From Streptomyces sp. TS71-3 (GTDB taxonomy: Bacteria; Actinomycetota; Actinomycetes; Streptomycetales; Streptomycetaceae), in the NCBI RefSeq assembly GCF_018327685.1, contig NZ_BNEL01000001.1, positions 2,666,001 through 2,730,000 of the forward strand: a DNA stretch of 64,000 nt, given 5' to 3'. Below, piece by piece: positions 1-64,000 of the stretch. Position 1 is the stretch's first letter. Each line of letters starts with the position of its first letter. Under the pieces are notes generated by a model. That model saw nothing but the letters and a program-made list of their open reading frames with translations, was not told the DNA's origin and searched no databases. A program made the translations under genes and the position numbers.

Positions 1-164
1 CTGAACGGATGGATGTATCGCACAAGAAACCCTCGCGGTACACGCGGCGTTGGGCCGGACCACATCTGCCTGCCCGGTGCGGGCGGCATGGCGGCCTGCC
101 TGCGGTGTGGCATGCGGTGCGGCCGAGGGGGCGTGCGGCGGGGCGGCGCCCGGTCGCGCGTTCC

Positions 165-178
165 TAGACTCGGGGCCA
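165..178 (+). promoter_or_regulatory. -10 box of a probable leaderless promoter
   Basis: TAGACT at 165-170 matches the actinobacterial -10 consensus and ends exactly 7 nt before the ATG at 178. Transcription would then start at or beside the start codon. No Shine-Dalgarno sequence is visible, and no convincing -35 was found. Bases 1-164 hold nothing else I can support. Confidence 0.45.
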
Positions 179-1002
179 TGTGCGCGCAGGTGATGGTAGC
201 CGAGGACGACGAGGGGCAGGCCGAGCTGGTCCGCCGCTATCTGGAGCACGAGGGCCACGGGGTGACCGTCGTGCACGACGGCCGGGCCGCGCTCGACGCG
301 CTCCGGCACGCCCCGCCCGACCTGCTGGTCCTGGACGTGATGATGCCGCGCGTCGACGGGCTCGACGTCTGCCGGATCGTCCGCTCCCAACAGGCCCTCG
401 CCGACCTGCCGGTGCTGATGCTCACCGCCCGCTCCACGGAGGACGACCTGCTGCTCGGCCTCGACCTCGGCGCGGACGACTACATGACGAAGCCGTTCAG
501 CCCCCGGGAACTGATGGCCCGGGTGCGGGCACTGCTCCGCCGCGGCGCCCGCACCGGTCCCACAGGTCCCACCGGTCCCACCGAGCCCGAGCCGGCGTCC
601 CGGCCGGTGCTCAGGGCGGGCCCCCTGACGGTGGATCCGGCGCGGCACGAGGCGTGGGCGCACGGGCGCAGGATCGAGTGCACACCGGGGGAGTTCCGGC
701 TCCTCGAAGTGCTCGCGGAGCGCCCCGGGCAGGTGTTCACGCGCGCTCAGATCCTCTCGCGGCTGCACGGCTTCGACAGCTACATCACCGGCCGGACGGT
801 GGACGTCCACGTGATGAACCTGCGCCGGAAGCTGGAACCCGATCCGCGGGTGCCCCGCTGCCTGGTGACGGTGTACGGGGTCGGCTACAAGCTGGCGGAC
901 GAGTGGCCGGAGGCCCCGGCCTCCGCGGAGCAGGCCTTCCGGGATCCGGGCTCCCGGGAGCCGGACGGCCCGCGACGGCCCGGGGCCGGCGGCCGTTCAT
1001 GA
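178..1002 (+). CDS. OmpR/PhoB-family response regulator
   Basis: A 274-aa response regulator. The receiver domain (about residues 5-120) has the acidic pocket E9-D10-D11, phospho-acceptor D53 in LVLDVMMP, T83 in MLTARS and K105 in TKPF. A Pro/Gly-rich linker with three GPT repeats (about 126-136) joins it to a C-terminal winged helix (about 150-245) ending in the typical VYGVGYKL strand. The tail of about 25 residues is disordered. The frame is open upstream to position 13, but the receiver fold begins at this ATG and a -10 box lies 7 nt before it. The stop overlaps the next gene's start (ATGA), so regulator and kinase are translationally coupled. It is probably activated by the downstream kinase. 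Confidence 0.93.
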   Translation: MCAQVMVAEDDEGQAELVRRYLEHEGHGVTVVHDGRAALDALRHAPPDLLVLDVMMPRVDGLDVCRIVRSQQALADLPVLMLTARSTEDDLLLGLDLGADDYMTKPFSPRELMARVRALLRRGARTGPTGPTGPTEPEPASRPVLRAGPLTVDPARHEAWAHGRRIECTPGEFRLLEVLAERPGQVFTRAQILSRLHGFDSYITGRTVDVHVMNLRRKLEPDPRVPRCLVTVYGVGYKLADEWPEAPASAEQAFRDPGSREPDGPRRPGAGGRS

Positions 1003-3065
1003 GTCCGGCCGCCTCCGGATCCGGCCGCACCGACCGGGCAGGGCTGGTCGGCCACACCGACCAGCATGGCGCCGCCCCCCACACCGACCGGGCCAGCACC
1101 GCCCCCCACACGGACCGGCCCAGCACCGCCGTCCCCACCGACCGGCGGGACGTGCCGCTGCGCCGCAGCCTGCTGGTGCGGCTGCTGGCCGTGTCGGCGC
1201 TGGTGTCCGTCTGCTCGGTCGCGGCCACCGCGTGGGTGGTGGTGCGCACGACCGCCGTCGCCATCGGACAGGAGCGCGGGCAGGCGCTCGCGGACGACAC
1301 CCGGATCTACGACGGCCTGCTCGGCTACGCCGCCACCCACCCGGACTGGTCCGGCGCCGGGCACCTGACCGGCGAGCTTGCGCACCGCACCGGCCACCGC
1401 ATCGTGCTGCTCGACAAGTCCGGCCGGACGCTCGCCGACTCCGAGTCCGCCACCGCCACCGCCACCGCCCACGGCCACGCCCCCGCCCCCGGCTCCGACG
1501 CCACCCACCCCCCGTACCGCCCGCCGGACAAGCCGACCGCCGTGATCGACCCGCTCGCCGTCGACCCCCAGCTCGTGCCCGGCGCCGAGGCCGACGGGAT
1601 CGACCCGCGCGCCGTCGGCCCCTTCCGGCTGCCCGCGGACGAGCGGGACCGCCTTGCGCGGGCCGCGGCCAAGGCGACCGCCTGCCTGCGCCGGACGCTG
1701 GGCGTCGAGGCGCACGTCGAGACCGCGCCCGGCGGGCGCCCCCGCGTCGTCACCGCCGACCAGAGCCCCGTCACCGGCACGCGGTGCGCGAGCACGGCGC
1801 TCGACGCGCCGACGCCGACCGAGACCAGGGCCCTGAAGGCGCTCAATTCCCTGGTCGACACGTGCCTCGCCCGGCGCGGCACGGGCCCGGTGCCGCTGAC
1901 GCTGGACCCGAGCGGGCAGCCGGCGGTGAGCCTGCCCGACCCCACCCGCCCCGCGCCGCGCCAGGCGGCCGTGGCACGCCCCGCCCCCGGCGAGGCCGAC
2001 GCCACGAACGCGCGGGCCGCCTCCTGCCTCGCCAACAGCCGCAGCCAGCAGCTCGCCCCCCTGGTGGCGCCCGGGGCCCGGCTCTACGTGAGCAGCCCGG
2101 GGCGGACGGCGACCACGTTCTTCGACCTGTCCCCGGGCAACAGGCTGCGGATCGCGGCGAGTTCGGCGCTGGTGCTGCTGGTGACCGTGGCGGTGACGAC
2201 GTTCGCCGGGATCCGGCTGGTCAGGCCGCTGCGGGCGCTGACACAGGCGGTGCGGCGGATGGAGGACGGCGACGTGGGGGCCCAGGTGGCGGTCGCGGGC
2301 GGCGCCGAACTCGGCCGGCTGGCGGGTGCGTTCAACGCGATGTCCGCGCGGCGCGCCCAACTGGAGGCCGGGCGCAGGGCGATGACCAGCGACGTCGCGC
2401 ACGAGCTGCGCACCCCGCTGAGCAACATCCGCGGGTGGCTGGAGGCCGTGCAGGACGGGGTGGCGCGGCCCGACGACAAGGTGGTCTCCCTGCTGCTCGG
2501 CCAGGCCCGGCTGCTCCAGCACATCATCGACGACCTGCGGGACCTGTCCGCCGCCGACGCGGGCGAGCTGCGCCTGGCGAAGGAGCCGGTGTCGCTGGCC
2601 GGGCTGCTGGACACGACGGCGATGGGGCACCGTGCGGCGGCCGCCGCGGCGGACGTCCGGCTCGCCGTCGAGGCCGACCCCGCCCTGCCGCCCCTGCCCG
2701 CCGACCCCGTGCGCCTGGGGCAGGCCGTCGGCAACCTGCTCTCCAACGCGATCCGCCACACCCCCGCCGGCGGCTCGGTGACGCTGCGGGCACGCCACGA
2801 GGACGGCACCGCGGTCATCGAGGTGTCCGACACCGGCACCGGCATCGCCCCCGAGGAACTGCCGCACGTCTTCGAGCGGTTCTGGCGCGCCGACAAGTCC
2901 CGCAGCCGCCGCGGCGGAGGCAGCGGCCTCGGCCTTCCCATCGTCCGCAAACTCACGGAGGCGCACGGGGGCACGGCCACGGCGGAGTCCGTCCCGGGCG
3001 AGGGCGCCACGTTCACCCTGCGCATCCCCTCACCACCTCCTGCCAGGAATCTGACAGCTTCCTGA
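999..3065 (+). CDS. Two-component sensor histidine kinase with large extracytoplasmic domain
   Basis: A 688-aa membrane histidine kinase. A disordered N-terminus with HTDR-type repeats (about 10-50) precedes TM1 (about 58-83). An extracellular sensor of about 300 residues follows, then TM2 (about 384-408), a HAMP linker, and HisKA with H468 in DVAHELRTPLSNIRGW. The ATPase domain has N-box GNLLSNAIRHT, G1 DTGTGI, F-box FERFWR and G2 GSGLGLPIV. The sensor matches no family I know and carries exactly four cysteines (C229, C263, C289, C343), which could form disulfides. The start overlaps the regulator stop. Only 24 nt separate it from the secreted protease, which suggests the pair responds to envelope conditions and controls that protease. 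Confidence 0.9.
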   Translation: MSPAASGSGRTDRAGLVGHTDQHGAAPHTDRASTAPHTDRPSTAVPTDRRDVPLRRSLLVRLLAVSALVSVCSVAATAWVVVRTTAVAIGQERGQALADDTRIYDGLLGYAATHPDWSGAGHLTGELAHRTGHRIVLLDKSGRTLADSESATATATAHGHAPAPGSDATHPPYRPPDKPTAVIDPLAVDPQLVPGAEADGIDPRAVGPFRLPADERDRLARAAAKATACLRRTLGVEAHVETAPGGRPRVVTADQSPVTGTRCASTALDAPTPTETRALKALNSLVDTCLARRGTGPVPLTLDPSGQPAVSLPDPTRPAPRQAAVARPAPGEADATNARAASCLANSRSQQLAPLVAPGARLYVSSPGRTATTFFDLSPGNRLRIAASSALVLLVTVAVTTFAGIRLVRPLRALTQAVRRMEDGDVGAQVAVAGGAELGRLAGAFNAMSARRAQLEAGRRAMTSDVAHELRTPLSNIRGWLEAVQDGVARPDDKVVSLLLGQARLLQHIIDDLRDLSAADAGELRLAKEPVSLAGLLDTTAMGHRAAAAAADVRLAVEADPALPPLPADPVRLGQAVGNLLSNAIRHTPAGGSVTLRARHEDGTAVIEVSDTGTGIAPEELPHVFERFWRADKSRSRRGGGSGLGLPIVRKLTEAHGGTATAESVPGEGATFTLRIPSPPPARNLTAS

Positions 3066-3082
3066 CACACCCTCCGTAGCCT
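3051..3082 (+). promoter_or_regulatory. CTGACA direct repeat and -10 box before the protease gene
   Basis: CTGACA occurs at 3051-3056 and again at 3062-3067, an 11-bp period typical of tandem OmpR-family binding sites. TAGCCT at 3077-3082 looks like a -10 box and ends 7 nt before the protease ATG at 3090. The repeat overlaps the last codons of the kinase gene. Binding by the adjacent regulator is inferred. Confidence 0.5.
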
Positions 3083-3089
3083 CCGCCGC

Positions 3090-4151
3090 ATGCGATACGT
3101 ACCCAGTGCATCCCGCAGGCGCCCCGTGACCGCGGCGGTCGTGGTGGCCGTGGCCGCCGCGGCGCCACTGCTGGCCACCGCCCCGGCCCCCGCCGCGGAC
3201 GGCGCCGCCGCGGCCGGCCAGGTGGCCGTGCACCAGCAGGCGGTCACCGCCGCCGAGCGGCAGGCCGTGCTCGACTACTGGACGCCGGAGCGCATCGGGG
3301 CGCTCACCACGCCGGCGTCGGACAACCCGCCCACCGGCGGCCCCGACGGCGCCCCCTGGACGACACCGAACGCGCTGCCGAGGACCGTGGGACGGCTCTT
3401 CTTCACCGACCACGGCGAGGATACGAGCTGCACCGCCACGCTGGTCGAGAGCGCCAACCGCAGCACCGTGGTGACCGCGGGCCACTGCGTGAACAACACG
3501 AACCTGCTGGGCGAGGACAACCAGTGGGCGGCCAACGAGATGTTCGTGCCCGGCTACCACGACGGCCAGGCGCCCTACGGGAAGTTCGTCGGCCGCACGG
3601 GCGCCGTCGACGCCACCTGGCTGGCCAACGACGCGCAGCACGGCGAGACGTACGACGCCTACGACCAGGCGTTCGTCGTACTGAACCCGGACGGGCACGG
3701 CCGGGCCCCGCAGGACGTCGTCGGCGCCGCGCAGAAGATCGGCTTCGACCGCCCGGGCAACGTCCGGAGCACGTCCTTCGGCTACCCGCGCGCCAGCGCG
3801 GACCCGGCCCGCGAGGGCCTCCCGGAGTACACCGGCGAACGCCTCGCCTACTGCTCGGGCCAGGCGCGGGAGTACCCCGGCTCCCCCGACTGGCCCGAGC
3901 CCCCCGGCCAGTTCGGCCCGCCGTGCATCATGGGCGGCGGCTCCAGCGGCGGCCCACGCATCACCGGCCTCGACCCCGTGACGGGGGTGGGAACGGTCGT
4001 CGGGGACAACACGCAGGGCGGGTTCTTCGACGCGGACGGCACTCCGTGCCCGATCGACGCCCACGACGACTGCGCGCGGTACCTGGTGGGCCCGCAGTTC
4101 ACGACGACGATCACCAAGCCGCTGTACGACCGGGTTCAGCAGAAGGGGTAG
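3090..4151 (+). CDS. Secreted trypsin-like (S1/V8-type) serine protease
   Basis: A 353-aa exported protease. The N-terminus has Arg-rich n-region, hydrophobic core and an Ala-rich cleavage zone near residues 33-38, consistent with a Sec or Tat signal peptide. Catalytic residues are readable: H132 in VTAGHCV, a probable Asp at D192 in YDQAFVVL, and S286 in GGGSSGGP, where the usual GDSGGP is altered. Cysteines near the active His and in the C-terminal half could form disulfides. There is no Shine-Dalgarno site. A -10 box ends 7 nt upstream, so the mRNA is probably leaderless. It directly follows a two-component system and may be its target. The substrate is not predictable. Confidence 0.88.
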   Translation: MRYVPSASRRRPVTAAVVVAVAAAAPLLATAPAPAADGAAAAGQVAVHQQAVTAAERQAVLDYWTPERIGALTTPASDNPPTGGPDGAPWTTPNALPRTVGRLFFTDHGEDTSCTATLVESANRSTVVTAGHCVNNTNLLGEDNQWAANEMFVPGYHDGQAPYGKFVGRTGAVDATWLANDAQHGETYDAYDQAFVVLNPDGHGRAPQDVVGAAQKIGFDRPGNVRSTSFGYPRASADPAREGLPEYTGERLAYCSGQAREYPGSPDWPEPPGQFGPPCIMGGGSSGGPRITGLDPVTGVGTVVGDNTQGGFFDADGTPCPIDAHDDCARYLVGPQFTTTITKPLYDRVQQKG

Positions 4152-4216
4152 GGGCCGCGCTCGTCGAGTTCCGCCAGAACACCGAACTCCGCCTCAAGCC
4201 CGTCGAGTCCCGATCC

Positions 4217-4271
4217 GGCCCCTGGTGCGTACGCACCAGGGGCCGTGCGTGCCTGATCCGGACGCACCAGA
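4217..4271. promoter_or_regulatory. 28-bp perfect palindrome plus a second degenerate site: paired operator
   Basis: Positions 4217-4230 and 4231-4244 are perfect reverse complements with no loop; the core is CCTGGTGCGTACGCACCAGG (4221-4240). A degenerate second copy starts 31 bp further on (4252-4271) with an intact right arm ACGCACCAG. The MFS gene starts about 80 bp downstream. The same core, with a second site 31 bp away, occurs at 9490-9540. A hairpin terminator for the protease gene is the alternative reading, but a zero-length loop fits an operator better. Confidence 0.6.
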
Positions 4272-4350
4272 CGAAGACGGTGGCGGGAGGCGATGCCCGG
4301 CCGGGGCGGCGGAGGCGAGTGTGGGGGGAACCAACGACGGAAGGACGTCC

Positions 4351-5760
4351 ATGTCCGAAGCTGTGGTCTCCCCGGTCCGTATCGGGAAGCCGGCGATCGG
4401 TGCCCTCGGCATCCTGGCGCTCGCCCTCGGCACCCTCCAGTCCGTGGTGGAGCCCGCGCTCCCGCTGATCCAGCGTGAGCTGGGCGTCAGCCCCGCCGAA
4501 GGGGCACTGGTCGCCAACACGCTGCTGATCACCGGCGCGGTCCTCACACCCCTCGCAGGCAAACTCGGCGACCGCCATGGCGGAAAGCGGGTGCTGGTCT
4601 GGCTGGCGGCCGTGGTCTCGGCCGGTGGTCTGCTGGCCGGCCTGGCGCCGAACCTGCCGTTGCTGCTGATCGGTCAGGTACTGCAGGGCGCCATGGTGGG
4701 TGCGCTGCCGCTCTCGTTCATCCTGGTCCGGGGGCACCTCCCGGCGGGAGAGTCACAGGTGGCGATCGGGGTGGTCGTCGCGCTGTTCACGGGCGGCGGC
4801 ATGGTGGGAACGCTGGTCGCCGGGCCGATCGCGGAGGGACTGTCCTGGCACTGGATGTTCGCGTTGCCGACGATCGCGATCATCGCGGCGACCCTGGCCG
4901 TGACGCGGCTGATGCCGCACGATCCGCCGATCCGGTCGGACAGCGGGATCGACTGGCCCGGCGTGGTCCTGCTGAGCGGCACGCTGCTCGCGCTGATGCT
5001 CGGGCTCGTGACGGTGACGAGCGGCGGCCTGCCGCCCCTCGCGGTCGGTGCCATCGCCGTGGTCGTGGCCGCCCTCGCGACCGGATGGGTTGCCGTCGAG
5101 CGCCGGGCGGCCTCGCCGATGGTCGATCTGCGCATGCTGGCGAAGCCCGCGATGTGGAACGCGTGGGTGCTCACCCTCGTCATCACCACCAGTTCCGGGA
5201 TGGTGATCTTCCTGCTTCCGCAGCTCTTCGCGGTGTCGGGCGACGGCTACGGCTTCGGAGCCGGCACCACCACCATCGGACTGTTCCTGATGCCGGGCGC
5301 GGTCGCCGGGGCGGTGAGCGATTCGGTCGGCGGGCTCGCGGCGCGGCTCTTCGGTTCGCGTGCCGTGGTCGTCGCGGGCACCGTCGTCACGGCGGCCACG
5401 CTGATCGCCCTGGCGTCGGTGCACACCTCGGCATGGCAGCTCGTCCTCGCGAAGGCGGTGACCGCGTTCGCCGCGGGCGCCGGTACCACGGCGCTGCTCG
5501 CCGGCACCGCCACCGCCGTCGAGACCGGGGACACCGGCATCGCCACCAGCCTGCTCGTGGTGACGCGCGTGATCGGGGTCGCCCTGGGCGTCCAGGTCGG
5601 CGGCGCGATCCTCGCCGCCGGAGCCGACCCGGTGACGGGCCTGCCGTCCGAATCGGCCTTCGCCACGGGGTTCGCCGTCGCCGGCCTCGTCGCCGCGCTG
5701 TCACTGCTCGTCGCCCGCATCACGAAGACTCGCACCACGAAGAACGGAGCCCCGGCATGA
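4351..5760 (+). CDS. MFS drug:H+ antiporter-type exporter
   Basis: A 469-aa polytopic transporter of the EmrB/QacA-like (DHA2) group, with roughly 12-14 hydrophobic segments. Motif A is visible after TM2 as GKLGDRHGGKRVLVW, and a motif-C-like Gly/Pro-rich stretch lies in TM5. The ATG at 4351 is chosen because GGAAGGA lies 6-12 nt upstream; the frame is open further upstream but reads through the palindromic operator. The stop overlaps the start of the FAD monooxygenase gene (ATGA), so exporter and flavoenzyme are co-expressed. This pairing is common in resistance loci that both modify and export a hydrophobic compound. No adjacent TetR or MarR gene is present to explain the operator. Confidence 0.85.
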   Translation: MSEAVVSPVRIGKPAIGALGILALALGTLQSVVEPALPLIQRELGVSPAEGALVANTLLITGAVLTPLAGKLGDRHGGKRVLVWLAAVVSAGGLLAGLAPNLPLLLIGQVLQGAMVGALPLSFILVRGHLPAGESQVAIGVVVALFTGGGMVGTLVAGPIAEGLSWHWMFALPTIAIIAATLAVTRLMPHDPPIRSDSGIDWPGVVLLSGTLLALMLGLVTVTSGGLPPLAVGAIAVVVAALATGWVAVERRAASPMVDLRMLAKPAMWNAWVLTLVITTSSGMVIFLLPQLFAVSGDGYGFGAGTTTIGLFLMPGAVAGAVSDSVGGLAARLFGSRAVVVAGTVVTAATLIALASVHTSAWQLVLAKAVTAFAAGAGTTALLAGTATAVETGDTGIATSLLVVTRVIGVALGVQVGGAILAAGADPVTGLPSESAFATGFAVAGLVAALSLLVARITKTRTTKNGAPA

Positions 5761-6986
5761 CACCCACCGGCCGGTCGACGGACGCGAGTACCACCGCGAA
5801 GCGCACCGTTCTCATCTCCGGGGCGAGTATCTCCGGACCCGCGCTGGCCTACTGGCTGCACCGGTCCGGATGCGCGGTCACCGTGGTGGAGAAGGCAGGC
5901 GCACTGCGCGACGGCGGTTACCCGATCGACATCCGCGGCAGTGCGACAGAGGTGGTCCGGCGGATGGGGATCCTGCCGCGACTGCGCGACGCGCACATCG
6001 GCTCGCGGCGCTGCACCTTCCTCGACGCCGACGGAAGTGAGGTGGCCTCGGTCAACCCGCGCGCGGTTGCCGGCGGTGTCGAGGGACGGGACCTCGAAGT
6101 ACGTCGGGGAGACCTGGCCGCGGCCCTCCACGCGATCGTCTCCGACGGGGTGGAATTCCTGTTCGGCGACTCCATCGACACCCTCGACACCCTCGACCAG
6201 TCCGGCCAAGGGGTCGACGTCACGTTCCACAGCGGGCGACAGCGCACGTTCGACCTGGTGGTCGGCGCCGACGGCATGCACTCGCACACCCGGGAGCTGC
6301 TGTTCGGTCCCGAGGAGCAGTTCCACCGCTACCTCGGCTACGCCTTCGCCATCTTCACCATGCCGAACACCGTCGGGCTCTCCCGCGAGCTCGTGTTGTG
6401 GAACACCCCGGGCAAGGCCGCGGCCCTCTACGCCGTCGGGGACGGCGAGCTGCACGCCTTCCTCACCTTTCACCGACCGGAGCCACCGTTCGAAGCCCTG
6501 AGGAACCCCGACGCCCAGCGGGACCTGGTCGCCGCGGTCTTCGCCGGCGCGGGGTGGGAGGTGCCGGGCATGGTCGACGCCATGCACGGCGCGGACGACC
6601 TGTTCTTCGACACGGCCGGTCAGATCCGCATGCCCCGCTGGTCGAGCGGCCGCGTCGCGCTCGTCGGCGACGCCGCGTACGCACCCTCGTTCCTCACCGG
6701 GCAGGGTTCGAGCCTCGCGCTGGCCGGTGCCTACATGCTCGCCAACGCCCTGGCCGCGAACCGGGACCACACCGCGGCCTTCGCGGCCTACGAACGCGAC
6801 CTCCGGGGGTTCGTGGCCATGAACCAGGCACTGGTCGACACGGGTGCGGCCACGCTCTTCCCCACCACGGCGCGGGCTCTGGAACGACGCAACACCATGC
6901 TGCGCGGCCTCGTGACGATGCCGTCCGCGCCGGCGCAGCCGGCCCACTCGGCCCTTGCGCTGCCCGAGTTCGCCCCGATGCCGTGA
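5757..6986 (+). CDS. FAD-dependent aromatic monooxygenase (UbiH/TetX-like)
   Basis: A 409-aa class A flavoprotein monooxygenase. The Rossmann nucleotide-binding motif near residues 14-30 reads GASISGPALAYWLHRSG. A conserved Arg/Asp region (RRGDLAAAL) and the DG motif in VVGADGMHS near 168 follow. The GD motif in GRVALVGDAAYAPS near 303 contacts the FAD ribityl and phosphate groups. It would use NAD(P)H and O2 to hydroxylate an aromatic substrate. The same fold includes TetX-like tetracycline-inactivating and rifampicin-hydroxylating enzymes, but nothing fixes the substrate here. It is translationally coupled to the upstream exporter. Its end converges with the NarL-type regulator gene 49 nt away. 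Confidence 0.88.
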   Translation: MTPTGRSTDASTTAKRTVLISGASISGPALAYWLHRSGCAVTVVEKAGALRDGGYPIDIRGSATEVVRRMGILPRLRDAHIGSRRCTFLDADGSEVASVNPRAVAGGVEGRDLEVRRGDLAAALHAIVSDGVEFLFGDSIDTLDTLDQSGQGVDVTFHSGRQRTFDLVVGADGMHSHTRELLFGPEEQFHRYLGYAFAIFTMPNTVGLSRELVLWNTPGKAAALYAVGDGELHAFLTFHRPEPPFEALRNPDAQRDLVAAVFAGAGWEVPGMVDAMHGADDLFFDTAGQIRMPRWSSGRVALVGDAAYAPSFLTGQGSSLALAGAYMLANALAANRDHTAAFAAYERDLRGFVAMNQALVDTGAATLFPTTARALERRNTMLRGLVTMPSAPAQPAHSALALPEFAPMP

Positions 6987-7035
6987 CCCCGGACGGAGCC
7001 GGCCGAGTGGTGCCGCCGAGGGGCCCTCTGCCGGA

Positions 7036-7728
7036 TCACGGCATGCGGTCGGTACCGCCGTCGGGGGCGGCGTGGACCAGGCCCGTCCGGTAGGCGATGA
7101 CGACGAGCTGCGCCCGGTCGCGGGCCTGAAGCTTCGTCATGGCCCGCTGTACGTGGGCGCGGACGGTGAAGGGGCTGAGGAACATCCGCTCGGCGATCTC
7201 CTGGTTGGACAGGCCGGTCGCGACCAGAGCCACCATCTCGCGTTCGCGCGGGGTGAGCACGGCGAGCCGTTCGGGGTGGTGCGGCGGGGGATCGTCCGGT
7301 GTGGCCAGGAAACGGGCGACCAGGGAGCGGGTCGCGGCGGGGGACAGAAGGGTGTCGCCGGCGGCGATCGTGCGCACGGCGTCCAGCAGGGCCTCGGCGC
7401 CGATGCCCTTGCCGATGAAACCTCCGGCCCCCGCGCGCAGCGCCTGGGCGACGTACTCGTCGGTCTCGTACGTGGTGAGTATCAGGATGCGGCTGGCACG
7501 CAGTTCCGGGTCCGCGCAGATCTCCGACGTGGCCGTGAGACCGTCCATCTCCGGCATGCGGATGTCCATGATCACCACGTCCGGGCGGAGCTGCCGGGTG
7601 AGTCCCACCGCCTCCCTGCCGTCGGCGGCCTCGCCGACCACGGTGATGTCGTCGGCGGTGTCGAGGAGTATCCGGAAGGCGTCCCGCAGCAGGGCCTGGT
7701 CGTCGGCGAGCAGCACTCGGAGCGTCAC
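7036..7728 (-). CDS. NarL/LuxR-family response regulator
   Basis: A 230-aa response regulator. The receiver domain has D9-D10, phospho-acceptor D55 in VVIMDIRMPEMDG and a conserved Lys in FIGKGI. The LuxR-type helix-turn-helix near residues 160-215 reads LTPREREMVALVATG, then NQEIAERMFLSPFTVRAH. It is the partner of the kinase encoded immediately upstream: the kinase stop and this ATG overlap by 4 nt. Targets are unknown. The remnant of an MMPL-like gene just upstream of the kinase suggests the system originally served an MMPL exporter locus, as is frequent in Streptomyces. Confidence 0.93.
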   Translation of the reverse strand: MTLRVLLADDQALLRDAFRILLDTADDITVVGEAADGREAVGLTRQLRPDVVIMDIRMPEMDGLTATSEICADPELRASRILILTTYETDEYVAQALRAGAGGFIGKGIGAEALLDAVRTIAAGDTLLSPAATRSLVARFLATPDDPPPHHPERLAVLTPREREMVALVATGLSNQEIAERMFLSPFTVRAHVQRAMTKLQARDRAQLVVIAYRTGLVHAAPDGGTDRMP

Positions 7729-9185
7729 GGCGCGTCCCCCGGCTCTCCGTCGCCCGTCCGCCCGCTGCCAGCGCCGCTGCCGGTCGCGCCGTCGGACGTC
7801 CGCCCGCTGCCGGTGGCGCCGTCGCCGGCCTCTCCGCCGCCCGCCCCTCCGCCGTCGATCGCGCCGTCGGACGTCCGCCCCTCGATGGCGGTCGCACCGG
7901 CGGTCCCGCGCGCCGTGTCCTTGGCCTGCGGGAGGGGCGGGAGGGGCAACCGGGCGGAGACGAGGAAGCCGCCCTCCGGGCCCCTGCCGGCCCAGAGGTG
8001 TCCCCCGACCGCGGTGGCACGTTCACGCATGCCGATCAGGCCGTAACCGGGCGCACGGTGCGCCACCGTGGACGCGGCCGGTCCGATGGACGCGGCCGGT
8101 CCGATGGACGCGGCCGGTCCGGTGGCCGCGGTCGGCGCCGTGCGGGCGCCCCCTCCGTCGTCGGCGACGGTGAGGGTCACGCGATCACCGTTCCACGTGA
8201 GGCCCACCCGGGCGCTGCCGGTACCGGCGTGCTTGGTCACGTTGGTCAGGGCCTCCTGGACGATCCGGTAGGCGGTGAGGTCCACGCCCGGCGGCAGCGG
8301 CCTGGCCGTGCCCTCCGTGTGCACCGACACCTCCAGACCCGCGCGGCGGAAGGTTTCAAGGAGCGTGGGAAGCCGGGACAGGCCGGGCGCCGGTTCGGCG
8401 GGGGCGGCCGTGTCCCCGGACTGGCGCAGCAGGCCGACCGTGGCCCGCAGTTCGTCGAGCGCGTGGCCGGTGGTCTCGACGAGCTCCCCCAGGCTCTTGC
8501 GGGTCTGCTCCGGGCGAGCGTCGAAGAGGTGGGCGGCGACCGTGGCCTGCGCGTTGGCCAGGGTGATCTGATGGGCCACGAGGTCGTGCAGCTCCCGGGC
8601 GATGCGCACCCGCTCCTCGGCCACCCTGCGGCGCGCCTCGCTGTCCCGGCTCTCCTCGGCCCGCAGGGCCCGCTCCTGAACGGCCGCCAGATAGGCACGC
8701 CGGTTCCGCACCGAGCGACCGAGTACGCCGGCCACCAGCGGGAACGCCGCCACCGCCGCCACCCTGCTCGCGTCCTGCCACGAGAGGCCCCCGAACAAGG
8801 GGGTGGAGGCGACCAGCAGTGCCGCGGAAGTGAGCGACACCGCGCTCGCCGCGCGCCGCTCGTCGGGCGCGGTGAGCGCGTAGGAATAGGCGGTGATCAC
8901 GGCGGGGGCCACGATGAGCGGGCTCAGCAGGAGGCCCAGGGGCGACACCACCACGCCGCAGGCGGTCGTGACCGCCATGGCGGCCAGGGGCGCCCGGTGC
9001 CGCACCGGCAGCGCGGCGCAGGACACGATGGCGATGGCGTAGGCGGCGGCGGGTGGTGCTGACAGCGTGTTGTCGACCTGCACGACCCCGCCGAGCAGGC
9101 AGAGCACGAACGCCGTCGCCGTGATCGCTCCCTGGCGCCGCCACGTGCCGCCCGGTCGCGGACCACTGCCTCCTGTGTCCGTCAT
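7725..9185 (-). CDS. NarL-family sensor histidine kinase (HisKA_3)
   Basis: A 486-aa kinase with four or five predicted membrane segments in residues 20-160 and almost no extracellular loop. The HisKA_3 dimerisation helix contains H200 in ARELHDLVAHQI. The HATPase has an N-box around NVTKHAG and a terminal GYGLIGMRERA. Between D-D-G-G-G and the GYGLIGM G-box lies an unusual insert of about 20 residues holding three tandem I-G-P-A-A-S repeats, encoded by an 18-bp DNA repeat near 8083-8120. The last 60 or so residues are Gly/Asp/Ser-rich repeats of no known function. The start is the ATG 7 nt downstream of the 9193 remnant. The gene is coupled to its regulator. Confidence 0.9.
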   Translation of the reverse strand: MTDTGGSGPRPGGTWRRQGAITATAFVLCLLGGVVQVDNTLSAPPAAAYAIAIVSCAALPVRHRAPLAAMAVTTACGVVVSPLGLLLSPLIVAPAVITAYSYALTAPDERRAASAVSLTSAALLVASTPLFGGLSWQDASRVAAVAAFPLVAGVLGRSVRNRRAYLAAVQERALRAEESRDSEARRRVAEERVRIARELHDLVAHQITLANAQATVAAHLFDARPEQTRKSLGELVETTGHALDELRATVGLLRQSGDTAAPAEPAPGLSRLPTLLETFRRAGLEVSVHTEGTARPLPPGVDLTAYRIVQEALTNVTKHAGTGSARVGLTWNGDRVTLTVADDGGGARTAPTAATGPAASIGPAASIGPAASTVAHRAPGYGLIGMRERATAVGGHLWAGRGPEGGFLVSARLPLPPLPQAKDTARGTAGATAIEGRTSDGAIDGGGAGGGEAGDGATGSGRTSDGATGSGAGSGRTGDGEPGDAP

Positions 9186-9192
9186 GGCCGGC

Positions 9193-9381
9193 TCAGTGCC
9201 GGCCGGAGGGGAGCCGACGCACCGCGGTGTCCGGCCCGGTCGTGGAGGCCGGGACCGGCCTGCTCAGTGCCTCACCCTCGATATCCGCATCAAGCAGCAC
9301 ATGCTTCAGGATAGGGGCCGGCCGCCAGGCCCGGCGGCCGAGCGGTGCCAGGACCACGGGTGCGATCTCCATCCGGACCAC
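9193..9381 (-). pseudogene. C-terminal remnant resembling an MMPL-family transporter
   Basis: A 62-codon open frame lies just upstream of the kinase on the same strand. Its product has the layout of MMPL protein C-termini: hydrophobic APVVLAPLGRRAW, a Trp/Pro segment RPAPILKHVLL, then DADIEGEAL. No upstream coding for the other 650 or more residues is present. I read it as the surviving 3' end of a deleted mycobacterial-membrane-protein-large-like gene, but the match is by eye over about 45 residues. A small independent ORF is possible. Confidence 0.35.
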
Positions 9382-9489
9382 TGCTGATCACTCCAACCAC
9401 CGCTGGGCAAGAGGAATTGCGCGCGATTCCCACGCCTCCCACCCTCGCCTCCGGCGCCCCGCCCGGCATCGTCCCCGAGTCCGCCTCCG

Positions 9490-9540
9490 CCTGGTGCGCC
9501 TGGACCAGCCACTCGCGTGTCCTGGTGCATACGCACTATG
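9490..9540. promoter_or_regulatory. Paired operator upstream of the LLM oxidoreductase
   Basis: CCTGGTGCATACGCACTATG at 9521-9540 matches the 4221-4240 core at 17 of 20 positions. A second site begins 31 bp before it (9490-9509) with an intact left arm CCTGGTGCG, mirroring the arrangement at 4217-4271. A further ACGCACCA half-site is at 9545-9552. The rest of 9382-9771 holds no gene I can support. Confidence 0.55.
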
Positions 9541-9771
9541 GGACACGCACCACAGGACACGCCACGGATCGCCCGCCGACCACACCGCCCCCCGCCCGTC
9601 CGGCACGCCGTCGGGGACCGAGGGGCGGCAGCCCGGCAGTCCACCCACGGACCTGATCTGGCCCGCCCGCGGCGATCCCTGATACACCGGATCAAGAAAC
9701 GGTGGCCTCGCACCCAACCCCAAGCGCGAGACACACCGACGTACTTGGCATGAACGCAGGGAGCACAGATC

Positions 9772-10626
9772 ATGAAAATCGGCATCGGGATCCCCAACCA
9801 GATACGCAACGTGCGAGCTGACGTCATCCCCGAGTGGGCGCGGCGTGCCGAAGCGGCGGGGTTCTCCTCCCTGGGCAGTGTGGGCCGGGTCGCCTACCCG
9901 GGGGTGATGGACACGGTCGCGCTGGCCGCCGCGGCGGGTGCCACGAGCAGGATCGGGCTCATCAGCAACGTCCTGCTCGGCCCGGTCTGGCCCGCCCTGA
10001 TGCTGGCCAAGGAGGCCCAGAGCATCGACGGTGTCTCGGGCGGCCGTCTCACCCTCGGCGTCGGCCTCGGTGGGCGTTCCGACGACTTCGTGGTGGAGGG
10101 TCTTGGCCCGCGCGGCACCGGCAAGCGGCTCGACCAGGACATCGAGACGTTCAAGAGCGTGTGGCGCGGTGAGACACCCGACGGCTGCGACAACCCGCTG
10201 GTCCCCGAGGGCAGCCGCGAGGTGCCCCTGCTCTTCGGCGGCATGGTCCAGGCGTCGTACGACCGCGTGGCGCGCTCCGGCCGCGGCTACATCGGCGCGT
10301 CACTGCCGGCCTCCATGGTCACCGGCGCCTTCGACGGCGTACGGGCGGCTTGGAAGGACGCCGGACGCGACGGCTCGCCGTACCTGGTCGCCATCGCGTA
10401 CTACGCCGTCGCGGACGTCGAGGGTGGCCGGGCGAACGTCTACGACTACTACTCCACCGCGGGAGCGGAGATCGCCGGGCTCATCTCGTCCGCGGCGAGC
10501 GGAGGAGCGGACGCGATCAGGAAGACGGTCGGTGAGTTCGAGGCACTCGGAGCCGACGAGCTGATCCTCAACCCGACCGGCGACGACCTCGACGAGATCG
10601 AGCGGGTCGCCGAGATCGTCCTCTGA
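9772..10626 (+). CDS. LLM-class flavin-dependent oxidoreductase
   Basis: A 284-aa bacterial-luciferase-like TIM-barrel enzyme. It opens with MKIGIGIPNQ (strand 1) and has the family segments EWARRAEAAGFSSL, ATSRIGLISNVLLGP and the substrate/flavin loop SGGRLTLGVGLGGR. It probably uses FMN or F420 to oxidise or reduce a small molecule. The length is slightly below the usual 300-350. The start has GGGAG about 8 nt upstream. A paired operator shared with the MFS/monooxygenase operon lies about 240 bp upstream, so the flavin enzymes are likely co-regulated. The stop codon sits inside the first unit of the 23-bp tandem repeat, so the last residues are encoded by repeat sequence. Confidence 0.87.
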   Translation: MKIGIGIPNQIRNVRADVIPEWARRAEAAGFSSLGSVGRVAYPGVMDTVALAAAAGATSRIGLISNVLLGPVWPALMLAKEAQSIDGVSGGRLTLGVGLGGRSDDFVVEGLGPRGTGKRLDQDIETFKSVWRGETPDGCDNPLVPEGSREVPLLFGGMVQASYDRVARSGRGYIGASLPASMVTGAFDGVRAAWKDAGRDGSPYLVAIAYYAVADVEGGRANVYDYYSTAGAEIAGLISSAASGGADAIRKTVGEFEALGADELILNPTGDDLDEIERVAEIVL

Positions 10627-10781
10627 ACCGTCGCGAGATGGTCCTCTGACGTATCGCGTGATCGGCCTCTGACGCATCGCGTGATCGGCCTCTGAACCAT
10701 TGCCTGATCGCCCTCTGGACCATCGCGAGGTGGTCCTCCGACGCATCGCGTGATCGTCCTTTGACGCATCGGGCGATCGTC
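10621..10781. repeat. Seven tandem copies of a 23-bp repeat
   Basis: Units start at 10621, 10644, 10667, 10690, 10713, 10736 and 10759. The consensus begins CTCTGACGCATCGCG and continues TGATCGGC. Copies differ at a few positions, and units 2 and 3 are nearly identical. The period is not a multiple of 3, so it is not a protein repeat. There are no spacers, so it is not a CRISPR array. The first unit covers the LLM stop codon. Confidence 0.9.
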
Positions 10782-10823
10782 CTCCGAGCGGTCACCGCGC
10801 GAGTAGCGCAGCCGAGCCGGTCG

Positions 10824-10905
10824 TTGCGGACCCGCTGGGAACGGGCGCGTCCGCCCGTGTGGACTTGCGGACCCGCTGGAAACGGGGACGGCCGCCTGTG
10901 CGGAC
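10824..10905. repeat. Two tandem copies of a 41-bp repeat
   Basis: 10824-10864 and 10865-10905 each begin TTGCGGACCCGCTGG and agree at 35 of 41 positions. They lie between the 23-bp array and the convergent terminator. No coding or promoter role is apparent. Confidence 0.75.
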
Positions 10906-10922
10906 GCGCCCGCGACGTTTAC

Positions 10923-10959
10923 CCCTGTGGGGCGGTGCCGCCGACACCGCCCCACAGGG
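10923..10959. terminator. Strong bidirectional terminator hairpin
   Basis: A perfect 15-bp stem (10923-10937 with 10945-10959) around a 7-nt loop. It lies between the convergent LLM and M81 peptidase genes. There is no U-tract, as is usual in Streptomyces. Confidence 0.8.
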
Positions 10960-11008
10960 CCTGACCGGCCGGACGGGGGCCGCTCACCTCATCCGTCCGG
11001 CCGGGGCT

Positions 11009-12538
11009 TCACTCGTCGCGCCCGGCGAGGGGCGCGTGCGACGGCGGGATGATCCGGGCCGTGAGGTCGGGCTCGGGCATGTCCGCGTCGAAGGGGAACA
11101 TCGGGCGGCGGATGCGGTGGTGGCCGAGCCGGGCCAGGTCCTGGTCGACGCCGCCCGGGGTGAGCGCCATCTTCCAGTCCCTGGCCATCGCGAACAGCTC
11201 CGGCTCCAGGTACCCGATCTTGACGATCACCAGGTCGGCGCCGCGCGGTTCGAGGGACAGGTCGGTGAAGTCCTTCTCGTGGTGGTACGGCTTGCGCAGC
11301 TCGGTGACGATCACGTGCAGGCCGCCCACGCGGATCACCACCTCGACGCGGGCGTCGCGGTCGCCGTGCTTGATCGCGTGCACCACGCCGGTCAGGGTGA
11401 CGGGCCCGGCGTGCCGGTCGTCGACCTCGGCACCCGCGGTCACGGTGACCTCCGCGCCGACGCCCGCCGCCACCGCCGTCGCGACCGCCTCGGGGCCCGG
11501 CACCGAGGCGTAGATGGCGGTCGGGCCGTCCGCCGCGGTGAGGTCGGGGCGCTCCAGCAGCCGCTGGAGGGTCCAGGTGACGTCGCCGGCGCCGCCCGCG
11601 GTCGGGTTGTCGCCGGTGTCGCTGATGAAGTACGGCCTGGCCGGGGAGGCGAGGGCCGCCGCCAGGCACTCGTCGAGCGTTCCGGTCGGCGCGACGAACG
11701 CGAAGTCGTGCCGCGCGTCCCAGAAGCCGCGGGCCAGCCGCTCGGCACCGGCGGCCACCGCGGCCTCGGCGGGGCCGGTCACGACGACCGCGGCGCGGTT
11801 GCGGGGCTCGTCCGCCCAGGCGTAGCCGACCCAGATCGCGGCGTCCGTGACGCCGTCGGCGGCCTCGACGTCGGCGACGGCCGCGTAGACGCTGCGCGCC
11901 GGCTCGATCCGCGTCGAGGTCTGCTCGCCGGCCAGCAGCACCGGCACCGGCACCCACGCCTTCACCGGCCGGCCGGCGCCGGAGCCGAGCAGGTCCACGA
12001 GGTTGCGCGCGGCGCGCTCCTTGGTCTCCATGGCGTCCTCGTGCGGCGCCATCCGGTAGCAGGTGATCAGGTCGCTGCCGTGGGCGAGTTCGCGGGAGAC
12101 GTTGCCGTGCAGGTCCATCGAGGTGGACACGATCACGTCGGGGCCGACGGTCTCGCGGATCCGGGCGAGCAGGGCCGCCTCGGGGTCGTCCAGGCCCTCC
12201 ACCGACATGGCGCCGTGGATGTCGTACCAGAGGCCGTCCACGCGGCCGAGTGCGGCGAGCCGTTCGATCAGCTCGTCGGAGAGCTCCGCGAACGCCCCGG
12301 CGGTCACCGTGCCGCCCGGCAGCGACTTGCCGACGAGCGCGCCGCGCCAGTCGGCCGCCTCGCGCAGCGGCTCACCTGCGGCGAGGAACGGGTACCGGGT
12401 GACGACGTCATCGCCGCGCAGCGGGTGGAACGCCGGCGCCTCGGTGCGGGCGGGCGAGAACGTCGACGACTCGATGCCGAGACCGGCGATGGCGATGACC
12501 GGGTGGGCGACGGGGGTACGGGGGTGTGGCTCGGGCAT
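11009..12538 (-). CDS. M81-family metallopeptidase (MlrC-like)
   Basis: A 509-aa protein of the MlrC/microcystinase C family, combining an N-terminal DUF1485-type metal-binding domain with the MlrC C-terminal domain. Metal-ligand-bearing motifs are visible: WYDIHGAM, STSMDLHGNVS and APHEDAMET. The family hydrolyses small or linearised peptides and related amides, probably with zinc in the cytoplasm. It is encoded downstream of a ROK repressor (24 nt gap) and divergent from a family-5 ABC importer, so the likely substrate is whatever that importer brings in. The real substrate is unknown. ATG 12538 follows the ROK stop with GAGGAGCC just upstream. Confidence 0.85.
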   Translation of the reverse strand: MPEPHPRTPVAHPVIAIAGLGIESSTFSPARTEAPAFHPLRGDDVVTRYPFLAAGEPLREAADWRGALVGKSLPGGTVTAGAFAELSDELIERLAALGRVDGLWYDIHGAMSVEGLDDPEAALLARIRETVGPDVIVSTSMDLHGNVSRELAHGSDLITCYRMAPHEDAMETKERAARNLVDLLGSGAGRPVKAWVPVPVLLAGEQTSTRIEPARSVYAAVADVEAADGVTDAAIWVGYAWADEPRNRAAVVVTGPAEAAVAAGAERLARGFWDARHDFAFVAPTGTLDECLAAALASPARPYFISDTGDNPTAGGAGDVTWTLQRLLERPDLTAADGPTAIYASVPGPEAVATAVAAGVGAEVTVTAGAEVDDRHAGPVTLTGVVHAIKHGDRDARVEVVIRVGGLHVIVTELRKPYHHEKDFTDLSLEPRGADLVIVKIGYLEPELFAMARDWKMALTPGGVDQDLARLGHHRIRRPMFPFDADMPEPDLTARIIPPSHAPLAGRDE

Positions 12539-12562
12539 GGCTCCTCTTCGCGGGGTTCGCCG

Positions 12563-13813
12563 TCAGCCGGCCGCGTCGCCGCCGCCGCGGTGCGGCGCGG
12601 GGCGCGGGTGGGCGCTGCCGGTGGTGGATGGTGCGACGGCCTCCAGGGCGTGCGTGAGAGCGCTCTGCAACGCGAACCGGCCCGCGCCGACCAGGTTGGC
12701 GTCGGCGCCGAGGCTGACCCGCTCGATCACCAGGTGCTCGGTGACGAGCGGGTGGCAGGCCTCGTAGAGCCGGCTGCGCACGGCGGCGACGAGCGGTTCC
12801 AGGGTGGACAGGATGCCGCCGAGGTACACGGCGTCGGGGTTGAAGAAGTTGACGTTGGCGGCGAGCACGGTGCCCAGGTGGCGGCCGGCCTGGCGGACGG
12901 CGAGGGTGGTCTGCGGGTCGCCGTCCGACGCCAGCCGGGCGACGTCCTCGACGGAGTCCACCTCGACGCCCTGCTCGCGCAGGATCCGCACCAGCGCGGC
13001 GCCCGAGGCCACGGTCTCCAGGCAGCCGGTGTTCCCGCAGCTGCACGGCCGGTCGTCGGCGGCCTCGATCCGGACGTGGGTGATCTCGCCGGCGGCGTTG
13101 GTGGCGCCCCGGTGCAGCCGGCCGTCGGTGATGATGCCGGTGCCTATGCCGGTGCCGATCTTCACGGTGATCGACTGGCGCCGCGCGGCGGGCTGGGCGG
13201 CGTGCTCGCCGACGGCCATGCAGTTGGCGTCGTTGTCGACGGCGGCCGGCACCCCGAACCGCTCCTGGAGCCAGTCCCGCACGGGGAACCGGTGCCAGCC
13301 CGGCATCCGGGACGGCAGCGTCACCGTTCCCGCGGTGATGTCCACCGGGCCCGGCAGGGAGAACCCGACGCCCTTCAGCAGGGCGCGACCGCGGCGGTCG
13401 GCCAGTTCCTCCAGGGTCTCGGCGAGCCGGGGCAGCGCGGCCTCGGGCCCGTCGTCGATCAGCAGCGGCACGGTCGCCACGTCCGTGAGCCCGCCGCCCG
13501 GCAGCACCGCGCCCACCCGGGCGTGATGGCCGCCGAGGTCGGCCGCGGCCACGTACCCGTCGGTGCCGCCGAGCCGGAGCACCTTCCTGGGGCGCCCGCC
13601 CGTGGACGAGCGGGTGCCCTGCTCCGCGACGAGCCCGTGCGCGACGAGCTGCCCGACCGTGAGGGAGATCGTGGACGGCGCGGCGCCGGTGAGGTCGGCC
13701 AGCTCGGTGCGTGACTCCGCCTGCCCGGAGGCGAGCAGTTCGAGAACGCGCAGGGCCACGGAGGTGGTGGCCCCGGTGGGGCTCCTCCGTGGGGGCGCGC
13801 TTTTTTCAGGCAT
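12563..13813 (-). CDS. ROK-family transcriptional repressor
   Basis: A 416-aa regulator. An N-terminal winged HTH (about residues 15-75; SRTELADLTGAAPSTISLTVGQLVAHGLV) is followed by a ROK domain with a sugar-binding region and the complete zinc signature CSCGNTGCLE. The ATG at 13813 is preferred over one 24 codons upstream because GGAAG lies before it. It is divergent from the ABC importer genes and followed by the M81 gene. The usual role would be repression of the importer operon until a sugar or derivative is bound. The shared 309-bp promoter region contains an AT-rich island that may be its operator. Confidence 0.9.
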   Translation of the reverse strand: MPEKSAPPRRSPTGATTSVALRVLELLASGQAESRTELADLTGAAPSTISLTVGQLVAHGLVAEQGTRSSTGGRPRKVLRLGGTDGYVAAADLGGHHARVGAVLPGGGLTDVATVPLLIDDGPEAALPRLAETLEELADRRGRALLKGVGFSLPGPVDITAGTVTLPSRMPGWHRFPVRDWLQERFGVPAAVDNDANCMAVGEHAAQPAARRQSITVKIGTGIGTGIITDGRLHRGATNAAGEITHVRIEAADDRPCSCGNTGCLETVASGAALVRILREQGVEVDSVEDVARLASDGDPQTTLAVRQAGRHLGTVLAANVNFFNPDAVYLGGILSTLEPLVAAVRSRLYEACHPLVTEHLVIERVSLGADANLVGAGRFALQSALTHALEAVAPSTTGSAHPRPAPHRGGGDAAG

Positions 13814-14122
13814 GGACGCAGTTACTTCCGCCGGCGGGTCGAGACGCGGGAACCAATCCCGCGATTCGGTGAGCGTAGCCCCCATCGGGCAGATGATCAG
13901 CCCAATTGCCGAAGAATCAAACGGGACAAAGCATGGTGAACACGATATCTCGCCCCTCACGCGCTGGTTTTTTTGGGACAGCAGAAACTTACTTTTTACG
14001 ACTACCCGTTTGTTTCTTCGACGTCTATGGTCGTTGACTGACTCCGCCACGCCCCACGGTTCACACGAGTCATCCAGGTTCCCGGCGGACACACCGGGCC
14101 GTTCACTCCTTTGAGGAGAGCC
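13814..14122. promoter_or_regulatory. Divergent promoter region with AT-rich island
   Basis: This region separates the ROK repressor from the ABC importer operon. Bases 13968-14020 are strikingly A+T-rich for this genome, with TTTTTTT, AACTTACTTTTTACGAC and GTTTGTTTC. GAAAC at 13984-13988 and GTTTC at 14011-14015 form spaced inverted arms. ROK operators are often AT-rich, so this is the best operator candidate. TTGACT at 14034-14039 could be a -35 box for the importer. Confidence 0.5.
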
Positions 14123-15937
14123 ATGTTCCTTGCTGCCACGGCGGCCCGTCGGCGCCACCCGGCGGTCCTCGCCGGTGTCCTCGTCTCGGCGGGCGCGCTG
14201 CTCGCGGGCTGCTCCGGGACGAGCGGTTCGTCGTCCGGGTCGTCCCACGACGCGATCAACTACGCGCTGCCCGCCAACTTCACGCCGAACTGGATCCTGC
14301 CCATCGGCACCGCGGCGCACCTGAACACCAACAACAACTCGATCATCGCGAGCCTCTGGGAACCGCTGATCGCCTACGACGGCTCCACCGGCAAGATCGC
14401 CTGGAACAAGTCGGCCTCCCTGGCGACCGCCGCCGACTTCGCCAAGGACGGCAGGAGCGTCACGGTCACCCTGGGCGACCGGCACTGGAGCGACGGCAAG
14501 CCCGTCACCTCCCGTGACGTGGAGTTCTGGTACAACGTCGTCAAGGGCAACAAGTCCGAGTGGGCCGGCTACAGCCCCGGCAAGGCCCCCGACAACTGGA
14601 CCTCGTTCAAGACCGTCGACGCGCGGCACTTCACCCTCACGTTCGACAAGGCCTACAACAGCCAGTGGATGCTGGCGAACCAGCTCAGCCAGATCCAGCC
14701 CATGCCGCAGCACGCCTGGGACAAGACCGGCGCCGCGGCCAAGGTCTCGGACGCCGACCGCTCGGCGGCGGGCGCGAAGCAGGTGTGGGCCTTCCTGAAC
14801 GGCGCCGCGAAGAAGATCGCGAACTACCAGAGCGACCCGCTGTGGAAGACCATCGACGGGCCCTACGCGATCAAGTCGTTCTCCACGGCCGGCAAGGTCG
14901 TCCTCACCGCGAACGAGAAGTACGACGGGCTTGAGAAGCCCGCCATCAAGACGGTGAACCTGCTGCCCTTCACCACCACGGACGCGGAGAAGAACGCGCT
15001 GCGCTCCGGGCGCGTCGACTACGGCTACATCGACGCCACCGACCTGGACCAGAAGAGCCAGTTCACCACGCAGGGCTACACCGTCAAGCCGTGGACCGGC
15101 TGGGCGATCACCTACCTGCCGTACAACTTCAACAACCCCACCATGGGCCCCGTCTTCAAGCAGCTCTACGCGCGCCAGGCGATCCAGGAGTCGGTCGACC
15201 AGACCAGCCTCGCCAAGGTCGTCTGGGGCGGCACCGCGGTGCCCGGCTACGGCCCGGTCCCGCAGGCGCAGGTCTCGTCGTTCCTCTCGCCGGAGCAGAA
15301 GGGCAACCCGTACCCCTTCGACACCGGCAAGGCCAAGGAGTTGCTCACCAGCCACGGCTGGAGCCTCCAAGGCGGCGTGATGACCTGCACCACGCCCGGC
15401 AGCGGTGACAACGCGTGCGGCGAGGGCGTCGACAAGGGCACCAAGTTCCAGATGCAGGTGCTGTCGCAGTCCGGCTCCACCGTCACGGACAACATGATGA
15501 GCGCGATCCAGTCCTCCATGGAGAAGACCGGGATCAAGCTGTCCATCAAGACCGCGCCCGTCAACTCCGTGCTCTCGCAGACCCCGCAGTGCACCGCCGA
15601 CAAGCCGATCTGCAAGTGGCAGCTGTCGTTCTTCGGCACCGCCGGAAGCTGGTACTTCCCGGCCTACCCGACCGGCGACTCGCTCTTCCAGAGCAAGGGC
15701 GGCTCGAACTTCGGCAACTACGCAAACCCCGACGTCGACAAGCTGATCGACGCGTCCACCACCTCCAACTCGCCCAAGGCGATGCAGGACTACAGCGCGG
15801 CCCTCGCCAAGGACCTGCCGGTGGTGTGGCTGCCGGAGCCCGACTACCAGATCTCCGTCGTCAGCAACCGCCTGGGCGGCTTCTTCCAGGACTCGCTGGC
15901 GAACTTCCACCCGGCCCAGTGGAAGTGGATGAAGTGA
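14123..15937 (+). CDS. ABC transporter substrate-binding lipoprotein, family 5
   Basis: A 604-aa solute-binding protein of the DppA/OppA (SBP_bac_5) family. The signal peptide ends in lipobox LLAGC near residue 30, and a Ser/Gly linker follows, so the mature protein is a membrane-anchored lipoprotein. Family features include DGKPVTSRDVEFWYNVVK, the open-loop region IDGPYAIKSF, and LPVVWLPEPDYQ near the end. The ATG at 14123 has GAGGAG 4-9 nt upstream. It is the first gene of a five-gene set: lipoprotein, two permeases, fused double ATPase, ROK kinase. Family members bind peptides, oligosaccharides or nickel; the ROK genes around it favour a sugar or amino-sugar-containing ligand. Confidence 0.92.
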   Translation: MFLAATAARRRHPAVLAGVLVSAGALLAGCSGTSGSSSGSSHDAINYALPANFTPNWILPIGTAAHLNTNNNSIIASLWEPLIAYDGSTGKIAWNKSASLATAADFAKDGRSVTVTLGDRHWSDGKPVTSRDVEFWYNVVKGNKSEWAGYSPGKAPDNWTSFKTVDARHFTLTFDKAYNSQWMLANQLSQIQPMPQHAWDKTGAAAKVSDADRSAAGAKQVWAFLNGAAKKIANYQSDPLWKTIDGPYAIKSFSTAGKVVLTANEKYDGLEKPAIKTVNLLPFTTTDAEKNALRSGRVDYGYIDATDLDQKSQFTTQGYTVKPWTGWAITYLPYNFNNPTMGPVFKQLYARQAIQESVDQTSLAKVVWGGTAVPGYGPVPQAQVSSFLSPEQKGNPYPFDTGKAKELLTSHGWSLQGGVMTCTTPGSGDNACGEGVDKGTKFQMQVLSQSGSTVTDNMMSAIQSSMEKTGIKLSIKTAPVNSVLSQTPQCTADKPICKWQLSFFGTAGSWYFPAYPTGDSLFQSKGGSNFGNYANPDVDKLIDASTTSNSPKAMQDYSAALAKDLPVVWLPEPDYQISVVSNRLGGFFQDSLANFHPAQWKWMK

Positions 15938-15966
15938 GCCCCCGCAGCCACACGAGCGCGGGCACC

Positions 15967-16008
15967 CCCGCGAGCGCGCCCGGCCTCACGGCCCCGCGCG
16001 CTCGCGGG
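15967..16008 (+). terminator. Intra-operon hairpin (partial terminator)
   Basis: A 13-bp perfect stem (15967-15979 with 15996-16008) closes a 16-nt loop in the 142-bp gap between the binding-protein and permease genes. It would raise binding-protein mRNA relative to the permeases by partial termination or 3'-end protection. Confidence 0.6.
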
Positions 16009-16079
16009 AGGGGCCCGCGCGCCCGCGTGAGGCAGCTCAGGGAAGCCAGCACCGCCGCGACCCACCGACCGGAAGTCCC

Positions 16080-17039
16080 ATGCCCAACCTTCTCTACCTG
16101 ACCAGGCGGGTCCTGCAGGCCGTCGTCGTGATCCTCATCGTGACGGTCGTGGTGTTCTGCCTGCTGCACGCGCTCCCGGGGGGCCCGGCCCGCGGCATCC
16201 TGGGCCCCCAGGCGACCGCGCAGCAGCTCGCGCAGTTCAACCACGAGCAGGGCCTCGACCAGCCACTGCCCGTCCAGTACGTGTACTACCTGCGCACCCT
16301 CGTCCACGGCGACCTGGGCACCTCGTACACGCTCAACGAGTCCGTCTCCCAGCTCATCGGCGAGCGGCTGCCCAAGACGCTCGTGCTCACCGTGCTCTCC
16401 GCGATCGTCGGGCTGCTCCTCGCGGTGCCGCTCGGCATGTGGCAGGCGGTCCGGCGCAACAAGCCCACCGACTACGCGATCACCACGCTGAGCTTCGTCG
16501 CCTACTCGACGCCCGTGTACTTCCTCGGCCTCATCCTGGTGCTCGTCTTCACGCAGTGGCTGCCCTGGTTCCCGTCACAGGGGCCGCAGGGCGAGACGCT
16601 CGGGTCCGTCTTCGCGGACGCCAACGCGCTCGTCCTGCCGGTGATCGCGGGGGCCACCTCGATGGTGGCGGTGTTCAGCAGATACATGCGCGCCGCCACC
16701 CTGGAGAACCTCTCCGAGGACTACGTCAGGACCGCACGGGCCGGCGGCTCCCGCCAGCGGGCGATCCTGTGGCGGCACGTGTTCCGCAACTCCCTGACCC
16801 CGGTGGTGGCGATGCTCGGGTACTACGTGCCCGTGCTCTTCGGCGGCTCGCTCGTCGTCGAGCAGCTCTTCAACTACCCCGGCATGGGGCTGCTGTTCTG
16901 GAGCGCCGCGCAGTCCTCCGACTACCCGGTGCTGCTCGGCTGCGTCCTCGTCATCTCGATCGCCACGGTCGTCGGCACGCTCCTCGCCGACATCCTCCAA
17001 CGGTTCATCGACCCCCGAGTGAAGGCAGGCACGTCATGA
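16080..17039 (+). CDS. ABC transporter permease (DppB type)
   Basis: A 319-aa inner-membrane permease of the BPD_transp_1 family with six predicted TM helices. It shows the DppB hallmark N-terminus YLTRRVLQAVVVILIV, the periplasmic loop GLDQPLPVQYVYYLRTLVHGDLG and a coupling-helix EAA-like loop YVRTARAGGSRQRAILWRHV. It pairs with the next gene as the heterodimeric channel of the importer. Its stop overlaps the start of that gene (ATGA). Confidence 0.93.
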   Translation: MPNLLYLTRRVLQAVVVILIVTVVVFCLLHALPGGPARGILGPQATAQQLAQFNHEQGLDQPLPVQYVYYLRTLVHGDLGTSYTLNESVSQLIGERLPKTLVLTVLSAIVGLLLAVPLGMWQAVRRNKPTDYAITTLSFVAYSTPVYFLGLILVLVFTQWLPWFPSQGPQGETLGSVFADANALVLPVIAGATSMVAVFSRYMRAATLENLSEDYVRTARAGGSRQRAILWRHVFRNSLTPVVAMLGYYVPVLFGGSLVVEQLFNYPGMGLLFWSAAQSSDYPVLLGCVLVISIATVVGTLLADILQRFIDPRVKAGTS

Positions 17040-17950
17040 GCGCCGTCCTCCAACCGGGCCAGGCCCCCGGCCTGAGGCCGCCCGGCGAGCCCGAGGCGGC
17101 GGCCGGCGCGTCGGGCGCCCGGATCGCCCTGCGCCGCTTCGCCCGCAACAAGCTCGCGGTCGTCGGGCTCGCGGTGGTCGTGTTCTTCGTGCTGTTCTGC
17201 TTCCTCGGCCCGGTCCTGTACCCGACCGACCAGACCCACACCACCCTGACGCAGGTGAACCTGGCGCCCAGCGGCGCCCACCTGCTCGGCACCGACGCGG
17301 TCGGCCACGACGAGCTCGGCCGGCTGATGTTCGGCGGCAAGGTGTCCCTCGTGGTGGGCCTCGCGGCCGGCATCCTCGCGACCGTCATCGGCACCCTCTG
17401 GGGCTCGGCGGCCGGCTACGCGGGCGGCTGGGTCGACGCGGTCATGATGCGCATCGTCGACGCCGGCATCGCGATCCCCGCGCTGTTCATCCTGCTCGTG
17501 GTCTCCGCGATCTCCACGCCCGGCATCCCGGGGCTGATCCTCATCCTCGGGTTCGTGTCCTGGCTGGTGCCGTCCCGGCTCATCCGGGCCGAGACGCTCA
17601 CGCTCAAGAACCGGGACTACATCCTGACCCTGCGCGCCATCGGCGGCACCCACAGCCGGGCCATCCTGCGGCACATCCTGCCCAACTCGATCTCCACCAT
17701 CGTCGTCGCCGCCACCTTCCAGGTCGCCGACGCGATCCTGCTCGTCGCCTACGTCTCCTACCTGGGACTCGGCGTCCAGCCGCCGTCCACCGACTGGGGC
17801 GGCATGCTCTCCTCCGGCCTCACGGCCGCCTACTCGGGCCGCTGGTGGCTGATCGTGCCGCCCGGCCTTGCCATCATCCTCGTGGTGTGCGCGTTCAACG
17901 CCATCGGCGACGGGCTGCGGGACGCCTTCGACGTGAGGGGGCGCGGATGA
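17036..17950 (+). CDS. ABC transporter permease (DppC type)
   Basis: A 304-aa second permease subunit. It has the DppC-specific N-terminal cytoplasmic extension with the segment RRFARNKLAVVGLAVV, the loop HLLGTDAVGHDELGRLMFGGKVSL typical of DppC, and the EAA-type loop around LTLRAIGGTHSRAILRHI. It is translationally coupled to both neighbours by 4-nt overlaps and forms the channel with the DppB-type subunit. Confidence 0.93.
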   Translation: MSAVLQPGQAPGLRPPGEPEAAAGASGARIALRRFARNKLAVVGLAVVVFFVLFCFLGPVLYPTDQTHTTLTQVNLAPSGAHLLGTDAVGHDELGRLMFGGKVSLVVGLAAGILATVIGTLWGSAAGYAGGWVDAVMMRIVDAGIAIPALFILLVVSAISTPGIPGLILILGFVSWLVPSRLIRAETLTLKNRDYILTLRAIGGTHSRAILRHILPNSISTIVVAATFQVADAILLVAYVSYLGLGVQPPSTDWGGMLSSGLTAAYSGRWWLIVPPGLAIILVVCAFNAIGDGLRDAFDVRGRG

Positions 17951-19929
17951 CCGCCGCCGAGAACGCCGGCGGGAGCGCCGGGATGCCCGCCGAGAAGACC
18001 GGCGGCGCGTCCGCCGGGTCTGCCGGGTCCGCCGGTTCCGCTGCCGGGTCTGCCGGGTCTGCCGGGTCCGCCGGGTCTGCCGGTTCCGCCGCCGGGTCAG
18101 CGGGTTCCGCCGCCGGTTCCGCAGGGCCGATCCTGGACGTCGCCGATCTGGGCGTCACGTTCGGCACCGAGACCGGTGACGTGCCCGCCGTCCGCGGCGT
18201 CGCGCTGGCCGTCGCGCCCGGCGAGACCCTCGCCCTGGTCGGCGAGTCCGGCTCCGGCAAGTCGACCGTGGCGCTCGCCGCGATGGGCCTGCTGCCGGCC
18301 AACGCCCGTGTCACCGGCTCGGTCTCCGTCGGCGGCCGGCAGGTGATCGGCACTTCCGAGGCCGAACTCGCCGGGCTGCGCGGCCGGTCCGCGGCCATGG
18401 TGTTCCAGGAGCCCGCGACCGCGCTCGACCCGCTGACGCGGATCGGCGCGCAGATCGCCGAGGTGATCCGCAACCACCGGGACGTGCACGCCCGCGAGGC
18501 CGCGCGGGAGGCCGTCGAGCTGCTGCGCCGCGTCGGCATACCCGACCCGGAGCAGCGCGCGTCCGCCTTCCCGTTCCAGCTCTCGGGCGGGCAGCGGCAG
18601 CGCGTCGTCATCGCCATGGCCATCGCCAACAGCCCCAGCCTGCTGATCGCCGACGAGCCGACCACCGCGCTCGACGTCACCGTGCAGGCCGAGGTCCTCG
18701 ACCTGCTGCGCGCGCTGGCCGCCGACTCCGGCACCGGCGTCCTGCTCGTCACGCACAACATGGGCGTGGTCGCGGACTTCGCCGACCGGGTCGCCGTGAT
18801 GCTCGACGGCGAGATCGTCGAGACCGGAACGGTGACGGACGTCCTGCTGCGGCCCCGGCACGACTACACCAAGCGGCTGCTGGGGGCCGTGCCGCGGCTT
18901 GCGGTGGCGGAGGCGGGCGCGGCCGGCGGTGCGCCGGGTGCCGGGTCCGCGGGTGCGGGTGGCGCCGGGACCGCGGACGCCGCGGGTGCCGCCGCCAAGA
19001 GCACGGACACGGATACGGGTGCCGCCAAGAACACGGACGCCGGTGGGCATGCGGACGCCACCGGGCATGCGGAAGCCGGTGGTGCCGGCGAGGCCGTGGT
19101 CGCCCTGGAAGGCGTGTCGGTGCGGTTCGGCCGCGGGCCTGGCGCCGTGCAGGCGCTCGACGAGGTGACGCTGTCCGTGCGGGCGGGGGAGACCGTCGGC
19201 CTGGTCGGCGAGTCGGGTTCGGGCAAGTCCACCGCGGCCAGGGTCGCGCTCGGTCTCGTCCAGCCGTCCGCCGGCTCGGTCCGGCTCTTCGGCTCCGACC
19301 TGCGCCGGTCGAGGGGGCGCGCACGCCGCGCCCTGCTCTCCGGCGTCGGCGTCGTCCTCCAGGACCCGGTGGCCTCGCTCGACGCCCGGATGAGCGTCGC
19401 CGAGTGCGTCGCGGAGCCGCTGTACGTGCACCGCGGCAAGATGACCGCGGTGCAGCGCCGGGCCAGGGTCGCCGACGTCCTCGACAGGGTCCGCCTGCCG
19501 CGGGCGCTGGCGAACCGCGCGCCGCGCGAGCTGTCCGGCGGGCAGCGCCAGCGGGTCAGCCTGGCCCGCGCCCTGGTCCTCGAACCCCGGCTGCTGGTCG
19601 CCGACGAGCCGACCAGCGCGCTCGACGTCAGCGTGCAGGCGGCGGTGCTGGAGGTGGTGAGGGAGCTCCAGGACGAGTTCGGCTTCGCCTGCCTCTTCGT
19701 CTCGCACGACCTCGCCGTCGTCCAGCAGTTCGCGCAGCGCGTCGTCGTGATGCGCGCGGGCCGGATCGAGGAGCAGGGCAGCACCGCGACCACGCTGCTG
19801 CACCCCGAGACGGACTACACCCGCCGGCTGATCGCGGCCGTGCCCGTGCCGGACCCGGAACTCCAGCGCCGCAGGCGCACGGCACGCCAGGCCGCGCTCG
19901 CCGCGGGCAGAACGGCGGCGGGTGCGTGA
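17947..19929 (+). CDS. Fused double ABC ATPase (DppD-DppF type)
   Basis: A 660-aa protein with two complete ABC ATPase domains. Walker A (GESGSGKST) occurs at residues 99-107 and again near 421-429. LSGGQRQRV signatures and Walker B LLIADEPTTALD and LLVADEPTSALD follow in each half. Usually these are two genes; here they are fused through a 60-residue Ala/Gly/Thr/Asp-rich linker. The first 60 residues are also odd: a Gly-Ser-Ala tract of AGS repeats encoded by degenerate 9- and 15-bp repeats at about 18000-18120. It energises the importer. It overlaps the permease stop by 4 nt and the ROK kinase start by 4 nt. Confidence 0.93.
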   Translation: MTAAENAGGSAGMPAEKTGGASAGSAGSAGSAAGSAGSAGSAGSAGSAAGSAGSAAGSAGPILDVADLGVTFGTETGDVPAVRGVALAVAPGETLALVGESGSGKSTVALAAMGLLPANARVTGSVSVGGRQVIGTSEAELAGLRGRSAAMVFQEPATALDPLTRIGAQIAEVIRNHRDVHAREAAREAVELLRRVGIPDPEQRASAFPFQLSGGQRQRVVIAMAIANSPSLLIADEPTTALDVTVQAEVLDLLRALAADSGTGVLLVTHNMGVVADFADRVAVMLDGEIVETGTVTDVLLRPRHDYTKRLLGAVPRLAVAEAGAAGGAPGAGSAGAGGAGTADAAGAAAKSTDTDTGAAKNTDAGGHADATGHAEAGGAGEAVVALEGVSVRFGRGPGAVQALDEVTLSVRAGETVGLVGESGSGKSTAARVALGLVQPSAGSVRLFGSDLRRSRGRARRALLSGVGVVLQDPVASLDARMSVAECVAEPLYVHRGKMTAVQRRARVADVLDRVRLPRALANRAPRELSGGQRQRVSLARALVLEPRLLVADEPTSALDVSVQAAVLEVVRELQDEFGFACLFVSHDLAVVQQFAQRVVVMRAGRIEEQGSTATTLLHPETDYTRRLIAAVPVPDPELQRRRRTARQAALAAGRTAAGA

Positions 19930-21107
19930 ACGACGCTTCTCGGCGCCGGGACGCGGGCAACGCGTCCCCGGCGCACCGCCCGGTGCCCGGATCCGCCCGG
20001 CCGGCGCACGGCCCCACGGCGAACGGCACGGCTCACGCGGCCACGGAGGGTGCGGCACGCGGCGTGGCGGACGGCGCTGTGTCCGGGACACCGGATGGCC
20101 CGGCACCGGGAGCGGGGGCCTCGGCACCCGGGCCGGCCGCGAACGGCTCGGCGCCGGAACCACCGGCGAACGGCGGCGCGCCCGAGGTGTTCGCGGGCGT
20201 CGACATAGGCGGCACCACCACCCAGGTGGTCCTCTGCACGGCCGACCTCACCGTGGTCCGCGGCACCGAGGTGCCCACGCCCGCGGCCGAGGGCGGCAGC
20301 GCCATGGTCGGCGCCGCACTCGACGCGCTGAACGGGCTGCTGGAGGGGCCCGGCTACCGGCTCGCCGGGGTCGGGGTGGGAGCGGCCGGCGTCGTCGACG
20401 CCCGGGAGGGCCGGGTCCTCGTCGCCAGCGACTCGTTCCACGCGTGGGCGGGCTTCCCGGTGACGGAGACGGTCCGCTCGGCGCTGGGCGTGCCGGCCTT
20501 CCTCGACAACGACGTCAACGCCTTCCTGCGCGGCGAGGCCACCAAGGGCGCCGTCGCGGGGGAGTCCCACGTGCTCGGCATGACCCTCGGCACGGGCGTG
20601 GGCGGGGCGCTGTGGGTGGACGGAGCCCTGCTCGACGGCCCGCACGGCGCGGCGGGCGAGATCGGGCACATCCCCGGCTTCGGCGACCTGCCCTGCACGT
20701 GCGGTGGCCGGGGCCACCTGGAGACCCTGGCTTCGGGCCGCTCGATCTCCGCCCGGTACGCGGAACGGACCGGCCGCCACCACACCGCCGGGGAGATAGC
20801 GAACGCGGCGGCCCAGGCCGACCCGGACGCCATCGCCGTGTTCGAGGCGGCCGGCGCCGCCATCGCCCGCGCACTCCTCATCACGGCGGGCCTCGTGGAC
20901 ATCACGACGGCGGTGATCGGTGGCGGAGTAAGCCGCGCCTGGCCGATCCTCGCCCCCGTCATCGAGGCCGCACTCGACGCGGAGCCCCCGGTCAGCGGCA
21001 ACCCGGTCCACGTCGTACGCGCGGCCCTCGGCAGCCGTGCGGTCGCGGTGGGGGCGGCTTCGCGGGTGCGGCGGGAGTTGGGTTCCGGGGCGGTACGGGG
21101 CATGTAG
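19926..21107 (+). CDS. ROK-family sugar kinase
   Basis: A 393-aa protein lacking an HTH and so read as a kinase. A disordered Gly/Ala/Pro extension of about 88 residues precedes the phosphate-binding motif GVDIGGTTT near 91-99. LDNDVN and GTGVGGAL motifs follow. In the zinc signature, GHIPGFGDLPCTCGGRGHLE, the usual third Cys is His. The GTG start overlaps the ATPase stop (GTGA), so it belongs to the importer operon and likely phosphorylates the imported sugar or its hydrolysis product. The last 39 codons are duplicated 4083 bp downstream (25071-25187) as the tail of an HTH gene. Confidence 0.88.
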   Translation: MNDASRRRDAGNASPAHRPVPGSARPAHGPTANGTAHAATEGAARGVADGAVSGTPDGPAPGAGASAPGPAANGSAPEPPANGGAPEVFAGVDIGGTTTQVVLCTADLTVVRGTEVPTPAAEGGSAMVGAALDALNGLLEGPGYRLAGVGVGAAGVVDAREGRVLVASDSFHAWAGFPVTETVRSALGVPAFLDNDVNAFLRGEATKGAVAGESHVLGMTLGTGVGGALWVDGALLDGPHGAAGEIGHIPGFGDLPCTCGGRGHLETLASGRSISARYAERTGRHHTAGEIANAAAQADPDAIAVFEAAGAAIARALLITAGLVDITTAVIGGGVSRAWPILAPVIEAALDAEPPVSGNPVHVVRAALGSRAVAVGAASRVRRELGSGAVRGM

Positions 21108-21212
21108 GGCACCGCCCGCTGACGCGTGCGACGTTGACCTTTATGCTCCCCCGTGCCCCCGGACAGGCCGGCAGGTCGCGCACCGGGGCCCTGACAACCG
21201 GGGGGACACACG

Positions 21213-22262
21213 GTGGAGTTCACGAAGGATCCGGATCGCCCCGGCCTGGGTGCCGCGCTGACGGCAGTCGGGGTGCCCCTGGACGAGGTGGCCGACTGCC
21301 GCGAGTTGGGTGGCGGTACCTACAACACCGTCTTCCGGGTGCGCCGCACCGACGGCACCGGTCTCGTGGTGAAGCTCGCGCCGGATCCGGCCACCCCGGT
21401 GCTGGGCTACGAGCGCGGCATCCTCGGTACCGAGGCGCTCTACTACGAGCGGGTGGGCGGCCTGCCCGGGGTGCGCGTGCCGCACGTGCGGGTGGGGGAG
21501 CCGGGGGCCGGCGGCGCGGTGGGTGCCGGTGGATTCCTGGTGATGTCCGAGTGTCCCGGCACCTCCTGGTACGAGCTGGGCGACGGGCTCGGTGCCGGGG
21601 AGCGCCGGGCCCTCCGGGCCGAGCTGGGCCGCCAGCTGGCCGCCGTCCACACCCTCGCCGGGGAGGGCTTCGGCTACCCGGCCGAGCCGTTCGGGCCGCT
21701 GCGGTCCGGATGGCGCGTGGCCTTCCTGGAGATGGTCGGCGGGGTCCTCGCCGACGCCGTCCGGTTCGGCGTTCCGCTGCCGCGCCCCGCCGAGGAGATC
21801 CACGAGCTGTTCGCGGCGCAGGGCCCCGTGCTCGACGAGGTGACCGTCCCGCGTCTGGTCCACTTCGACCTGTGGGACGGGAACATCCTCGTCGACCGCG
21901 GGACCGCCGGGGGTTCGTCCGGGCCCCGGGAAGGCGCGACCTCCGGCCAGCCCCGGATCGGCGCGCTGATCGACGCCGAGCGGGCCTTCTGGGGTGACCC
22001 GCTCGCCGAGTTCGTCTCCCTGGCGCTGTTCGGGGACATCGAGGACGACCCCGCCTTCCTGGCCGGATACCGCGCGGCCGGCGGCACGGTCACCTTCGAC
22101 ACCGCGGCGCGCCGGCGCCTGGAGCTGTACCGCTGCTACCTCCACCTGATCATGTGGACGGAGGCCGTGCCGCGCGGCTACGGCGAGGAGCGCCGCGCCT
22201 GGCTGCGCGAGCGGGTGCTCGGTCCGCTCGCGGCGACGCTCGACACCTGGCGGACGCGCTGA
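21213..22262 (+). CDS. Aminoglycoside phosphotransferase-family kinase
   Basis: A 349-aa protein with the APH/choline-kinase fold. It has the N-lobe nucleotide loop ELGGGTYNTVFRV, the Brenner catalytic loop LVHFDLWDGN near residue 216 and the metal-binding motif IDAERAFWGDP. The GTG start has a run of six G residues about 8 nt upstream. Despite the family name, most actinobacterial members are not antibiotic-resistance enzymes and phosphorylate unknown hydroxylated metabolites. It has its own start 105 nt after the ROK kinase. It shows no membrane or export signal. Confidence 0.82.
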   Translation: MEFTKDPDRPGLGAALTAVGVPLDEVADCRELGGGTYNTVFRVRRTDGTGLVVKLAPDPATPVLGYERGILGTEALYYERVGGLPGVRVPHVRVGEPGAGGAVGAGGFLVMSECPGTSWYELGDGLGAGERRALRAELGRQLAAVHTLAGEGFGYPAEPFGPLRSGWRVAFLEMVGGVLADAVRFGVPLPRPAEEIHELFAAQGPVLDEVTVPRLVHFDLWDGNILVDRGTAGGSSGPREGATSGQPRIGALIDAERAFWGDPLAEFVSLALFGDIEDDPAFLAGYRAAGGTVTFDTAARRRLELYRCYLHLIMWTEAVPRGYGEERRAWLRERVLGPLAATLDTWRTR

Positions 22263-22611
22263 GCCAGGCCCCGCGCCGCCGAGCCCTGTCAAGCGTCGAA
22301 ACCGGTCGTCCGACGTTTGCAAGCGGAAGAAGAGCCGTACGGGGCAGCTTAGGCGGGCAATCCTCCTATAAACGGGCGAAGTCGAGTTCCTCTCCCGCCT
22401 CTTGACGGGATGTTTCCTTCGGCAGTTGAATTCTTGCGAACCTCAAACCGCTTTGCCACACGTGCGTAGCGTGGCGGGCACGCCGGATGCGTACCCGCCG
22501 ACCCCACCGCAAGCATGCGCAAATGGAGCGGAACACCGGCGAGCCGTGCCATCGATGCGGTGTGCCCTGCCGCGGGGTCTGAGTTCAGGGACTGAACATC
22601 GGAGTCGTCAC
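22263..22611. promoter_or_regulatory. Promoter region of the GH71/99-like gene
   Basis: No gene is visible in this 349-bp gap. TTGACG at 22402-22407 and TTGAAT at 22426-22431, 18 bp apart, form a plausible housekeeping promoter on the + strand, giving a leader of about 170 nt. A second A/T-rich patch with TATAAA lies near 22370. Confidence 0.4.
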
Positions 22612-23892
22612 ATGGGCGTGTCACGACGTACGTTCCTCAGCACCATCGCCGGCGGGACGGGCGCCGCGGCGCTCGGCGCGGCCGCCGGCGCCGCGCACGC
22701 GGCCACCCCGGCGCCCCGGCCCGCAGCCAGGATCGCCGGACCCACCGCCAGCGGTCCCGGAGACGTGGTGGGCAAGATCAGCACGGGCTACCAGGGGTGG
22801 TTCGCCTGCGCCGGCGACGGGGCCCCCATCAACGGCTGGTGGCACTGGAGCCAGGACTGGGGCCGGTCCCCCTCGCCGTCGAACAACGCCATCAAGGCCT
22901 GGCCCGACATGCGCGAGTACGCCAGGGCGTACCCGACCGCCTACCCGAACCTCAACGGCGGGGGCCCGGCCACCCTCTTCTCCTCCTACGACCAGCAGAC
23001 CGTGGACGTCCACTTCCAGTGGATGAGGACCTACGGCATCGACACCGCCGCCCTCCAGCGCTTCAACCCCAACAGCAGCGAGGGCGCGACCCGCGACGAC
23101 ATGGCGCGGAAGGTGCGCAGCGCGGCGGAGTCCAAGGGCGTGAAGTTCTACGTCATGTACGACGTCTCGGGCTGGACGAACATGCAGTCCGAGATCAAGG
23201 CCGACTGGACGAGCAAGATGTCCGCGCACACCGCGAGCGGGGCCTACGCCCGGCAGAACGGCAAGCCGGTGGTGTGCATCTGGGGCTTCGGCTACAACGA
23301 CGGCAACCACCCGTTCAGCCAGTCCGCCTGCCTCGACGTCATCAACTGGTTCAAGGGCCGGGGCTGCTACGTGATCGGCGGGGTGCCGCGCGAATGGCGC
23401 ACCGGCACCGGCGGCTCGCGCGCCGGGTACGGGGACGTCTACCACGCCCTGAACATGATCTCGCCCTGGATGGTCGGCGCGATCGGCGACGCCTCCGGCT
23501 CGGACAGCGCGTACTCCACCTACACCGTCCCCGACCAGGCCGACTGCAACGCCCACGGCATCGACTACCAGCCGTGCGTGCTGCCCGGCGACGTCTCGGC
23601 GCGGCAGCGGGCGCACGGCGACTTCATGTGGCGGCAGTTCTACAACATGTGCCGGGCGGGCGTGCAGGGCATCTACGTCTCGATGTTCGACGAGTACGGC
23701 GAGGGCAACCAGATCGCCAAGACCGCGGAGAACGCGTCCATGGTGCCGTCGGGCTCCGGCCTGTGGGCCCTGGACGAGGACGGCACCTCCTGCTCCTCCG
23801 ACTACTACCTGCGTCTCACCGGCGACGGCGGCCGCATGCTCAAGGGCCAGATAGGGCTGACGCCGACGCGGCCGACGCGGCCGAGGGTGTAG
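22612..23892 (+). CDS. Tat-exported glycoside hydrolase family 71/99-like protein
   Basis: A 426-aa secreted protein. The Tat signal is clear: S-R-R-T-F-L at residues 4-9, a hydrophobic core, and AHA cleavage near 34-36. The mature domain opens with ISTGYQGWFACAGDG, the hallmark of bacterial GH71/99-like proteins. Acidic motifs that may be catalytic include YVMYDVSGW and YVSMFDEYGEGNQ. Related proteins are annotated as xylosidase/arabinosidase or endo-mannanase-like, but the substrate cannot be set from sequence. GGAG lies 8 nt before the ATG. The gene is transcribed alone and converges with the Nudix gene. Confidence 0.82.
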   Translation: MGVSRRTFLSTIAGGTGAAALGAAAGAAHAATPAPRPAARIAGPTASGPGDVVGKISTGYQGWFACAGDGAPINGWWHWSQDWGRSPSPSNNAIKAWPDMREYARAYPTAYPNLNGGGPATLFSSYDQQTVDVHFQWMRTYGIDTAALQRFNPNSSEGATRDDMARKVRSAAESKGVKFYVMYDVSGWTNMQSEIKADWTSKMSAHTASGAYARQNGKPVVCIWGFGYNDGNHPFSQSACLDVINWFKGRGCYVIGGVPREWRTGTGGSRAGYGDVYHALNMISPWMVGAIGDASGSDSAYSTYTVPDQADCNAHGIDYQPCVLPGDVSARQRAHGDFMWRQFYNMCRAGVQGIYVSMFDEYGEGNQIAKTAENASMVPSGSGLWALDEDGTSCSSDYYLRLTGDGGRMLKGQIGLTPTRPTRPRV

Positions 23893-24029
23893 GCGTCCGA
23901 GGCGACTCCAGGGCTGGGCCCCGGCTCCCGAGGCCGTCCGGGGGCGCTCCAGCAGCCGGGCTGCGTCGGCGGTGCCCACCAGGTGCTCGTTCGGGGCGAG
24001 AAGCCGGGGACTGATGCCCGTCGGTCGGG

Positions 24030-24485
24030 TCAGTTCGGGGTTTCCCCGCGGATGAGGAGCCGGCGCGACTCCTGCATCCCGTCGGGTAGTTCCTCGGGGG
24101 TGAACCATCGGGCCTCCAGGATCTCGAACGAGTCGATTGCCAGGTCGCCGCCGAGGAACTGGGCCTCGTAGGCGACTTCGACGCGCAGCCGGTAGCCGCT
24201 CTTGAGGTGCACGAGTCGACCCGCCTTGACGTCCAGGCCGGTCTCCTCGCGCACCTCCCGGGCGACGGTCGCGCCGAACTCCTCGCCCTTGATCGCGTAG
24301 CCGGTCGGCAGGCCCCACTGGCGGCCCTCGGGCCGAAGGCGGTGACGCAGCAGCAGCACACGGCCCTGGCCGTCCCGGACGACACCGGTCACGCCGACCA
24401 TGAACTTGGCGTGAGCCAGCCACAGCAGGCGCCACTGCATCGGGCCGCGGATGATCCGCCACAGCCGAGCGATGACCTGCTTCAT
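24030..24485 (-). CDS. Nudix hydrolase
   Basis: A 151-aa Nudix protein. The Nudix box is perfect: G62-x5-E-x7-REVREETGL (residues 62-84), giving Mg2+-dependent hydrolysis of a nucleoside diphosphate linked to another moiety. ATG 24485 is chosen because AGGAGGAACGAG directly precedes it; the open frame extends 49 codons upstream without family features. The substrate is unknown. It converges with the GH71/99-like gene; the 137-bp gap between them holds no gene I can support. Confidence 0.88.
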   Translation of the reverse strand: MKQVIARLWRIIRGPMQWRLLWLAHAKFMVGVTGVVRDGQGRVLLLRHRLRPEGRQWGLPTGYAIKGEEFGATVAREVREETGLDVKAGRLVHLKSGYRLRVEVAYEAQFLGGDLAIDSFEILEARWFTPEELPDGMQESRRLLIRGETPN

Positions 24486-24776
24486 CTCGTTCCTCCTCAG
24501 CGAGCCGGACCGCGCCGTGCGGCCCGTGGAACCGCCACGATGACGTATTCGACGTGACCGTCCAAACACGCTGCGTATCAGGGGTGAGTGACTACAGGGG
24601 TGCGGAGGGGACCCCGCGGCCCTGCGGCGCACGGTCCATTGAGCCGTAGGCGGCGGGGGACCGGGAGGCGTAGCACGGCATGCCGCACACCGTTTGCATC
24701 GGGCGTAATTCCTTTACAACGGCCTGCACGAAGCGGTGGAAGGCGGGACCATAGGCGGCCCGAGGGGGAGGGCGAT

Positions 24777-25190
24777 GTGGACCCCGCACACCCGTTGTGG
24801 CGCTCGTCCGCCATGCAAGATGCCGTGGCCCGGCACGACCCGGGAGCCATCGTGCGGCTGGTGCGCCGAGCCGAGAACCTCACCCTCAACGATCTCGGGG
24901 TCACCGTGGGGTACACCGCCGCTTCCCTGTCCCGCATGGGACGCGGGCTCCAGCCGATGCGCGACATGGAGCTGCTCCAGCGCCTCGCGGCTCACCTCGG
25001 TATCCCGCCGCACTGGCTGGGGCTCGCGCCACGCCAACCGGCGTCAGCCTCTGCATATGCCCCTCCCGGCCCGGTCAGCGGCAACCCGATCCACTTCGTA
25101 CGCGCGGCCCTCGGCAGCCGGGCGGTGGCGGTGGGAGCGGCGTCAAGGGTGCGGCGGGAGTTGGGTTCCGGGGTGGTACCGGGCGTGTGA
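24777..25190 (+). pseudogene. Truncated XRE-type regulator fused to a copied ROK-kinase tail
   Basis: A 137-codon frame from GTG 24777 (AGGGGGAGGG just upstream). Residues about 20-85 form an HTH of the Streptomyces TPR-regulator type: LVRRAENLTLNDLGVTVGYTAASLSRMGRG, then LAAHLGIPPHWLGLAP. The intact gene at 37143-38489 has the same layout and continues for about 350 more residues with helical repeats. Here those are missing. After about residue 98 the sequence becomes a near-copy of the last 39 codons of the ROK kinase (20988-21104), in frame and with its own stop. It is either a dead fusion or a small DNA-binding protein. TTTGCA (24693) and TACAAC (24715) could be its promoter. Confidence 0.7.
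25071..25187 (+). repeat. Duplicate of the ROK kinase 3' end (original at 20988-21104)
   Basis: The 117-bp segment aligns without gaps to 20988-21104, offset exactly 4083 bp, with about a dozen substitutions. Both copies encode GNP-[VI]-H-[VF]-VRAALGSRAVAVGAASRVRRELGSG and share similarity a little past the stop codon. Confidence 0.9.
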
Positions 25191-25409
25191 GGCCGGTAGG
25201 GCACTGGCCGGGGCCGTGAGCCTTCTCGTACATTCTCGTGCCTCTGAGAAAGGCCGCGGCCATGGGCCGTGCACGGCCCGGATACCGAAGGCGCGGCTCA
25301 CGCCGCGGCGGTAACGGCTCCGCGGTCCCATAGGGGATTCACCACCCCGCGCGGACGGTGAACGCAGCCGGCGCACATCGCGGCGGCCATCCAGGGGAGC
25401 TGACCGGTC

Positions 25410-25502
25410 ATGGCGGATCAGAGGAAGAACTGCGAACACGATGTTCCCTGGGGCAAGAAGCACTGCGCGAAATGCAGGCGCCGGGTCTACGCCGGGGCGT
25501 GA
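25410..25502 (+). CDS. 30-aa Cys/His peptide (possible zinc-binding)
   Basis: A 30-codon ORF with GGGGAG 11-12 nt upstream. The peptide is basic and holds C8-x-H10-x8-C19-x2-C22 plus H18, a compact potential zinc site. The 46-aa protein at 35208-35348 has the matching pattern C-x-H-x9-C-x2-C, supporting both as members of one small family linked to XRE regulator modules. It ends 17 nt before the dyad at 25519. I recognise no named family. Confidence 0.5.
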   Translation: MADQRKNCEHDVPWGKKHCAKCRRRVYAGA

Positions 25503-25518
25503 CCTGTGCCGCGGTGTG

Positions 25519-25540
25519 CGTGCAAGTTCGCGCACATTCC
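25519..25540. promoter_or_regulatory. Dyad element upstream of the DUF6879-XRE operon (copy 1)
   Basis: GTGCAAGTTCGCGCAC followed by ATTCC matches 20 of 22 positions of the element at 27207-27228. GTGC/GCAC arms make it dyad-symmetric. It lies 70 bp before the first gene of the regulator operon. It is a probable binding site of the XRE protein encoded at 26355-27203. Confidence 0.6.
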
Positions 25541-25610
25541 TGGCGGATGGGGCGGCGTCGCGCGCAATCTCAGACAAGGTGCTCGTTCACACAGACGGAA
25601 AGGACTGATC

Positions 25611-25835
25611 ATGGCACTGCACATGTTGGGCAAGGATCCGGAGAGCCCTGACGGCAAGTCCCCCACCGTGTACCTCGACGACGAAACCGGCAACTACATT
25701 TTGCAGGGCTGGAAGGTGACAGACCCCGCACGGCTTGGGCAGATGGACATCCCCGAGCACGAGACCGTGATCGAATTCCCTGTGCGCATGATGCAGTTCT
25801 TCCCGGAGGTGAAGGGTGCCGCAACCGACTCTTGA
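25611..25835 (+). CDS. Small conserved actinobacterial protein (74 aa)
   Basis: A 74-aa acidic protein that contains SPTVYLDDETGNYILQGWKV and ends just after EFPVRMMQFF. It resembles small proteins encoded next to DUF6879 and XRE genes in many Streptomyces genomes, with no known biochemical role. No signal peptide, TM segment or metal motif is seen. GGAAAGGA lies before the ATG. It overlaps the DUF6879 gene by 20 nt, so the two are translationally coupled. A regulatory dyad lies 70 bp upstream. Confidence 0.75.
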   Translation: MALHMLGKDPESPDGKSPTVYLDDETGNYILQGWKVTDPARLGQMDIPEHETVIEFPVRMMQFFPEVKGAATDS

Positions 25836-26340
25836 AGATCGTCTGCGAGCCTGCGAGCGGTCAGCTCTGCACCTGGAGATGAGGGACGGCTACATGCCCT
25901 CCGACCGCCGTTACGTTGCCTGGCAACAGGGCCAGCGTGACGCGCCGGAGGACATCGACCCGCAGCTGCGCCCCTGGCTCGGAGTCATCGTGGAGACGGT
26001 CGGCCGAGGAGTCGACGTTCGCCGGGCTCGGATCGTGTCCGAGCCGGTGAGCGACTACATCCGGTTCGAGCACCACGTCACCGCGGGAAATGTCGCGGCG
26101 GGCGAGTCCGTCCGATGGCTACCCCGCCGCCAGGCATCCGACCTGGCACTTCCGGGCAACGACTTCTGGTTGTTCGATCACAGCCTCGTCGTCTTCCTCC
26201 ACTTCGACGGTAACGGCGAGCTGGCCCCGGACGGAGACGAAGAGGTCAACACGGAGCCGGCCGTGGCAAAGCTGTGCGCGTCGGCCTTCGAATCCGTGTG
26301 GGAGCGTGCCGTGCCCCACGCGGAGTACCGGTTCGCCTGA
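25816..26340 (+). CDS. DUF6879-family protein
   Basis: A 174-aa cytoplasmic protein of the DUF6879 type, recognised by the opening pattern in which an acidic/aromatic helix is followed by SALHLEMRDGYMPSDR, the central RRARIVSEPVSDYIRFEH and the C-terminal NDFWLFDHSLVVF. The family always sits with XRE/DUF397-type regulators and may be an effector or antagonist of the regulator; its activity is unknown. The GTG start lies inside the preceding gene and the XRE gene begins 14 nt after its stop, so the three form one operon. Confidence 0.8.
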   Translation: MPQPTLEDRLRACERSALHLEMRDGYMPSDRRYVAWQQGQRDAPEDIDPQLRPWLGVIVETVGRGVDVRRARIVSEPVSDYIRFEHHVTAGNVAAGESVRWLPRRQASDLALPGNDFWLFDHSLVVFLHFDGNGELAPDGDEEVNTEPAVAKLCASAFESVWERAVPHAEYRFA

Positions 26341-26354
26341 CGGGTCCGTGAAGC

Positions 26355-27203
26355 GTGCCCTCATCGTCGTCCAGCGTTCAGCAGGCTCGGCAAGCCTTCG
26401 GCCTGCGCCTGCGGGAGATCCGCAAGGACGCTGGACTGACGGCGAGGGAGCTGGCCCGGCGGGCCGGTTGGCATGAATCGAAGTGCTCGCGCCTGGAGCA
26501 CGCGAGAACGCCGCCGTCCGACAACGACATCCGGTCTTGGGCGCTGCACTGCGACGCTCAGGATCAGATCGAGGACCTGATCGCCACGGCGCGCGGCATC
26601 GAGGGCATGTACATCGAGTGGCGGCGCGTGGAGCGCGCCGGGCTCAAGCAGGTCCAGGAGTCCGTGGCGCCCCTCGTCGAACGAACGCGCCGTTTTCGCT
26701 CCTACCAGTCCTGGGTCGTCCCGGGGCTACTTCAGACCGCCGCGTACACCAAGGCTGTGCTGGAGACCATCACCGCGCTTCGCGACGTGCCGGACGACGT
26801 CGACGACGCGGTGCAGGTGCGCATCGAGCGTCAGCAGGCGCTGCACTCCGGTCGCCAGCGCTTCGCCATGCTCCTGGAGGAGTGGGTACTGCGCACGATC
26901 ATCGGCAACGCGGAGGTCATGGCTGGTCAGCTCGGACATCTGATCTCCGTGGCAACCCTGCCGTCGGTGAGCCTGGGCGTGATCCCGCTGGGCACCCCTC
27001 GGGGCAAGGGCTGGCCCGTCGAGTCCTTCACGATCTACGACGAGGAACAGGTCAACGTGGAGCTGGTGTCCGCACACCTGACGGTCACCTCTCCGAGCGA
27101 GGTGGCCGAGTACAGCAAGGCATTCGCCGCGCTGGCCGATATCGCCGTCTATGGTGCGCAGGCGCGAGGACTCATCACGGCCGCCATCGACGCACTCAGG
27201 TGA
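26355..27203 (+). CDS. XRE-family regulator with DUF5753 domain
   Basis: A 282-aa regulator. The N-terminal HTH (about residues 10-65) reads FGLRLREIRKDAGLTARELARRAGWHESKCSRLEH. The remainder is a DUF5753 domain with the marker IPGLLQT-like segment WVVPGLLQTAAYTKAVL and the strand-rich C-terminus VSLGVIPLGTPRGKGWPVESFTIYDE. Such proteins are WhiJ-like DNA-binding regulators. It is the last gene of its operon. A dyad element found before that operon is repeated 4 bp after this stop codon, ahead of the lanthipeptide genes, so it probably regulates both. Confidence 0.9.
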   Translation: MPSSSSSVQQARQAFGLRLREIRKDAGLTARELARRAGWHESKCSRLEHARTPPSDNDIRSWALHCDAQDQIEDLIATARGIEGMYIEWRRVERAGLKQVQESVAPLVERTRRFRSYQSWVVPGLLQTAAYTKAVLETITALRDVPDDVDDAVQVRIERQQALHSGRQRFAMLLEEWVLRTIIGNAEVMAGQLGHLISVATLPSVSLGVIPLGTPRGKGWPVESFTIYDEEQVNVELVSAHLTVTSPSEVAEYSKAFAALADIAVYGAQARGLITAAIDALR

Positions 27204-27206
27204 CGT

Positions 27207-27258
27207 CGTGCAAGTTCATGCACATTCCTTGTCCAGTGCATACGCGCCTCCGTACGGT
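27207..27258 (+). promoter_or_regulatory. Dyad element (copy 2) and promoter before the lanthipeptide locus
   Basis: GTGCAAGTTCATGCAC (27208-27223) is a GTGCA-N6-TGCAC dyad, nearly identical to 25519-25540. TTGTCC (27229-27234) and TACGGT (27253-27258), 18 bp apart, could be the -35 and -10. The promoter would read into 27414 and the precursor gene at 27832. Confidence 0.55.
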
Positions 27259-27413
27259 CCTTGAGCAGCGGGAATTCCGATCCCCGCCACTGCCGCCGCC
27301 GCCCACCGAAACTCTGGCCACGGCTTCCCTGGAGTCCGGCGCCACGCGTCGCCGCCTTCAGGCGCACCCCGCGTCCGAACGGCTCTCTGTTCCCGTATGA
27401 GGAGACCTGCGCC

Positions 27414-27586
27414 ATGTTCTGCGTCCGCTGCCGTCAGCCGATCGGGGAGAACGAGCCATTCCGGACTTCCGGGCCAATGTTCGTCACTACCGTCATGAGG
27501 TCTGCCTGGAGGACGTCCAGACCGGCATAGAGACCGTCCGGCTGTCGCGAATACCGGGGTGGCTGCGGCTGCCGACCGCGGCCTGA
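27414..27586 (+). pseudogene. Small Cys-rich protein gene, apparently frameshifted
   Basis: ATG 27414 follows GAGGAGACC and opens MFCVRCRQPIGENE, a CxxC start typical of small Streptomyces zinc-ribbon proteins. That frame runs to 27530 without further ligands. Switching frame near 27463 gives DFRANVRHYRHEVCLEDVQTG and a stop at 27586, supplying H and C residues that would complete a CxxC...H..C site. This suggests a one-base indel, programmed shifting or a read error. If expressed in the first frame, the product is a 38-aa peptide. Bases 27587-27831 show nothing else supportable except AAGGAG before the precursor gene. Confidence 0.4.
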
Positions 27587-27831
27587 GTCCCTCGGTCCTC
27601 GCTGGCTGGCGCGCGTCTGCCAGAACCGTGCCACCTCGGGCTTGCTCGACGCCGTTCCCCTGGACTGCCCGGCCCGCTACGGGAAGCCGATCGTTCCCCC
27701 GCGGTGACGACGCAGCGGGCGGGGCTCTCACCTCTTTCTGGCATCCAGTTCGCCGGGCCGGCGGAGACCACCGCGGTCCCCGCCGGGTCCGGAGCCTGCA
27801 CCACCACAGCCCATTGCCATAAGGAGCCTGC

Positions 27832-28011
27832 ATGACCGTGCAAATCGACAGTTCGGCTACTCCCGAGCAGCCGGCCGCCGACACCGACGACGACCCGTTC
27901 CAGCTCGACATCACCTTCATCGAGAACACGCCGGCAACCGAGACCGTGCTGATGTGCAGCACCGGTGACAACTGCGGAAGCTCCTGCCCGAGCGCCTGCA
28001 CCACGTCGTAA
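27832..28011 (+). CDS. lanA: FxLD-family class I lanthipeptide precursor
   Basis: A 59-aa precursor with AAGGAG 6 nt upstream. The leader (about residues 1-41) is acidic and contains PFQLDI at 22-27, the F-x-L-D motif that defines the family. The C-terminal core is rich in modifiable residues: Cys at 42, 48, 52 and 56; Ser/Thr at 43, 44, 50, 51, 54, 57, 58 and 59; and a single Asp, D46, in TGDNC. Up to four lanthionine or methyllanthionine rings are possible. D46 is the only core carboxylate available to the locus methyltransferase. The leader cleavage site is not obvious, and no dedicated protease gene is nearby. The lanB gene follows after 79 nt. Confidence 0.87.
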   Translation: MTVQIDSSATPEQPAADTDDDPFQLDITFIENTPATETVLMCSTGDNCGSSCPSACTTS

Positions 28012-28090
28012 CACGCCGTCCGCCGGTGTGGGTCGGACGGATCGCCTCCGCCCGACCCACACCCTTCCAGCCAAGAACGGAGTCCGGATT

Positions 28091-30127
28091 ATGACGCGCT
28101 TACGACAGAACCTGTACAGGGGGACGGGCCAAGGGATGCTGCGCGCTGCGGCGCACCTCTCCGAGCCGGTCATGCCGCCCTGGCCGGGGCCTGCGGCTTC
28201 GCTCGTGCACTGGCGTTCGTGGCTGGCCGCGGTGTGGGCCGATGACACATTCCGGCGGGCTGTGTCGAGCGCGAGCCCGGACCTGGAACGCCAGGTCCAG
28301 TCGATCATCGATGGCCGCTCACCGAAGGTGCGCCGGGTGCGACGTGCGGCGCTGGCCATCGCCCGGTATGCGATCAGGTACGCGCGGCGCTCTACCCCGT
28401 TCGGCCTGTTCGCGGGCGTTGCGCTGGTCGAGTTCGGCGACATGGCCGAGGTACGAGTCGGGGACCGGCACCAGGCGGTCAGCAGGCCGGATCCGGTGGC
28501 CCTGGATGCCGCGGTCACCGGCTGGGAGGGCGACGGCGCGCGGATGGCCGACGTTGACGTATGCGTGAACAATCTTGTTCAGCAGCGAGACGGGCGGGTT
28601 CACGTTCCGTCCCAGGGGGCCTCGGAGTTCTCGTTGGCGCTGACGCCCGCGGTCGCGCTCGTCCTCGACGTGGCCCGATCACCGATCCGGTACTCGGACC
28701 TGGCGGAGAAGCTCGCCGCAGAGCTTCCGGGGACGGCTGACCATCACAGGGCCGGTCTGCTTGCGCAACTTCTACGGGTGCGCTTGCTGCGGTCCGCACT
28801 GCGCGCTCCCGCGACCGTCGTCCACCCCACGGACGTCCTTCCCTCCACCTTGCGAGAGGAGATTCGGAACACCTCGTCGGCGACGGATCTGAGGCTGGAC
28901 GCCACGGTCCGGCTCCCGAGCGCGGTCCTGACGGAGGCGGAGACCGCTGCGACCGTCCTGGCCCGGATCGCTACGCATCTGAGCGGCACCCCGGCATGGC
29001 GTCGCTGGATCGCGCAGTTCGCCGAGCGCTACGGCGAAAGCACCGAGGTGCCCCTGAACCTGGTGCTGGACCCCGAGAAGGGCTTGGGCTTTCCCGACGG
29101 GTTCGGCCACGTGTCCGAGCCGCCACGCCCCATGACGCGGCGGGACCGACTGCTGCTGGGGTTCGCGGGTGCTGCCGTGGCCGAAGGCGCTCGCTCGGTG
29201 CCACTGCCCCCTGCGCTGATCGAAGAGTTGGAGGCCGCCGCAGGCAAGCCCGCCGGCACCGCGCCGCATCTCGAACTGGCGGTGTCCGTCAACGCCCGCT
29301 CGACGCAGGCTCTGGAACGTGGGAACTTCCGACTCCAGGTGTCCACCGTCTCTCGCTCGGCCGGCTCGATGACGGGCCGGTTCTGGCACCTGTTCCCGAA
29401 TGCAGGCATGGTGTGCGCCGACCTGCCCACAGTCGAAGCCGGCGCGGAGCTGGCCCAGCTCTCCTTCCACCCCGGTCGCGTCCCGGCCGACCTGCTCACC
29501 CGCGTCCCGCGCGTGCTGCCCCGACTGGTCAGCGTCGGCGAGTTCCGTCAGCCGGAGGAAGGCGTGCTGTTCCCCTCCGACCTGGCCATCGGCATCCGTG
29601 ACAGCCGCCCCTACCTTGCCGACGCCGTCACCGGCACGCACCTCGAACTGCTCGCGCCGACTGCCCTGAACTTCCTATGGAACAACTACACGCCTCCGCT
29701 GGCGCGCTTCCTCGTCGAGATCAGCCGGGCCACGACCCCGCAGGTGACCTCGTTCGACTGGGGTGCGGCGTGGACGCTGCCCTTCACTCCGGCCGTGCGC
29801 TACCGCCGCTCGACCTTGGTGGCCGCACGATGGAAGGTACGGGCCAGGGACTTGCCCAGCCGGACGGTGAGGCTGGATGAGTGGGCCGGGCAGTTACACG
29901 GCTGGATGGCCCGCTTCCGCGTACCGGACCGCGTGCTGCTGACCGAGGACGATCAACAGCTTCCACTCGACCTGCACCAGAACATGCACCTGGACCTGCT
30001 GCGTGCTCACCTCGATGCCAGCCCGACCGGCATCGCGACCCTCCATGATGCGCCTGGTCCAGAGGCTGACGGATGGATCGGCGGTAGGGCCCACACCCTC
30101 GTCCTTCCCATGGAGGCGCGCTCATGA
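28091..30127 (+). CDS. lanB: Lantibiotic dehydratase, LanB N-terminal (glutamylation) part
   Basis: A 678-aa protein matching the N-terminal domain of class I LanB dehydratases, recognised by RRAALAIARYAIRYARRSTPFGLFAGVALVEFG and the later SLVSVGEFRQPEEG-like region. This part transfers glutamate from glutamyl-tRNA to core Ser/Thr. The elimination (SpaB_C-like) domain is absent and is instead fused to the methyltransferase encoded two genes downstream, so the dehydratase is split. Codon 4 (28100-28102) is TTA and codon 602 (29894-29896) is TTA, the rare leucine codon read by the bldA tRNA. The ATG at 28091 has GGAG about 9 nt upstream. The stop overlaps lanC (ATGA). Confidence 0.88.
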   Translation: MTRLRQNLYRGTGQGMLRAAAHLSEPVMPPWPGPAASLVHWRSWLAAVWADDTFRRAVSSASPDLERQVQSIIDGRSPKVRRVRRAALAIARYAIRYARRSTPFGLFAGVALVEFGDMAEVRVGDRHQAVSRPDPVALDAAVTGWEGDGARMADVDVCVNNLVQQRDGRVHVPSQGASEFSLALTPAVALVLDVARSPIRYSDLAEKLAAELPGTADHHRAGLLAQLLRVRLLRSALRAPATVVHPTDVLPSTLREEIRNTSSATDLRLDATVRLPSAVLTEAETAATVLARIATHLSGTPAWRRWIAQFAERYGESTEVPLNLVLDPEKGLGFPDGFGHVSEPPRPMTRRDRLLLGFAGAAVAEGARSVPLPPALIEELEAAAGKPAGTAPHLELAVSVNARSTQALERGNFRLQVSTVSRSAGSMTGRFWHLFPNAGMVCADLPTVEAGAELAQLSFHPGRVPADLLTRVPRVLPRLVSVGEFRQPEEGVLFPSDLAIGIRDSRPYLADAVTGTHLELLAPTALNFLWNNYTPPLARFLVEISRATTPQVTSFDWGAAWTLPFTPAVRYRRSTLVAARWKVRARDLPSRTVRLDEWAGQLHGWMARFRVPDRVLLTEDDQQLPLDLHQNMHLDLLRAHLDASPTGIATLHDAPGPEADGWIGGRAHTLVLPMEARS

Positions 30128-31194
30128 CAGCGGCGACCCCGCCTGGGACTCAGGATCTGTCCGAGGGTGTCCTCGGAGTAGCGCTGCTGCACATCGAACG
30201 CGGTGATCTTCCCTCCGCCCACAACAGCCTGGAGCACGCGGTTGCCGAGGGCGTGAGCGCAGGAGCCAACGCCTCGCTCTTCCACGGCGCCCCGGCACTG
30301 GAGTTCGTGCTCAGCTGCGCCGGACGCGCTGACCGGGACGTCCGCAACGTCGTCGATCGCATGGTGACTGTCCGACTGGCCGCGGCACACTGGCGGCGGG
30401 CTTCTGGCGCCCTGCCGTATCTCGGAGAGTTCGACCTCATCCGCGGTCTGACGGGGCTGGCCGCCCTGCTGCTGACCCGCGGCGGGGTTCCGGCGTTGCT
30501 GAAAGAGATCTTGTCCTACCTCGTCTCGCTGTCACGGCCGGTCTACATCGAAGGCCGTGACCTGCCGGGGTGGTGGTCGCAGTCCGGGCCCGCTGACGAG
30601 GAGATGGACGGGGGACACGGCAACAACGGCGTCGCTCACGGTATCGCCGGGCCCTTGGCCGTGCTGTCCCTCGCCACGCGGCACGGCATCCGGGTGCCGG
30701 GGCAGCACGACGCCATCGAGGTCTTCGCGCACTGGCTGGACACGTACGGCTGCTGCTACTGGACCACCCAGGACGAGCTGACAGATCCCGAGCCACCCAA
30801 GCCAGCGCCGACGCGTCCGTCCTGGTGCTACGGCCCGCCCGGCATCGCCCGGGTGCAGCAGCTCGCCGCGCTCGCGCTGGGCGACCCGGCCCGACGGCTC
30901 GCGGCAGAGGACACCATCGCGAGCGCACTCTCCGACGCAGCGCACCTCGACCGGATCAGGGACGCCTCGCTGTGCCACGGATGGGCCGGCCTGGTGACCC
31001 TCGTCCGTGCCGTTGCCGACGACAGCACTGCTCCCAGCCGGTTCACACCGCTGATCGACGACCTGACCACCCGCCTCGCCGCTGACCTGGCGCATCTGCC
31101 CAAGCCCGGATTCATGGAGGGCCGTGCCGGCGCGCAACTGGCTCTGGACGGCACGAACAGCACCGGCTGGACCAGAGCCCTGCTGATCACTTGA
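30124..31194 (+). CDS. lanC: LanC-like lanthionine cyclase
   Basis: A 356-aa LanC-family protein. Zinc ligands are readable: Cys in SWCYGPPG and Cys-His in LCHGWAG. The family helical-toroid motifs GGHGNNGVAHGIAGPLAVLSLA and the C-terminal PGFMEGRAGAQLAL are also present. It would catalyse Michael-type addition of core cysteines to dehydroalanine or dehydrobutyrine. Translation is coupled to lanB by a 4-nt overlap. The methyltransferase gene begins about 50 nt downstream. Confidence 0.9.
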   Translation: MTAATPPGTQDLSEGVLGVALLHIERGDLPSAHNSLEHAVAEGVSAGANASLFHGAPALEFVLSCAGRADRDVRNVVDRMVTVRLAAAHWRRASGALPYLGEFDLIRGLTGLAALLLTRGGVPALLKEILSYLVSLSRPVYIEGRDLPGWWSQSGPADEEMDGGHGNNGVAHGIAGPLAVLSLATRHGIRVPGQHDAIEVFAHWLDTYGCCYWTTQDELTDPEPPKPAPTRPSWCYGPPGIARVQQLAALALGDPARRLAAEDTIASALSDAAHLDRIRDASLCHGWAGLVTLVRAVADDSTAPSRFTPLIDDLTTRLAADLAHLPKPGFMEGRAGAQLALDGTNSTGWTRALLIT

Positions 31195-31244
31195 CGTCGG
31201 TCGGCGTACGGACCGAGCCCACTCATGAGGAACGCCCACGAACC

Positions 31245-33299
31245 ATGGACATCGACGACGAGAACCTTCCGATCACCGCCGAGAACGACTGGTGGCACGC
31301 CATCGTGTCGTTTCCGGACGGCACCGGAGTGAGCCCGCAGGCCGCCCACGCGCTCTCGACCGCCCTGCACGACCAGCGATTTCACTTCCTGCGCAAAGAC
31401 GGCGGGCTGAGGCTACGCACCGAGCACTCCGCGGCAGAGCTGCTGAACGGTCTCGTAGCCTCCCAGCACGTCAGCGGCTGGGTCAGCGGCGTCTACGAGC
31501 CGGAGACCGAAGCCTTCGGCGGCCCCGAGGGCATGGACGTCGCACATGACGTGTTCTGCGCCGACAGCCGTGCCGCCCTGGCCGAGGTCGGCAGTACGGG
31601 AGCCAGAGAACGTTGTGTTCTGCTGCTCTCCGCCATGATCCGGTCAACTGGTCTCGACCCGTTCGAAGCAGGCGATGTCTGGGCGAGACTCAGCACCCTG
31701 CGGCCCCCCGTCACCCCGCCCACCGGTCTGGCTCGCGATCGGGCCATCACCGCCATGCGACGCCTGATGAACGCCGACGCGGCCCGGCGGCCGGACGCGG
31801 AACCCGGATGGGCCGAACGGGTCGCCGCCTTCGAAGAGACCGGCCGTCAGCTCCGCCGACTCGCCGCCCAAGGGTGGTTGATACGGGGCTTGCGCGCCGT
31901 CCTCGCCCATCATGCGATCTTCGCCTTCAACCGCGCAGGAGTACCTGCCGACGAGCAGGCCGCCACCGCGTGGCTCGCTCGTCAGGTCGCCTTCAGCGCA
32001 GGCGAAGCCGCCGACGTGTCCATCCACCGGTCCGCCTCGCCGGACCCTGACCTCGCTCGAATGGAGATCACCGTGCCACCCGCCACCGACCCCGCCGAAC
32101 TGCGTGAAGCCCTCGTCACCCGCCTCGTCGACAGCGGCCATCTGCGCACCCCCGCCGTCGTCGACGCCTTCCGCACCACCGAACGCCACCGGTTCCTCCC
32201 TGGCGTTGATCTCCACAAGGCATACATCGAGGACGCTGTGCCCACCAAGCACGACGAGAACGGCGAGATGATCTCCTGCATCTCCGCACCATCGATCGTC
32301 GCCACCCAGTTGGAGCAGATGGGCGTCCAGCCCGGCCACAAGGTCCTGGAAGTCGGAGCGGCCACGGCCTACAACGCCTGCCTCCTGAGTGAACTCGTCG
32401 CCCCCAGCGGCCATGTGTGGACCGTGGACGTCGACCAGGACCTCGTCACCGGCGCCCAGAAGAACCTCGCCGAGGCCGGCGCCTCGAACGTGACCGCGCT
32501 CCTGGGCGACGGCGCCGCCGGCCTTCCCGTGTACGCGCCCTTCGACCGCATCCAGTTCACGGTCGGCGCCGGCGACGTACCCGTGAAGATCCTGGATCAG
32601 CTCACCCCCGGCGGACGCCTGATCATTCCGATGCGCATCCGCGGCAGCATCTCCCGCAGCTTCGCCTTCGAACGGGACGGCAGCACCTGGAAGACCGTCT
32701 CCTGCGAGATGGCCACCTTCGTGCCCCTGCGCAAGGGCGTCTGCAACGACCTCTACACCCTGGTTCCCATGGACGGCGAGGGCAACGTCCGCCTGGAGAC
32801 CTTCAGCGAGCAGGAGGTCGACCGCGACGCGATCCGCACCGTCCTCGACCAGGAGCAGGCCAAGGTCCACACAGGCGTGAAGTTCCGCCAAGGCGACCCG
32901 TGGGAGTGGCTGTACCTCTACCTTGCCTCCGTGCTCCCCAACGGTCTGTCCCGCATGCCCGGCCAGCGCCCCGGCTTCACCCCGCACTTCGGCTGGGGGT
33001 CCATGGCCGCACTCGACGGCGAAAGCCTGGCCTACTTGACCATCCGCCAGGGCGAGGACGGAGGCGGCCGGTACTGGGAGATCGGCGTCATCGGCCACGG
33101 CCCACACGCCGCCGAGCTTGCCGACCGCGTCGCGGGCGAGATCCGCGACTGGAACGAGGGCTGGGGCAACACCGCGCCGGAGCCCAGCTTCCGAATGGCC
33201 GTCGGCGACACCCGCGACCAGCTCACGCCCTCCGACCCGCGCTTCGTCATCGACAAGACCTACAGCCGTCTTGTCGTCGACTGGCCGCGCGAGGCATGA
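31245..33299 (+). CDS. FxLD-system methyltransferase fused to a LanB elimination domain (LanSA-like)
   Basis: A 684-aa two-part protein. Residues about 1-260 resemble the thiopeptide-type/SpaB_C elimination domain (NDWWHAIVSF near the start, RSTGLDPFEAGDVW in the middle), which removes glutamate to form dehydroamino acids. Residues about 270-480 form a protein-L-isoaspartate O-methyltransferase domain with the AdoMet motif VLEVGAATAYNACLLSELV and DRIQFTVGAGDVP. The last 200 residues are family-specific. Related OlvSA-type enzymes methylate a core Asp, producing an aspartimide and then isoaspartate. ATG 31245 is preferred; a TTG at 31191 is also open. The next gene begins 4 nt after the stop. 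Confidence 0.87.
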   Translation: MDIDDENLPITAENDWWHAIVSFPDGTGVSPQAAHALSTALHDQRFHFLRKDGGLRLRTEHSAAELLNGLVASQHVSGWVSGVYEPETEAFGGPEGMDVAHDVFCADSRAALAEVGSTGARERCVLLLSAMIRSTGLDPFEAGDVWARLSTLRPPVTPPTGLARDRAITAMRRLMNADAARRPDAEPGWAERVAAFEETGRQLRRLAAQGWLIRGLRAVLAHHAIFAFNRAGVPADEQAATAWLARQVAFSAGEAADVSIHRSASPDPDLARMEITVPPATDPAELREALVTRLVDSGHLRTPAVVDAFRTTERHRFLPGVDLHKAYIEDAVPTKHDENGEMISCISAPSIVATQLEQMGVQPGHKVLEVGAATAYNACLLSELVAPSGHVWTVDVDQDLVTGAQKNLAEAGASNVTALLGDGAAGLPVYAPFDRIQFTVGAGDVPVKILDQLTPGGRLIIPMRIRGSISRSFAFERDGSTWKTVSCEMATFVPLRKGVCNDLYTLVPMDGEGNVRLETFSEQEVDRDAIRTVLDQEQAKVHTGVKFRQGDPWEWLYLYLASVLPNGLSRMPGQRPGFTPHFGWGSMAALDGESLAYLTIRQGEDGGGRYWEIGVIGHGPHAAELADRVAGEIRDWNEGWGNTAPEPSFRMAVGDTRDQLTPSDPRFVIDKTYSRLVVDWPREA

Positions 33300-33303
33300 C
33301 CCG

Positions 33304-34413
33304 ATGGTCCCCGCGCCCGTGATAGCCAGCCGCATCCCGCTGGTCCGCCGCCCCAAGGCGCCGGCTCTCCCGCTGGACGAGCGCATCATCCACCTCACCG
33401 GGCTGACGGTCGCACCCGCCGGTGCGAGCCACCACGATCTGGTGGCCCGCGCCAGCGGGGTCCTCAACTACGCCGCGCTGATCGCCTCCGACGTCGGGCT
33501 GCCCGACCTGGCCGGCGACCTGTGCTGGAGACAGCACCAGGTATTCGCCGATGCCGGAAACCTCACGGGAGACATCGCTGTGATGTCGCTCATGCCCCTC
33601 ATCAACATCTCCCGGCTCCTGACTCGCGAGGGCAACGGCGAAGCCGCCTACACCGTGCTCCAACGCCTCTACCGGGCGGCACAGAAGCGCGGCACAGCCG
33701 AGATCTACGGCAGGATCGTCGACCTCTCGGCACTGATCCGCACGGAAGCGGACCACCGGAAGGTCTGCGAGGAACTGTGGACCACCGTCCTCGTCGACGG
33801 CGCCGGGGCCCTGGCACGGATCGGCCGCTGGACCGAGGCAGCCCAAGCCATGACCGCCCACCGCGGCGTCGGCAACCGCCTTCTCGACGGCCGCCAAATC
33901 CTGATCATGTCCCTGATGGAACGCAGCCTCGATCAAGAGGCCCGCGACACGATCGACTCCACCACCCCCGCAGAGCAGTGGGAGGACACCGTCGCCGCCC
34001 TTCTGCGCCTCCACTGCCGCCCACCGGGGGAGCCCGTGCCGCGACAGGAGTTGGACGCCGTCCTGCGAGAGGCATCGGCCTTGATCGCCACGCCCGACGC
34101 TTCGATCGCAGCGTTCCAGACCCGAGTCGGACTTGCCGCGCTCGACCTGGCCCGCGAGCGCACCAGCCCCTTCGTGGCTCCCTTGCGAGAGGCCATGGCA
34201 GACGTTGCCGTCCTGGACGCTTATGCCGCTCGCGACGTCCTGAACCACGCTGTGGCACGTCCCCACCTCGCCAGTGGGCAGCAACAGAAACTCGATGCTG
34301 TGCTCGCCACATCAGGGATCGGAACAGGGCACCTCTCAACAACCCGCATGCGTGCCCTCACCGACGCCGTGGACACGGCGGAAGCTGGGCTCCGCGGTCT
34401 TCTCTCACCCTGA
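33304..34413 (+). CDS. Helical-repeat protein of unknown function in the lanthipeptide operon
   Basis: A 369-aa cytoplasmic protein with no TM segment or signal peptide. Repeated Ala/Leu-rich helix pairs (for example ALIASDVGLPDLAGDLCWRQH and LQRLYRAAQKRGTAEIYGRI) suggest a TPR-like superhelix. No DNA-binding or catalytic motif is seen. It starts 4 nt after the methyltransferase stop and is surely co-transcribed. Roles could be scaffold, immunity or regulatory protein for the FxLD pathway; none can be chosen from sequence. Confidence 0.75.
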   Translation: MVPAPVIASRIPLVRRPKAPALPLDERIIHLTGLTVAPAGASHHDLVARASGVLNYAALIASDVGLPDLAGDLCWRQHQVFADAGNLTGDIAVMSLMPLINISRLLTREGNGEAAYTVLQRLYRAAQKRGTAEIYGRIVDLSALIRTEADHRKVCEELWTTVLVDGAGALARIGRWTEAAQAMTAHRGVGNRLLDGRQILIMSLMERSLDQEARDTIDSTTPAEQWEDTVAALLRLHCRPPGEPVPRQELDAVLREASALIATPDASIAAFQTRVGLAALDLARERTSPFVAPLREAMADVAVLDAYAARDVLNHAVARPHLASGQQQKLDAVLATSGIGTGHLSTTRMRALTDAVDTAEAGLRGLLSP

Positions 34414-34443
34414 CCGAACATGGCACCGCGTACCAGGCACTGA

Positions 34444-34994
34444 AGACGGGGGTACAGGTGGGCTTGGCACCGGAACCTGAAGGTCATCGCCGAGGGCGTG
34501 ATCCAGGCGTCCATGGGGATGGTGCAGGTCGTCATGCCCGGCGTCCGGGATACCGCCATCGCGCTGTTCCATGAGCTGGACCGACAGCACGGTATGGCCT
34601 GTGACGATGACGCCGGGCACGTCCTCGCGGCCGTGCACAAGCCGGCGGCGGCAACGACGTTCGACAAGATCGGTTTCAGTGCCTACGTGATAGCGGAGAC
34701 CGGCCGTGGCCTGATGCGCAACGCGCGAGAGTTCATGGCCCGAGTTCATGGCCCGCGGAGAGCCGCATCGCCTCGGCGATCATGAAGAAGCAGGTCGACT
34801 ACACCGGCGGGACGGGCGATCCGGACAATGACCGCACGGAGAACTTCCTCGGCCTCGGGGAGGAGCTGAAGGAAGTCGTCGGCGACACCGCCTGGTGGGA
34901 CCAGTACGGCGGCCTGGACGCCGCGACGGTCACCGGCCCGCCGGAGTCCCCGGGGAAGTGGGCGGCTCCGGTGTGGGGGCTGCCGCATCGGTGA
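34444..34994 (+). pseudogene. Frameshifted helical (WXG/polymorphic-toxin-like) gene fragment
   Basis: One frame, open from 34444, encodes a helical segment: WHRNLKVIAEGVIQ, then MPGVRDTAIALFHELDRQHG and GRGLMRNAREFMAR. It stops at 34785. A second frame continues ESRIASAIMKKQVDYTGGTG and GLGEELKEVVGDTAWW to 34994. The switch falls on a 13-bp tandem duplication AGTTCATGGCCCG at about 34732-34757 (net shift about 14 bp). Joined, the product looks like the N-terminal trafficking part of a type VII-linked or polymorphic toxin protein, but I cannot name a family. The 3' end overlaps the opposite-strand gene at 34930. Confidence 0.5.
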
Positions 34995-35211
34995 GCACCG
35001 CGCTGAGTTTGCGGGCCGTTTCGAGGTTGCAGCGGCCCAACTGAATGAGTGGCCGCCGGCCGTCGCGATCGGCGTATGCGAGTGCTTCCACGCAGAGGGA
35101 CGGCAGCGTGACTCCCCGGCTTCGTAGTGCTGTGTCGAGTTCGTCGCGTACCGTCTCGGCGTCCTGGAGAGTCCCGGGTGCCGTCTGCCTGTCGCCGCTC
35201 GTCTGCGTCAT
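34930..35211 (-). CDS. Small conserved protein of a WhiJ-like regulatory module (93 aa)
   Basis: A 93-aa protein with a predicted helical middle (ETVRDELDTALRSRGVTLPSLCVEALAYADRDGRRPLIQLGRCNLETARKLSAVL, quoted here only in outline: helix, strand-like LIQLGRC, helix) and a Pro/Thr-rich tail. The ATG overlaps the stop of the 46-aa Cys/His protein (ATGA). It is the last gene of a three-gene unit divergent from an XRE/DUF397 pair. The function is unknown. Confidence 0.65.
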   Translation of the reverse strand: MTQTSGDRQTAPGTLQDAETVRDELDTALRSRGVTLPSLCVEALAYADRDGRRPLIQLGRCNLETARKLSAVLTDAAAPTPEPPTSPGTPAGR

Positions 35212-35348
35212 TTCCCCTGCCCAGTGGTTGTTTCCGCTGTTGTTTCCGGCGCGGGGTAGATTTGCTCCCCGCAGTCTTCGCATTTCCTTGTTTTCGGGTC
35301 CAGCTTCTTGTGGTTGCACGGTTTCTTCTTGGACGCCGCCGCGGTCAT
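35208..35348 (-). CDS. 46-aa Cys/His small protein (zinc-ribbon-like)
   Basis: A 46-codon gene wedged between its neighbours by two 4-nt ATGA overlaps, at 35345-35348 and 35208-35211, which is strong evidence that it is translated. The Lys-rich peptide has C11-x-H13-x9-C23-x2-C26, a probable zinc site, followed by an Ile-Tyr-Pro turn and a Thr/Glu-rich tail. The 30-aa peptide at 25410 has the same ligand pattern. I infer a small regulatory partner of the ATPase or XRE protein. Confidence 0.7.
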   Translation of the reverse strand: MTAAASKKKPCNHKKLDPKTRKCEDCGEQIYPAPETTAETTTGQGK

Positions 35349-35851
35349 GACAGTCCCTCCTTCATCAGAACCAGGAGGGCCCACACGACTTTTCCGGCCG
35401 CGCCGCGCGGTTCGACGCCCCAGCCGTCGGCCAGGGCGTCCACCAGGGCCAAGCCCCGGCCGGAAACGTCCTCGTCCGTCGCGTCCTTCAGTGCCGGCCG
35501 TTCGTCGCTCGTGTCGGAGACCTCAAGCCGCAACCGGCGCCCGTTCAGCTCGAACCTGACCTTGAATTCCCGGATATCCCGGCTATCTCGGCTGTTCGTG
35601 GTCTGAGCGTTGACGGCATTGACGGCGTTGGCGGCCAGCTCGGAGAGGAGCAAGGTTGCCGAGTCGGCGGCGTCACCCTCGACATGCCACAAGGCGAGTT
35701 GGTCCCGGAGGGCCGCGCGGGCACGGCTGACGCTGCGGGCGTGGCCAGGGAACCGGTACGCCACCGCTTGCGCGGCGGGCGGTGCGGGATGGGCCGCGGG
35801 TCCAAGCTCTGGCATGCGGACTAGCTGCGTTTTCGTGATCTCATGGGTCAC
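35345..35851 (-). CDS. RsbW-like ATP-binding regulatory protein
   Basis: A 168-aa GHKL-fold protein (HATPase_c_2). It has N-box LLLSELAANAVNAV, G1-like DTSDERP and G2 GRGLALVDALADGWG. It resembles anti-sigma factor kinases such as RsbW but is of the small stand-alone type found with XRE/DUF397 modules in Streptomyces, as in the abaA and whiJ loci. It may bind and phosphorylate a partner protein. GTG 35851 has GGAGAGGAG upstream. It is the first of three overlapping genes, divergent from the XRE gene across about 105 bp with an inverted repeat. Confidence 0.85.
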   Translation of the reverse strand: MTHEITKTQLVRMPELGPAAHPAPPAAQAVAYRFPGHARSVSRARAALRDQLALWHVEGDAADSATLLLSELAANAVNAVNAQTTNSRDSRDIREFKVRFELNGRRLRLEVSDTSDERPALKDATDEDVSGRGLALVDALADGWGVEPRGAAGKVVWALLVLMKEGLS

Positions 35852-35867
35852 CGACCGCTCCTCTCCG

Positions 35868-35883
35868 TAGTGTTTCCACTACC
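35868..35883. promoter_or_regulatory. Inverted repeat between divergent WhiJ-like module genes
   Basis: GTAGTG-TTTC-CACTAC is a perfect 6-bp inverted repeat in the short region between the RsbW-like and XRE genes. It is the best candidate operator for the XRE protein. Confidence 0.5.
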
Positions 35884-35956
35884 AAGGGCGTTCAGCGTGG
35901 CGTACAGTTGGGCGTCCTTCAACGTGGCAGTTCGGAAGGATGGGGTGGGGCAACCC

Positions 35957-36796
35957 ATGGTGAACCGCATGGAGTTGAATCCCGAGAAGTCGCCCGAGGC
36001 GGCGTTCGGCGCGCGTCTGCGCAGCGCACGTGAGGTGCGTGGCTGGACGCAGGAAGAACTTGGTGAGCGAACGGGCTACACCGGCCAGCACATCTCGGCG
36101 GTGGAAACTGGCCGCAAACCGCCAACGCTGCGTTTCTCGCGTAGTACGGACGTGGTGTTCGGGGTCGTGGGAACGGCCGAGTCGTTCGAACGCGCGTGGC
36201 GCGAGATCAAGCACAACAGCCTGCTGGAGGGGTTCCCGGAATACGTCAAATACGAGGGGCGGGCGGCCGAGATCCGGCTGTTCGACATCGGGATCATCCC
36301 TGGTCTGTTACAGACACCGGAGTACGCCCGGGTGCTGGCGGACAGCGCTGTGCGGCGGGGTGTCATCACGGACGAACAAGCCGCTGCACGTGTCTCGTTC
36401 CTGGCTGAGCGACAGGCGGCGCTGACGCGGCCCCGCCCTCCCATGGTGCTGGTGGTCATGGATGAGAGCTGCATCCGCAGGCGGGTCGGTGGAGACGAAG
36501 TCATGGGCGCCCAGCTCGACCGGCTGCTGGAGTTCGCCGAGTTGCCGAACACCGTGCTCCAGATCGCTCCGTTCGACATCGGGGAGCGTCGTCCGTTCAA
36601 CTACCTGACGTACTTTCTGACGCTGCCGGACCTGTCCGTGATCGCGTACGCGGAATCTCAGATCCGAGGGCACCTGGAGCGTGAAGCGCCGGCGGTCCTT
36701 CCGCTACTGACGGCCTACCATCAGTTGCAGGCCGAAGCGCTGTCCCAGGCAGCATCCGTGACCCTGATCAACGAGGCACGAAAGGGCACCCCGTGA
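35957..36796 (+). CDS. XRE-family regulator with DUF5753 domain (WhiJ-like)
   Basis: A 279-aa DNA-binding protein. The HTH lies at about residues 15-70: FGARLRSAREVRGWTQEELGERTGYTGQHISAVETG. The DUF5753 domain follows, with the marker IGIIPGLLQTPEYARVLADSA and IAPFDIGERRPFNYLTYF. Codon 118 (36308-36310) is TTA, suggesting bldA dependence. ATG 35957 is selected after a G-rich stretch; GTG 35960 is possible. The stop overlaps the DUF397 start (GTGA). This pairing regulates development and secondary metabolism in Streptomyces. Confidence 0.9.
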   Translation: MVNRMELNPEKSPEAAFGARLRSAREVRGWTQEELGERTGYTGQHISAVETGRKPPTLRFSRSTDVVFGVVGTAESFERAWREIKHNSLLEGFPEYVKYEGRAAEIRLFDIGIIPGLLQTPEYARVLADSAVRRGVITDEQAAARVSFLAERQAALTRPRPPMVLVVMDESCIRRRVGGDEVMGAQLDRLLEFAELPNTVLQIAPFDIGERRPFNYLTYFLTLPDLSVIAYAESQIRGHLEREAPAVLPLLTAYHQLQAEALSQAASVTLINEARKGTP

Positions 36797-37005
36797 CCAC
36801 GACCGAGTCCCCCCGCTGGTTCAAGTCCTCATATAGCGACAATGGCGGCGCCTGCATCGAGGTCGCCCCCAACCTCGTCGCCTCGCGCGGCGTGATACCC
36901 GTGCGTGACTCCAAGAACCCGAGCGGTCCGGTTCTGGACTTCTCCGCCGACGCGTTCTCGTCCTTCGTGGCGGGCGTCAGGTCTGGAGAGTTCGGCGCCG
37001 CCTGA
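36793..37005 (+). CDS. DUF397-domain protein
   Basis: A 70-aa protein of the DUF397 family, with the defining WFKSSYSDNGGACIEVAP and VRDSKNPSGPVLDFSADAFSSFVAGV. Members are small partners of XRE/DUF5753 regulators and may sequester them or modulate DNA binding. The gene is coupled to the upstream XRE gene by a 4-nt overlap and followed by a terminator hairpin. Confidence 0.93.
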   Translation: MTTTESPRWFKSSYSDNGGACIEVAPNLVASRGVIPVRDSKNPSGPVLDFSADAFSSFVAGVRSGEFGAA

Positions 37006-37040
37006 CCGCTCCTGGTCTGAAACCGTCACCTCGCACGAAG

Positions 37041-37076
37041 CCGTGAGTCCGCTACGTGTCAGTAGCGGGCTCACGG
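37041..37076. terminator. Bidirectional terminator hairpin
   Basis: A 15-bp stem with one G-U pair (37041-37055 with 37062-37076) and a 6-nt loop. It lies between the convergent DUF397 gene and the TPR-regulator gene. Confidence 0.8.
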
Positions 37077-37142
37077 AGTCACCCTGGCCCGGCCGTCGCG
37101 TCGGGTGGGCACCGGGTTCCACGGCTCCGGCTGGTCGTGTGA

Positions 37143-38489
37143 CTACCCATTGAGCACGCCCGTGCGTGCAGCCAGACGGCGGAGCTCCGGTGTGGTGCGA
37201 CCGGAGAGGAACAGTCCCGAGACAAGCGACTTGACCGCCGGGCGGGCGTGGGTTTCCTGCGGGGCGCAGCGTTCGGCCTGGAGCAGGTTGTGGATACAGT
37301 CCTCGCGGCGGCCCCAACGGTTGTAAGCGTTGGCGACGTCCGTGTAGTAGCGGGCGCGGCGTTCAGCGCTGGGCAGGCCGGCTGGGGCGATGGCGGCGGC
37401 TGCTGCGATGGCTGCGGAGGGGTCTCCGATGGAGTTTTCGGCGGAGACCAGATGGAGCTGGACCGTCACCGGGCTGAACCCACCAAGGTCATGGAGGTGG
37501 GTTCCGTCGAGGTCGCGGGCAATAGCGGCGGCCTCGGCGGTCAGCTCCCGCATGCCGTCGCGGTCCCCCTGCCAGGCGACCGTGTAGGCGGCGGATTGGA
37601 TCAGTAGCCCTCTGGTTGCGGCTCCCTGGGTGCCGGCCTCACGGAGGGCCGGATCGTCGGCGGCGTTGAGCGCGAGTGTGAGTGCTTGGTCGTGCCACCC
37701 GGCTTTGCGGGCGAGGACAGCGAGCTGACGGGCTGATTCAGCGACGGTGAGGGGGTCTCCGACCGATTCGCTGAACTGGCGCGCACGGTCCGCGGCCATC
37801 CATCCGAGCTGCTGTTCGTCCAGTTTGATCAGCAGACGTGTGGCCAGGAGATAGCAGCGTGCCAGCACGGAGTATCCGGTGATGTCGGCCCTGGCGTGAG
37901 CGGTGCGGATGAGCCGCGGGAGTCGTACGGCGAGGCTTGCGTAGGCGCAGGCCCGGAACTCGACGTGCGCGTGGGCGAGTTCGGACGATAGTCGAGCCGG
38001 TGCCGAGTCGGGGGACGCGGGCCCGAGTCCGAGCATGGCGTCTCGGAGGCCTGCCACAAGGACCTCACCAAGCCTGGCATCATCCTCAGCCGCGCGGTAG
38101 CCGGCCTGGGAGCCTACGGCCGCCGCTGCTGTTGCGGCTAGGAATTGTCGTCGTCTCACGTCACCGTCCTCCCCATGCGCACCAGCCAGCGTAGGCGGGG
38201 GGAGGCGGGGATAGGGGCTGCAGGGCCCGTGTCGGGCTGTTGTCTGGGGAGCCGGGGCGAGGCCGAGCCACTGGGGTGGGATGCTCAGGGCGCCCGCAAA
38301 GCGGCGGAGCACGTCGATATCGGTGAGCGGTGAGACGCTCCGTTCGTAGCGGCTGACCTGGGCTGCGGAGTAACCGGTCAACTGGCCGAGTTGGGCCAGC
38401 GTGAGCCCCTGAGCCCTTCGTTCCTGGCGCACCAGTTCACCGGGGGGCACGGGAGCTGAGGACCTTCGGGGCTTGCTGACCGACGGCAT
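37143..38489 (-). CDS. XRE-family regulator with C-terminal TPR-like repeats
   Basis: A 448-aa regulator. The HTH lies at about residues 15-80: ELVRQERRAQGLTLAQLGQLTGYSAAQVSRYE, then LSIPPQWLGLAP. A linker with a DVRRRQFLAATAAAAVG segment follows; this Arg-rich plus hydrophobic stretch is common in the family and not necessarily a signal peptide. About 300 residues of helical pairs complete the protein. ATG 38489 has GAGGAAT upstream. It is divergent from a radical SAM pseudogene across about 200 bp containing a TTTGC/GCAAA dyad. The truncated HTH gene at 24777 is a relative. Confidence 0.85.
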   Translation of the reverse strand: MPSVSKPRRSSAPVPPGELVRQERRAQGLTLAQLGQLTGYSAAQVSRYERSVSPLTDIDVLRRFAGALSIPPQWLGLAPAPQTTARHGPCSPYPRLPPPTLAGAHGEDGDVRRRQFLAATAAAAVGSQAGYRAAEDDARLGEVLVAGLRDAMLGLGPASPDSAPARLSSELAHAHVEFRACAYASLAVRLPRLIRTAHARADITGYSVLARCYLLATRLLIKLDEQQLGWMAADRARQFSESVGDPLTVAESARQLAVLARKAGWHDQALTLALNAADDPALREAGTQGAATRGLLIQSAAYTVAWQGDRDGMRELTAEAAAIARDLDGTHLHDLGGFSPVTVQLHLVSAENSIGDPSAAIAAAAAIAPAGLPSAERRARYYTDVANAYNRWGRREDCIHNLLQAERCAPQETHARPAVKSLVSGLFLSGRTTPELRRLAARTGVLNG

Positions 38490-38556
38490 CGATTCCTCGT
38501 GGGGTCGAGCTGGTGGGCGACCCATCGTAGGGAGTCGAGTGGGTGTCTGCTCGCAT

Positions 38557-38584
38557 TTTGCGTCATATGCAAAGGATTTGCGTC
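38557..38584. promoter_or_regulatory. TTTGC-N7-GCAAA dyad with repeated TTTGCGTC
   Basis: TTTGCGTCATATGCAAA (38557-38573) is dyad-symmetric, and TTTGCGTC recurs at 38577-38584, a 20-bp period. It lies between the TPR-type regulator and the radical SAM pseudogene and probably binds the regulator. Confidence 0.5.
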
Positions 38585-38684
38585 TGATGATCGCGCGCCT
38601 GCCGGTGGTCACTGCTTCGCGGTCTTCTGGGAGCGCGGTGGTCGCACTCCGCGCCGCCGGCCCTTCGGCGTTCGGGAGGTCCTG

Positions 38685-39546
38685 ATGCATCCCAACCCCA
38701 CTGGCTCAGTAGGCGCCAGTCCGCCTGTGGACTGGACGGCCTTACGGAACTTCGCAGCGCTCGGCGGGCAGCTCCGTTTATCGCTGACGCCCCGCTGTAA
38801 CCTGTCGTGCTGGTTCTGCCACAACGAGGGCGATGTGCCGCCGCCGTTGACCCGCGTCAACCGCAGCATGCAGCCCCGCCCGCGGGAGATGTCCGCCGAC
38901 GACTACGTGAACACACTGCGGACGCTCATCGAGACCGGCTTGACGCGTGTGTACTTCACTGGGGGTGAGCCACTTGCCTCGCCGCTTGCCCGACCGGTCC
39001 TCACACGTCTGCCCGACCAGGCGTCCGGCGGTTCGTACACACTGATCACAAACGGGACACTCGTCCGCAAGCACCAGGAATGGCTGGCTACCACCGATCT
39101 GAACAGAGTGAAAGTCAGCCTGCACTACTTCTCCGACGAATCGCTCTACGACATCGCCAAATCCCGTATCGGCATCGACACCATCAAGGACGGCTGTGGT
39201 GGCCGACAGGTACGTCTCCTCCGTCATCGCTTACCACTCCGCCGTGCACAAGTTGGACATGGCTCAGGTCAGAGGACTCCTCGCCTCATTTCAGGACTAC
39301 CTCGTACGGCCTGACCGGACGTTCCACCTGCGGTGCAGTACGCGCACCCTGAGTGTCCGCATGGCGGCCAAAGGCGACGTCAACAAGGACGATCACGACA
39401 TGATGACCGTCCCCGGTCGTCTCGACCGCCTACGCGCCAACTTCGATGAAGTGGCCGCAACCGACCCTACCGGCGTCACGCTGGAAACCGACGACCACTC
39501 ACCCGAAGAACTGGCCGATCTCATCGGCACATACCTCACGAGCTGA
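38685..39546 (+). pseudogene. Radical SAM enzyme gene with internal deletion and frameshift
   Basis: The 5' part (38685 to about 39190) encodes a radical SAM N-terminus with the [4Fe-4S] motif CNLSCWFC and the AdoMet-binding GGEP in YFTGGEPLASP. At SRIGIDTIKDG the frame changes. The 3' part, in another frame from about 39190, gives VADRYVSSVIAYHSAVHKL through LGLADLIGTYL-like helices to a stop at 39546. The gap in the expected barrel implies loss of very roughly 100-150 bp plus a frameshift. At least two TTA codons lie in the 5' part (ALRNF and LRLSLT regions). GGGAGGT precedes the ATG. The intact relative would be MoaA-like; the peptide or substrate is unknown. Confidence 0.75.
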
Positions 39547-39599
39547 CGAGCTGACAAAGCAGCACCGGCGTCCATGGGATGTGACGTTAGCCTCGACCC

Positions 39600-40049
39600 G
39601 TGGACGCCGACACATGCCATGGACCGGACGCCGACGCATCAGTCACGGTCGCGCGGGACGTAGACGGGCTTATCGCCATCCTCAGCGCGCAGTTTCCCCA
39701 ACACGGCGGCGAATACCTGTTTCTCCCCGGTGGCCGACGAGAAAACGGCGAAGATGCCGAGCAGTGCGCACGCCGCGAACTGCGCGAGGAGGCGGGTATC
39801 ACCGCTACCCGTTGGCGCCTTCTGGGCTCCTACGCCATCACCCTGACCAGCCCGGTGCGATTGTCCCTGTTCCTTGCCCAGGACCTGATCCACGGGGAGC
39901 AGCAGCTCACCGACAGTGAGCACGATTTCAAGCTCTCGTGGTGGTCATTGGAGGATGCCGTCAACGCAGCCGTGGAGGGCAGGTTTCTGCTCCCTGGCGG
40001 CCCCCTCGCGCTGCTCCTGTCCGCACGTCTCGTGGACCAGCCGGACTGA
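39600..40049 (+). CDS. Nudix hydrolase
   Basis: A 149-aa Nudix protein with a perfect box G45-x5-E51-x7-RELREEAGI (45-67). The GTG at 39600 is forced: an in-frame TAG lies at 39588 and no alternative start occurs before the fold. No good ribosome-binding site is seen, so it may be leaderless or translated with the preceding pseudogene. The substrate is unknown; it likely belonged to the radical SAM locus. Confidence 0.8.
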   Translation: MDADTCHGPDADASVTVARDVDGLIAILSAQFPQHGGEYLFLPGGRRENGEDAEQCARRELREEAGITATRWRLLGSYAITLTSPVRLSLFLAQDLIHGEQQLTDSEHDFKLSWWSLEDAVNAAVEGRFLLPGGPLALLLSARLVDQPD

Positions 40050-40239
40050 GTGCACCTCCATCCGGGGCCCAGGAAGGGCGCCGACACGCCCGTGTGGCCG
40101 CCCAGGTATGCCCGGTCATCCCCGCGCACGACCCGGTGAGGGCTCGCCCCGCGCGGGTACTCGCACACGATCAGGACCGGGCCGGACCGGAACGCCCCCC
40201 GGGCCGGGCCAGGGTCGGAGGCAAGGGAGTGGAGTGATC

Positions 40240-41292
40240 ATGGAATACCGTCAGCTGGGCCGCTCCGGGCTGCGGGTGTCGGCGTTGAACCTGGGCACCA
40301 TGACCTTCGGCGGGAAGGGCATGTTCGGCGCCCTGAGCAGCGCCGGCGTCAAGGACGCCGAGCGGCAGGTCCGCATGGCGCTGGACGCCGGGGTGAACCT
40401 CATCGATACGGCGGACATGTACTCGAACGGCCTCTCCGAGGACATGATCGGGCAGATCGTCGAGAAGCGCCGGGACGACGTGCTGATCTCCACCAAGGGC
40501 CGTATGGTCCTCGGCGACGACCCCAACGACGGCGGCTCCTCGCGCTTCTACCTGACGCGCGCGCTGGAGCGCAGCCTGAGGCGGCTGCGCACGGACCACG
40601 TCGACGTCTACCACGTCCACGAGTGGGACGGGCAGACGCCGCTGGAGGAGACCATGGAGACGCTGGACGCCATGGTCCGCTCGGGCAAGGTCCGCTACCT
40701 GGGCGTCTCGAACTACGCGGGCTGGCAGCTCATGAAGGCCCTGGCGACCGCCGACGCCCGTGGTTACCAGCGGTTCGTCTCCAACCAGATCTACTACTCG
40801 CTCGAATCGCGCGACGCCGAGTACGAGCTGCTGCCGCTCTCCGTCGACCAGGGCCTCGGCGTCATGGTGTGGAGCCCGCTGGCCGGCGGGCTGCTGTCGG
40901 GCAAGTACCGGCGCGGCAAGGACGCCCCCAAGGGCACCCGGCAGGTCGACGACCGGTGGAACGAGCCTCCGGTGCGTGACCGGGAGAAGCTCTACGACAC
41001 CGTGGAGAAGCTGGTGCAGATCGGCGACGCGCACGGCGTGTCCCCCGCGCAGGTCGCCATCGCCTGGCTGCTCACCAGGCCCGCGATCACCTCCGTGGTG
41101 GTCGGCGCGCGCAAGGAGGATCAGCTCCGCGACAACCTCGCCGCCGCGGAACTCGTCCTCGCCCCCGACGAGATCGAGGCGCTGGAGCGGGTGAGCGCCC
41201 CCGAGATGATCTATCCGCACTGGCACCAGGCGGAACTGGCGAAGGAGCGCTTCGGCCCCGCGGACCTGGCCCTGCACGGCTCGGCGAGGTGA
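40240..41292 (+). CDS. Aldo/keto reductase
   Basis: A 350-aa NADPH-dependent (alpha/beta)8 oxidoreductase. It opens with MEYRQLGRSGLRVSALNLGTM. Catalytic Asp and Tyr are in LIDTADMYSNG, the Lys in STKGRM, and the His in VYHVHEWDG, completing the D-Y-K-H tetrad. The NADP-binding end reads TSVVVGARKEDQLRDNL. It resembles the large-size Kv-beta/YdjG group. AGGGAGTGGAG precedes the ATG. It is a single gene followed by a hairpin at 41451. The 190-bp upstream gap has no other feature I can support. Confidence 0.92.
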   Translation: MEYRQLGRSGLRVSALNLGTMTFGGKGMFGALSSAGVKDAERQVRMALDAGVNLIDTADMYSNGLSEDMIGQIVEKRRDDVLISTKGRMVLGDDPNDGGSSRFYLTRALERSLRRLRTDHVDVYHVHEWDGQTPLEETMETLDAMVRSGKVRYLGVSNYAGWQLMKALATADARGYQRFVSNQIYYSLESRDAEYELLPLSVDQGLGVMVWSPLAGGLLSGKYRRGKDAPKGTRQVDDRWNEPPVRDREKLYDTVEKLVQIGDAHGVSPAQVAIAWLLTRPAITSVVVGARKEDQLRDNLAAAELVLAPDEIEALERVSAPEMIYPHWHQAELAKERFGPADLALHGSAR

Positions 41293-41450
41293 GGACGGCT
41301 CGGAGAGCTGGGCGCGGCTCGGCGGGCCGCGCGGTCCGGTGGGCTGAGCGTCGCGCGATCACCGGCACACCGCCGGGGGGTCACCGAGGCGCCCGTGCGG
41401 CTGCCCGGACGGTGCCCAGGCCCGCACCCCGAGTGGTCGAGGGCGGTAAG

Positions 41451-41476
41451 GGCCCGCCCGAGGGTGCGAGCGGGCC
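41451..41476 (+). terminator. Probable terminator after aldo/keto reductase
   Basis: A 7-bp GC stem (41451-41457 with 41470-41476) around a 12-nt loop, 159 nt after the stop. Modest strength. Confidence 0.45.
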
Positions 41477-41531
41477 GCCGGAGAGCGGAATCGGCGGCCC
41501 GGGGGCGCCGTGTCTCACCCGTTTGGTGGCG

Positions 41532-41545
41532 TAGAATGACCTGAA
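41532..41545 (+). promoter_or_regulatory. -10 box of a probable leaderless promoter
   Basis: TAGAAT at 41532-41537 ends exactly 7 nt before the ATG at 41545, with no Shine-Dalgarno sequence. This is the same geometry as at 178 and 3090. Confidence 0.5.
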
Positions 41546-43689
41546 TGTCAGATTCTGTCCGTCTTCGTCTCAAAGCCCTGGATCCGTACCTCGAAACGGT
41601 GCTGCGCGAGAGCGGCGCCTACGGCGGCGGCATCTTCCTGCTCTTCCCGGACGAGCAGGTGCTGGGTCTCGCGGTGAAGGTGGGCGTGCCCGACGCGTTC
41701 GTCGGACCCTGGAAGCGGCTCTGGCTGGGCGCGCGGACTCCGACGACCGACGCGGCCCGCCAGCGGCGGCTGATCTGGCTGCCGGTGGGCGACACCTTCG
41801 CCCGGTACCCGCAGACCTCGGTCCTGCTGCCCTACCGCTTCGCGGCGGTCAGCGCCCCCATCGCCGGCGATGACACGGTGTGGGGCACGATCTCCCTGCT
41901 CTTCCCGGCGTCGCAGCCGGCCCGGCTGTCACCGGAGCAGCTCGCCGCGGTCCACGCGTGCTGCCGCGGTCTCGCCGAGGTGCTGGCCGACGCCTCGGAG
42001 CAGGGCCGGCCGTTGCTGCCCGCCGCCGAGCCGCGCACGATGCTGAGGGCCGCGGACACCGCCATGGACGCGGACGGGGCCGCCGCGGTGAAGTTCGCGC
42101 AGCGGCTGCCCGAGGGCGGCGTGGCGCTGGACTCGGAGGGCCGGGTCACGTTCGTCACCACGTCGGCGGCCGAGCTGGTCGGCGTCCCGGCGGAGGACCT
42201 GCGGGGGCGGTGGCTCTGGGAGGCGCTGCCCTGGCTGGGCGATCCCGTCTTCGAGGAGCGGTACCGGGCGGCGGTCTTCAGCCGGGAGTCCACGGCGTTC
42301 ACGGCCCTGCGCCCGCCCGGCACGCGGCTGTCGTTCGTGCTCTATCCGGACGACAGCGGCCTGAGCATACGCATCACCTCCGCCCACCAGCCGTCGCCGC
42401 CCGAGCCCCCGCCCACCGGCGGCGGGCAGGGGAACGGAGGGGAGGGGGCCACCGGCCAGGCCCGCAGTGACGCCGCCGCCCCCACCTCCCTGGGGACGAT
42501 GTACGAGTTCATGAACCTCGCCGCGATGCTCACCCAGACCGTCGAGGTGGCCGACATCGTGCCGCTGGCGGCCAACCCGATCATGGCCATGTTCGAGGCG
42601 CAGGGCCTGGCCCTGCTGGTGCTGGAGGACGGCCGGCTGAAGAACGTCGGCTACCGCGGCTACCGGGCCGAGGCGATGCGGCAACTCGACGGCGCCCAGA
42701 TGCGCTGGACGCCCACCCCCGCCTCACAGGCGCTGAGCAGGCGGGAGGCCGCTTTCTACGCCACCCCGGAGGAGATGGACGCCGTCTATCGCGGCATGTC
42801 GACGCTCACCGGCAAGGCCGCCTGGGCGTACCTGCCGCTGATCGTCTCGGACCGCCCGGTCGGCTGCTGCGTGATCTCCTACGATCACACGCGCACGTTC
42901 ACGCCCGGACAGCGCGCGTTCCTGACCGCCCTCGGCGGACTGCTGGGCCAGGCGCTGGACCGGGCCATGCTGCACGACTCCCGGTACAGGTTCGCGCGGG
43001 GCCTCCAGGCCGGACTCCTGCCGGGAACGCTGCCCGAGGTGCCGGGCCTCCAGGTGGCCGCACGCTACCGGGCCGCGTCGCGCGGTATGGAGATCGGCGG
43101 CGACTTCTACGACCTGATCAGGACCTGCGAGTCGGGCGTGGCCGCCGCCATCGGCGACGTGCAGGGCCACAATCCGACGGCCGCGGCGCTGATGGGCCAG
43201 GTCCGCACCGCCGTGCACGCCACGGCAGGGGCGCCGCCGCCCGAGGTGCTCTCCCGCACCAACCGGCTGCTGACCGATCTCAACGCGGGGCTCTTCACCA
43301 GTTGCCTCTACGCGGACCTCGACCTGGCACGCCACCGCGCCCAGCTCGCCAGCGCCGGCCACCCGCCACCGCTGCTCCGCCATCCCGACGGCACGGTGTC
43401 GGTGATCCGCGTGCCGCCCGGACCGCTGCTGGGCATCGTCAACACCGCCCGGTACTCGACCATGGAGATCCCGCTGCCGCCCGGCGCCGACCTCCTCATG
43501 TACACGGACGGCCTCGTCGAGATCCCGGGCCAGGACCCCGACCTGGCCACGGAGGAACTGGCCCGCAACCTGGCCGCGATCCCCCGCGACGAGCCGGTGG
43601 ACACCCGAGCCGACCTCATCCTGAAGAACGCCCCACCGACGCTCTCGGGTACGGACGACATAGCGCTCTTGTTGCTGAGCACGACGTAG
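41545..43689 (+). CDS. GAF/PAS-domain SpoIIE-type PP2C phosphatase
   Basis: A 714-aa cytoplasmic multidomain phosphatase. The order is GAF-like (about 1-150), PAS (about 180-285, GVALDSEGRVTFVTTSAAELVGV), a disordered Gly/Pro linker, a second GAF (about 310-475) and a SpoIIE/PP2C domain (about 490-714). Metal-site motifs are MEIGGDFYDL, AIGDVQGHNPTAAALMG, LYADLDLARH and the terminal TDDIALLLL. Such proteins dephosphorylate anti-anti-sigma factors in partner-switching cascades. No cognate anti-sigma gene is adjacent. It is followed by a hairpin at 43818-43832. Confidence 0.9.
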   Translation: MSDSVRLRLKALDPYLETVLRESGAYGGGIFLLFPDEQVLGLAVKVGVPDAFVGPWKRLWLGARTPTTDAARQRRLIWLPVGDTFARYPQTSVLLPYRFAAVSAPIAGDDTVWGTISLLFPASQPARLSPEQLAAVHACCRGLAEVLADASEQGRPLLPAAEPRTMLRAADTAMDADGAAAVKFAQRLPEGGVALDSEGRVTFVTTSAAELVGVPAEDLRGRWLWEALPWLGDPVFEERYRAAVFSRESTAFTALRPPGTRLSFVLYPDDSGLSIRITSAHQPSPPEPPPTGGGQGNGGEGATGQARSDAAAPTSLGTMYEFMNLAAMLTQTVEVADIVPLAANPIMAMFEAQGLALLVLEDGRLKNVGYRGYRAEAMRQLDGAQMRWTPTPASQALSRREAAFYATPEEMDAVYRGMSTLTGKAAWAYLPLIVSDRPVGCCVISYDHTRTFTPGQRAFLTALGGLLGQALDRAMLHDSRYRFARGLQAGLLPGTLPEVPGLQVAARYRAASRGMEIGGDFYDLIRTCESGVAAAIGDVQGHNPTAAALMGQVRTAVHATAGAPPPEVLSRTNRLLTDLNAGLFTSCLYADLDLARHRAQLASAGHPPPLLRHPDGTVSVIRVPPGPLLGIVNTARYSTMEIPLPPGADLLMYTDGLVEIPGQDPDLATEELARNLAAIPRDEPVDTRADLILKNAPPTLSGTDDIALLLLSTT

Positions 43690-43792
43690 GGGGGGCGGCG
43701 ACGCCGCAGGTCGGCTCCGCCGCGGTGATCCGGATACGACAGAACCTGCCCCTTCGGGCGGCGGCGACCTGACGGGTGCGCCGTGGCTGGTC

Positions 43793-43974
43793 GCGCAGTT
43801 CCCCGCGCCCCTAGAAGCGGGGCTTCGCCCCGATCAGGGGCGCGGGGCTGTTTCTGAGGGGACAGGCGCCTGATCAGGGGCGCGGGGAACTGCGCAAAGA
43901 ACCCCGAGCGGCGGAGGGCCGGGCGCGAGACGGGAGAGGACACCTCCCCTGATCAGGGGCGCGGGGAACTGCGC
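43793..43974. repeat. Cluster of Streptomyces intergenic repeats after the phosphatase gene
   Basis: AGGGGCGCGGGGAACTGCGC occurs complete at 43876-43895 and 43955-43974 (+), inverted at 43793-43812 (-), and partly at 43834-43847. A small hairpin CGGGGC-TTC-GCCCCG (43818-43832) between them can terminate the phosphatase transcript. Bases 43690-44059 carry no gene. Confidence 0.85.
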
Positions 43975-44059
43975 AAAACCCCCATCGGCGGGCAGCCGGA
44001 CAGGAGACCGCTCCCCGTCGGCCCGCCCGCCGCAGGCGCGCACTGGCGGGCGTACCGCC

Positions 44060-44791
44060 TCAACCCAGGAGCCCGTGGTCCCGCAACGGCCCCACCCCGA
44101 GCCCCCTCTCCCCGCACGCATCGAGAATCCGGGGCAACGCCCCGAGCGTCGCCCGCCACGACCCCGGCGCCGACGTGCAGTCGGAGTCGTGCAGCAGAAG
44201 CGTGCCGCCGCCCCGCAGATCGGCCATGACGGTCCGGTGGACGGAGCCCGGCGTGGCGCGGGCCGTCCAGTCCTCGCCCCAGCACGTCCACAGCACGGGG
44301 GTGAGCCCGAGCCGGCGGACGGCGACGTGCGCGGCGGTGGTCATCACACCGTACGGCGGCCGGATGAGTTGGGGCGGGCGCCCGAGCAGGTCGCCCACCA
44401 GGTCCCGGGCGCGGGCGAGATCGTCGCGGGTGGCCCGCGGTCCGCGCACCAGCAGCGGCAGGTGGCGCCAGCCGTGGATGCCGATCTCGTGCCCGGCCGC
44501 CGCGATCTCCCGCACGAGACCGGGGGAGCGCTCGGCCTCCCCGCCGAGCAGGAAGAACGTCGCCCGGACCCGGCGCTCGGCCAGCAGCGCCAGGAAGAGC
44601 GGGGTGGACAGCGGCGCGGGCCCGTCGTCGAAGGTGAGCGCGAGGTGGTCGGAGCGGCCCTGCCCGGCCAGCCGGGGCATGGAGCGGTTGCGCAGCGGCC
44701 CGAACGTGGAGATCACGGGTGCGGCGTGGGCGGCCGCGAGCGCGGGCAGCGCCGCCAGGGCCGCGGTGCGCAGCGCCCGGGCGGCGGTCAC
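44060..44791 (-). CDS. Polysaccharide deacetylase (CE4), N-terminal membrane-anchored or secreted
   Basis: A 243-aa NodB-homology protein. It has motif 1 LALTFDDGP (catalytic base and metal Asp), motif 2 HEIGIHGWRHLPL (metal His residues), motif 3 RPPYG and motif 5 LLHDSD. A hydrophobic N-terminal segment of about 20 residues (ALRTAALAALPALAAAHA) suggests export or anchoring. It would de-N-acetylate peptidoglycan, chitin-like or glycolipid GlcNAc. The GTG start overlaps the stop of the glycosyltransferase ORF (GTGA), so the two are one operon and may modify the same glycan. Confidence 0.88.
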   Translation of the reverse strand: MTAARALRTAALAALPALAAAHAAPVISTFGPLRNRSMPRLAGQGRSDHLALTFDDGPAPLSTPLFLALLAERRVRATFFLLGGEAERSPGLVREIAAAGHEIGIHGWRHLPLLVRGPRATRDDLARARDLVGDLLGRPPQLIRPPYGVMTTAAHVAVRRLGLTPVLWTCWGEDWTARATPGSVHRTVMADLRGGGTLLLHDSDCTSAPGSWRATLGALPRILDACGERGLGVGPLRDHGLLG

Positions 44792-46377
44792 GGCCGGGGC
44801 CCCTTGCCGTGCAGGTGGAAGTCGTCGGGATCGAGGTGGTGGTCGATGGCGTGCAGCAGGCCGGCCGAGTGGTGCACCGAGGCGAACCCGGCGCCGACCC
44901 CGCCCACCGACACCGCACACGCCACCGCCACGGTGACGGCGAACCGCCGCATAACGAGAACGGGCCGGACACGCCCCGGCCGCCCCGCTGGCCGCCGCCG
45001 CGCGGAACCCGGAGCCGCCGCCCCGCCCGGGGGAACCACCGACCCGCCAGACGGAACCACCACCGGAACCGCCGCCTCGCCGCCCCCGGCCGGCGGGAGG
45101 CCGAGTACGGGACGGGAGGGGGCACGTCCCTGATGAGGGGCGCGGGGAACTGCGCAAGACCCCCCGCCGGCGGGCAGCCGGGACGAGACAGCGACCCCGT
45201 CGGTCCGCCGGGGCCCCGCGCCAGCGCCCCCGCACGCCCCGATGATCGCCTCCTCGGGACCGCCGTCCCGCGGCGTGAACAGGGCCTGCCCCGCACGGTG
45301 CTGCCGCTCGCCGAGCGACCCGTCCAGGACCGCGGCCAGCGTCCGGCCGAGCTCGTCGGGGGCGTGCACCCAGGCGGCGACGCCCGCCTCGTCCAGGGCG
45401 GCGGCGTTCGTCAGGCCGTGGCCGGGGATGCAGCGGTAGCTGACCACCGGCAGCCCCGTTGCCAGCGCCTCCAGCGAGGTCAGGCCCCCGGCGTTCTGGA
45501 CCAGCACGTCCGCCGCGTGCATCAGCCCCGGCATGTCGTCGGTCCAGCCGAAGGCGTGCTCGATGCCGTCCGCCCGCAGCCGTTCGGCGAGCGCGGTGTT
45601 GCGGCCGCAGAGGACCACGGGCAGTGCGGCGCCGGTGGCCCGGATCTCCGCCGCCGCCTCGTGCAGCGACCCCACGCCCCAGGAACCGGCGACCAGCAGC
45701 GCGAGGGGCGCGTCCGCGGGCAGCCCGAACCGCTCGCGCGCCGCGCGCCGCTCGGCGGGCTCGCCCGGCCGGAACCGGGGGCCGGTGACCGGCCCGCAGA
45801 TCCGCACGTCCCTCGCCCCGAGCGCCCGCGCCTGCCCGGCGGGCACGGCGTGCGCGGCGAGGTGCGTGTCCACACCGGGGGCCACCCAGAAGGGGTGCAC
45901 GGAGAAGTCCGTCAGGTAGGTGAGCACGGGCACGGTCAGCCGGCCGTCCAGGCGCAGCGAGCCGAGGATCCGGCTGGCGCCCGGGTACGTGGAGACGACC
46001 GCCCCGGTGCCGTCGGGCAGGGCGCGCAGCAGGCGGTTCTCGGTGGCCCGCAGCAGGGTCCGGGCCAGCGGGCCGCTGCCGCCGGCGCGCTCGGCGCCCT
46101 GGTAGATCCGCTGGTAGACCCAGGGGGCGTGGTCGAGCAGCCGGTGGTAGCCGTCGCACACCGCCCGGCCGAGCCGGGCCGGCAGCAGGTCGAGCAGGTC
46201 GTACCGCACGACCTCGGTGCCGGCCGCGGAGATCCGCCGGGCCAGCTCGGCGGCGGCGCCGTCGTGACCGGCTCCCATGCTCGCCGAGACGATCACGACG
46301 CGGTGCGCCGTCCGTGCTGGGCCGGGAGCGGCGGGCGGCGCCGCTCCCGGGTCGACCGTGCTGCCGAAGCGCACCAT
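44788..46377 (-). CDS. MGDG-synthase-like glycosyltransferase with repeat-derived C-terminal extension
   Basis: A 529-codon ORF. Residues 1 to about 385 form a GT28-type (MurG/MGDG synthase) glycosyltransferase: VVIVSASMGAGHDGAAAEL at the start, VSTYPGASRIL, the donor-site GWTDDMPGLMHAADVLVQNAGGLTSLEALATGLPVV, and RCIPGHGLTNA. It likely transfers a sugar to diacylglycerol. The normal end is near 45230. The ORF then reads through a copy of the intergenic repeat (45136-45155) and a low-complexity stretch into a hydrophobic segment and a His/Asp-rich tail (SAGLLHAIDHHLDPDDFHLHGKG). That tail could be a separate 54-aa gene from ATG 44952. A BlaI-like site lies about 110 bp upstream. Confidence 0.82.
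   Translation of the reverse strand: MVRFGSTVDPGAAPPAAPGPARTAHRVVIVSASMGAGHDGAAAELARRISAAGTEVVRYDLLDLLPARLGRAVCDGYHRLLDHAPWVYQRIYQGAERAGGSGPLARTLLRATENRLLRALPDGTGAVVSTYPGASRILGSLRLDGRLTVPVLTYLTDFSVHPFWVAPGVDTHLAAHAVPAGQARALGARDVRICGPVTGPRFRPGEPAERRAARERFGLPADAPLALLVAGSWGVGSLHEAAAEIRATGAALPVVLCGRNTALAERLRADGIEHAFGWTDDMPGLMHAADVLVQNAGGLTSLEALATGLPVVSYRCIPGHGLTNAAALDEAGVAAWVHAPDELGRTLAAVLDGSLGERQHRAGQALFTPRDGGPEEAIIGACGGAGAGPRRTDGVAVSSRLPAGGGSCAVPRAPHQGRAPSRPVLGLPPAGGGEAAVPVVVPSGGSVVPPGGAAAPGSARRRPAGRPGRVRPVLVMRRFAVTVAVACAVSVGGVGAGFASVHHSAGLLHAIDHHLDPDDFHLHGKGPRP
45136..45155 (+). repeat. Intergenic repeat copy inside the glycosyltransferase ORF
   Basis: A complete AGGGGCGCGGGGAACTGCGC lies within an open frame on the opposite strand, encoding part of SCAVPRAPHQG in the glycosyltransferase ORF. 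Confidence 0.85.
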
Positions 46378-46485
46378 GGACCTGCCTTCTGAGTGCCGAG
46401 CGCCGGGTGGAAAGCTCTTGCGAGGCCGCGATGGGCGGGCCTCCGGGATGCCCGCGGCTGAGCGTCGGGCTGGGTGAGCGGAACT

Positions 46486-46498
46486 CTACAACATGTAG
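46486..46498. promoter_or_regulatory. BlaI/MecI-like operator upstream of the glycosyltransferase
   Basis: CTACA-ACA-TGTAG carries the TACA/TGTA half-sites of BlaI/MecI operators, here with 3-nt spacing. It is followed by a further GTAG (TGTAGTAG). It lies about 110 bp upstream of the glycosyltransferase ATG and 420 bp from the BlaI-family gene at 46918. Confidence 0.5.
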
Positions 46499-46573
46499 TA
46501 GATGGCTCCGTCGGCGGCGAATGCTCCGCCCGCGCCCCGGTCCGTACCTCCGCCTGCGCGTCCGCGCTGTTCT

Positions 46574-46718
46574 GCGCAGTTCCCCGCGCCCCTTATCAAG
46601 GGCCCAGTCCCCTCCCGTCTCGTACCTGGCCATCCGCCGGCCGGGGCTCTTTGCGCAGTTCCCCGCGCCCCTTATCAGGGGTCTGCCCCTCCCGTCTCGT
46701 ACCTGGCCATCCGCCGGT
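46574..46718. repeat. Two inverted intergenic-repeat copies with a shared flanking direct repeat
   Basis: The repeat lies inverted at 46574-46593 and 46653-46672. About 30 bp, including CCCGTCTCGTACCTGGCCAT, is directly repeated near 46613 and 46691, so a unit of about 78 bp is duplicated in tandem. Bases 46719-46884 show no gene. Confidence 0.8.
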
Positions 46719-46917
46719 GGGTGTGGTGCTTGTCGCTCCCCCACTGCCTTGAAGGCGTGGGAGGTACCCCCATACCCGCGCCCCTTTCATCCGGGCTTCG
46801 CCCGATCCCGTCTGCTCAGCCCCCTGCCGTCCTCCGCGGGCCCGTGCGCTCCCCTCGTCCCGCCTCCCGCACCCCCACCCGCAGTAATCTGGGCTCGAAC
46901 CGGAAGGAGCGTGGACG

Positions 46918-47316
46918 GTGCGCGAGGGGCAGGACGGGGCCGGGAAGGCGCGCAGGCGCGCTCGCGGGGAGCTTGAGGCGGGCGTGCTCGCCGCGCTCTG
47001 GGAGGCCGGGGAGCCGCTGTCGGCCGGACAGGTCCGCTCCCGCCTGCCGGGGGACCTCGCCTACACGACCGTTCTGACGATCCTGGCCCGGCTGTACGCG
47101 AAGGGCATGGTGGTCCGGAACCGCGCGGGCCGCGGTTACGCGTACGCGCCCGCGGCGGACGAGGCGTCCCACACCGCGGAGCGCATGCGCACGCTCCTGG
47201 ACGGCGGCTCCGACCGCGAGGCCGTCCTCACGCGTTTCGTCTCCCAGCTCTCGGCCCGTGACGAGGAACTCCTCCAGCGCCTCCTCGCCGCGGACGACCA
47301 GGAGCCCGGCGCCTGA
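46918..47316 (+). CDS. BlaI/MecI/CopY-family transcriptional regulator
   Basis: A 132-aa winged-helix regulator. The HTH (about residues 12-75) reads RGELEAGVLAALWEAGEPLSAGQVRSRL, then AYTTVLTILARLYAKGMVVRNRAGRGYAYAP, followed by a C-terminal dimerisation helix. Members repress targets through TACA/TGTA dyads. One such site lies in the glycosyltransferase promoter. No BlaR-type M56 protease gene, the usual partner, is adjacent. TAATCT (46885-46890) is a likely -10 and GGAAGGA a ribosome-binding site. It ends at a strong convergent terminator. Confidence 0.9.
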   Translation: MREGQDGAGKARRRARGELEAGVLAALWEAGEPLSAGQVRSRLPGDLAYTTVLTILARLYAKGMVVRNRAGRGYAYAPAADEASHTAERMRTLLDGGSDREAVLTRFVSQLSARDEELLQRLLAADDQEPGA

Positions 47317-47352
47317 CCTCCGCCGGCGCGGACGCGCCTGCGGGGCCAGGCC

Positions 47353-47396
47353 GGGCCCCGGCCGGGATCCGGGGGGTCACATCCCGGCCGGGGCCC
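47353..47396. terminator. Bidirectional terminator hairpin
   Basis: A perfect 15-bp GC stem (47353-47367 with 47382-47396) and a 14-nt loop between the convergent BlaI-family and GH2 genes. Confidence 0.8.
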
Positions 47397-47405
47397 ACGG
47401 CTCCG

Positions 47406-50219
47406 TCAGCCCCGCGCCGCCACCGCCTTCGCCGTCGGCACGTTGAAGCCGGACAGCTCCACCGCCGGGGTGTCCCCGTGCAGGTCGGCGGGGCGGTAGG
47501 TGGCGGTCAGCGTGATCTGCTGGCCGGGGAAGAGGGTGATGTCGTCGTCGCTCCACGACACCGGCGCCACCGCGGCCCCGTGCCGGGCGCCGACCATGCC
47601 GGCGTGCAGGCCGACGGCGGGCACCTTCCCGTCGTTCCGCAGGGTCACCCGGGTCGTCGCCTGGCCACCTGGCGCCGGCGACTTCGCGAGGGCGGCCCGC
47701 ACGCCGGGCCCCACGCCGGACTCCGCCGTCGCCCGGACGTCCGCGTCGCCCAGCTTCGCAAGGCCCGTCAGGTCGGCGTAGGAGCTCTCCGGCGTGTAGT
47801 ACCAGGTGGTCTTGGCGTTGTCGAGGACGTCGGGCTCGGTGGAGTTCCAGTAGACGTTGCGGCTGACCTCCTTGCCGTTCGCGTCGCTCAGGGTGAGCTC
47901 CACGAAGTAGGCGGTGGTCAGGCCGGACGGCGGCTTGAGGGTGAGGGCGTCGGAGGTGTGCCCGCCCGGCACCGGGTTGACCTTCGCCTGCTGGTCCTGC
48001 CGCACGGTGCCGTCCATGTCGCGTACGCGCACCCGGGCGGTCAGCTTGCCCGTCGCGTCCGGGGTGTGGTTGACGACCTGGACCGCCGAGGTGTCGTACG
48101 CGAACTGGACGTGCACGGGCTCGTTCGCCTTCTTGGCGCCGAAGTAGCCGCCCGCCTGGTCGAGGTCGTAGTCGAACAGGTGCCAGTGGAGGCTGGGCCA
48201 GGCGTTGTTCAGCATCCAGTAGATGACGCCCGTCGCGGGCTTGTCCGCGGCGGCCTTGCTGCCGAACGCCTCGAACTGCGCGCGGGTCGCCTCGTAGTTC
48301 GCGAGCTGCGCCTTGCGCACGTAGTCGGTGACGCTGGTCGGGGCGCCGTAGCGGTGCGAGAGGGCGTTGTCGAAGATCGACAGGTCGGAGAACTGGGAGC
48401 CGGTCTTGCCCGCGTGGTACTGCGGCGTCTTCGGCTCCTGCCAGAGCTGCCGCTGCTCCTCGGGCGTCAGCATCGACTGGAGGGTGGGCAGCCGCGGGAT
48501 GGCCTCGCCGGCGCTGGTCTCCGAGTCGAAGCCGATCGCGCCGCCCTGGTCGTCCCGGGTGGAGTACCAGTAGTTCGGCGGGACGTACGCGTAGGGGCCG
48601 TTCATCTTCATGCCGGAGTCGCCGGTGGGCTCGGTGCTCTGGTCCGAGGCGGCGGAGACGATCGGCACCGACCAGCCGGCGCCGGTCAGCGCGTCGGCGT
48701 ACGGCTTCGCGATGTCCGCGGGCGGGGCGTTGTCGCTGCCGATCAGGAAGGCGACGACCGAGGGGTGGTTGTGCAGCAGAACGGCCTCGTCGGCGGCCGA
48801 GCGCGCGGCGACCGCGCGGTCCTCGTCCGTCCACGGCTCGCCGCCGGTGCCGGCCCACGCCTCCCACTTGTCGCAGCACTCCCAGCCGGGCAGCACCATG
48901 ATGCCGGCGCGGTCGGCCATGTCGTAGAACTCGGGGTTCTCCAGCTTGCCTTCCAGGCGGACGGTGTTCAGCCCGAGGTCGGCGACGTAGCCCAGCTCGT
49001 CCGCGGTGCGGCCCTGGTCGTCCCTCAGGAACATGTCCGGCGCCCAGCCGCCGCCGCGCAGCTGCACCTTGCGGCCGTTGACGACGAACTGCCGCCCGCC
49101 GCCCGGCGCCACGGAGCTGGTGACGCTGCGGACACCGAAGCTGGTCGCGGCCCGGTCGGTGACGGCGCCGCCCTGCTCCGCGCTCAGCTTCAGGTCGTAC
49201 AGCGGGTGGGCGCCCTCGCCGACCGGCCACCACACGGCGGGGTGCCGCAGGGTGAGCCCGGGGGTGTCGGCGGGCGTGAAGGTGACCGTCCTCGTCTGGC
49301 CGGCCGCGAGCTCGACGCTCCGGCTGAGGGGCACGGCGGCGCCGTTCCCGCCGACGCTGCCCGTGACGCGTACGGTTTCGGCCGTGCTGCCCGCGTTGTG
49401 CGCGTCCACGGCGACGGTGAGGTCGGCGCGGTCGAGCGAGGGCAGGTCGAGGTCGGGCGTGACGTGGGCGTTGGACAGGCTGACCCCGCCGGTGCGCAGG
49501 ACCTCCACGTCGCGCCAGATGCCCATGTTGTTGTCGGGCGGCGTCTGGTTCCAGTCGACCCAGCCGAGGGTGAGGTCCTTGTCGGGGTCGGTGGGCGGCA
49601 CCTCGAAGGCGACCGCGTTCTCGCCCGGGTGGACGTCGGCGGTGATATCGATGTCGTTGACCGTGTAGCCGCCCTGGACGGTGCTGCGCGAGGCGACCTT
49701 CCTGCCGTTCACCCAGACGTCGGCGCCCGGGATGATCCCGTCCGCGCGCAGCACGGTGCGGCCGTCGCCCTGCACGGTGAACGTGCTGCGGTACCACCAC
49801 GGCACCTGGAACATCGCGGGGTCGATCCGGCTCAGGTTCTTCGAGTGGAAGACGTCGGGGTAGAGGCCGTCGGCGAGCATCGCGGCCAGCACGGTGGAGC
49901 GCGCGGGCCCCACGTACCAGCCGGACGTGTCGTAGCCGGTGCGGGAGAGGGCCGCGCCGTCCGTGCCCCCGGTGACGGCGCTCGACTGCACCTGCCAGGA
50001 GCGGATGGCGCTCGCGGTGCCCGGCGCGCCGGTCGGGGTCGTGTGGAACTGCGGGGTGGTCACGGGCGGCGGCGGCAGCTTCGCCTCGGCGCTCGCGGCG
50101 CCGGAGCCGAGCCCCACCGGCAGGAGCGCCGCGACCAGCACGGCGGCGACCGCCATGACCCGGCGCCGGCCTCTCGGCGGGCGTGCGGTGCGACTGAGGA
50201 GAGAACGCGAATCGGGCAT
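47406..50219 (-). CDS. csxA: Secreted GH2 exo-beta-D-glucosaminidase (CsxA-like)
   Basis: A 937-aa exported glycoside hydrolase. It has an Arg-rich signal peptide (RPPRGRRRVMAVAAVLVAALL), a sugar-binding/jelly-roll domain, Ig-like domains, a TIM barrel and C-terminal Ig-like domains in the order known for CsxA. Putative catalytic residues are the Asp in FLIGSDNAPP (about residue 495) and the Glu in GFDSETSAG (about 565); characterised CsxA enzymes use an Asp/Glu pair at these motifs. It would release GlcN from the non-reducing end of chitosan. GGAGGCAGG lies before ATG 50219. The 279-bp upstream gap shows no DasR-like site that I can recognise. Confidence 0.87.
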   Translation of the reverse strand: MPDSRSLLSRTARPPRGRRRVMAVAAVLVAALLPVGLGSGAASAEAKLPPPPVTTPQFHTTPTGAPGTASAIRSWQVQSSAVTGGTDGAALSRTGYDTSGWYVGPARSTVLAAMLADGLYPDVFHSKNLSRIDPAMFQVPWWYRSTFTVQGDGRTVLRADGIIPGADVWVNGRKVASRSTVQGGYTVNDIDITADVHPGENAVAFEVPPTDPDKDLTLGWVDWNQTPPDNNMGIWRDVEVLRTGGVSLSNAHVTPDLDLPSLDRADLTVAVDAHNAGSTAETVRVTGSVGGNGAAVPLSRSVELAAGQTRTVTFTPADTPGLTLRHPAVWWPVGEGAHPLYDLKLSAEQGGAVTDRAATSFGVRSVTSSVAPGGGRQFVVNGRKVQLRGGGWAPDMFLRDDQGRTADELGYVADLGLNTVRLEGKLENPEFYDMADRAGIMVLPGWECCDKWEAWAGTGGEPWTDEDRAVAARSAADEAVLLHNHPSVVAFLIGSDNAPPADIAKPYADALTGAGWSVPIVSAASDQSTEPTGDSGMKMNGPYAYVPPNYWYSTRDDQGGAIGFDSETSAGEAIPRLPTLQSMLTPEEQRQLWQEPKTPQYHAGKTGSQFSDLSIFDNALSHRYGAPTSVTDYVRKAQLANYEATRAQFEAFGSKAAADKPATGVIYWMLNNAWPSLHWHLFDYDLDQAGGYFGAKKANEPVHVQFAYDTSAVQVVNHTPDATGKLTARVRVRDMDGTVRQDQQAKVNPVPGGHTSDALTLKPPSGLTTAYFVELTLSDANGKEVSRNVYWNSTEPDVLDNAKTTWYYTPESSYADLTGLAKLGDADVRATAESGVGPGVRAALAKSPAPGGQATTRVTLRNDGKVPAVGLHAGMVGARHGAAVAPVSWSDDDITLFPGQQITLTATYRPADLHGDTPAVELSGFNVPTAKAVAARG

Positions 50220-50498
50220 GCCTGCCTCCGCGGCGGGGGTGGATGGCACCGCGATGCTTCCGTTCCGGGCGCCCACCCATGATTCAGGAAGACTCCCCAA
50301 CCAAGTCAAGTGCGCCGCGCGACGCGGTCCGCGACACGGCGCCGGCGGACCGCTCCGGGGCCCGGCACCCGCCACCATCCGGAGCGGGTGTCGAGGCCGT
50401 CATCGGACCATCGGGTGATGCGGGCGTGCGCGGTTCCTCACACGCCCGCCGGGACGGCGGCAGGTCGTGGAGCAGGCGTCGGATCGCGAGCCGATGCC

Positions 50499-51368
50499 TC
50501 AGAGCACCTGGACCAGTTCGTCCAGCATCCGGTCGGCGGCGCCCACGAGCACCGAGAGGTGGCCCTCGCCCTCTTCGAGATGGGGCACGGCACCCGGGAC
50601 GTTCGCGGCGAGCCATTGCCCGTGGGCGAACGGCACCATCAGGTCCTCACTGCCCTGCCAGACGAACGCGGGCACTGTGATCTCGTCCAGCGAGAATCCC
50701 CAGGGTCTGGTGAACGCGAGGTCGTCGTCGAGCCAGCCGTCCACGCCGGGCCGCAGCCCCTCGGCGCACTGCGCCACCAGGTCCTCGCCGAACTCCGCCG
50801 ACAGGACCGCCCGGTCGACCTCGGGCAGCAGGGTCCTCAGTGCGGCCACGAGCCCTTCCGGATCGGTGTCGCGCATTCCCACCGCCTCCTTCTCCAGGTA
50901 CGGGCGCAGCGCGGCCTCACCCTCCAGCGCCAGCCCCAGTTCCTCGACGTTCTGCTCTCCCATTCCGGCCAGGAAGTCCAGGCCCGGTACGCCGTAGGGC
51001 GCGATACCCGCGACGACCAGTACCCCGGCGGCCCGATCGGCCAGCCGTGCCGCCGTGGCCAGGGCGTGCGGCCCGCCGCCGGATGCGCCGGCGACCAGGC
51101 AGCGGGCAGCACCGAGGTGGTCGAGCAGCGTCCGTACGTCCTGCGCCACGTCCACGACATCGCGGCCCGGCGCACGCGTGGACGAGCCGTAGCCGGCACG
51201 TGAAAAGCTCACATATCTGAGTCCCCGCTTGTGGACTTCACGTTCCAGGCCGCGGGCCGGCGGTACGCCGCCGGGCGTGCCGTGATGGAAAACCAGCGGG
51301 ATCCCGCCCTCGGGCCCGGTCACGGCTATGTCGAGTCGGCGGCCGTCAGCCATCGCGATCACTGTCAT
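50499..51368 (-). CDS. Alpha/beta hydrolase
   Basis: A 289-aa alpha/beta-hydrolase-fold protein. The oxyanion region HHGTPG is at about residues 28-33, the nucleophile elbow GASGGG has S96, the acid is probably the Asp in QGSEDLMVP, and the His is in EGHLSVL. There is no signal peptide, so it is probably cytoplasmic. The substrate could be an ester, epoxide or lactone. It is a single gene; bases 51369-51487 hold nothing obvious. Confidence 0.88.
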
Positions 51369-51487
51369 GGCTGGAATTGTGCAGAAGTCCTATGGCGCAC
51401 GATGCATCCATATGGAAAGTTTTGGTAAAAAGGGTGGGCGTACCAACGCGCTCATGGAGATGGACGGGGCGCAGCCCCTCGCTCTCG

Positions 51488-52984
51488 TCAGGCCGTCCCG
51501 GAACCGTTACGCGTGTCGAACACCCTCTCCCGCGCCGCGTCCGCCGCCAGCGCCACCGCCCCGAGCAGCACCGCGTCATCCCCGAGCGTGGACGACACCA
51601 CGCGAGGCCGAAGCGGCGTCAGCGAGTGCAACGTCCTCCGCAACGGCCCCAGCAGCAGGTCCCCGTTCCGCCCGACCCCGCCCCCCAGCACCACCAGCTC
51701 GGGATCGAGCACCGCGGACAGCGCCGCCACCGCGTGCGCGAGGCGCGCGGCCTCGCGCTCGACGACCGCCCGAGCCACGGCATCGCCCGCCCGGGCCGCG
51801 GCGAACACGTCCTTCGCGGTCCTGATGGTGCCGGCCGGCATCCCCAGCGCGTGGGCGAGCCGCACCACCGCGTCCGCGCTGACCGCGTCCTCCATCGGCC
51901 CGCGCGGCACGGTGCTGGTGGAGTAGGCGGCCCGGCCGGCCGTCCGCTCCTCGGCCGACGGCTTCTCCGCGCTGTCGGGCAGCGGCGAGAGCGGCAGGTA
52001 GGCGATCTCGCCCGCCGCCCCGTGCCGCCCCCGGAACAGCTTGCCGTCGCTGACGATGCCGGCGCCGAGGCCGGTGCCGACCCAGAGGTAGGCGAAGAGC
52101 CGCGCGCCCTGCCCGGCGCCGAGCGCGTACTCGCCGAGGGCGGCCAGGTTGGCGTCGTTCATCACGTCCAGGCCGGTGCCCAGCTCCGCCCGGAGCCGTT
52201 CGACGAGGCCGGTGCGCCCCCAGCCGGGGAGGTTGACCGCGTACCGCACCCGCCGCGTGCCCGGATCGGTGACCCCGGGGCTGCCGACGACCGTGTGCAC
52301 CACCTGCGACCAGGAGAGCCCGGCCTCCTCGGCGACCGCACGCGCCAGCCGGGCGGCGTCGCGGACCATCGCGCTCGCGGTGCGGGCGGTGTTGGGCGCG
52401 TCCCGGCGGCCGACCACCCGGCCGTCCAGGTCCGCGGCGGCGATGCGCAGCCAGCGGCGGCCCACATCGACGCCGAGCACGAAGCCGGCCTCGGGATCCG
52501 CCTCGTAGAGCACGGCGGCCCGGCCGCGCCCCTGGCCCCGCGCGACCTCGCCGGTGCGGCGCACGAGGCCGGCCCGCTCCAGGCTGGCCAGCGCGGTGGA
52601 GACGGTGGGCTTGGACAGGCCGGTGGCGCGCGCCAGTTCGGCCCGCGAGGTGGTGCCGGCGGCCCGCAGCGCCTCCAGCAGCATGCGCTCGTTGTTGCTC
52701 CGCAGCACGGTGCGGTTCCAGGGCCGCCCGGTGGGCTCGGACGCCCGCGCCGCCCGCCCGGCCGGGTCGGGCGGGGACTCCGCCGGTCGATCCGGGTCGG
52801 GCTCGGCAGCAGGTGGCACGGGATCGGCACCGGGCTGTCCGGACTCCGCCGAACGAGCCCGGCCGGACTCCGCCGCGGGCGGCAGGGGCTCCGCGCCGGG
52901 CGGCGCGGCCTGCGCGGAACGCGGCACGGGCCCGGCAGGGCGCTCCGCGGCGTTCTCGTCGTTCCCCGTCGAACCGTTCAGCAT
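51488..52984 (-). CDS. ROK-family transcriptional repressor
   Basis: A 498-aa regulator. A Pro/Ala/Glu-rich disordered N-terminus of about 95 residues precedes a winged HTH (about 100-165; LEALRAAGTTSRAELARATGLSKPTVSTALASLERAGLV). The ROK sugar-binding domain carries LGVDVGRRWLRIAAADL, NDANLAALGEYALG, GTGLGAGIV and GAAGEIAYLP. The CxCGxxGC zinc motif is missing. AGGGGGAC precedes ATG 52984. It is divergent from an APC permease and ROK kinase operon, which it likely represses through the dyad at 53177-53191. Confidence 0.9.
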   Translation of the reverse strand: MLNGSTGNDENAAERPAGPVPRSAQAAPPGAEPLPPAAESGRARSAESGQPGADPVPPAAEPDPDRPAESPPDPAGRAARASEPTGRPWNRTVLRSNNERMLLEALRAAGTTSRAELARATGLSKPTVSTALASLERAGLVRRTGEVARGQGRGRAAVLYEADPEAGFVLGVDVGRRWLRIAAADLDGRVVGRRDAPNTARTASAMVRDAARLARAVAEEAGLSWSQVVHTVVGSPGVTDPGTRRVRYAVNLPGWGRTGLVERLRAELGTGLDVMNDANLAALGEYALGAGQGARLFAYLWVGTGLGAGIVSDGKLFRGRHGAAGEIAYLPLSPLPDSAEKPSAEERTAGRAAYSTSTVPRGPMEDAVSADAVVRLAHALGMPAGTIRTAKDVFAAARAGDAVARAVVEREAARLAHAVAALSAVLDPELVVLGGGVGRNGDLLLGPLRRTLHSLTPLRPRVVSSTLGDDAVLLGAVALAADAARERVFDTRNGSGTA

Positions 52985-53176
52985 CGTCCCCCTGGCCGTC
53001 GTCCTAGGTGAGCGGCTCCGGTACGCCGGTGCCGCCCTGCGGGCCCGCCCCTCGGGCCGGCCCCGCGCTTCCCCGCGCTTGTCCGCACATGCCGCGCGTA
53101 TGACGACCAGGTTACGAGACCGCGCATGTGTGGCCCGGGCGGCGGTGGATTTCGGCCGGACCATTGACGAGTTTTT

Positions 53177-53191
53177 GTTAAGGACCCTAAC
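53177..53191. promoter_or_regulatory. Probable ROK operator
   Basis: GTTAAGG-A-CCCTAAC is a 7-bp inverted repeat with one mismatch, in an A/T-rich patch of the divergent promoter region. TTAGG/CCTAA-type dyads are typical ROK sites in actinobacteria. TTGACG nearby (53206-53211 region) may belong to the permease promoter. Confidence 0.55.
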
Positions 53192-53273
53192 TTGATGTTT
53201 CTTCCTGACGTTTTCTTGACGACGATGGCGGCGCCCGGACGGGCACCCCGCGGCAGCCAGAGGAGGTGGCCCG

Positions 53274-54797
53274 ATGGCCGACACGGAGCAGAAGCCCGCG
53301 CCGGCCGATCCCGGGTTCGTCCGCAGGATCGGCCAGTTCCAGGCGAGTGCCATCAATATGAGCCAGATGGTCGGCGTGGGCCCGTTCATCACCATCCCCG
53401 CGATGGTGCTGGCCTTCGGCGGCCCCCAGGCGGTGATCGGCTGGGTCGCGGGCGCCGTCCTGGCGCTCGCCGACGGACTGATCTGGGCGGAGCTGGGCGC
53501 CGCGATGCCGGGCGCGGGCGGCTCGTACATCTATCTCCGCGAGGCGTTCCAGTACCGCACGGGACGGCTGATGCCGTTCCTGTTCACCTGGACCGCCATG
53601 CTCTTCATCCCGCTGATCATGTCGACCGGCGTGGCGGGCTTCGTGCAGTACCTCACGTACCTCTGGCCGTCCATGAGCAGCGGGCAGGGCGACCTGGTGG
53701 GTCTTGCGATGTGCCTGGTCGTGCTCGTGCTGCTGTGGCGGCGGATCGAGTCCATCGGCCGGCTCGCCACGGGGCTCTGGGTGATCATGATCGTCAGCGT
53801 GGCGTGCGTGATCATCGCCTCGTTCACCCACTTCCACGCCCATGACGCCTTCACCTACCCGGCGGGCGCGTTCTCGCTCGGCAGCTCCACGTTCTGGCTG
53901 GGCTTCGCGGCCGGCCTGACCATCGGCATCTACGACTACCTGGGCTACAACACCACCGCGTACCTGGGCGCCGAGATCAAGAACCCCGGGCGGGTGATCC
54001 CCCGGTCCATCGTCCTCGCGATCTTCGGCGTCATGACGATCTACCTGCTGATGCAGATCGGCACGCTCGGGGTGGTCAACTGGAAGGACATGATCGACCC
54101 GAACAACCCGGCGTCGCAGTCCGTGGCGTCCGTGGTGCTGGAGAAGGCGTGGGGCAAGACGACCGCGCAGGTCGTCACCGGGCTGATCCTGATCACCGCC
54201 TTCACCTCGGTCTTCGCCGGGCTGCTCGGCGGCTCCCGGGTGCCCTACGACGCGGCGCGGGACAAGGTCTTCTTCCGGCAGTTCGGGCGGCTGCACCCGA
54301 AGCACCGCTTCCCGGTGCTGAGCCTGGTCGCGATGGTCGTGATCACCGCCGCCGCCTTCCTGATCAGCCGCCACCTGGGCACCTCGGCCAAGACGCCCCC
54401 GCTGACCGTGCTGATCACGCTGCTGACCACCGTCATGGTGATCGTCCAGTCCTTCGCCCAGGTCGCCGCCGTCACCGTGCTGCGCAAGCGGCAGCCCACG
54501 CTCAAGCGCCCGTACCGGATGTGGCTCTACCCGCTGCCCAGCCTGGTCGCGCTGGCGGGATGGCTGAGCGTGTACGTCTTCGCCGACAAGAACAACCACG
54601 GGCTGCACCCCATCGAGTGGTCGCTCGCCTGGGTGGCCCTGGGTGCGATCGCGTTCCTGATATGGGCCCGCGTCGAGAAGGTGTGGCCGTTCGGCCCGAA
54701 GGAGATCCACGAGAACTTCCTGACCGTGCCCGCCGCCGGGACCGCCCCCGGCGACCAGGCCGGCGGCCTGCCCGACTCCCCGCAGGAGACCGTGTGA
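53274..54797 (+). CDS. APC-family amino acid/polyamine permease
   Basis: A 507-aa transporter with about 12 TM helices. The APC fold markers are near the start: SQMVGVGPFITIPAMVLAFGG (unwound TM1), GAAMPGAGGSYIYLREAF and GIYDYLGYNTTAYLGAEIKNPGRVIPRS (TM6 region). Because it is co-transcribed with a ROK kinase and controlled by a ROK repressor, the substrate may be an amino sugar or an amine-containing glucoside rather than a plain amino acid. Its stop overlaps the kinase start. Confidence 0.87.
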   Translation: MADTEQKPAPADPGFVRRIGQFQASAINMSQMVGVGPFITIPAMVLAFGGPQAVIGWVAGAVLALADGLIWAELGAAMPGAGGSYIYLREAFQYRTGRLMPFLFTWTAMLFIPLIMSTGVAGFVQYLTYLWPSMSSGQGDLVGLAMCLVVLVLLWRRIESIGRLATGLWVIMIVSVACVIIASFTHFHAHDAFTYPAGAFSLGSSTFWLGFAAGLTIGIYDYLGYNTTAYLGAEIKNPGRVIPRSIVLAIFGVMTIYLLMQIGTLGVVNWKDMIDPNNPASQSVASVVLEKAWGKTTAQVVTGLILITAFTSVFAGLLGGSRVPYDAARDKVFFRQFGRLHPKHRFPVLSLVAMVVITAAAFLISRHLGTSAKTPPLTVLITLLTTVMVIVQSFAQVAAVTVLRKRQPTLKRPYRMWLYPLPSLVALAGWLSVYVFADKNNHGLHPIEWSLAWVALGAIAFLIWARVEKVWPFGPKEIHENFLTVPAAGTAPGDQAGGLPDSPQETV

Positions 54798-55885
54798 CCC
54801 GCGTTCCTCCGCCGCACCGCGCGGCCCCCGCCGTCGGAGGGGCCGGTGCGGCAGTCCGGGCGGGTGCCACCGCCGCCATCGAACCGACGGGCCTGGAGGA
54901 GGTGGCCGGCCCGATCGCGCCCCGCCGGGCCGGCGTGCCCGATCCGGACGGCGGCGGCCTGGACTTCGTGCTCGGCATCGACGTCGGCGGCACCAAGGTC
55001 GCCGTCGCCACCGCCGCCCGCGACGGGCGGGTGCTGCGGCGGACCAGGATCGACACGGACGCCTCCCGGGGCGCCCTCCAGACGGTCGAACGCGCCCTGG
55101 ACACCGCGGAACGGCTGCGCGCGGAGACCTCGGCCGAGACCGGTGGACGGTGCCTGGGCGCGGGCGTCGCCAGCCCCGGCGTCGTCCACGAGGACCGGGT
55201 CCTCATGGCCCCCAACATCCCCGGCTGGGGCGAGCTTTCGCTGCCCGCCCTGGTCAGGGAGCACCTGGACATCGCGGAGGTCGCCGCCGCCAACGACGTC
55301 AAGGCGGCCGGGCTCGCGGAGGCCCGCTGGGGCGCGCTGCGCGGCGTGGACCCGGGCATCTACCTCAACCTGGGCACGGGGCTCGCCGCGGCGCTGGTCG
55401 TCGGCGGCCGGGTGCTCGGCGGCGCGCACAACGCCGCCGGCGAGATCGGCTACCTGCTGCGCGGCCCGCACGACACGGCCGGCGCCGCCTCGGACCGGGC
55501 CCCGTTGGAGGAGTACTTCTCCGGGATGGGCCTGGCCCGCCGGGGCGCCGAGCTGCTGGGCGGCAGCCCGACCGCCGCGGACCTCTTCGGCTCCACGGAG
55601 CCACGGGTCCGGGAGCTGGTGGACGAGGCGCTGGACCAGCTCGCGGTGCACGTGGCCAACCTCGCGACGACCCTGGACCCGCAGCGGATCGCCGTGGGCG
55701 GCGGCATGATGCGCTCGGCGGAGCGGATCTTCCCGGTGCTCCGGGCGCGGCTGGGCGAGGCCGTGCCCTTCCCGCCCGAGCTGGTCCCGAGCGCCTACCC
55801 GAACGACTCCGCCCTGCACGGCGCCCTCGCCCTGATCCTGGACGCCCTCGGCCTGCCGGCGACGTTGACGGACGAGGTGGCGTAG
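54794..55885 (+). CDS. ROK-family sugar kinase
   Basis: A 363-aa kinase without HTH. A disordered lead of about 55 residues precedes VLGIDVGGTKVAVATA (ATP phosphate site). AANDVKAAGLAEARWG, NLGTGLAAALVVGG and HNAAGEIGYLL follow. The canonical CxCGxxGC zinc loop is absent. The GTG start overlaps the permease stop, so imported substrate is probably phosphorylated directly. A sugar or amino sugar is likely. The following 236 bp (55886-56121) hold no gene. Confidence 0.88.
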   Translation: MTRVPPPHRAAPAVGGAGAAVRAGATAAIEPTGLEEVAGPIAPRRAGVPDPDGGGLDFVLGIDVGGTKVAVATAARDGRVLRRTRIDTDASRGALQTVERALDTAERLRAETSAETGGRCLGAGVASPGVVHEDRVLMAPNIPGWGELSLPALVREHLDIAEVAAANDVKAAGLAEARWGALRGVDPGIYLNLGTGLAAALVVGGRVLGGAHNAAGEIGYLLRGPHDTAGAASDRAPLEEYFSGMGLARRGAELLGGSPTAADLFGSTEPRVRELVDEALDQLAVHVANLATTLDPQRIAVGGGMMRSAERIFPVLRARLGEAVPFPPELVPSAYPNDSALHGALALILDALGLPATLTDEVA

Positions 55886-56121
55886 GGGGCCTTCGGCGGC
55901 GGATGGCCGCCGTGCGGAGGGCGGGTGCGCGCGTGGCGGATGGATCGCCGACGGCCGGCGGGCTGCCGGTGGCTGACGGGCCCGGGTGGCCGACGGCCGC
56001 CGCCCCCCGTTCCGGGCCCCGGACCCTGCGTGGAGGCGGCCGCCAGGCGAACGCCGTCGAAACGCTCCGGGCAACCGGGGCGCGCGTCCCGAAGATCCAC
56101 CGAGGTGCCCCCGAGCCGTGC

Positions 56122-56207
56122 TAATCTTGCGATGTTGCAGTTGTGGTACCCATGAACCTATGTGCACCTGACGGGAATGCTTCTCCTTCAGGTGCATTAG
56201 TTTTTTC
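56122..56207 (+). promoter_or_regulatory. Cold-shock gene promoter and hairpin leader with U-tract
   Basis: TAATCT at 56122-56127 is a likely -10. The leader forms a 9-bp stem (56163-56171 with 56188-56196, 16-nt loop) followed by TTAG and a run of six T, a genuine intrinsic-terminator layout that is rare in Streptomyces. It lies about 55 nt before the cold-shock ORF, so it could act as an attenuator or thermo-responsive leader. A short upstream frame (ATG 56152) overlaps the hairpin. Confidence 0.6.
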
Positions 56208-56251
56208 CGGCATCTCCGGATGGGGCCTCTGCCTACAGAACGGAGAAGGCC

Positions 56252-56455
56252 ATGGCACAGGGAACCGTGAAGTGGTTCAACGCCGAAAAGGGTTTCGGCT
56301 TCATCGAGCAGGACGGCGGCGGTCCCGACGTCTTCGCTCACTACTCGAACATCGCCGCCCAGGGCTTCCGTGAGCTCCAGGACGGCCAGCGGGTCTCCTT
56401 CGACGTCACGCAGGGCCAGAAGGGCCCGCAGGCGGAGAACATCGTCCCCGCCTGA
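56252..56455 (+). CDS. cspA: Cold-shock domain protein
   Basis: A 67-aa OB-fold RNA chaperone. RNP1 is KGFGFI, RNP2 is VFAHYS, and the start is [17 protein letters not shown] as in CspA proteins. It binds single-stranded RNA and melts secondary structure at low temperature. GGAGAAGG lies before the ATG. A hairpin leader precedes it and a terminator separates it from the DEAD-box helicase gene, a pairing common in Streptomyces. Confidence 0.97.
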
Positions 56456-56477
56456 TCGCCGTAACGCGATCCGCTCA

Positions 56478-56510
56478 CCGGGGTTCGCACCGTCAAGGTG
56501 CGGACCCCGG
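56478..56510 (+). terminator. Hairpin between cold-shock and helicase genes
   Basis: A 14-bp stem with one mismatch (56478-56491 with 56497-56510), a 5-nt loop and a TTTGT tail. It would allow partial read-through into the helicase gene. Confidence 0.7.
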
Positions 56511-56542
56511 TTTGTGCTGTTTCCAGAAAGGCGTCCCCCTGC

Positions 56543-58006
56543 ATGGCCCGTAGACCACAGAAACCGAACCGGCGTCCCTCGTCCCCCAGGCCGTCCGCCT
56601 CATCGCCGAGGGACTTCCGGCTGCCGGAGAACACGACCCCCGCACTGCCCGCCGCCCGGGACTTCGCCGACCTCGACATGCCCGAGGGGCTGCTGAAGAC
56701 CCTCACCGCGCAGGGCGTGACCACCCCCTTCCCCATCCAGGCCGCCACGCTGCCCAACTCGCTCGCCGGCCGCGACCTGCTGGGGCGCGGACGCACCGGC
56801 TCCGGCAAGACCCTCGCGTTCGGCCTCGCGCTGCTGGCGCGCACGGCCGGGCAGCGCGCGGAGTCCAAGGCACCTCTCGCCCTCGTGCTGGTCCCCACCC
56901 GGGAGCTCGCCCAGCAGGTGACGGAGGCGCTGACCCCCTACGCGACGGCGGTGAACCTCCGGCTGGCCACCGTGGTCGGCGGGCTGTCCATCGCCAAGCA
57001 GGCGGGTGCGCTCCGGCGCGGCGCCGACGTGCTCGTGGCGACCCCCGGCAGGCTCAACGACCTCGTGGAACGCGGGGACTGCCGGCTCGACCAGGTGGGC
57101 ATCACGGTGCTGGACGAGGCCGACCAGATGACCGACATGGGCTTCCTGCCGCAGATCACCAGGCTGATCCAGCAGGTGCGGCCCGACGGGCAGCGCATGC
57201 TGTTCTCGGCCACCCTCGACCGCAACATCGACCGCCTGGTGCAGCGGTTCCTGACCGATCCCGTGGTGCACTCCGTGGACCCGTCCGCCGGTGCCGTCGA
57301 CACCATGGAGCACCACGTGCTCCACGTCCAGGACGAGACCGACAAGAAGGCCGTCACCACGCGCATCGCGGCCCGCGACGGCCGGGTGCTGCTCTTCCTC
57401 GACACCAAGAGGTCGGCCGACCGGCTCGCCAAGCGGCTCCTGGCCGTCGGCGTGCGTGCCGCGGCACTGCACGGGGGCCGTTCACAGCCGCAGCGCAACC
57501 GCACCCTGGAACAGTTCAAGAACGGCCAGGTCACCGCCCTGGTGGCGACGAACGTCGCGGCCCGGGGCATACACATCGACGACCTCGACCTCGTCGTGAA
57601 CGTCGATCCCCCCACCGACCACAAGGACTACCTCCACCGCGGCGGCCGCACCGCCCGCGCCGGCGGCTCCGGCAGCGTCGTCACGCTGGTCCTGCCCACC
57701 CAGAAGCGGGACGTCAGCCGGCTCATGTCGGACGCCGGCATCCGCCCCCGCACGGCCAGCATCACGTCGAGCGACGCGCAACTGGCCACCATCACAGGCG
57801 CCCGCGAGCCCTCCGGCCTGGCCGTCACCATCGAGGCCCCCCGGCCGGCGACACCGGCGTCGTCCCGCCCGGACCGGAAGACCGGCGCCAACCCCGGCAG
57901 GCGGTCCTCCCGCCGGCGCCGCGGCGGCACCGGGGCCAAGCCGGCGGCGGCTGCCACGGGCGGGACGGGAGGCCGCGGTTCCGACCGCCGCAGCGGCCGC
58001 CGCTGA
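56543..58006 (+). CDS. DEAD-box ATP-dependent RNA helicase
   Basis: A 487-aa helicase. Motifs in order are Q-motif TPFPIQAATLP, I GRGRTGSGKT, Ia VPTRELAQQV, Ib TPGRLNDL, II DEAD (VLDEADQM), III FSAT, IV VLLFLDT, V VATNVAARGIHI and VI HRGGRTARAG. A basic Arg/Gly/Lys-rich C-terminal tail probably binds RNA. With the cold-shock protein it likely unwinds cold-stabilised RNA. ATG 56543 is used since residues upstream lie in the terminator. Confidence 0.95.
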   Translation: MARRPQKPNRRPSSPRPSASSPRDFRLPENTTPALPAARDFADLDMPEGLLKTLTAQGVTTPFPIQAATLPNSLAGRDLLGRGRTGSGKTLAFGLALLARTAGQRAESKAPLALVLVPTRELAQQVTEALTPYATAVNLRLATVVGGLSIAKQAGALRRGADVLVATPGRLNDLVERGDCRLDQVGITVLDEADQMTDMGFLPQITRLIQQVRPDGQRMLFSATLDRNIDRLVQRFLTDPVVHSVDPSAGAVDTMEHHVLHVQDETDKKAVTTRIAARDGRVLLFLDTKRSADRLAKRLLAVGVRAAALHGGRSQPQRNRTLEQFKNGQVTALVATNVAARGIHIDDLDLVVNVDPPTDHKDYLHRGGRTARAGGSGSVVTLVLPTQKRDVSRLMSDAGIRPRTASITSSDAQLATITGAREPSGLAVTIEAPRPATPASSRPDRKTGANPGRRSSRRRRGGTGAKPAAAATGGTGGRGSDRRSGRR

Positions 58007-58096
58007 CGGGGGCCCGCTGCCCCGCCCTTCCCCGACCGGGCTTCCGTGGAGAAGTGCCGAAGCGCCTTCTCGGAGATCCCCGGACGACCGCTGGAA

Positions 58097-59917
58097 CCCC
58101 CCGCCCTTCAGGACTTCGTTGGGAAATCTGCAGACGGGGGCGTATCGGTCTGGTCATGCGGCGAGGGCGAGTCGGGCGAGGTGGGAGGTGTGGGTTCCTC
58201 CTGGCTGGAGGCCGGTGGTCCAGGCGTCGAGGCGGATGAGGTTGATGGCGGCGGCCGAGAGGAGGTTCGCGAGATGGGTCTTGGGCTGGCCGTGGTAGGG
58301 CGTGCGCCGGAGGCGGGTGCGGCGGGCGGCCTGGGAGATTGTGCCTTCGACGCCGGCGCGGATGTCGTAGCGGGCCTTCCATTCCTCGGTCCGCTGCTCG
58401 GCCCGCTGCTGGGCCAGGACTTCCTGCTGGTCACGGGGCAGGAGTGTCAGGCTCCGGCCGTACTTCCCGTTCGTGGCCTTGGTGCAGCGGGACCGCAGCG
58501 GACAAGGATCGCAGTCCTCGCGCGTGAAGTGGACCCGGGTGATGGGGGTGCCGCTGGGTTTGCGCTGGTCGGACCATGTGACGCTGACCGCTCCTACGGG
58601 GCAGGTGACCTGCTTCGCGTCCCAGTCCACGTGGAAGGCGGCCTGGGTCAGGTCCGGGCTCTGGTCGCCGTCACCGCGCTTGGTGTGGTGGGTATCGGCG
58701 CCGACCGGGCCGAGCAGGGTGATGTTGTGGTCGTCGCGGGCTGTCAGGATGTGGGCCGCGGTGACGTAGCCGGCGTCCACGATGTGCTCGTCCGGCAGCA
58801 ACTGGCGCTTACCCAGGTGCTGATGGATGACCTGAGTCATCTCGGCGTCATCGACGTTCGCGCTGGTCGTCTCCACATTGGTGATCACGTGAAGCGCATC
58901 GGGTTCGCAGGTCTCGGTCAGGTGCGTCTTGAACCCGGTCCAGCCCGAGCCGCGCTTGACGCCGTAACGCGCGTCGGGGTCGTAGGGGGAGGCCAGGCGC
59001 TTTCTGCCCGGCGGGAGGTCCTTGCCCTCCCGCCAGCACACCTCCTGTCCGTCCCGGTGATATTGCTGCTCCCAGGCATGGCGAAGGGTCTTTACTGCCG
59101 GGACCTCCCGCAGCCAGGGCAGGCCGGTGGAATGACCGACGGCCTCCAGGATGGTGAAGCCGTCCCTGCCGACCTGCTCGGCCCACTCCTGGCGGACGTT
59201 CTCGCCTTTCGGGAACCGGTAGCTGTCGATCTTGGCTCCGTAGCGTTCCGCCCAGGACGCATCGATCAACGGGGCGAGCCAGTCTGGTACTGCTGCGGCC
59301 AGGGCTTCCAAAGCCGCCCGCAGGGTCTCGCCGACGAACTCCATCCGGTTCAGCGACCTCACCGAGGCCAGCACATGCGTGGAGTCGGTGCGCTGGCGCC
59401 CGCCCGCGCGCAACAGCCCAGCCTGCGACAGGCGCTCCAGCACCGTGTCCAGGAGCTGTTCCTCAAGGCCATGGGCGAGCAGACGGGAGCGGAAGTCTCC
59501 CAGGACGGTGAAGTCGAACCCCGGATCATCCAGATGGAGGCCGAGCAGGAACTTCCAGTCCATCCTCGCCCTGACCTGGTCGGCTGCCTGCCGGTCCGAC
59601 AAGCCCTCGGCGTATTGCAACACCGACACCAGCGCCAGCGCGCCGGGCGACACTGCCGGGCGGCCACGCCGGGGGAACGCCGCCGCGAAGGCCTCATCCT
59701 CGAACACCGGCCCCAGCACCTCCCGAACCCGAACGGCCAGCGTTCCCTTCGGGAACGCCGCCCGCACCACCCTCGCGGTCAACTCCGGCACCCCGCCCAC
59801 CGCCCGCGGCTCCAACGACACCAGCCCCACCCTCCTGCAAGCACTGCAACAGGAAGATCAACGACTCCACCCCGCCCGAATCACGGATTTCCCAACGAAG
59901 TCCTTCAGGCGGGGGAG
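58097..59917. mobile_element. IS1182-type insertion sequence
   Basis: An element of about 1.8 kb with one transposase gene. The termini are inverted repeats: GGACTTCGTTGGGAAATC at 58111-58128 and its complement at 59887-59904, extended outward by imperfect CCCCCGCC/TTCAG sequence on both sides. No clear target-site duplication was recognised. It lies between the helicase and reductase genes, interrupting no visible gene. Confidence 0.85.
58154..59830 (-). CDS. IS1182-family transposase
   Basis: A 558-aa DDE transposase. The N-terminal DUF772-like region (SVLQYAEGLSDRQAADQVRARMDWKFLLGL) is typical of IS1182 and IS5-like families. Probable catalytic acids are D in RTDSTHVLAS, D in EHIVDAGYVTA and E near VEGTISQAARR. 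A Cys cluster, DCDPCPLRSRC, is present. The frame is intact from GTG 59830 to the stop, so the element may be active. Terminal inverted repeats flank it. Confidence 0.92.
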   Translation of the reverse strand: MGLVSLEPRAVGGVPELTARVVRAAFPKGTLAVRVREVLGPVFEDEAFAAAFPRRGRPAVSPGALALVSVLQYAEGLSDRQAADQVRARMDWKFLLGLHLDDPGFDFTVLGDFRSRLLAHGLEEQLLDTVLERLSQAGLLRAGGRQRTDSTHVLASVRSLNRMEFVGETLRAALEALAAAVPDWLAPLIDASWAERYGAKIDSYRFPKGENVRQEWAEQVGRDGFTILEAVGHSTGLPWLREVPAVKTLRHAWEQQYHRDGQEVCWREGKDLPPGRKRLASPYDPDARYGVKRGSGWTGFKTHLTETCEPDALHVITNVETTSANVDDAEMTQVIHQHLGKRQLLPDEHIVDAGYVTAAHILTARDDHNITLLGPVGADTHHTKRGDGDQSPDLTQAAFHVDWDAKQVTCPVGAVSVTWSDQRKPSGTPITRVHFTREDCDPCPLRSRCTKATNGKYGRSLTLLPRDQQEVLAQQRAEQRTEEWKARYDIRAGVEGTISQAARRTRLRRTPYHGQPKTHLANLLSAAAINLIRLDAWTTGLQPGGTHTSHLARLALAA

Positions 59918-59939
59918 CAAGCTTCAAGAAGGCGTGTGA

Positions 59940-60947
59940 CTAACGCCGGGGGACCACACCGAGCTCGATCATGCTGGCGGCGGTGTCGAGGACGGCATCG
60001 GACGGTGGCCGGGACGTCCAACCCAGCTCCTTCTCCGCCTTGGCCGCGCTGCTGCGATCCTCACGCCCCCAGAACGTGAGCGCCAGACGGCCGCTCGGGT
60101 CGAACCGGGAGATCACCCACATCAACCAGTACGGCATCGCGCCCGTGCCGATCCGGTAGCCGTGCGACCGGTAGCGGCCGGCCAGTACGGACGCCATCTC
60201 CTGGGCCCACATGAACCGGCCGACCGCGATGTACCGGTTCCCGGCCGCCGACGGCGTCTCCATGGCGAGCCGGTGCAGGCGGGCAAGGTCGCGGACGTCC
60301 ACGACATCCCATCCGATCTTCGGGACGACCGGCAGCGCGCCCCGCATGATCCGCCGGATCAGCTCCAGGGAGGTGTTGACGTCGGTGTTCAGCATCGGGC
60401 CGAGGACGGTGCCCGGATTGAGTACGACCAGCTCCAGTCCGGATGCGCGGGCGAAGCCCCAGGCCGCTTTCTCGGCCAGCGTCTTGCTTTTCGCATAGGG
60501 GCTTGCCTTGCCCGGGTCGGTCCAGTCCGCCTCGGTGAACACCCGGTCGCTGTCATGCCCGTAGTGCACGGCGGCCCCCGAAGAGGTCAGCACCACGCGG
60601 CGGACGGAGTCGCTGGACTCAGCGGCCCGCAGCACCCGCAGGGTGCCGTCGATCGCGGGGCGGATCAGCTCGTCCTCGTCGCGCGGGACCGTGCTGGGGA
60701 ACGGCGACGCCACGTGCCAGACGTACGCGCACCCGTCGACCGCCTCGATCCAGCCGGAGTCGTCGGCCAGGTCGGCTTCGACGAACTCCAGCTCGCCGCC
60801 CGTACCCCTGGCCAGTGCGCGCAGGTGGGCGACGTCGGCGGTGCGCAGGTCGCGTACGGTGCCGCGTACGGAGTAGCCACTGGCCAGAAGCTCGGCGATG
60901 CAGTGTCCGGCGACGTATCCGGTGGCCCCCGTGATCAGAACTCTCAT
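59940..60947 (-). CDS. NAD(P)-dependent epimerase/dihydroflavonol-4-reductase-like protein
   Basis: A 335-aa extended short-chain dehydrogenase. The nucleotide motif is ITGATGYVAGH (residues 5-15), with the active-site Tyr and Lys in SPYAKSK and VSSG-like LTSSGAAVHYG supplying the Ser. It resembles dihydroflavonol reductase/cinnamoyl-CoA reductase-like enzymes that act on carbonyl compounds with NADPH. ATG 60947 follows GAGGG. It is divergent from a TetR gene that probably represses it. The right end of the IS lies only 22 bp from its stop. Confidence 0.87.
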   Translation of the reverse strand: MRVLITGATGYVAGHCIAELLASGYSVRGTVRDLRTADVAHLRALARGTGGELEFVEADLADDSGWIEAVDGCAYVWHVASPFPSTVPRDEDELIRPAIDGTLRVLRAAESSDSVRRVVLTSSGAAVHYGHDSDRVFTEADWTDPGKASPYAKSKTLAEKAAWGFARASGLELVVLNPGTVLGPMLNTDVNTSLELIRRIMRGALPVVPKIGWDVVDVRDLARLHRLAMETPSAAGNRYIAVGRFMWAQEMASVLAGRYRSHGYRIGTGAMPYWLMWVISRFDPSGRLALTFWGREDRSSAAKAEKELGWTSRPPSDAVLDTAASMIELGVVPRR

Positions 60948-60988
60948 GTGCACCCTCGCCAATCTAATCGGCGTTCAGAATGTAAGCA

Positions 60989-61013
60989 GTGTATAGATGG
61001 CCGGGCTCTACAC
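60989..61013. promoter_or_regulatory. Candidate TetR operator
   Basis: GTGTA (60989-60993) and TACAC (61009-61013) are reverse-complementary arms 15 nt apart, between the divergent reductase and TetR genes. TATAGA (60992-60997) overlaps the left arm and could be the TetR -10. Confidence 0.35.
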
Positions 61014-61020
61014 TCAACGG

Positions 61021-61659
61021 GTGCCTTCCGGTCAGACCAGGTCCCCGTACCACCACGGCGCTCTGCGCGAGGAGCTGATGACTGCCTGCCTCGCGCTGAT
61101 CGAGGTCGAGGGCATCGGCGCGGTCAGCCTCCGGCGAGTCGCGCGGGAGGCCGGGGTGAGCCCTGGGGCGCCGTACCATCACTTCCCCGACCGCGCCACG
61201 CTGCTCAACGCCATCACCGCCCGGGGCTTCGAGCTCCTGGTCACCGAGTTGCGGGCGGCCCGCGACGGCGCGAGTACGCCGGTCGAGGCGCTGGGGGCGA
61301 TGATCGAGGCGTACGTGCGCTTTGCCCGCGAGCACACCGGGTACGCTCGGCTGATGTACCGGCCGGAGCTGTCCCGAACGGGCAAGGGCCCGGTGGCCGA
61401 GGGGTTCGCGCAGGAGGGGATCCAGCTGGCCACCGACACCGTCTTGGCCGCCCAACGCGAGGGCAGCGCCCCGCCGGGCGACCCTGCCGTGCTGGTCACC
61501 ATGGTCTGGTCACTGGGCGCCGGCCTGGCCATGCTGGCCATCGACGGCCCGATGGACGATATGTCAGCCGCGCGCGGCTCCAGCACCACCGAGCTGACAG
61601 CCCAAGTCGCGGCGCTTTTCGGGCGGATGCTGCAAGACGTTCCGAATGACGTCTCTTGA
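61021..61659 (+). CDS. TetR-family transcriptional regulator
   Basis: A 212-aa regulator. The N-terminal HTH (about residues 10-60) reads YHHGALREELMTACLALIE, then VSLRRVAREAGVSPGAPYHHFPDRATLL. The C-terminal ligand domain is TetR_C_33-like. The GTG at 61021 places nine residues before the YHHG motif, as in relatives; ATG 60997 is also open but overlaps the putative -10. It is divergent from the reductase gene and likely represses it, responding to its substrate. Confidence 0.88.
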   Translation: MPSGQTRSPYHHGALREELMTACLALIEVEGIGAVSLRRVAREAGVSPGAPYHHFPDRATLLNAITARGFELLVTELRAARDGASTPVEALGAMIEAYVRFAREHTGYARLMYRPELSRTGKGPVAEGFAQEGIQLATDTVLAAQREGSAPPGDPAVLVTMVWSLGAGLAMLAIDGPMDDMSAARGSSTTELTAQVAALFGRMLQDVPNDVS

Positions 61660-61829
61660 CCTGTTCGAGGCATTGCCCGACAGGGCGTAAGGCTGATTCC
61701 GCGCCCCGAGCGTGCCGACCGGCATGACACAGCCGGACGGCTTGCCCCGGGTGTGCGGGTGTGGCGCAGGCAGTCGGAGGGGCTGCTCCAGGCGCGGTAG
61801 GGGGTCTCCGCCGGCCTGTACGAGCACGA

Positions 61830-61882
61830 GGCTCGCTCAGACCGCGAGCCCCGGCGCACACCCGTGGGACGGGGCGTGCGCC
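61830..61882 (-). terminator. Tandem hairpins downstream of isocitrate dehydrogenase
   Basis: Two 7-bp stems, 61830-61836/61844-61850 and 61853-61859/61876-61882, lie beyond the stop of the leftward gene. The region 61660-61829 shows nothing I can identify. Confidence 0.5.
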
Positions 61883-61901
61883 GAGGCCCGATGCGGGGGC
61901 G

Positions 61902-64000
<2,099 letters not shown>

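What the first reader, a model, noticed from the sequence alone, without database searches (positions are those of the whole stretch)
27832..34413. FxLD-type class I lanthipeptide locus with a split LanB and an Asp-modifying methyltransferase
A 59-aa precursor with F-x-L-D leader and a Cys/Ser/Thr-rich core precedes LanB (glutamylation domain only), LanC and a fusion of the LanB elimination domain to a PIMT-like methyltransferase. Related OlvSA-type enzymes act on a core Asp. The core has a single Asp (D46) between T-G and N-C, so a prediction can be made: a lanthionine-bridged product with aspartimide or isoaspartate at D46. The exact core and ring layout look distinctive, and no export or protease gene is adjacent.
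Basis: partly seen in the sequence, partly recalled or inferred. Interest (0 to 1): 0.9.

Follow-up and report, generated by a model that had tools for sequence, protein, structure and literature searches.

The report
Lanthipeptide cluster with one fused lyase
A Streptomyces gene cluster probably makes a sulfur-bridged peptide with one chemically altered aspartate; its kind is known, but here the usual ring-forming lyase is missing and a lyase joined to a methyltransferase seems to do the job alone, which should give unusual ring stereochemistry.

Summary
Precursors with a core Asp and a PIMT-like methyltransferase are a known, abundant actinobacterial kind (olv, coi), so Asp46 modification is the expected reading. 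Less expected is the lyase. In the characterised coi cluster the fused lyase is a syn-lyase working beside a full-length LanB with an anti-lyase. Here LanB stops at the domain junction and the fused lyase has the syn signature (Lys in place of Tyr, no NisB-Arg826 equivalent). Of 107 FxLD loci classified, 15 (the window included) have this architecture; 41 loci from named genomes, at least seven of them the same contigs, also lack an anti-lyase. It is one lineage with a nearly invariant core. In five of the 15 genomes the fused lyase is the only such domain found; the window's own genome has three others. Predicted product: four thioether rings, Thr-derived ones through (E)-Dhb, with isoaspartate or aspartimide at Asp46. 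None of the chemistry is shown here. A new variant of a known kind.

The parts
27832..28011 (+). FxLD lanthipeptide precursor, 59 aa; leader motif F23-x-L25-D26; core about T38-S59 (TVLMCSTGDNCGSSCPSACTTS; the cleavage site is not known)
   Evidence: TIGR04363 59.2 bits; translation; core nearly invariant in 55 precursors
27967..27969 (+). codon of Asp46, predicted methylation / aspartimide / isoAsp site inside predicted ring T44-C48
   Evidence: sequence; T-x-D-[GNT]-C in all classified precursors of the survey except 6 of 43 in coi-type loci
28091..30127 (+). LanB, glutamylation domain only (678 aa), ends at the inter-domain junction
   Evidence: Pfam Lant_dehydr_N only; alignment with five full-length LanBs
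30124..31194 (+). LanC cyclase (356 aa), with SWCYG, LCHGWAG and AHG motifs kept
   Evidence: LANC_like; motif table
31245..32060 (+). glutamyl lyase domain of the fusion, syn-type; Lys codon 31395-31397, Arg pair 31410-31412 and 31416-31418
   Evidence: PF14028 60.6 bits; residue table; Lys and both Arg invariant in 41 aligned sequences, the window's among them
32094..33284 (+). PIMT-like O-methyltransferase domain with C-terminal extension (LanSA type)
   Evidence: TIGR04364 417.8 bits over residues 302-698; matches PIMT structures 2yxe, 1dl5
33304..34413 (+). gene H, 369 aa, predicted all-helical solenoid, probably the counterpart of CoiH
   Evidence: present in 15 of 15 loci of this type (window counted), 30 of 33 coi-type, 15 of 44 unfused-type, 0 of 11 olv-type; model pLDDT 88.5

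Best explanation
A class I FxLD lanthipeptide cluster of the lanthimiditide kind in which the canonical anti-glutamyl-lyase domain of LanB has been lost and a single bifunctional enzyme does both the elimination and the Asp methylation. Proposed order: LanB-N glutamylates core Ser/Thr from Glu-tRNA; the lyase domain of the fusion removes glutamate, by syn-elimination at Thr, giving (E)-Dhb, and Dha at Ser; LanC closes rings T38-C42, T44-C48, S51-C56 and C52-T58; the methyltransferase domain then esterifies D46 inside ring T44-C48, which closes to the aspartimide and opens mainly to isoaspartate. Shown here: gene content, active-site residues, no other lyase domain found in five related genomes, one-lineage grouping. 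Inferred: every chemical step, the ring pattern (by homology to CoiA1/OlvA), the loss of the LanB lyase as the direction of change, and allo-type stereochemistry at the Thr-derived rings.
For: Families and motifs. Fused lyase of this type: Lys 15/15, Arg pair 15/15, NisB-Arg826 position Ala 14/15 or Thr 1/15, against Arg at that position in 87 of 89 anti-lyase domains of LanB proteins in the survey. Published signature of syn-lyases: Lys for Tyr, hydrophobic for Arg826 (PMC9486935, PMC9011353; parts and passages read). 15 of 107 loci lack the anti-lyase while holding the fusion, and 0 of 41 named-genome loci have one. In 5 of 15 genomes with this type the fused domain is the only PF14028 hit (one of the five is 85% complete). 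Methyltransferase and lyase trees put fused coi-type and this type on one side of a branch (SH-aLRT 100 and 99). Core: Ser at the ring-B position in 55/55, Thr at ring A and at T38 in 55/55, Thr at ring C in 54/55 (not independent cases).
Against: No product has been seen. When CoiSA(ED) was the only active lyase in the coi system, three dehydrations occurred but CoiC did not close all rings (PMC9486935), so a syn-only route needs a LanC with changed tolerance, which I did not show. The window's own genome holds three other lyase domains, so help in trans is not excluded there. In the unfused type, 24 of 44 anti-lyases lack the Arg pair and yet 22 of these 24 loci keep Thr at ring B, so Ser at ring B is not a general answer to a weak or missing anti-lyase; and the 15/15 Ser is one lineage, so one event. 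The window's methyltransferase has one odd letter in the SAM motif (AATAY, 14 of 15 loci of the type AATGY). FastTree support for this type as one group in the methyltransferase tree was only 0.76 with all 15 rows.
Confidence: 0.62

Rival explanations
1. The missing anti-lyase is supplied in trans by another LanB of the genome, so the product has coi-like mixed stereochemistry.
For: The window's genome has three other PF14028 domains: one in a 1116-aa frame at C1:2002174, and an anti- and a syn-lyase in a second FxLD locus at C1:3062249-3065201. Ten of 15 genomes of this type hold one to four further PF14028 domains.
Against: Five of 15 genomes of this type hold no other PF14028 domain at E<=0.001. 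The anti-lyase of the second own locus lacks the Arg pair (DT instead of RR).
Confidence: 0.12
2. The fused lyase of this lineage carries out anti-elimination, or both, despite the syn-like residues; the rings are ordinary dl/ll-MeLan.
For: It is the sole lyase of the cluster and ring A keeps Thr in 55/55, for which CoiC needs (Z)-Dhb (PMC9486935). The lineage sits on a long branch and has a shortened N-terminal stretch.
Against: Lys 15/15 and no Arg826 equivalent; SptBb, a published syn-lyase with this residue set, gives (E)-Dhb by NMR (PMC9890492, read).
Confidence: 0.2
3. The locus is decaying and makes no modified peptide.
For: One relative locus (L185) has a cut-short LanC and no fusion found in 20 kb; the SAM motif of the window's methyltransferase has one odd residue.
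Against: All window genes of the cassette are open; the lyase residues are invariant in 41 aligned sequences; the core is almost invariant while the leader varies.
Confidence: 0.06

Closest known systems
coi cluster, Streptomyces coelicolor A3(2) (CoiA1, CoiB, CoiC, CoiSA, CoiH)
   Same: precursor with T-x-D-x-C core, LanC, syn-type lyase fused to PIMT-like methyltransferase; gene H next to the fusion in 30 of 33 coi-type loci
   Different: CoiB is full length with an anti-lyase domain; here LanB has none. Core ring-B residue is Ser not Thr, there is an extra Cys42, and D+1 is Asn (subgroup: Thr or Asn), where the 37 scored coi-type precursors have Gly (22) or Asn (15). That the window's H is CoiH was not tested by accession.
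olv cluster (OlvA, OlvB, OlvC, OlvSA)
   Same: precursor of the same family, LanC, methyltransferase acting on a core Asp; olv-type cores have a Cys at the place of Cys42
   Different: full-length LanB, stand-alone methyltransferase, no syn-lyase; Ser at the ring-C position in 10 of 11 olv-type loci
SapT cluster (SptA, SptBa, SptBb, SptC)
   Same: split LanB whose only lyase is a syn-lyase
   Different: lyase stand-alone; no methyltransferase named in the passages read; the cores were not compared here

Membership tests
FxLD lanthipeptide (TIGR04363 / TIGR04364) | precursor over the curated cut-off | tested here: met
   59.2 vs 30 bits
FxLD lanthipeptide (TIGR04363 / TIGR04364) | FxLD-system methyltransferase over the curated cut-off | tested here: met
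   417.8 vs 320 bits
class I lanthipeptide | LanB glutamylation domain, lyase domain and LanC present | tested here: met
   PF04738, PF14028, PF05147
class I lanthipeptide | (methyl)lanthionine rings in the product | not testable with these tools
   no chemistry available
coi subtype | syn-type lyase fused to PIMT-like methyltransferase | tested here: met
coi subtype | full-length LanB with its own anti-lyase | tested here: not met
   678-aa LanB ends at the domain junction; no other PF14028 found in the window
split-LanB syn-lyase systems (SapT type) | glutamylation and syn-type elimination on separate polypeptides, no anti-lyase in the cluster | tested here: met
   by sequence only
lanthimiditide (Asp-modified lanthipeptide) | PIMT homologue plus conserved core Asp, typically TXDGC | tested here: met
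   T-G-D-N-C, not the typical G after D; D+1 is N or T in 55 of 55 of this subgroup; N and T after D are noted as known variants in PMC13001092
lanthimiditide (Asp-modified lanthipeptide) | aspartimide or isoAsp formed at that Asp | not testable with these tools
   needs MS/NMR

The most novel reading that the evidence does not exclude
A lineage spread over several actinobacterial genera makes an almost invariant lanthipeptide in which every Thr-derived ring arises through (E)-Dhb, i.e. allo-MeLan rings throughout, including around the modified Asp, by a single enzyme that couples syn-elimination to Asp methylation. Because the residue after the Asp is Thr or Asn and never Gly, the aspartimide may last longer or reopen differently than in the TxDGC relatives. 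The near-invariant core suggests a fixed target rather than a diversifying antibiotic.
Probability: 0.35. Interest if true: 0.65.

Novelty: new variant of a known kind. Interest (0 to 1): 0.5.

Why it matters
Published work ties the lyase type to MeLan stereochemistry, and states that methyltransferase-fused syn-lyases sit in clusters that also have a full-length dehydratase (PMC9486935; an earlier paper says 'in almost all cases' two elimination domains, PMC9011353). This lineage is a natural loss-of-anti-lyase experiment: it makes a sharp stereochemical prediction that can be tested with a handful of genes, and it asks how LanC co-evolved. It also offers a nearly invariant core as a starting point for finding what this kind of peptide does; PMC9486935 notes that the coi and olv products had not been reported from their native producers.

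Tried and rejected
Rejected: that the fused lyase is an ordinary anti-lyase split off from LanB (its residues are syn-type). Rejected: that the locus is unique or a chance arrangement (15 loci of 107, and 41 overlapping ones). First AU tests rejected a common branch of coi-type and this type in the LanB and LanC trees (p 1.6e-53 and 6.8e-44); I put this down to loci holding two clusters, dropped L071, L102, L103, L061, L116, L098, L077 and L089 before sampling again, and the repeat does not reject it (p 0.49 and 0.24); it does not show it either. The methyltransferase and lyase trees were not repeated without those loci, and the methyltransferase subsample leaves out the window's own row (14 of 15 drawn). 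I first hoped that Ser at ring B would mark every cluster without a working anti-lyase; 22 of 24 unfused-type loci with a degenerate anti-lyase keep Thr there, so I dropped that rule. The structure model of the fusion is poor (mean pLDDT 59.5, lyase part mostly under 50) and was not used. The fold search with gene H gave no match at E<=0.001, only weak hits, many of them helical-repeat proteins. Papers not held: PMC6812601 and PMC4475899, so Acedo 2019 and Zhang 2015 are known to me only through other papers.
Full report
What is there. The window (G000, C1:2666001-2730000, 9.79 Mb genome) carries on the + strand a 59-aa precursor (27832-28011), LanB (28091-30127), LanC (30124-31194), a fusion protein (most likely ATG 31245 to 33299, 684 aa like its database relatives) and gene H (33304-34413, 369 aa). 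LanB and LanC overlap by four bases. Family matches are strong: TIGR04363 59.2 bits, TIGR04364 417.8 bits, TIGR03891 118.3 bits, PF04738, PF05147, PF14028 and PF01135. The LanB stop falls at the junction where five full-length LanBs run on into the lyase domain. The genus is Streptomyces by inference: several same-genus contigs have the length of named Streptomyces contigs.

What is already known. Class I precursors with a PIMT-like methyltransferase and a conserved core Asp are the most abundant class I families in Actinobacteria (PMC7268733, passages and one section; PMC13001092, outline, passages and two sections; PMC10787088, passages). OlvSA methylates the Asp of the cyclised peptide, giving aspartimide and then mostly isoAsp (PMC13001092). 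Fusion of the lyase domain to the methyltransferase is also known, and in coi the fused domain CoiSA(ED) is a syn-lyase beside a full-length CoiB (PMC9486935, parts 1-3 of 5 read; PMC9011353, passages; PMC9890492, both parts).

What differs. I searched 295 genomes drawn from the same genus with TIGR04363; 89 had a match. From these I fetched 105 stretches and classified them together with the window and the second own locus, 107 in all: 44 with full LanB, stand-alone syn-lyase and separate methyltransferase (unfused type); 33 with full LanB and a fused lyase-methyltransferase (coi type); 15 with LanB lacking the lyase and a fused lyase-methyltransferase (window type, the window among them); 11 with full LanB and methyltransferase only (olv type; one of them, L098, lies among the unfused type in the methyltransferase tree, and its contig may simply be cut); 3 partial; 1 other. 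Several loci hold two clusters, so the labels are approximate. The window's own genome has, besides this locus, an unfused-type locus at C1:3057000-3072000 (L007).

A pattern-based protein search in named genomes found 41 loci with relatives of the window's LanB; none shows an anti-lyase, and 34 of 41 show the fusion in one frame. The other seven: L175, L179 and L184 end at contig ends, L204 and L208 look frame-shifted, L209 contains runs of N, and L185 has a cut-short LanC and no fusion. The genomes include Streptomyces, Nonomuraea, Rhizohabitans, Streptoalloteichus, Microbispora and Streptacidiphilus. At least seven of the 41 are the same contigs as loci of the first set, judged by equal contig lengths, so the 55 pooled precursors are not 55 independent cases.

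The lyase. In an alignment of 179 lyase domains the window type has Lys at the CoiSA-K46 position in 15 of 15, the Arg pair in 15 of 15, and Ala (14) or Thr (1) at the NisB-Arg826 position; LanB-borne anti-lyases have Arg there in 42/44 (unfused), 33/33 (coi), 11/11 (olv) and 1/1 (other). Of the 33 syn-type domains in coi-type loci the first Arg is Pro in 18, Arg in 14 and Lys in 1, while the window type keeps it in all 15, as expected if its lyase bears the whole load. The Lys, both Args and the Glu are invariant in 41 aligned sequences (the window's own and 40 relatives chosen from the 120 listed of 478 hits).

Help in trans. Across the 15 genomes with the window type, five (G116, G216, G197, G099, G262) have no other PF14028 domain at E<=0.001. 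G216 is 85% complete, G099 is in about 1020 and G116 in about 540 contigs; G197 is a single contig and G262 is in nine. The other ten, the window's genome included, have one to four more.

Origin. Methyltransferase and lyase trees put coi type and window type together on one side of a branch (SH-aLRT 100 and 99), and the window type is one group in the methyltransferase, lyase, LanB and LanC trees (100; subsamples of at most 14 per type). With all rows FastTree gave the window type 1.0 in the lyase, LanB and LanC trees but 0.76 in the methyltransferase tree. The LanB and LanC trees rejected the joint branch at first and neither support nor reject it after eight loci, most of them composite or cut, were dropped. 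The simplest reading is one fusion followed by one loss of the LanB lyase domain; the root is not fixed.

The core. The last 22 residues take 11 forms among 55 precursors, 26 copies of one and 12 of the window's own form (the window counted), while the leader's N-terminal half varies. By homology with CoiA1 (T43-C47, T50-C55, C51-T57; PMC9486935) the rings are T44-C48, S51-C56 and C52-T58, with D46 inside the first; Cys42 lies where olv-type cores have a Cys and would pair with Thr38, Thr in 55 of 55. Ser stands at ring B in 55 of 55; in the other types it does in 2/44 (unfused), 8/37 (coi) and 6/11 (olv) of scored precursors. Since the subgroup is one lineage this is one event. D+1 is Thr (36) or Asn (19), never Gly; Asn after D also occurs in the coi type (15 of 37) and unfused type (8 of 44). 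In lasso peptides an Asp-Thr aspartimide is fairly stable and reopens to Asp (PMC13001092); whether that carries over is open.

Surroundings. Gene H is adjacent to the fusion in all 15 window-type loci and in 30 of 33 coi-type loci; it is in 15 of 44 unfused-type and 0 of 11 olv-type loci, so in this survey it occurs only where a syn-lyase does. Among the 41 named-genome loci 37 have it; the four without are L175, L179, L184 and L185. Its model is a helical solenoid of good confidence (mean pLDDT 88.5) with no clear structural match. In the stretch 24-40 kb of the window no other gene was found beside all window-type loci apart from the cassette and frames overlapping it. An oligopeptide-type ABC transporter ATPase lies at 17845-19929; whether it goes with the cassette elsewhere was not tested.

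Verdict. Real, correctly placed in a known family, and a new variant in that the only lyase of the cluster is a syn-type lyase fused to the Asp methyltransferase. Whether this exact subgroup has been described in print I cannot say: the searches and the texts seen do not bring it up, but supplements and several papers were out of reach.

Noticed in passing
L007 (G000:C1:3057000-3072000), 7414-10488 on the - strand, and 23 further unfused-type loci: In 24 of 44 unfused-type loci the anti-lyase domain of LanB lacks the Arg pair that in NisB binds the glutamyl carboxylate, while the aligned His is kept; in these the stand-alone syn-lyase may carry most of the work.
   Followed up: partly
P0102: A 544-aa protein joins part of the PIMT-like domain directly to gene H, with the methyltransferase C-terminal part missing; either a natural fusion or an assembly/deletion artefact.
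   Followed up: no
window 26355-27203 and 35843-36796: Two HTH_31 + DUF5753 regulator genes flank the cassette; they match a Sco1979-type regulator model below its cut-off, and no relative was found in the 14 other window-type stretches.
   Followed up: partly
window 17845-19929: ABC transporter ATPase with oligopeptide/dipeptide-type C-terminal region about 8 kb upstream of the precursor.
   Followed up: no
window 31191-33299 (methyltransferase motif I): SAM-binding motif reads GAATAY in the window where the 14 other loci of the type read GAATGY.
   Followed up: no
coi-type loci L082, L083, L084, L090, L103, L130: These hold two or three precursors; one form has SDGGC (SDGGS in L084) instead of TxDGC, 6 of 43 coi-type precursors being outside the motif.
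   Followed up: no
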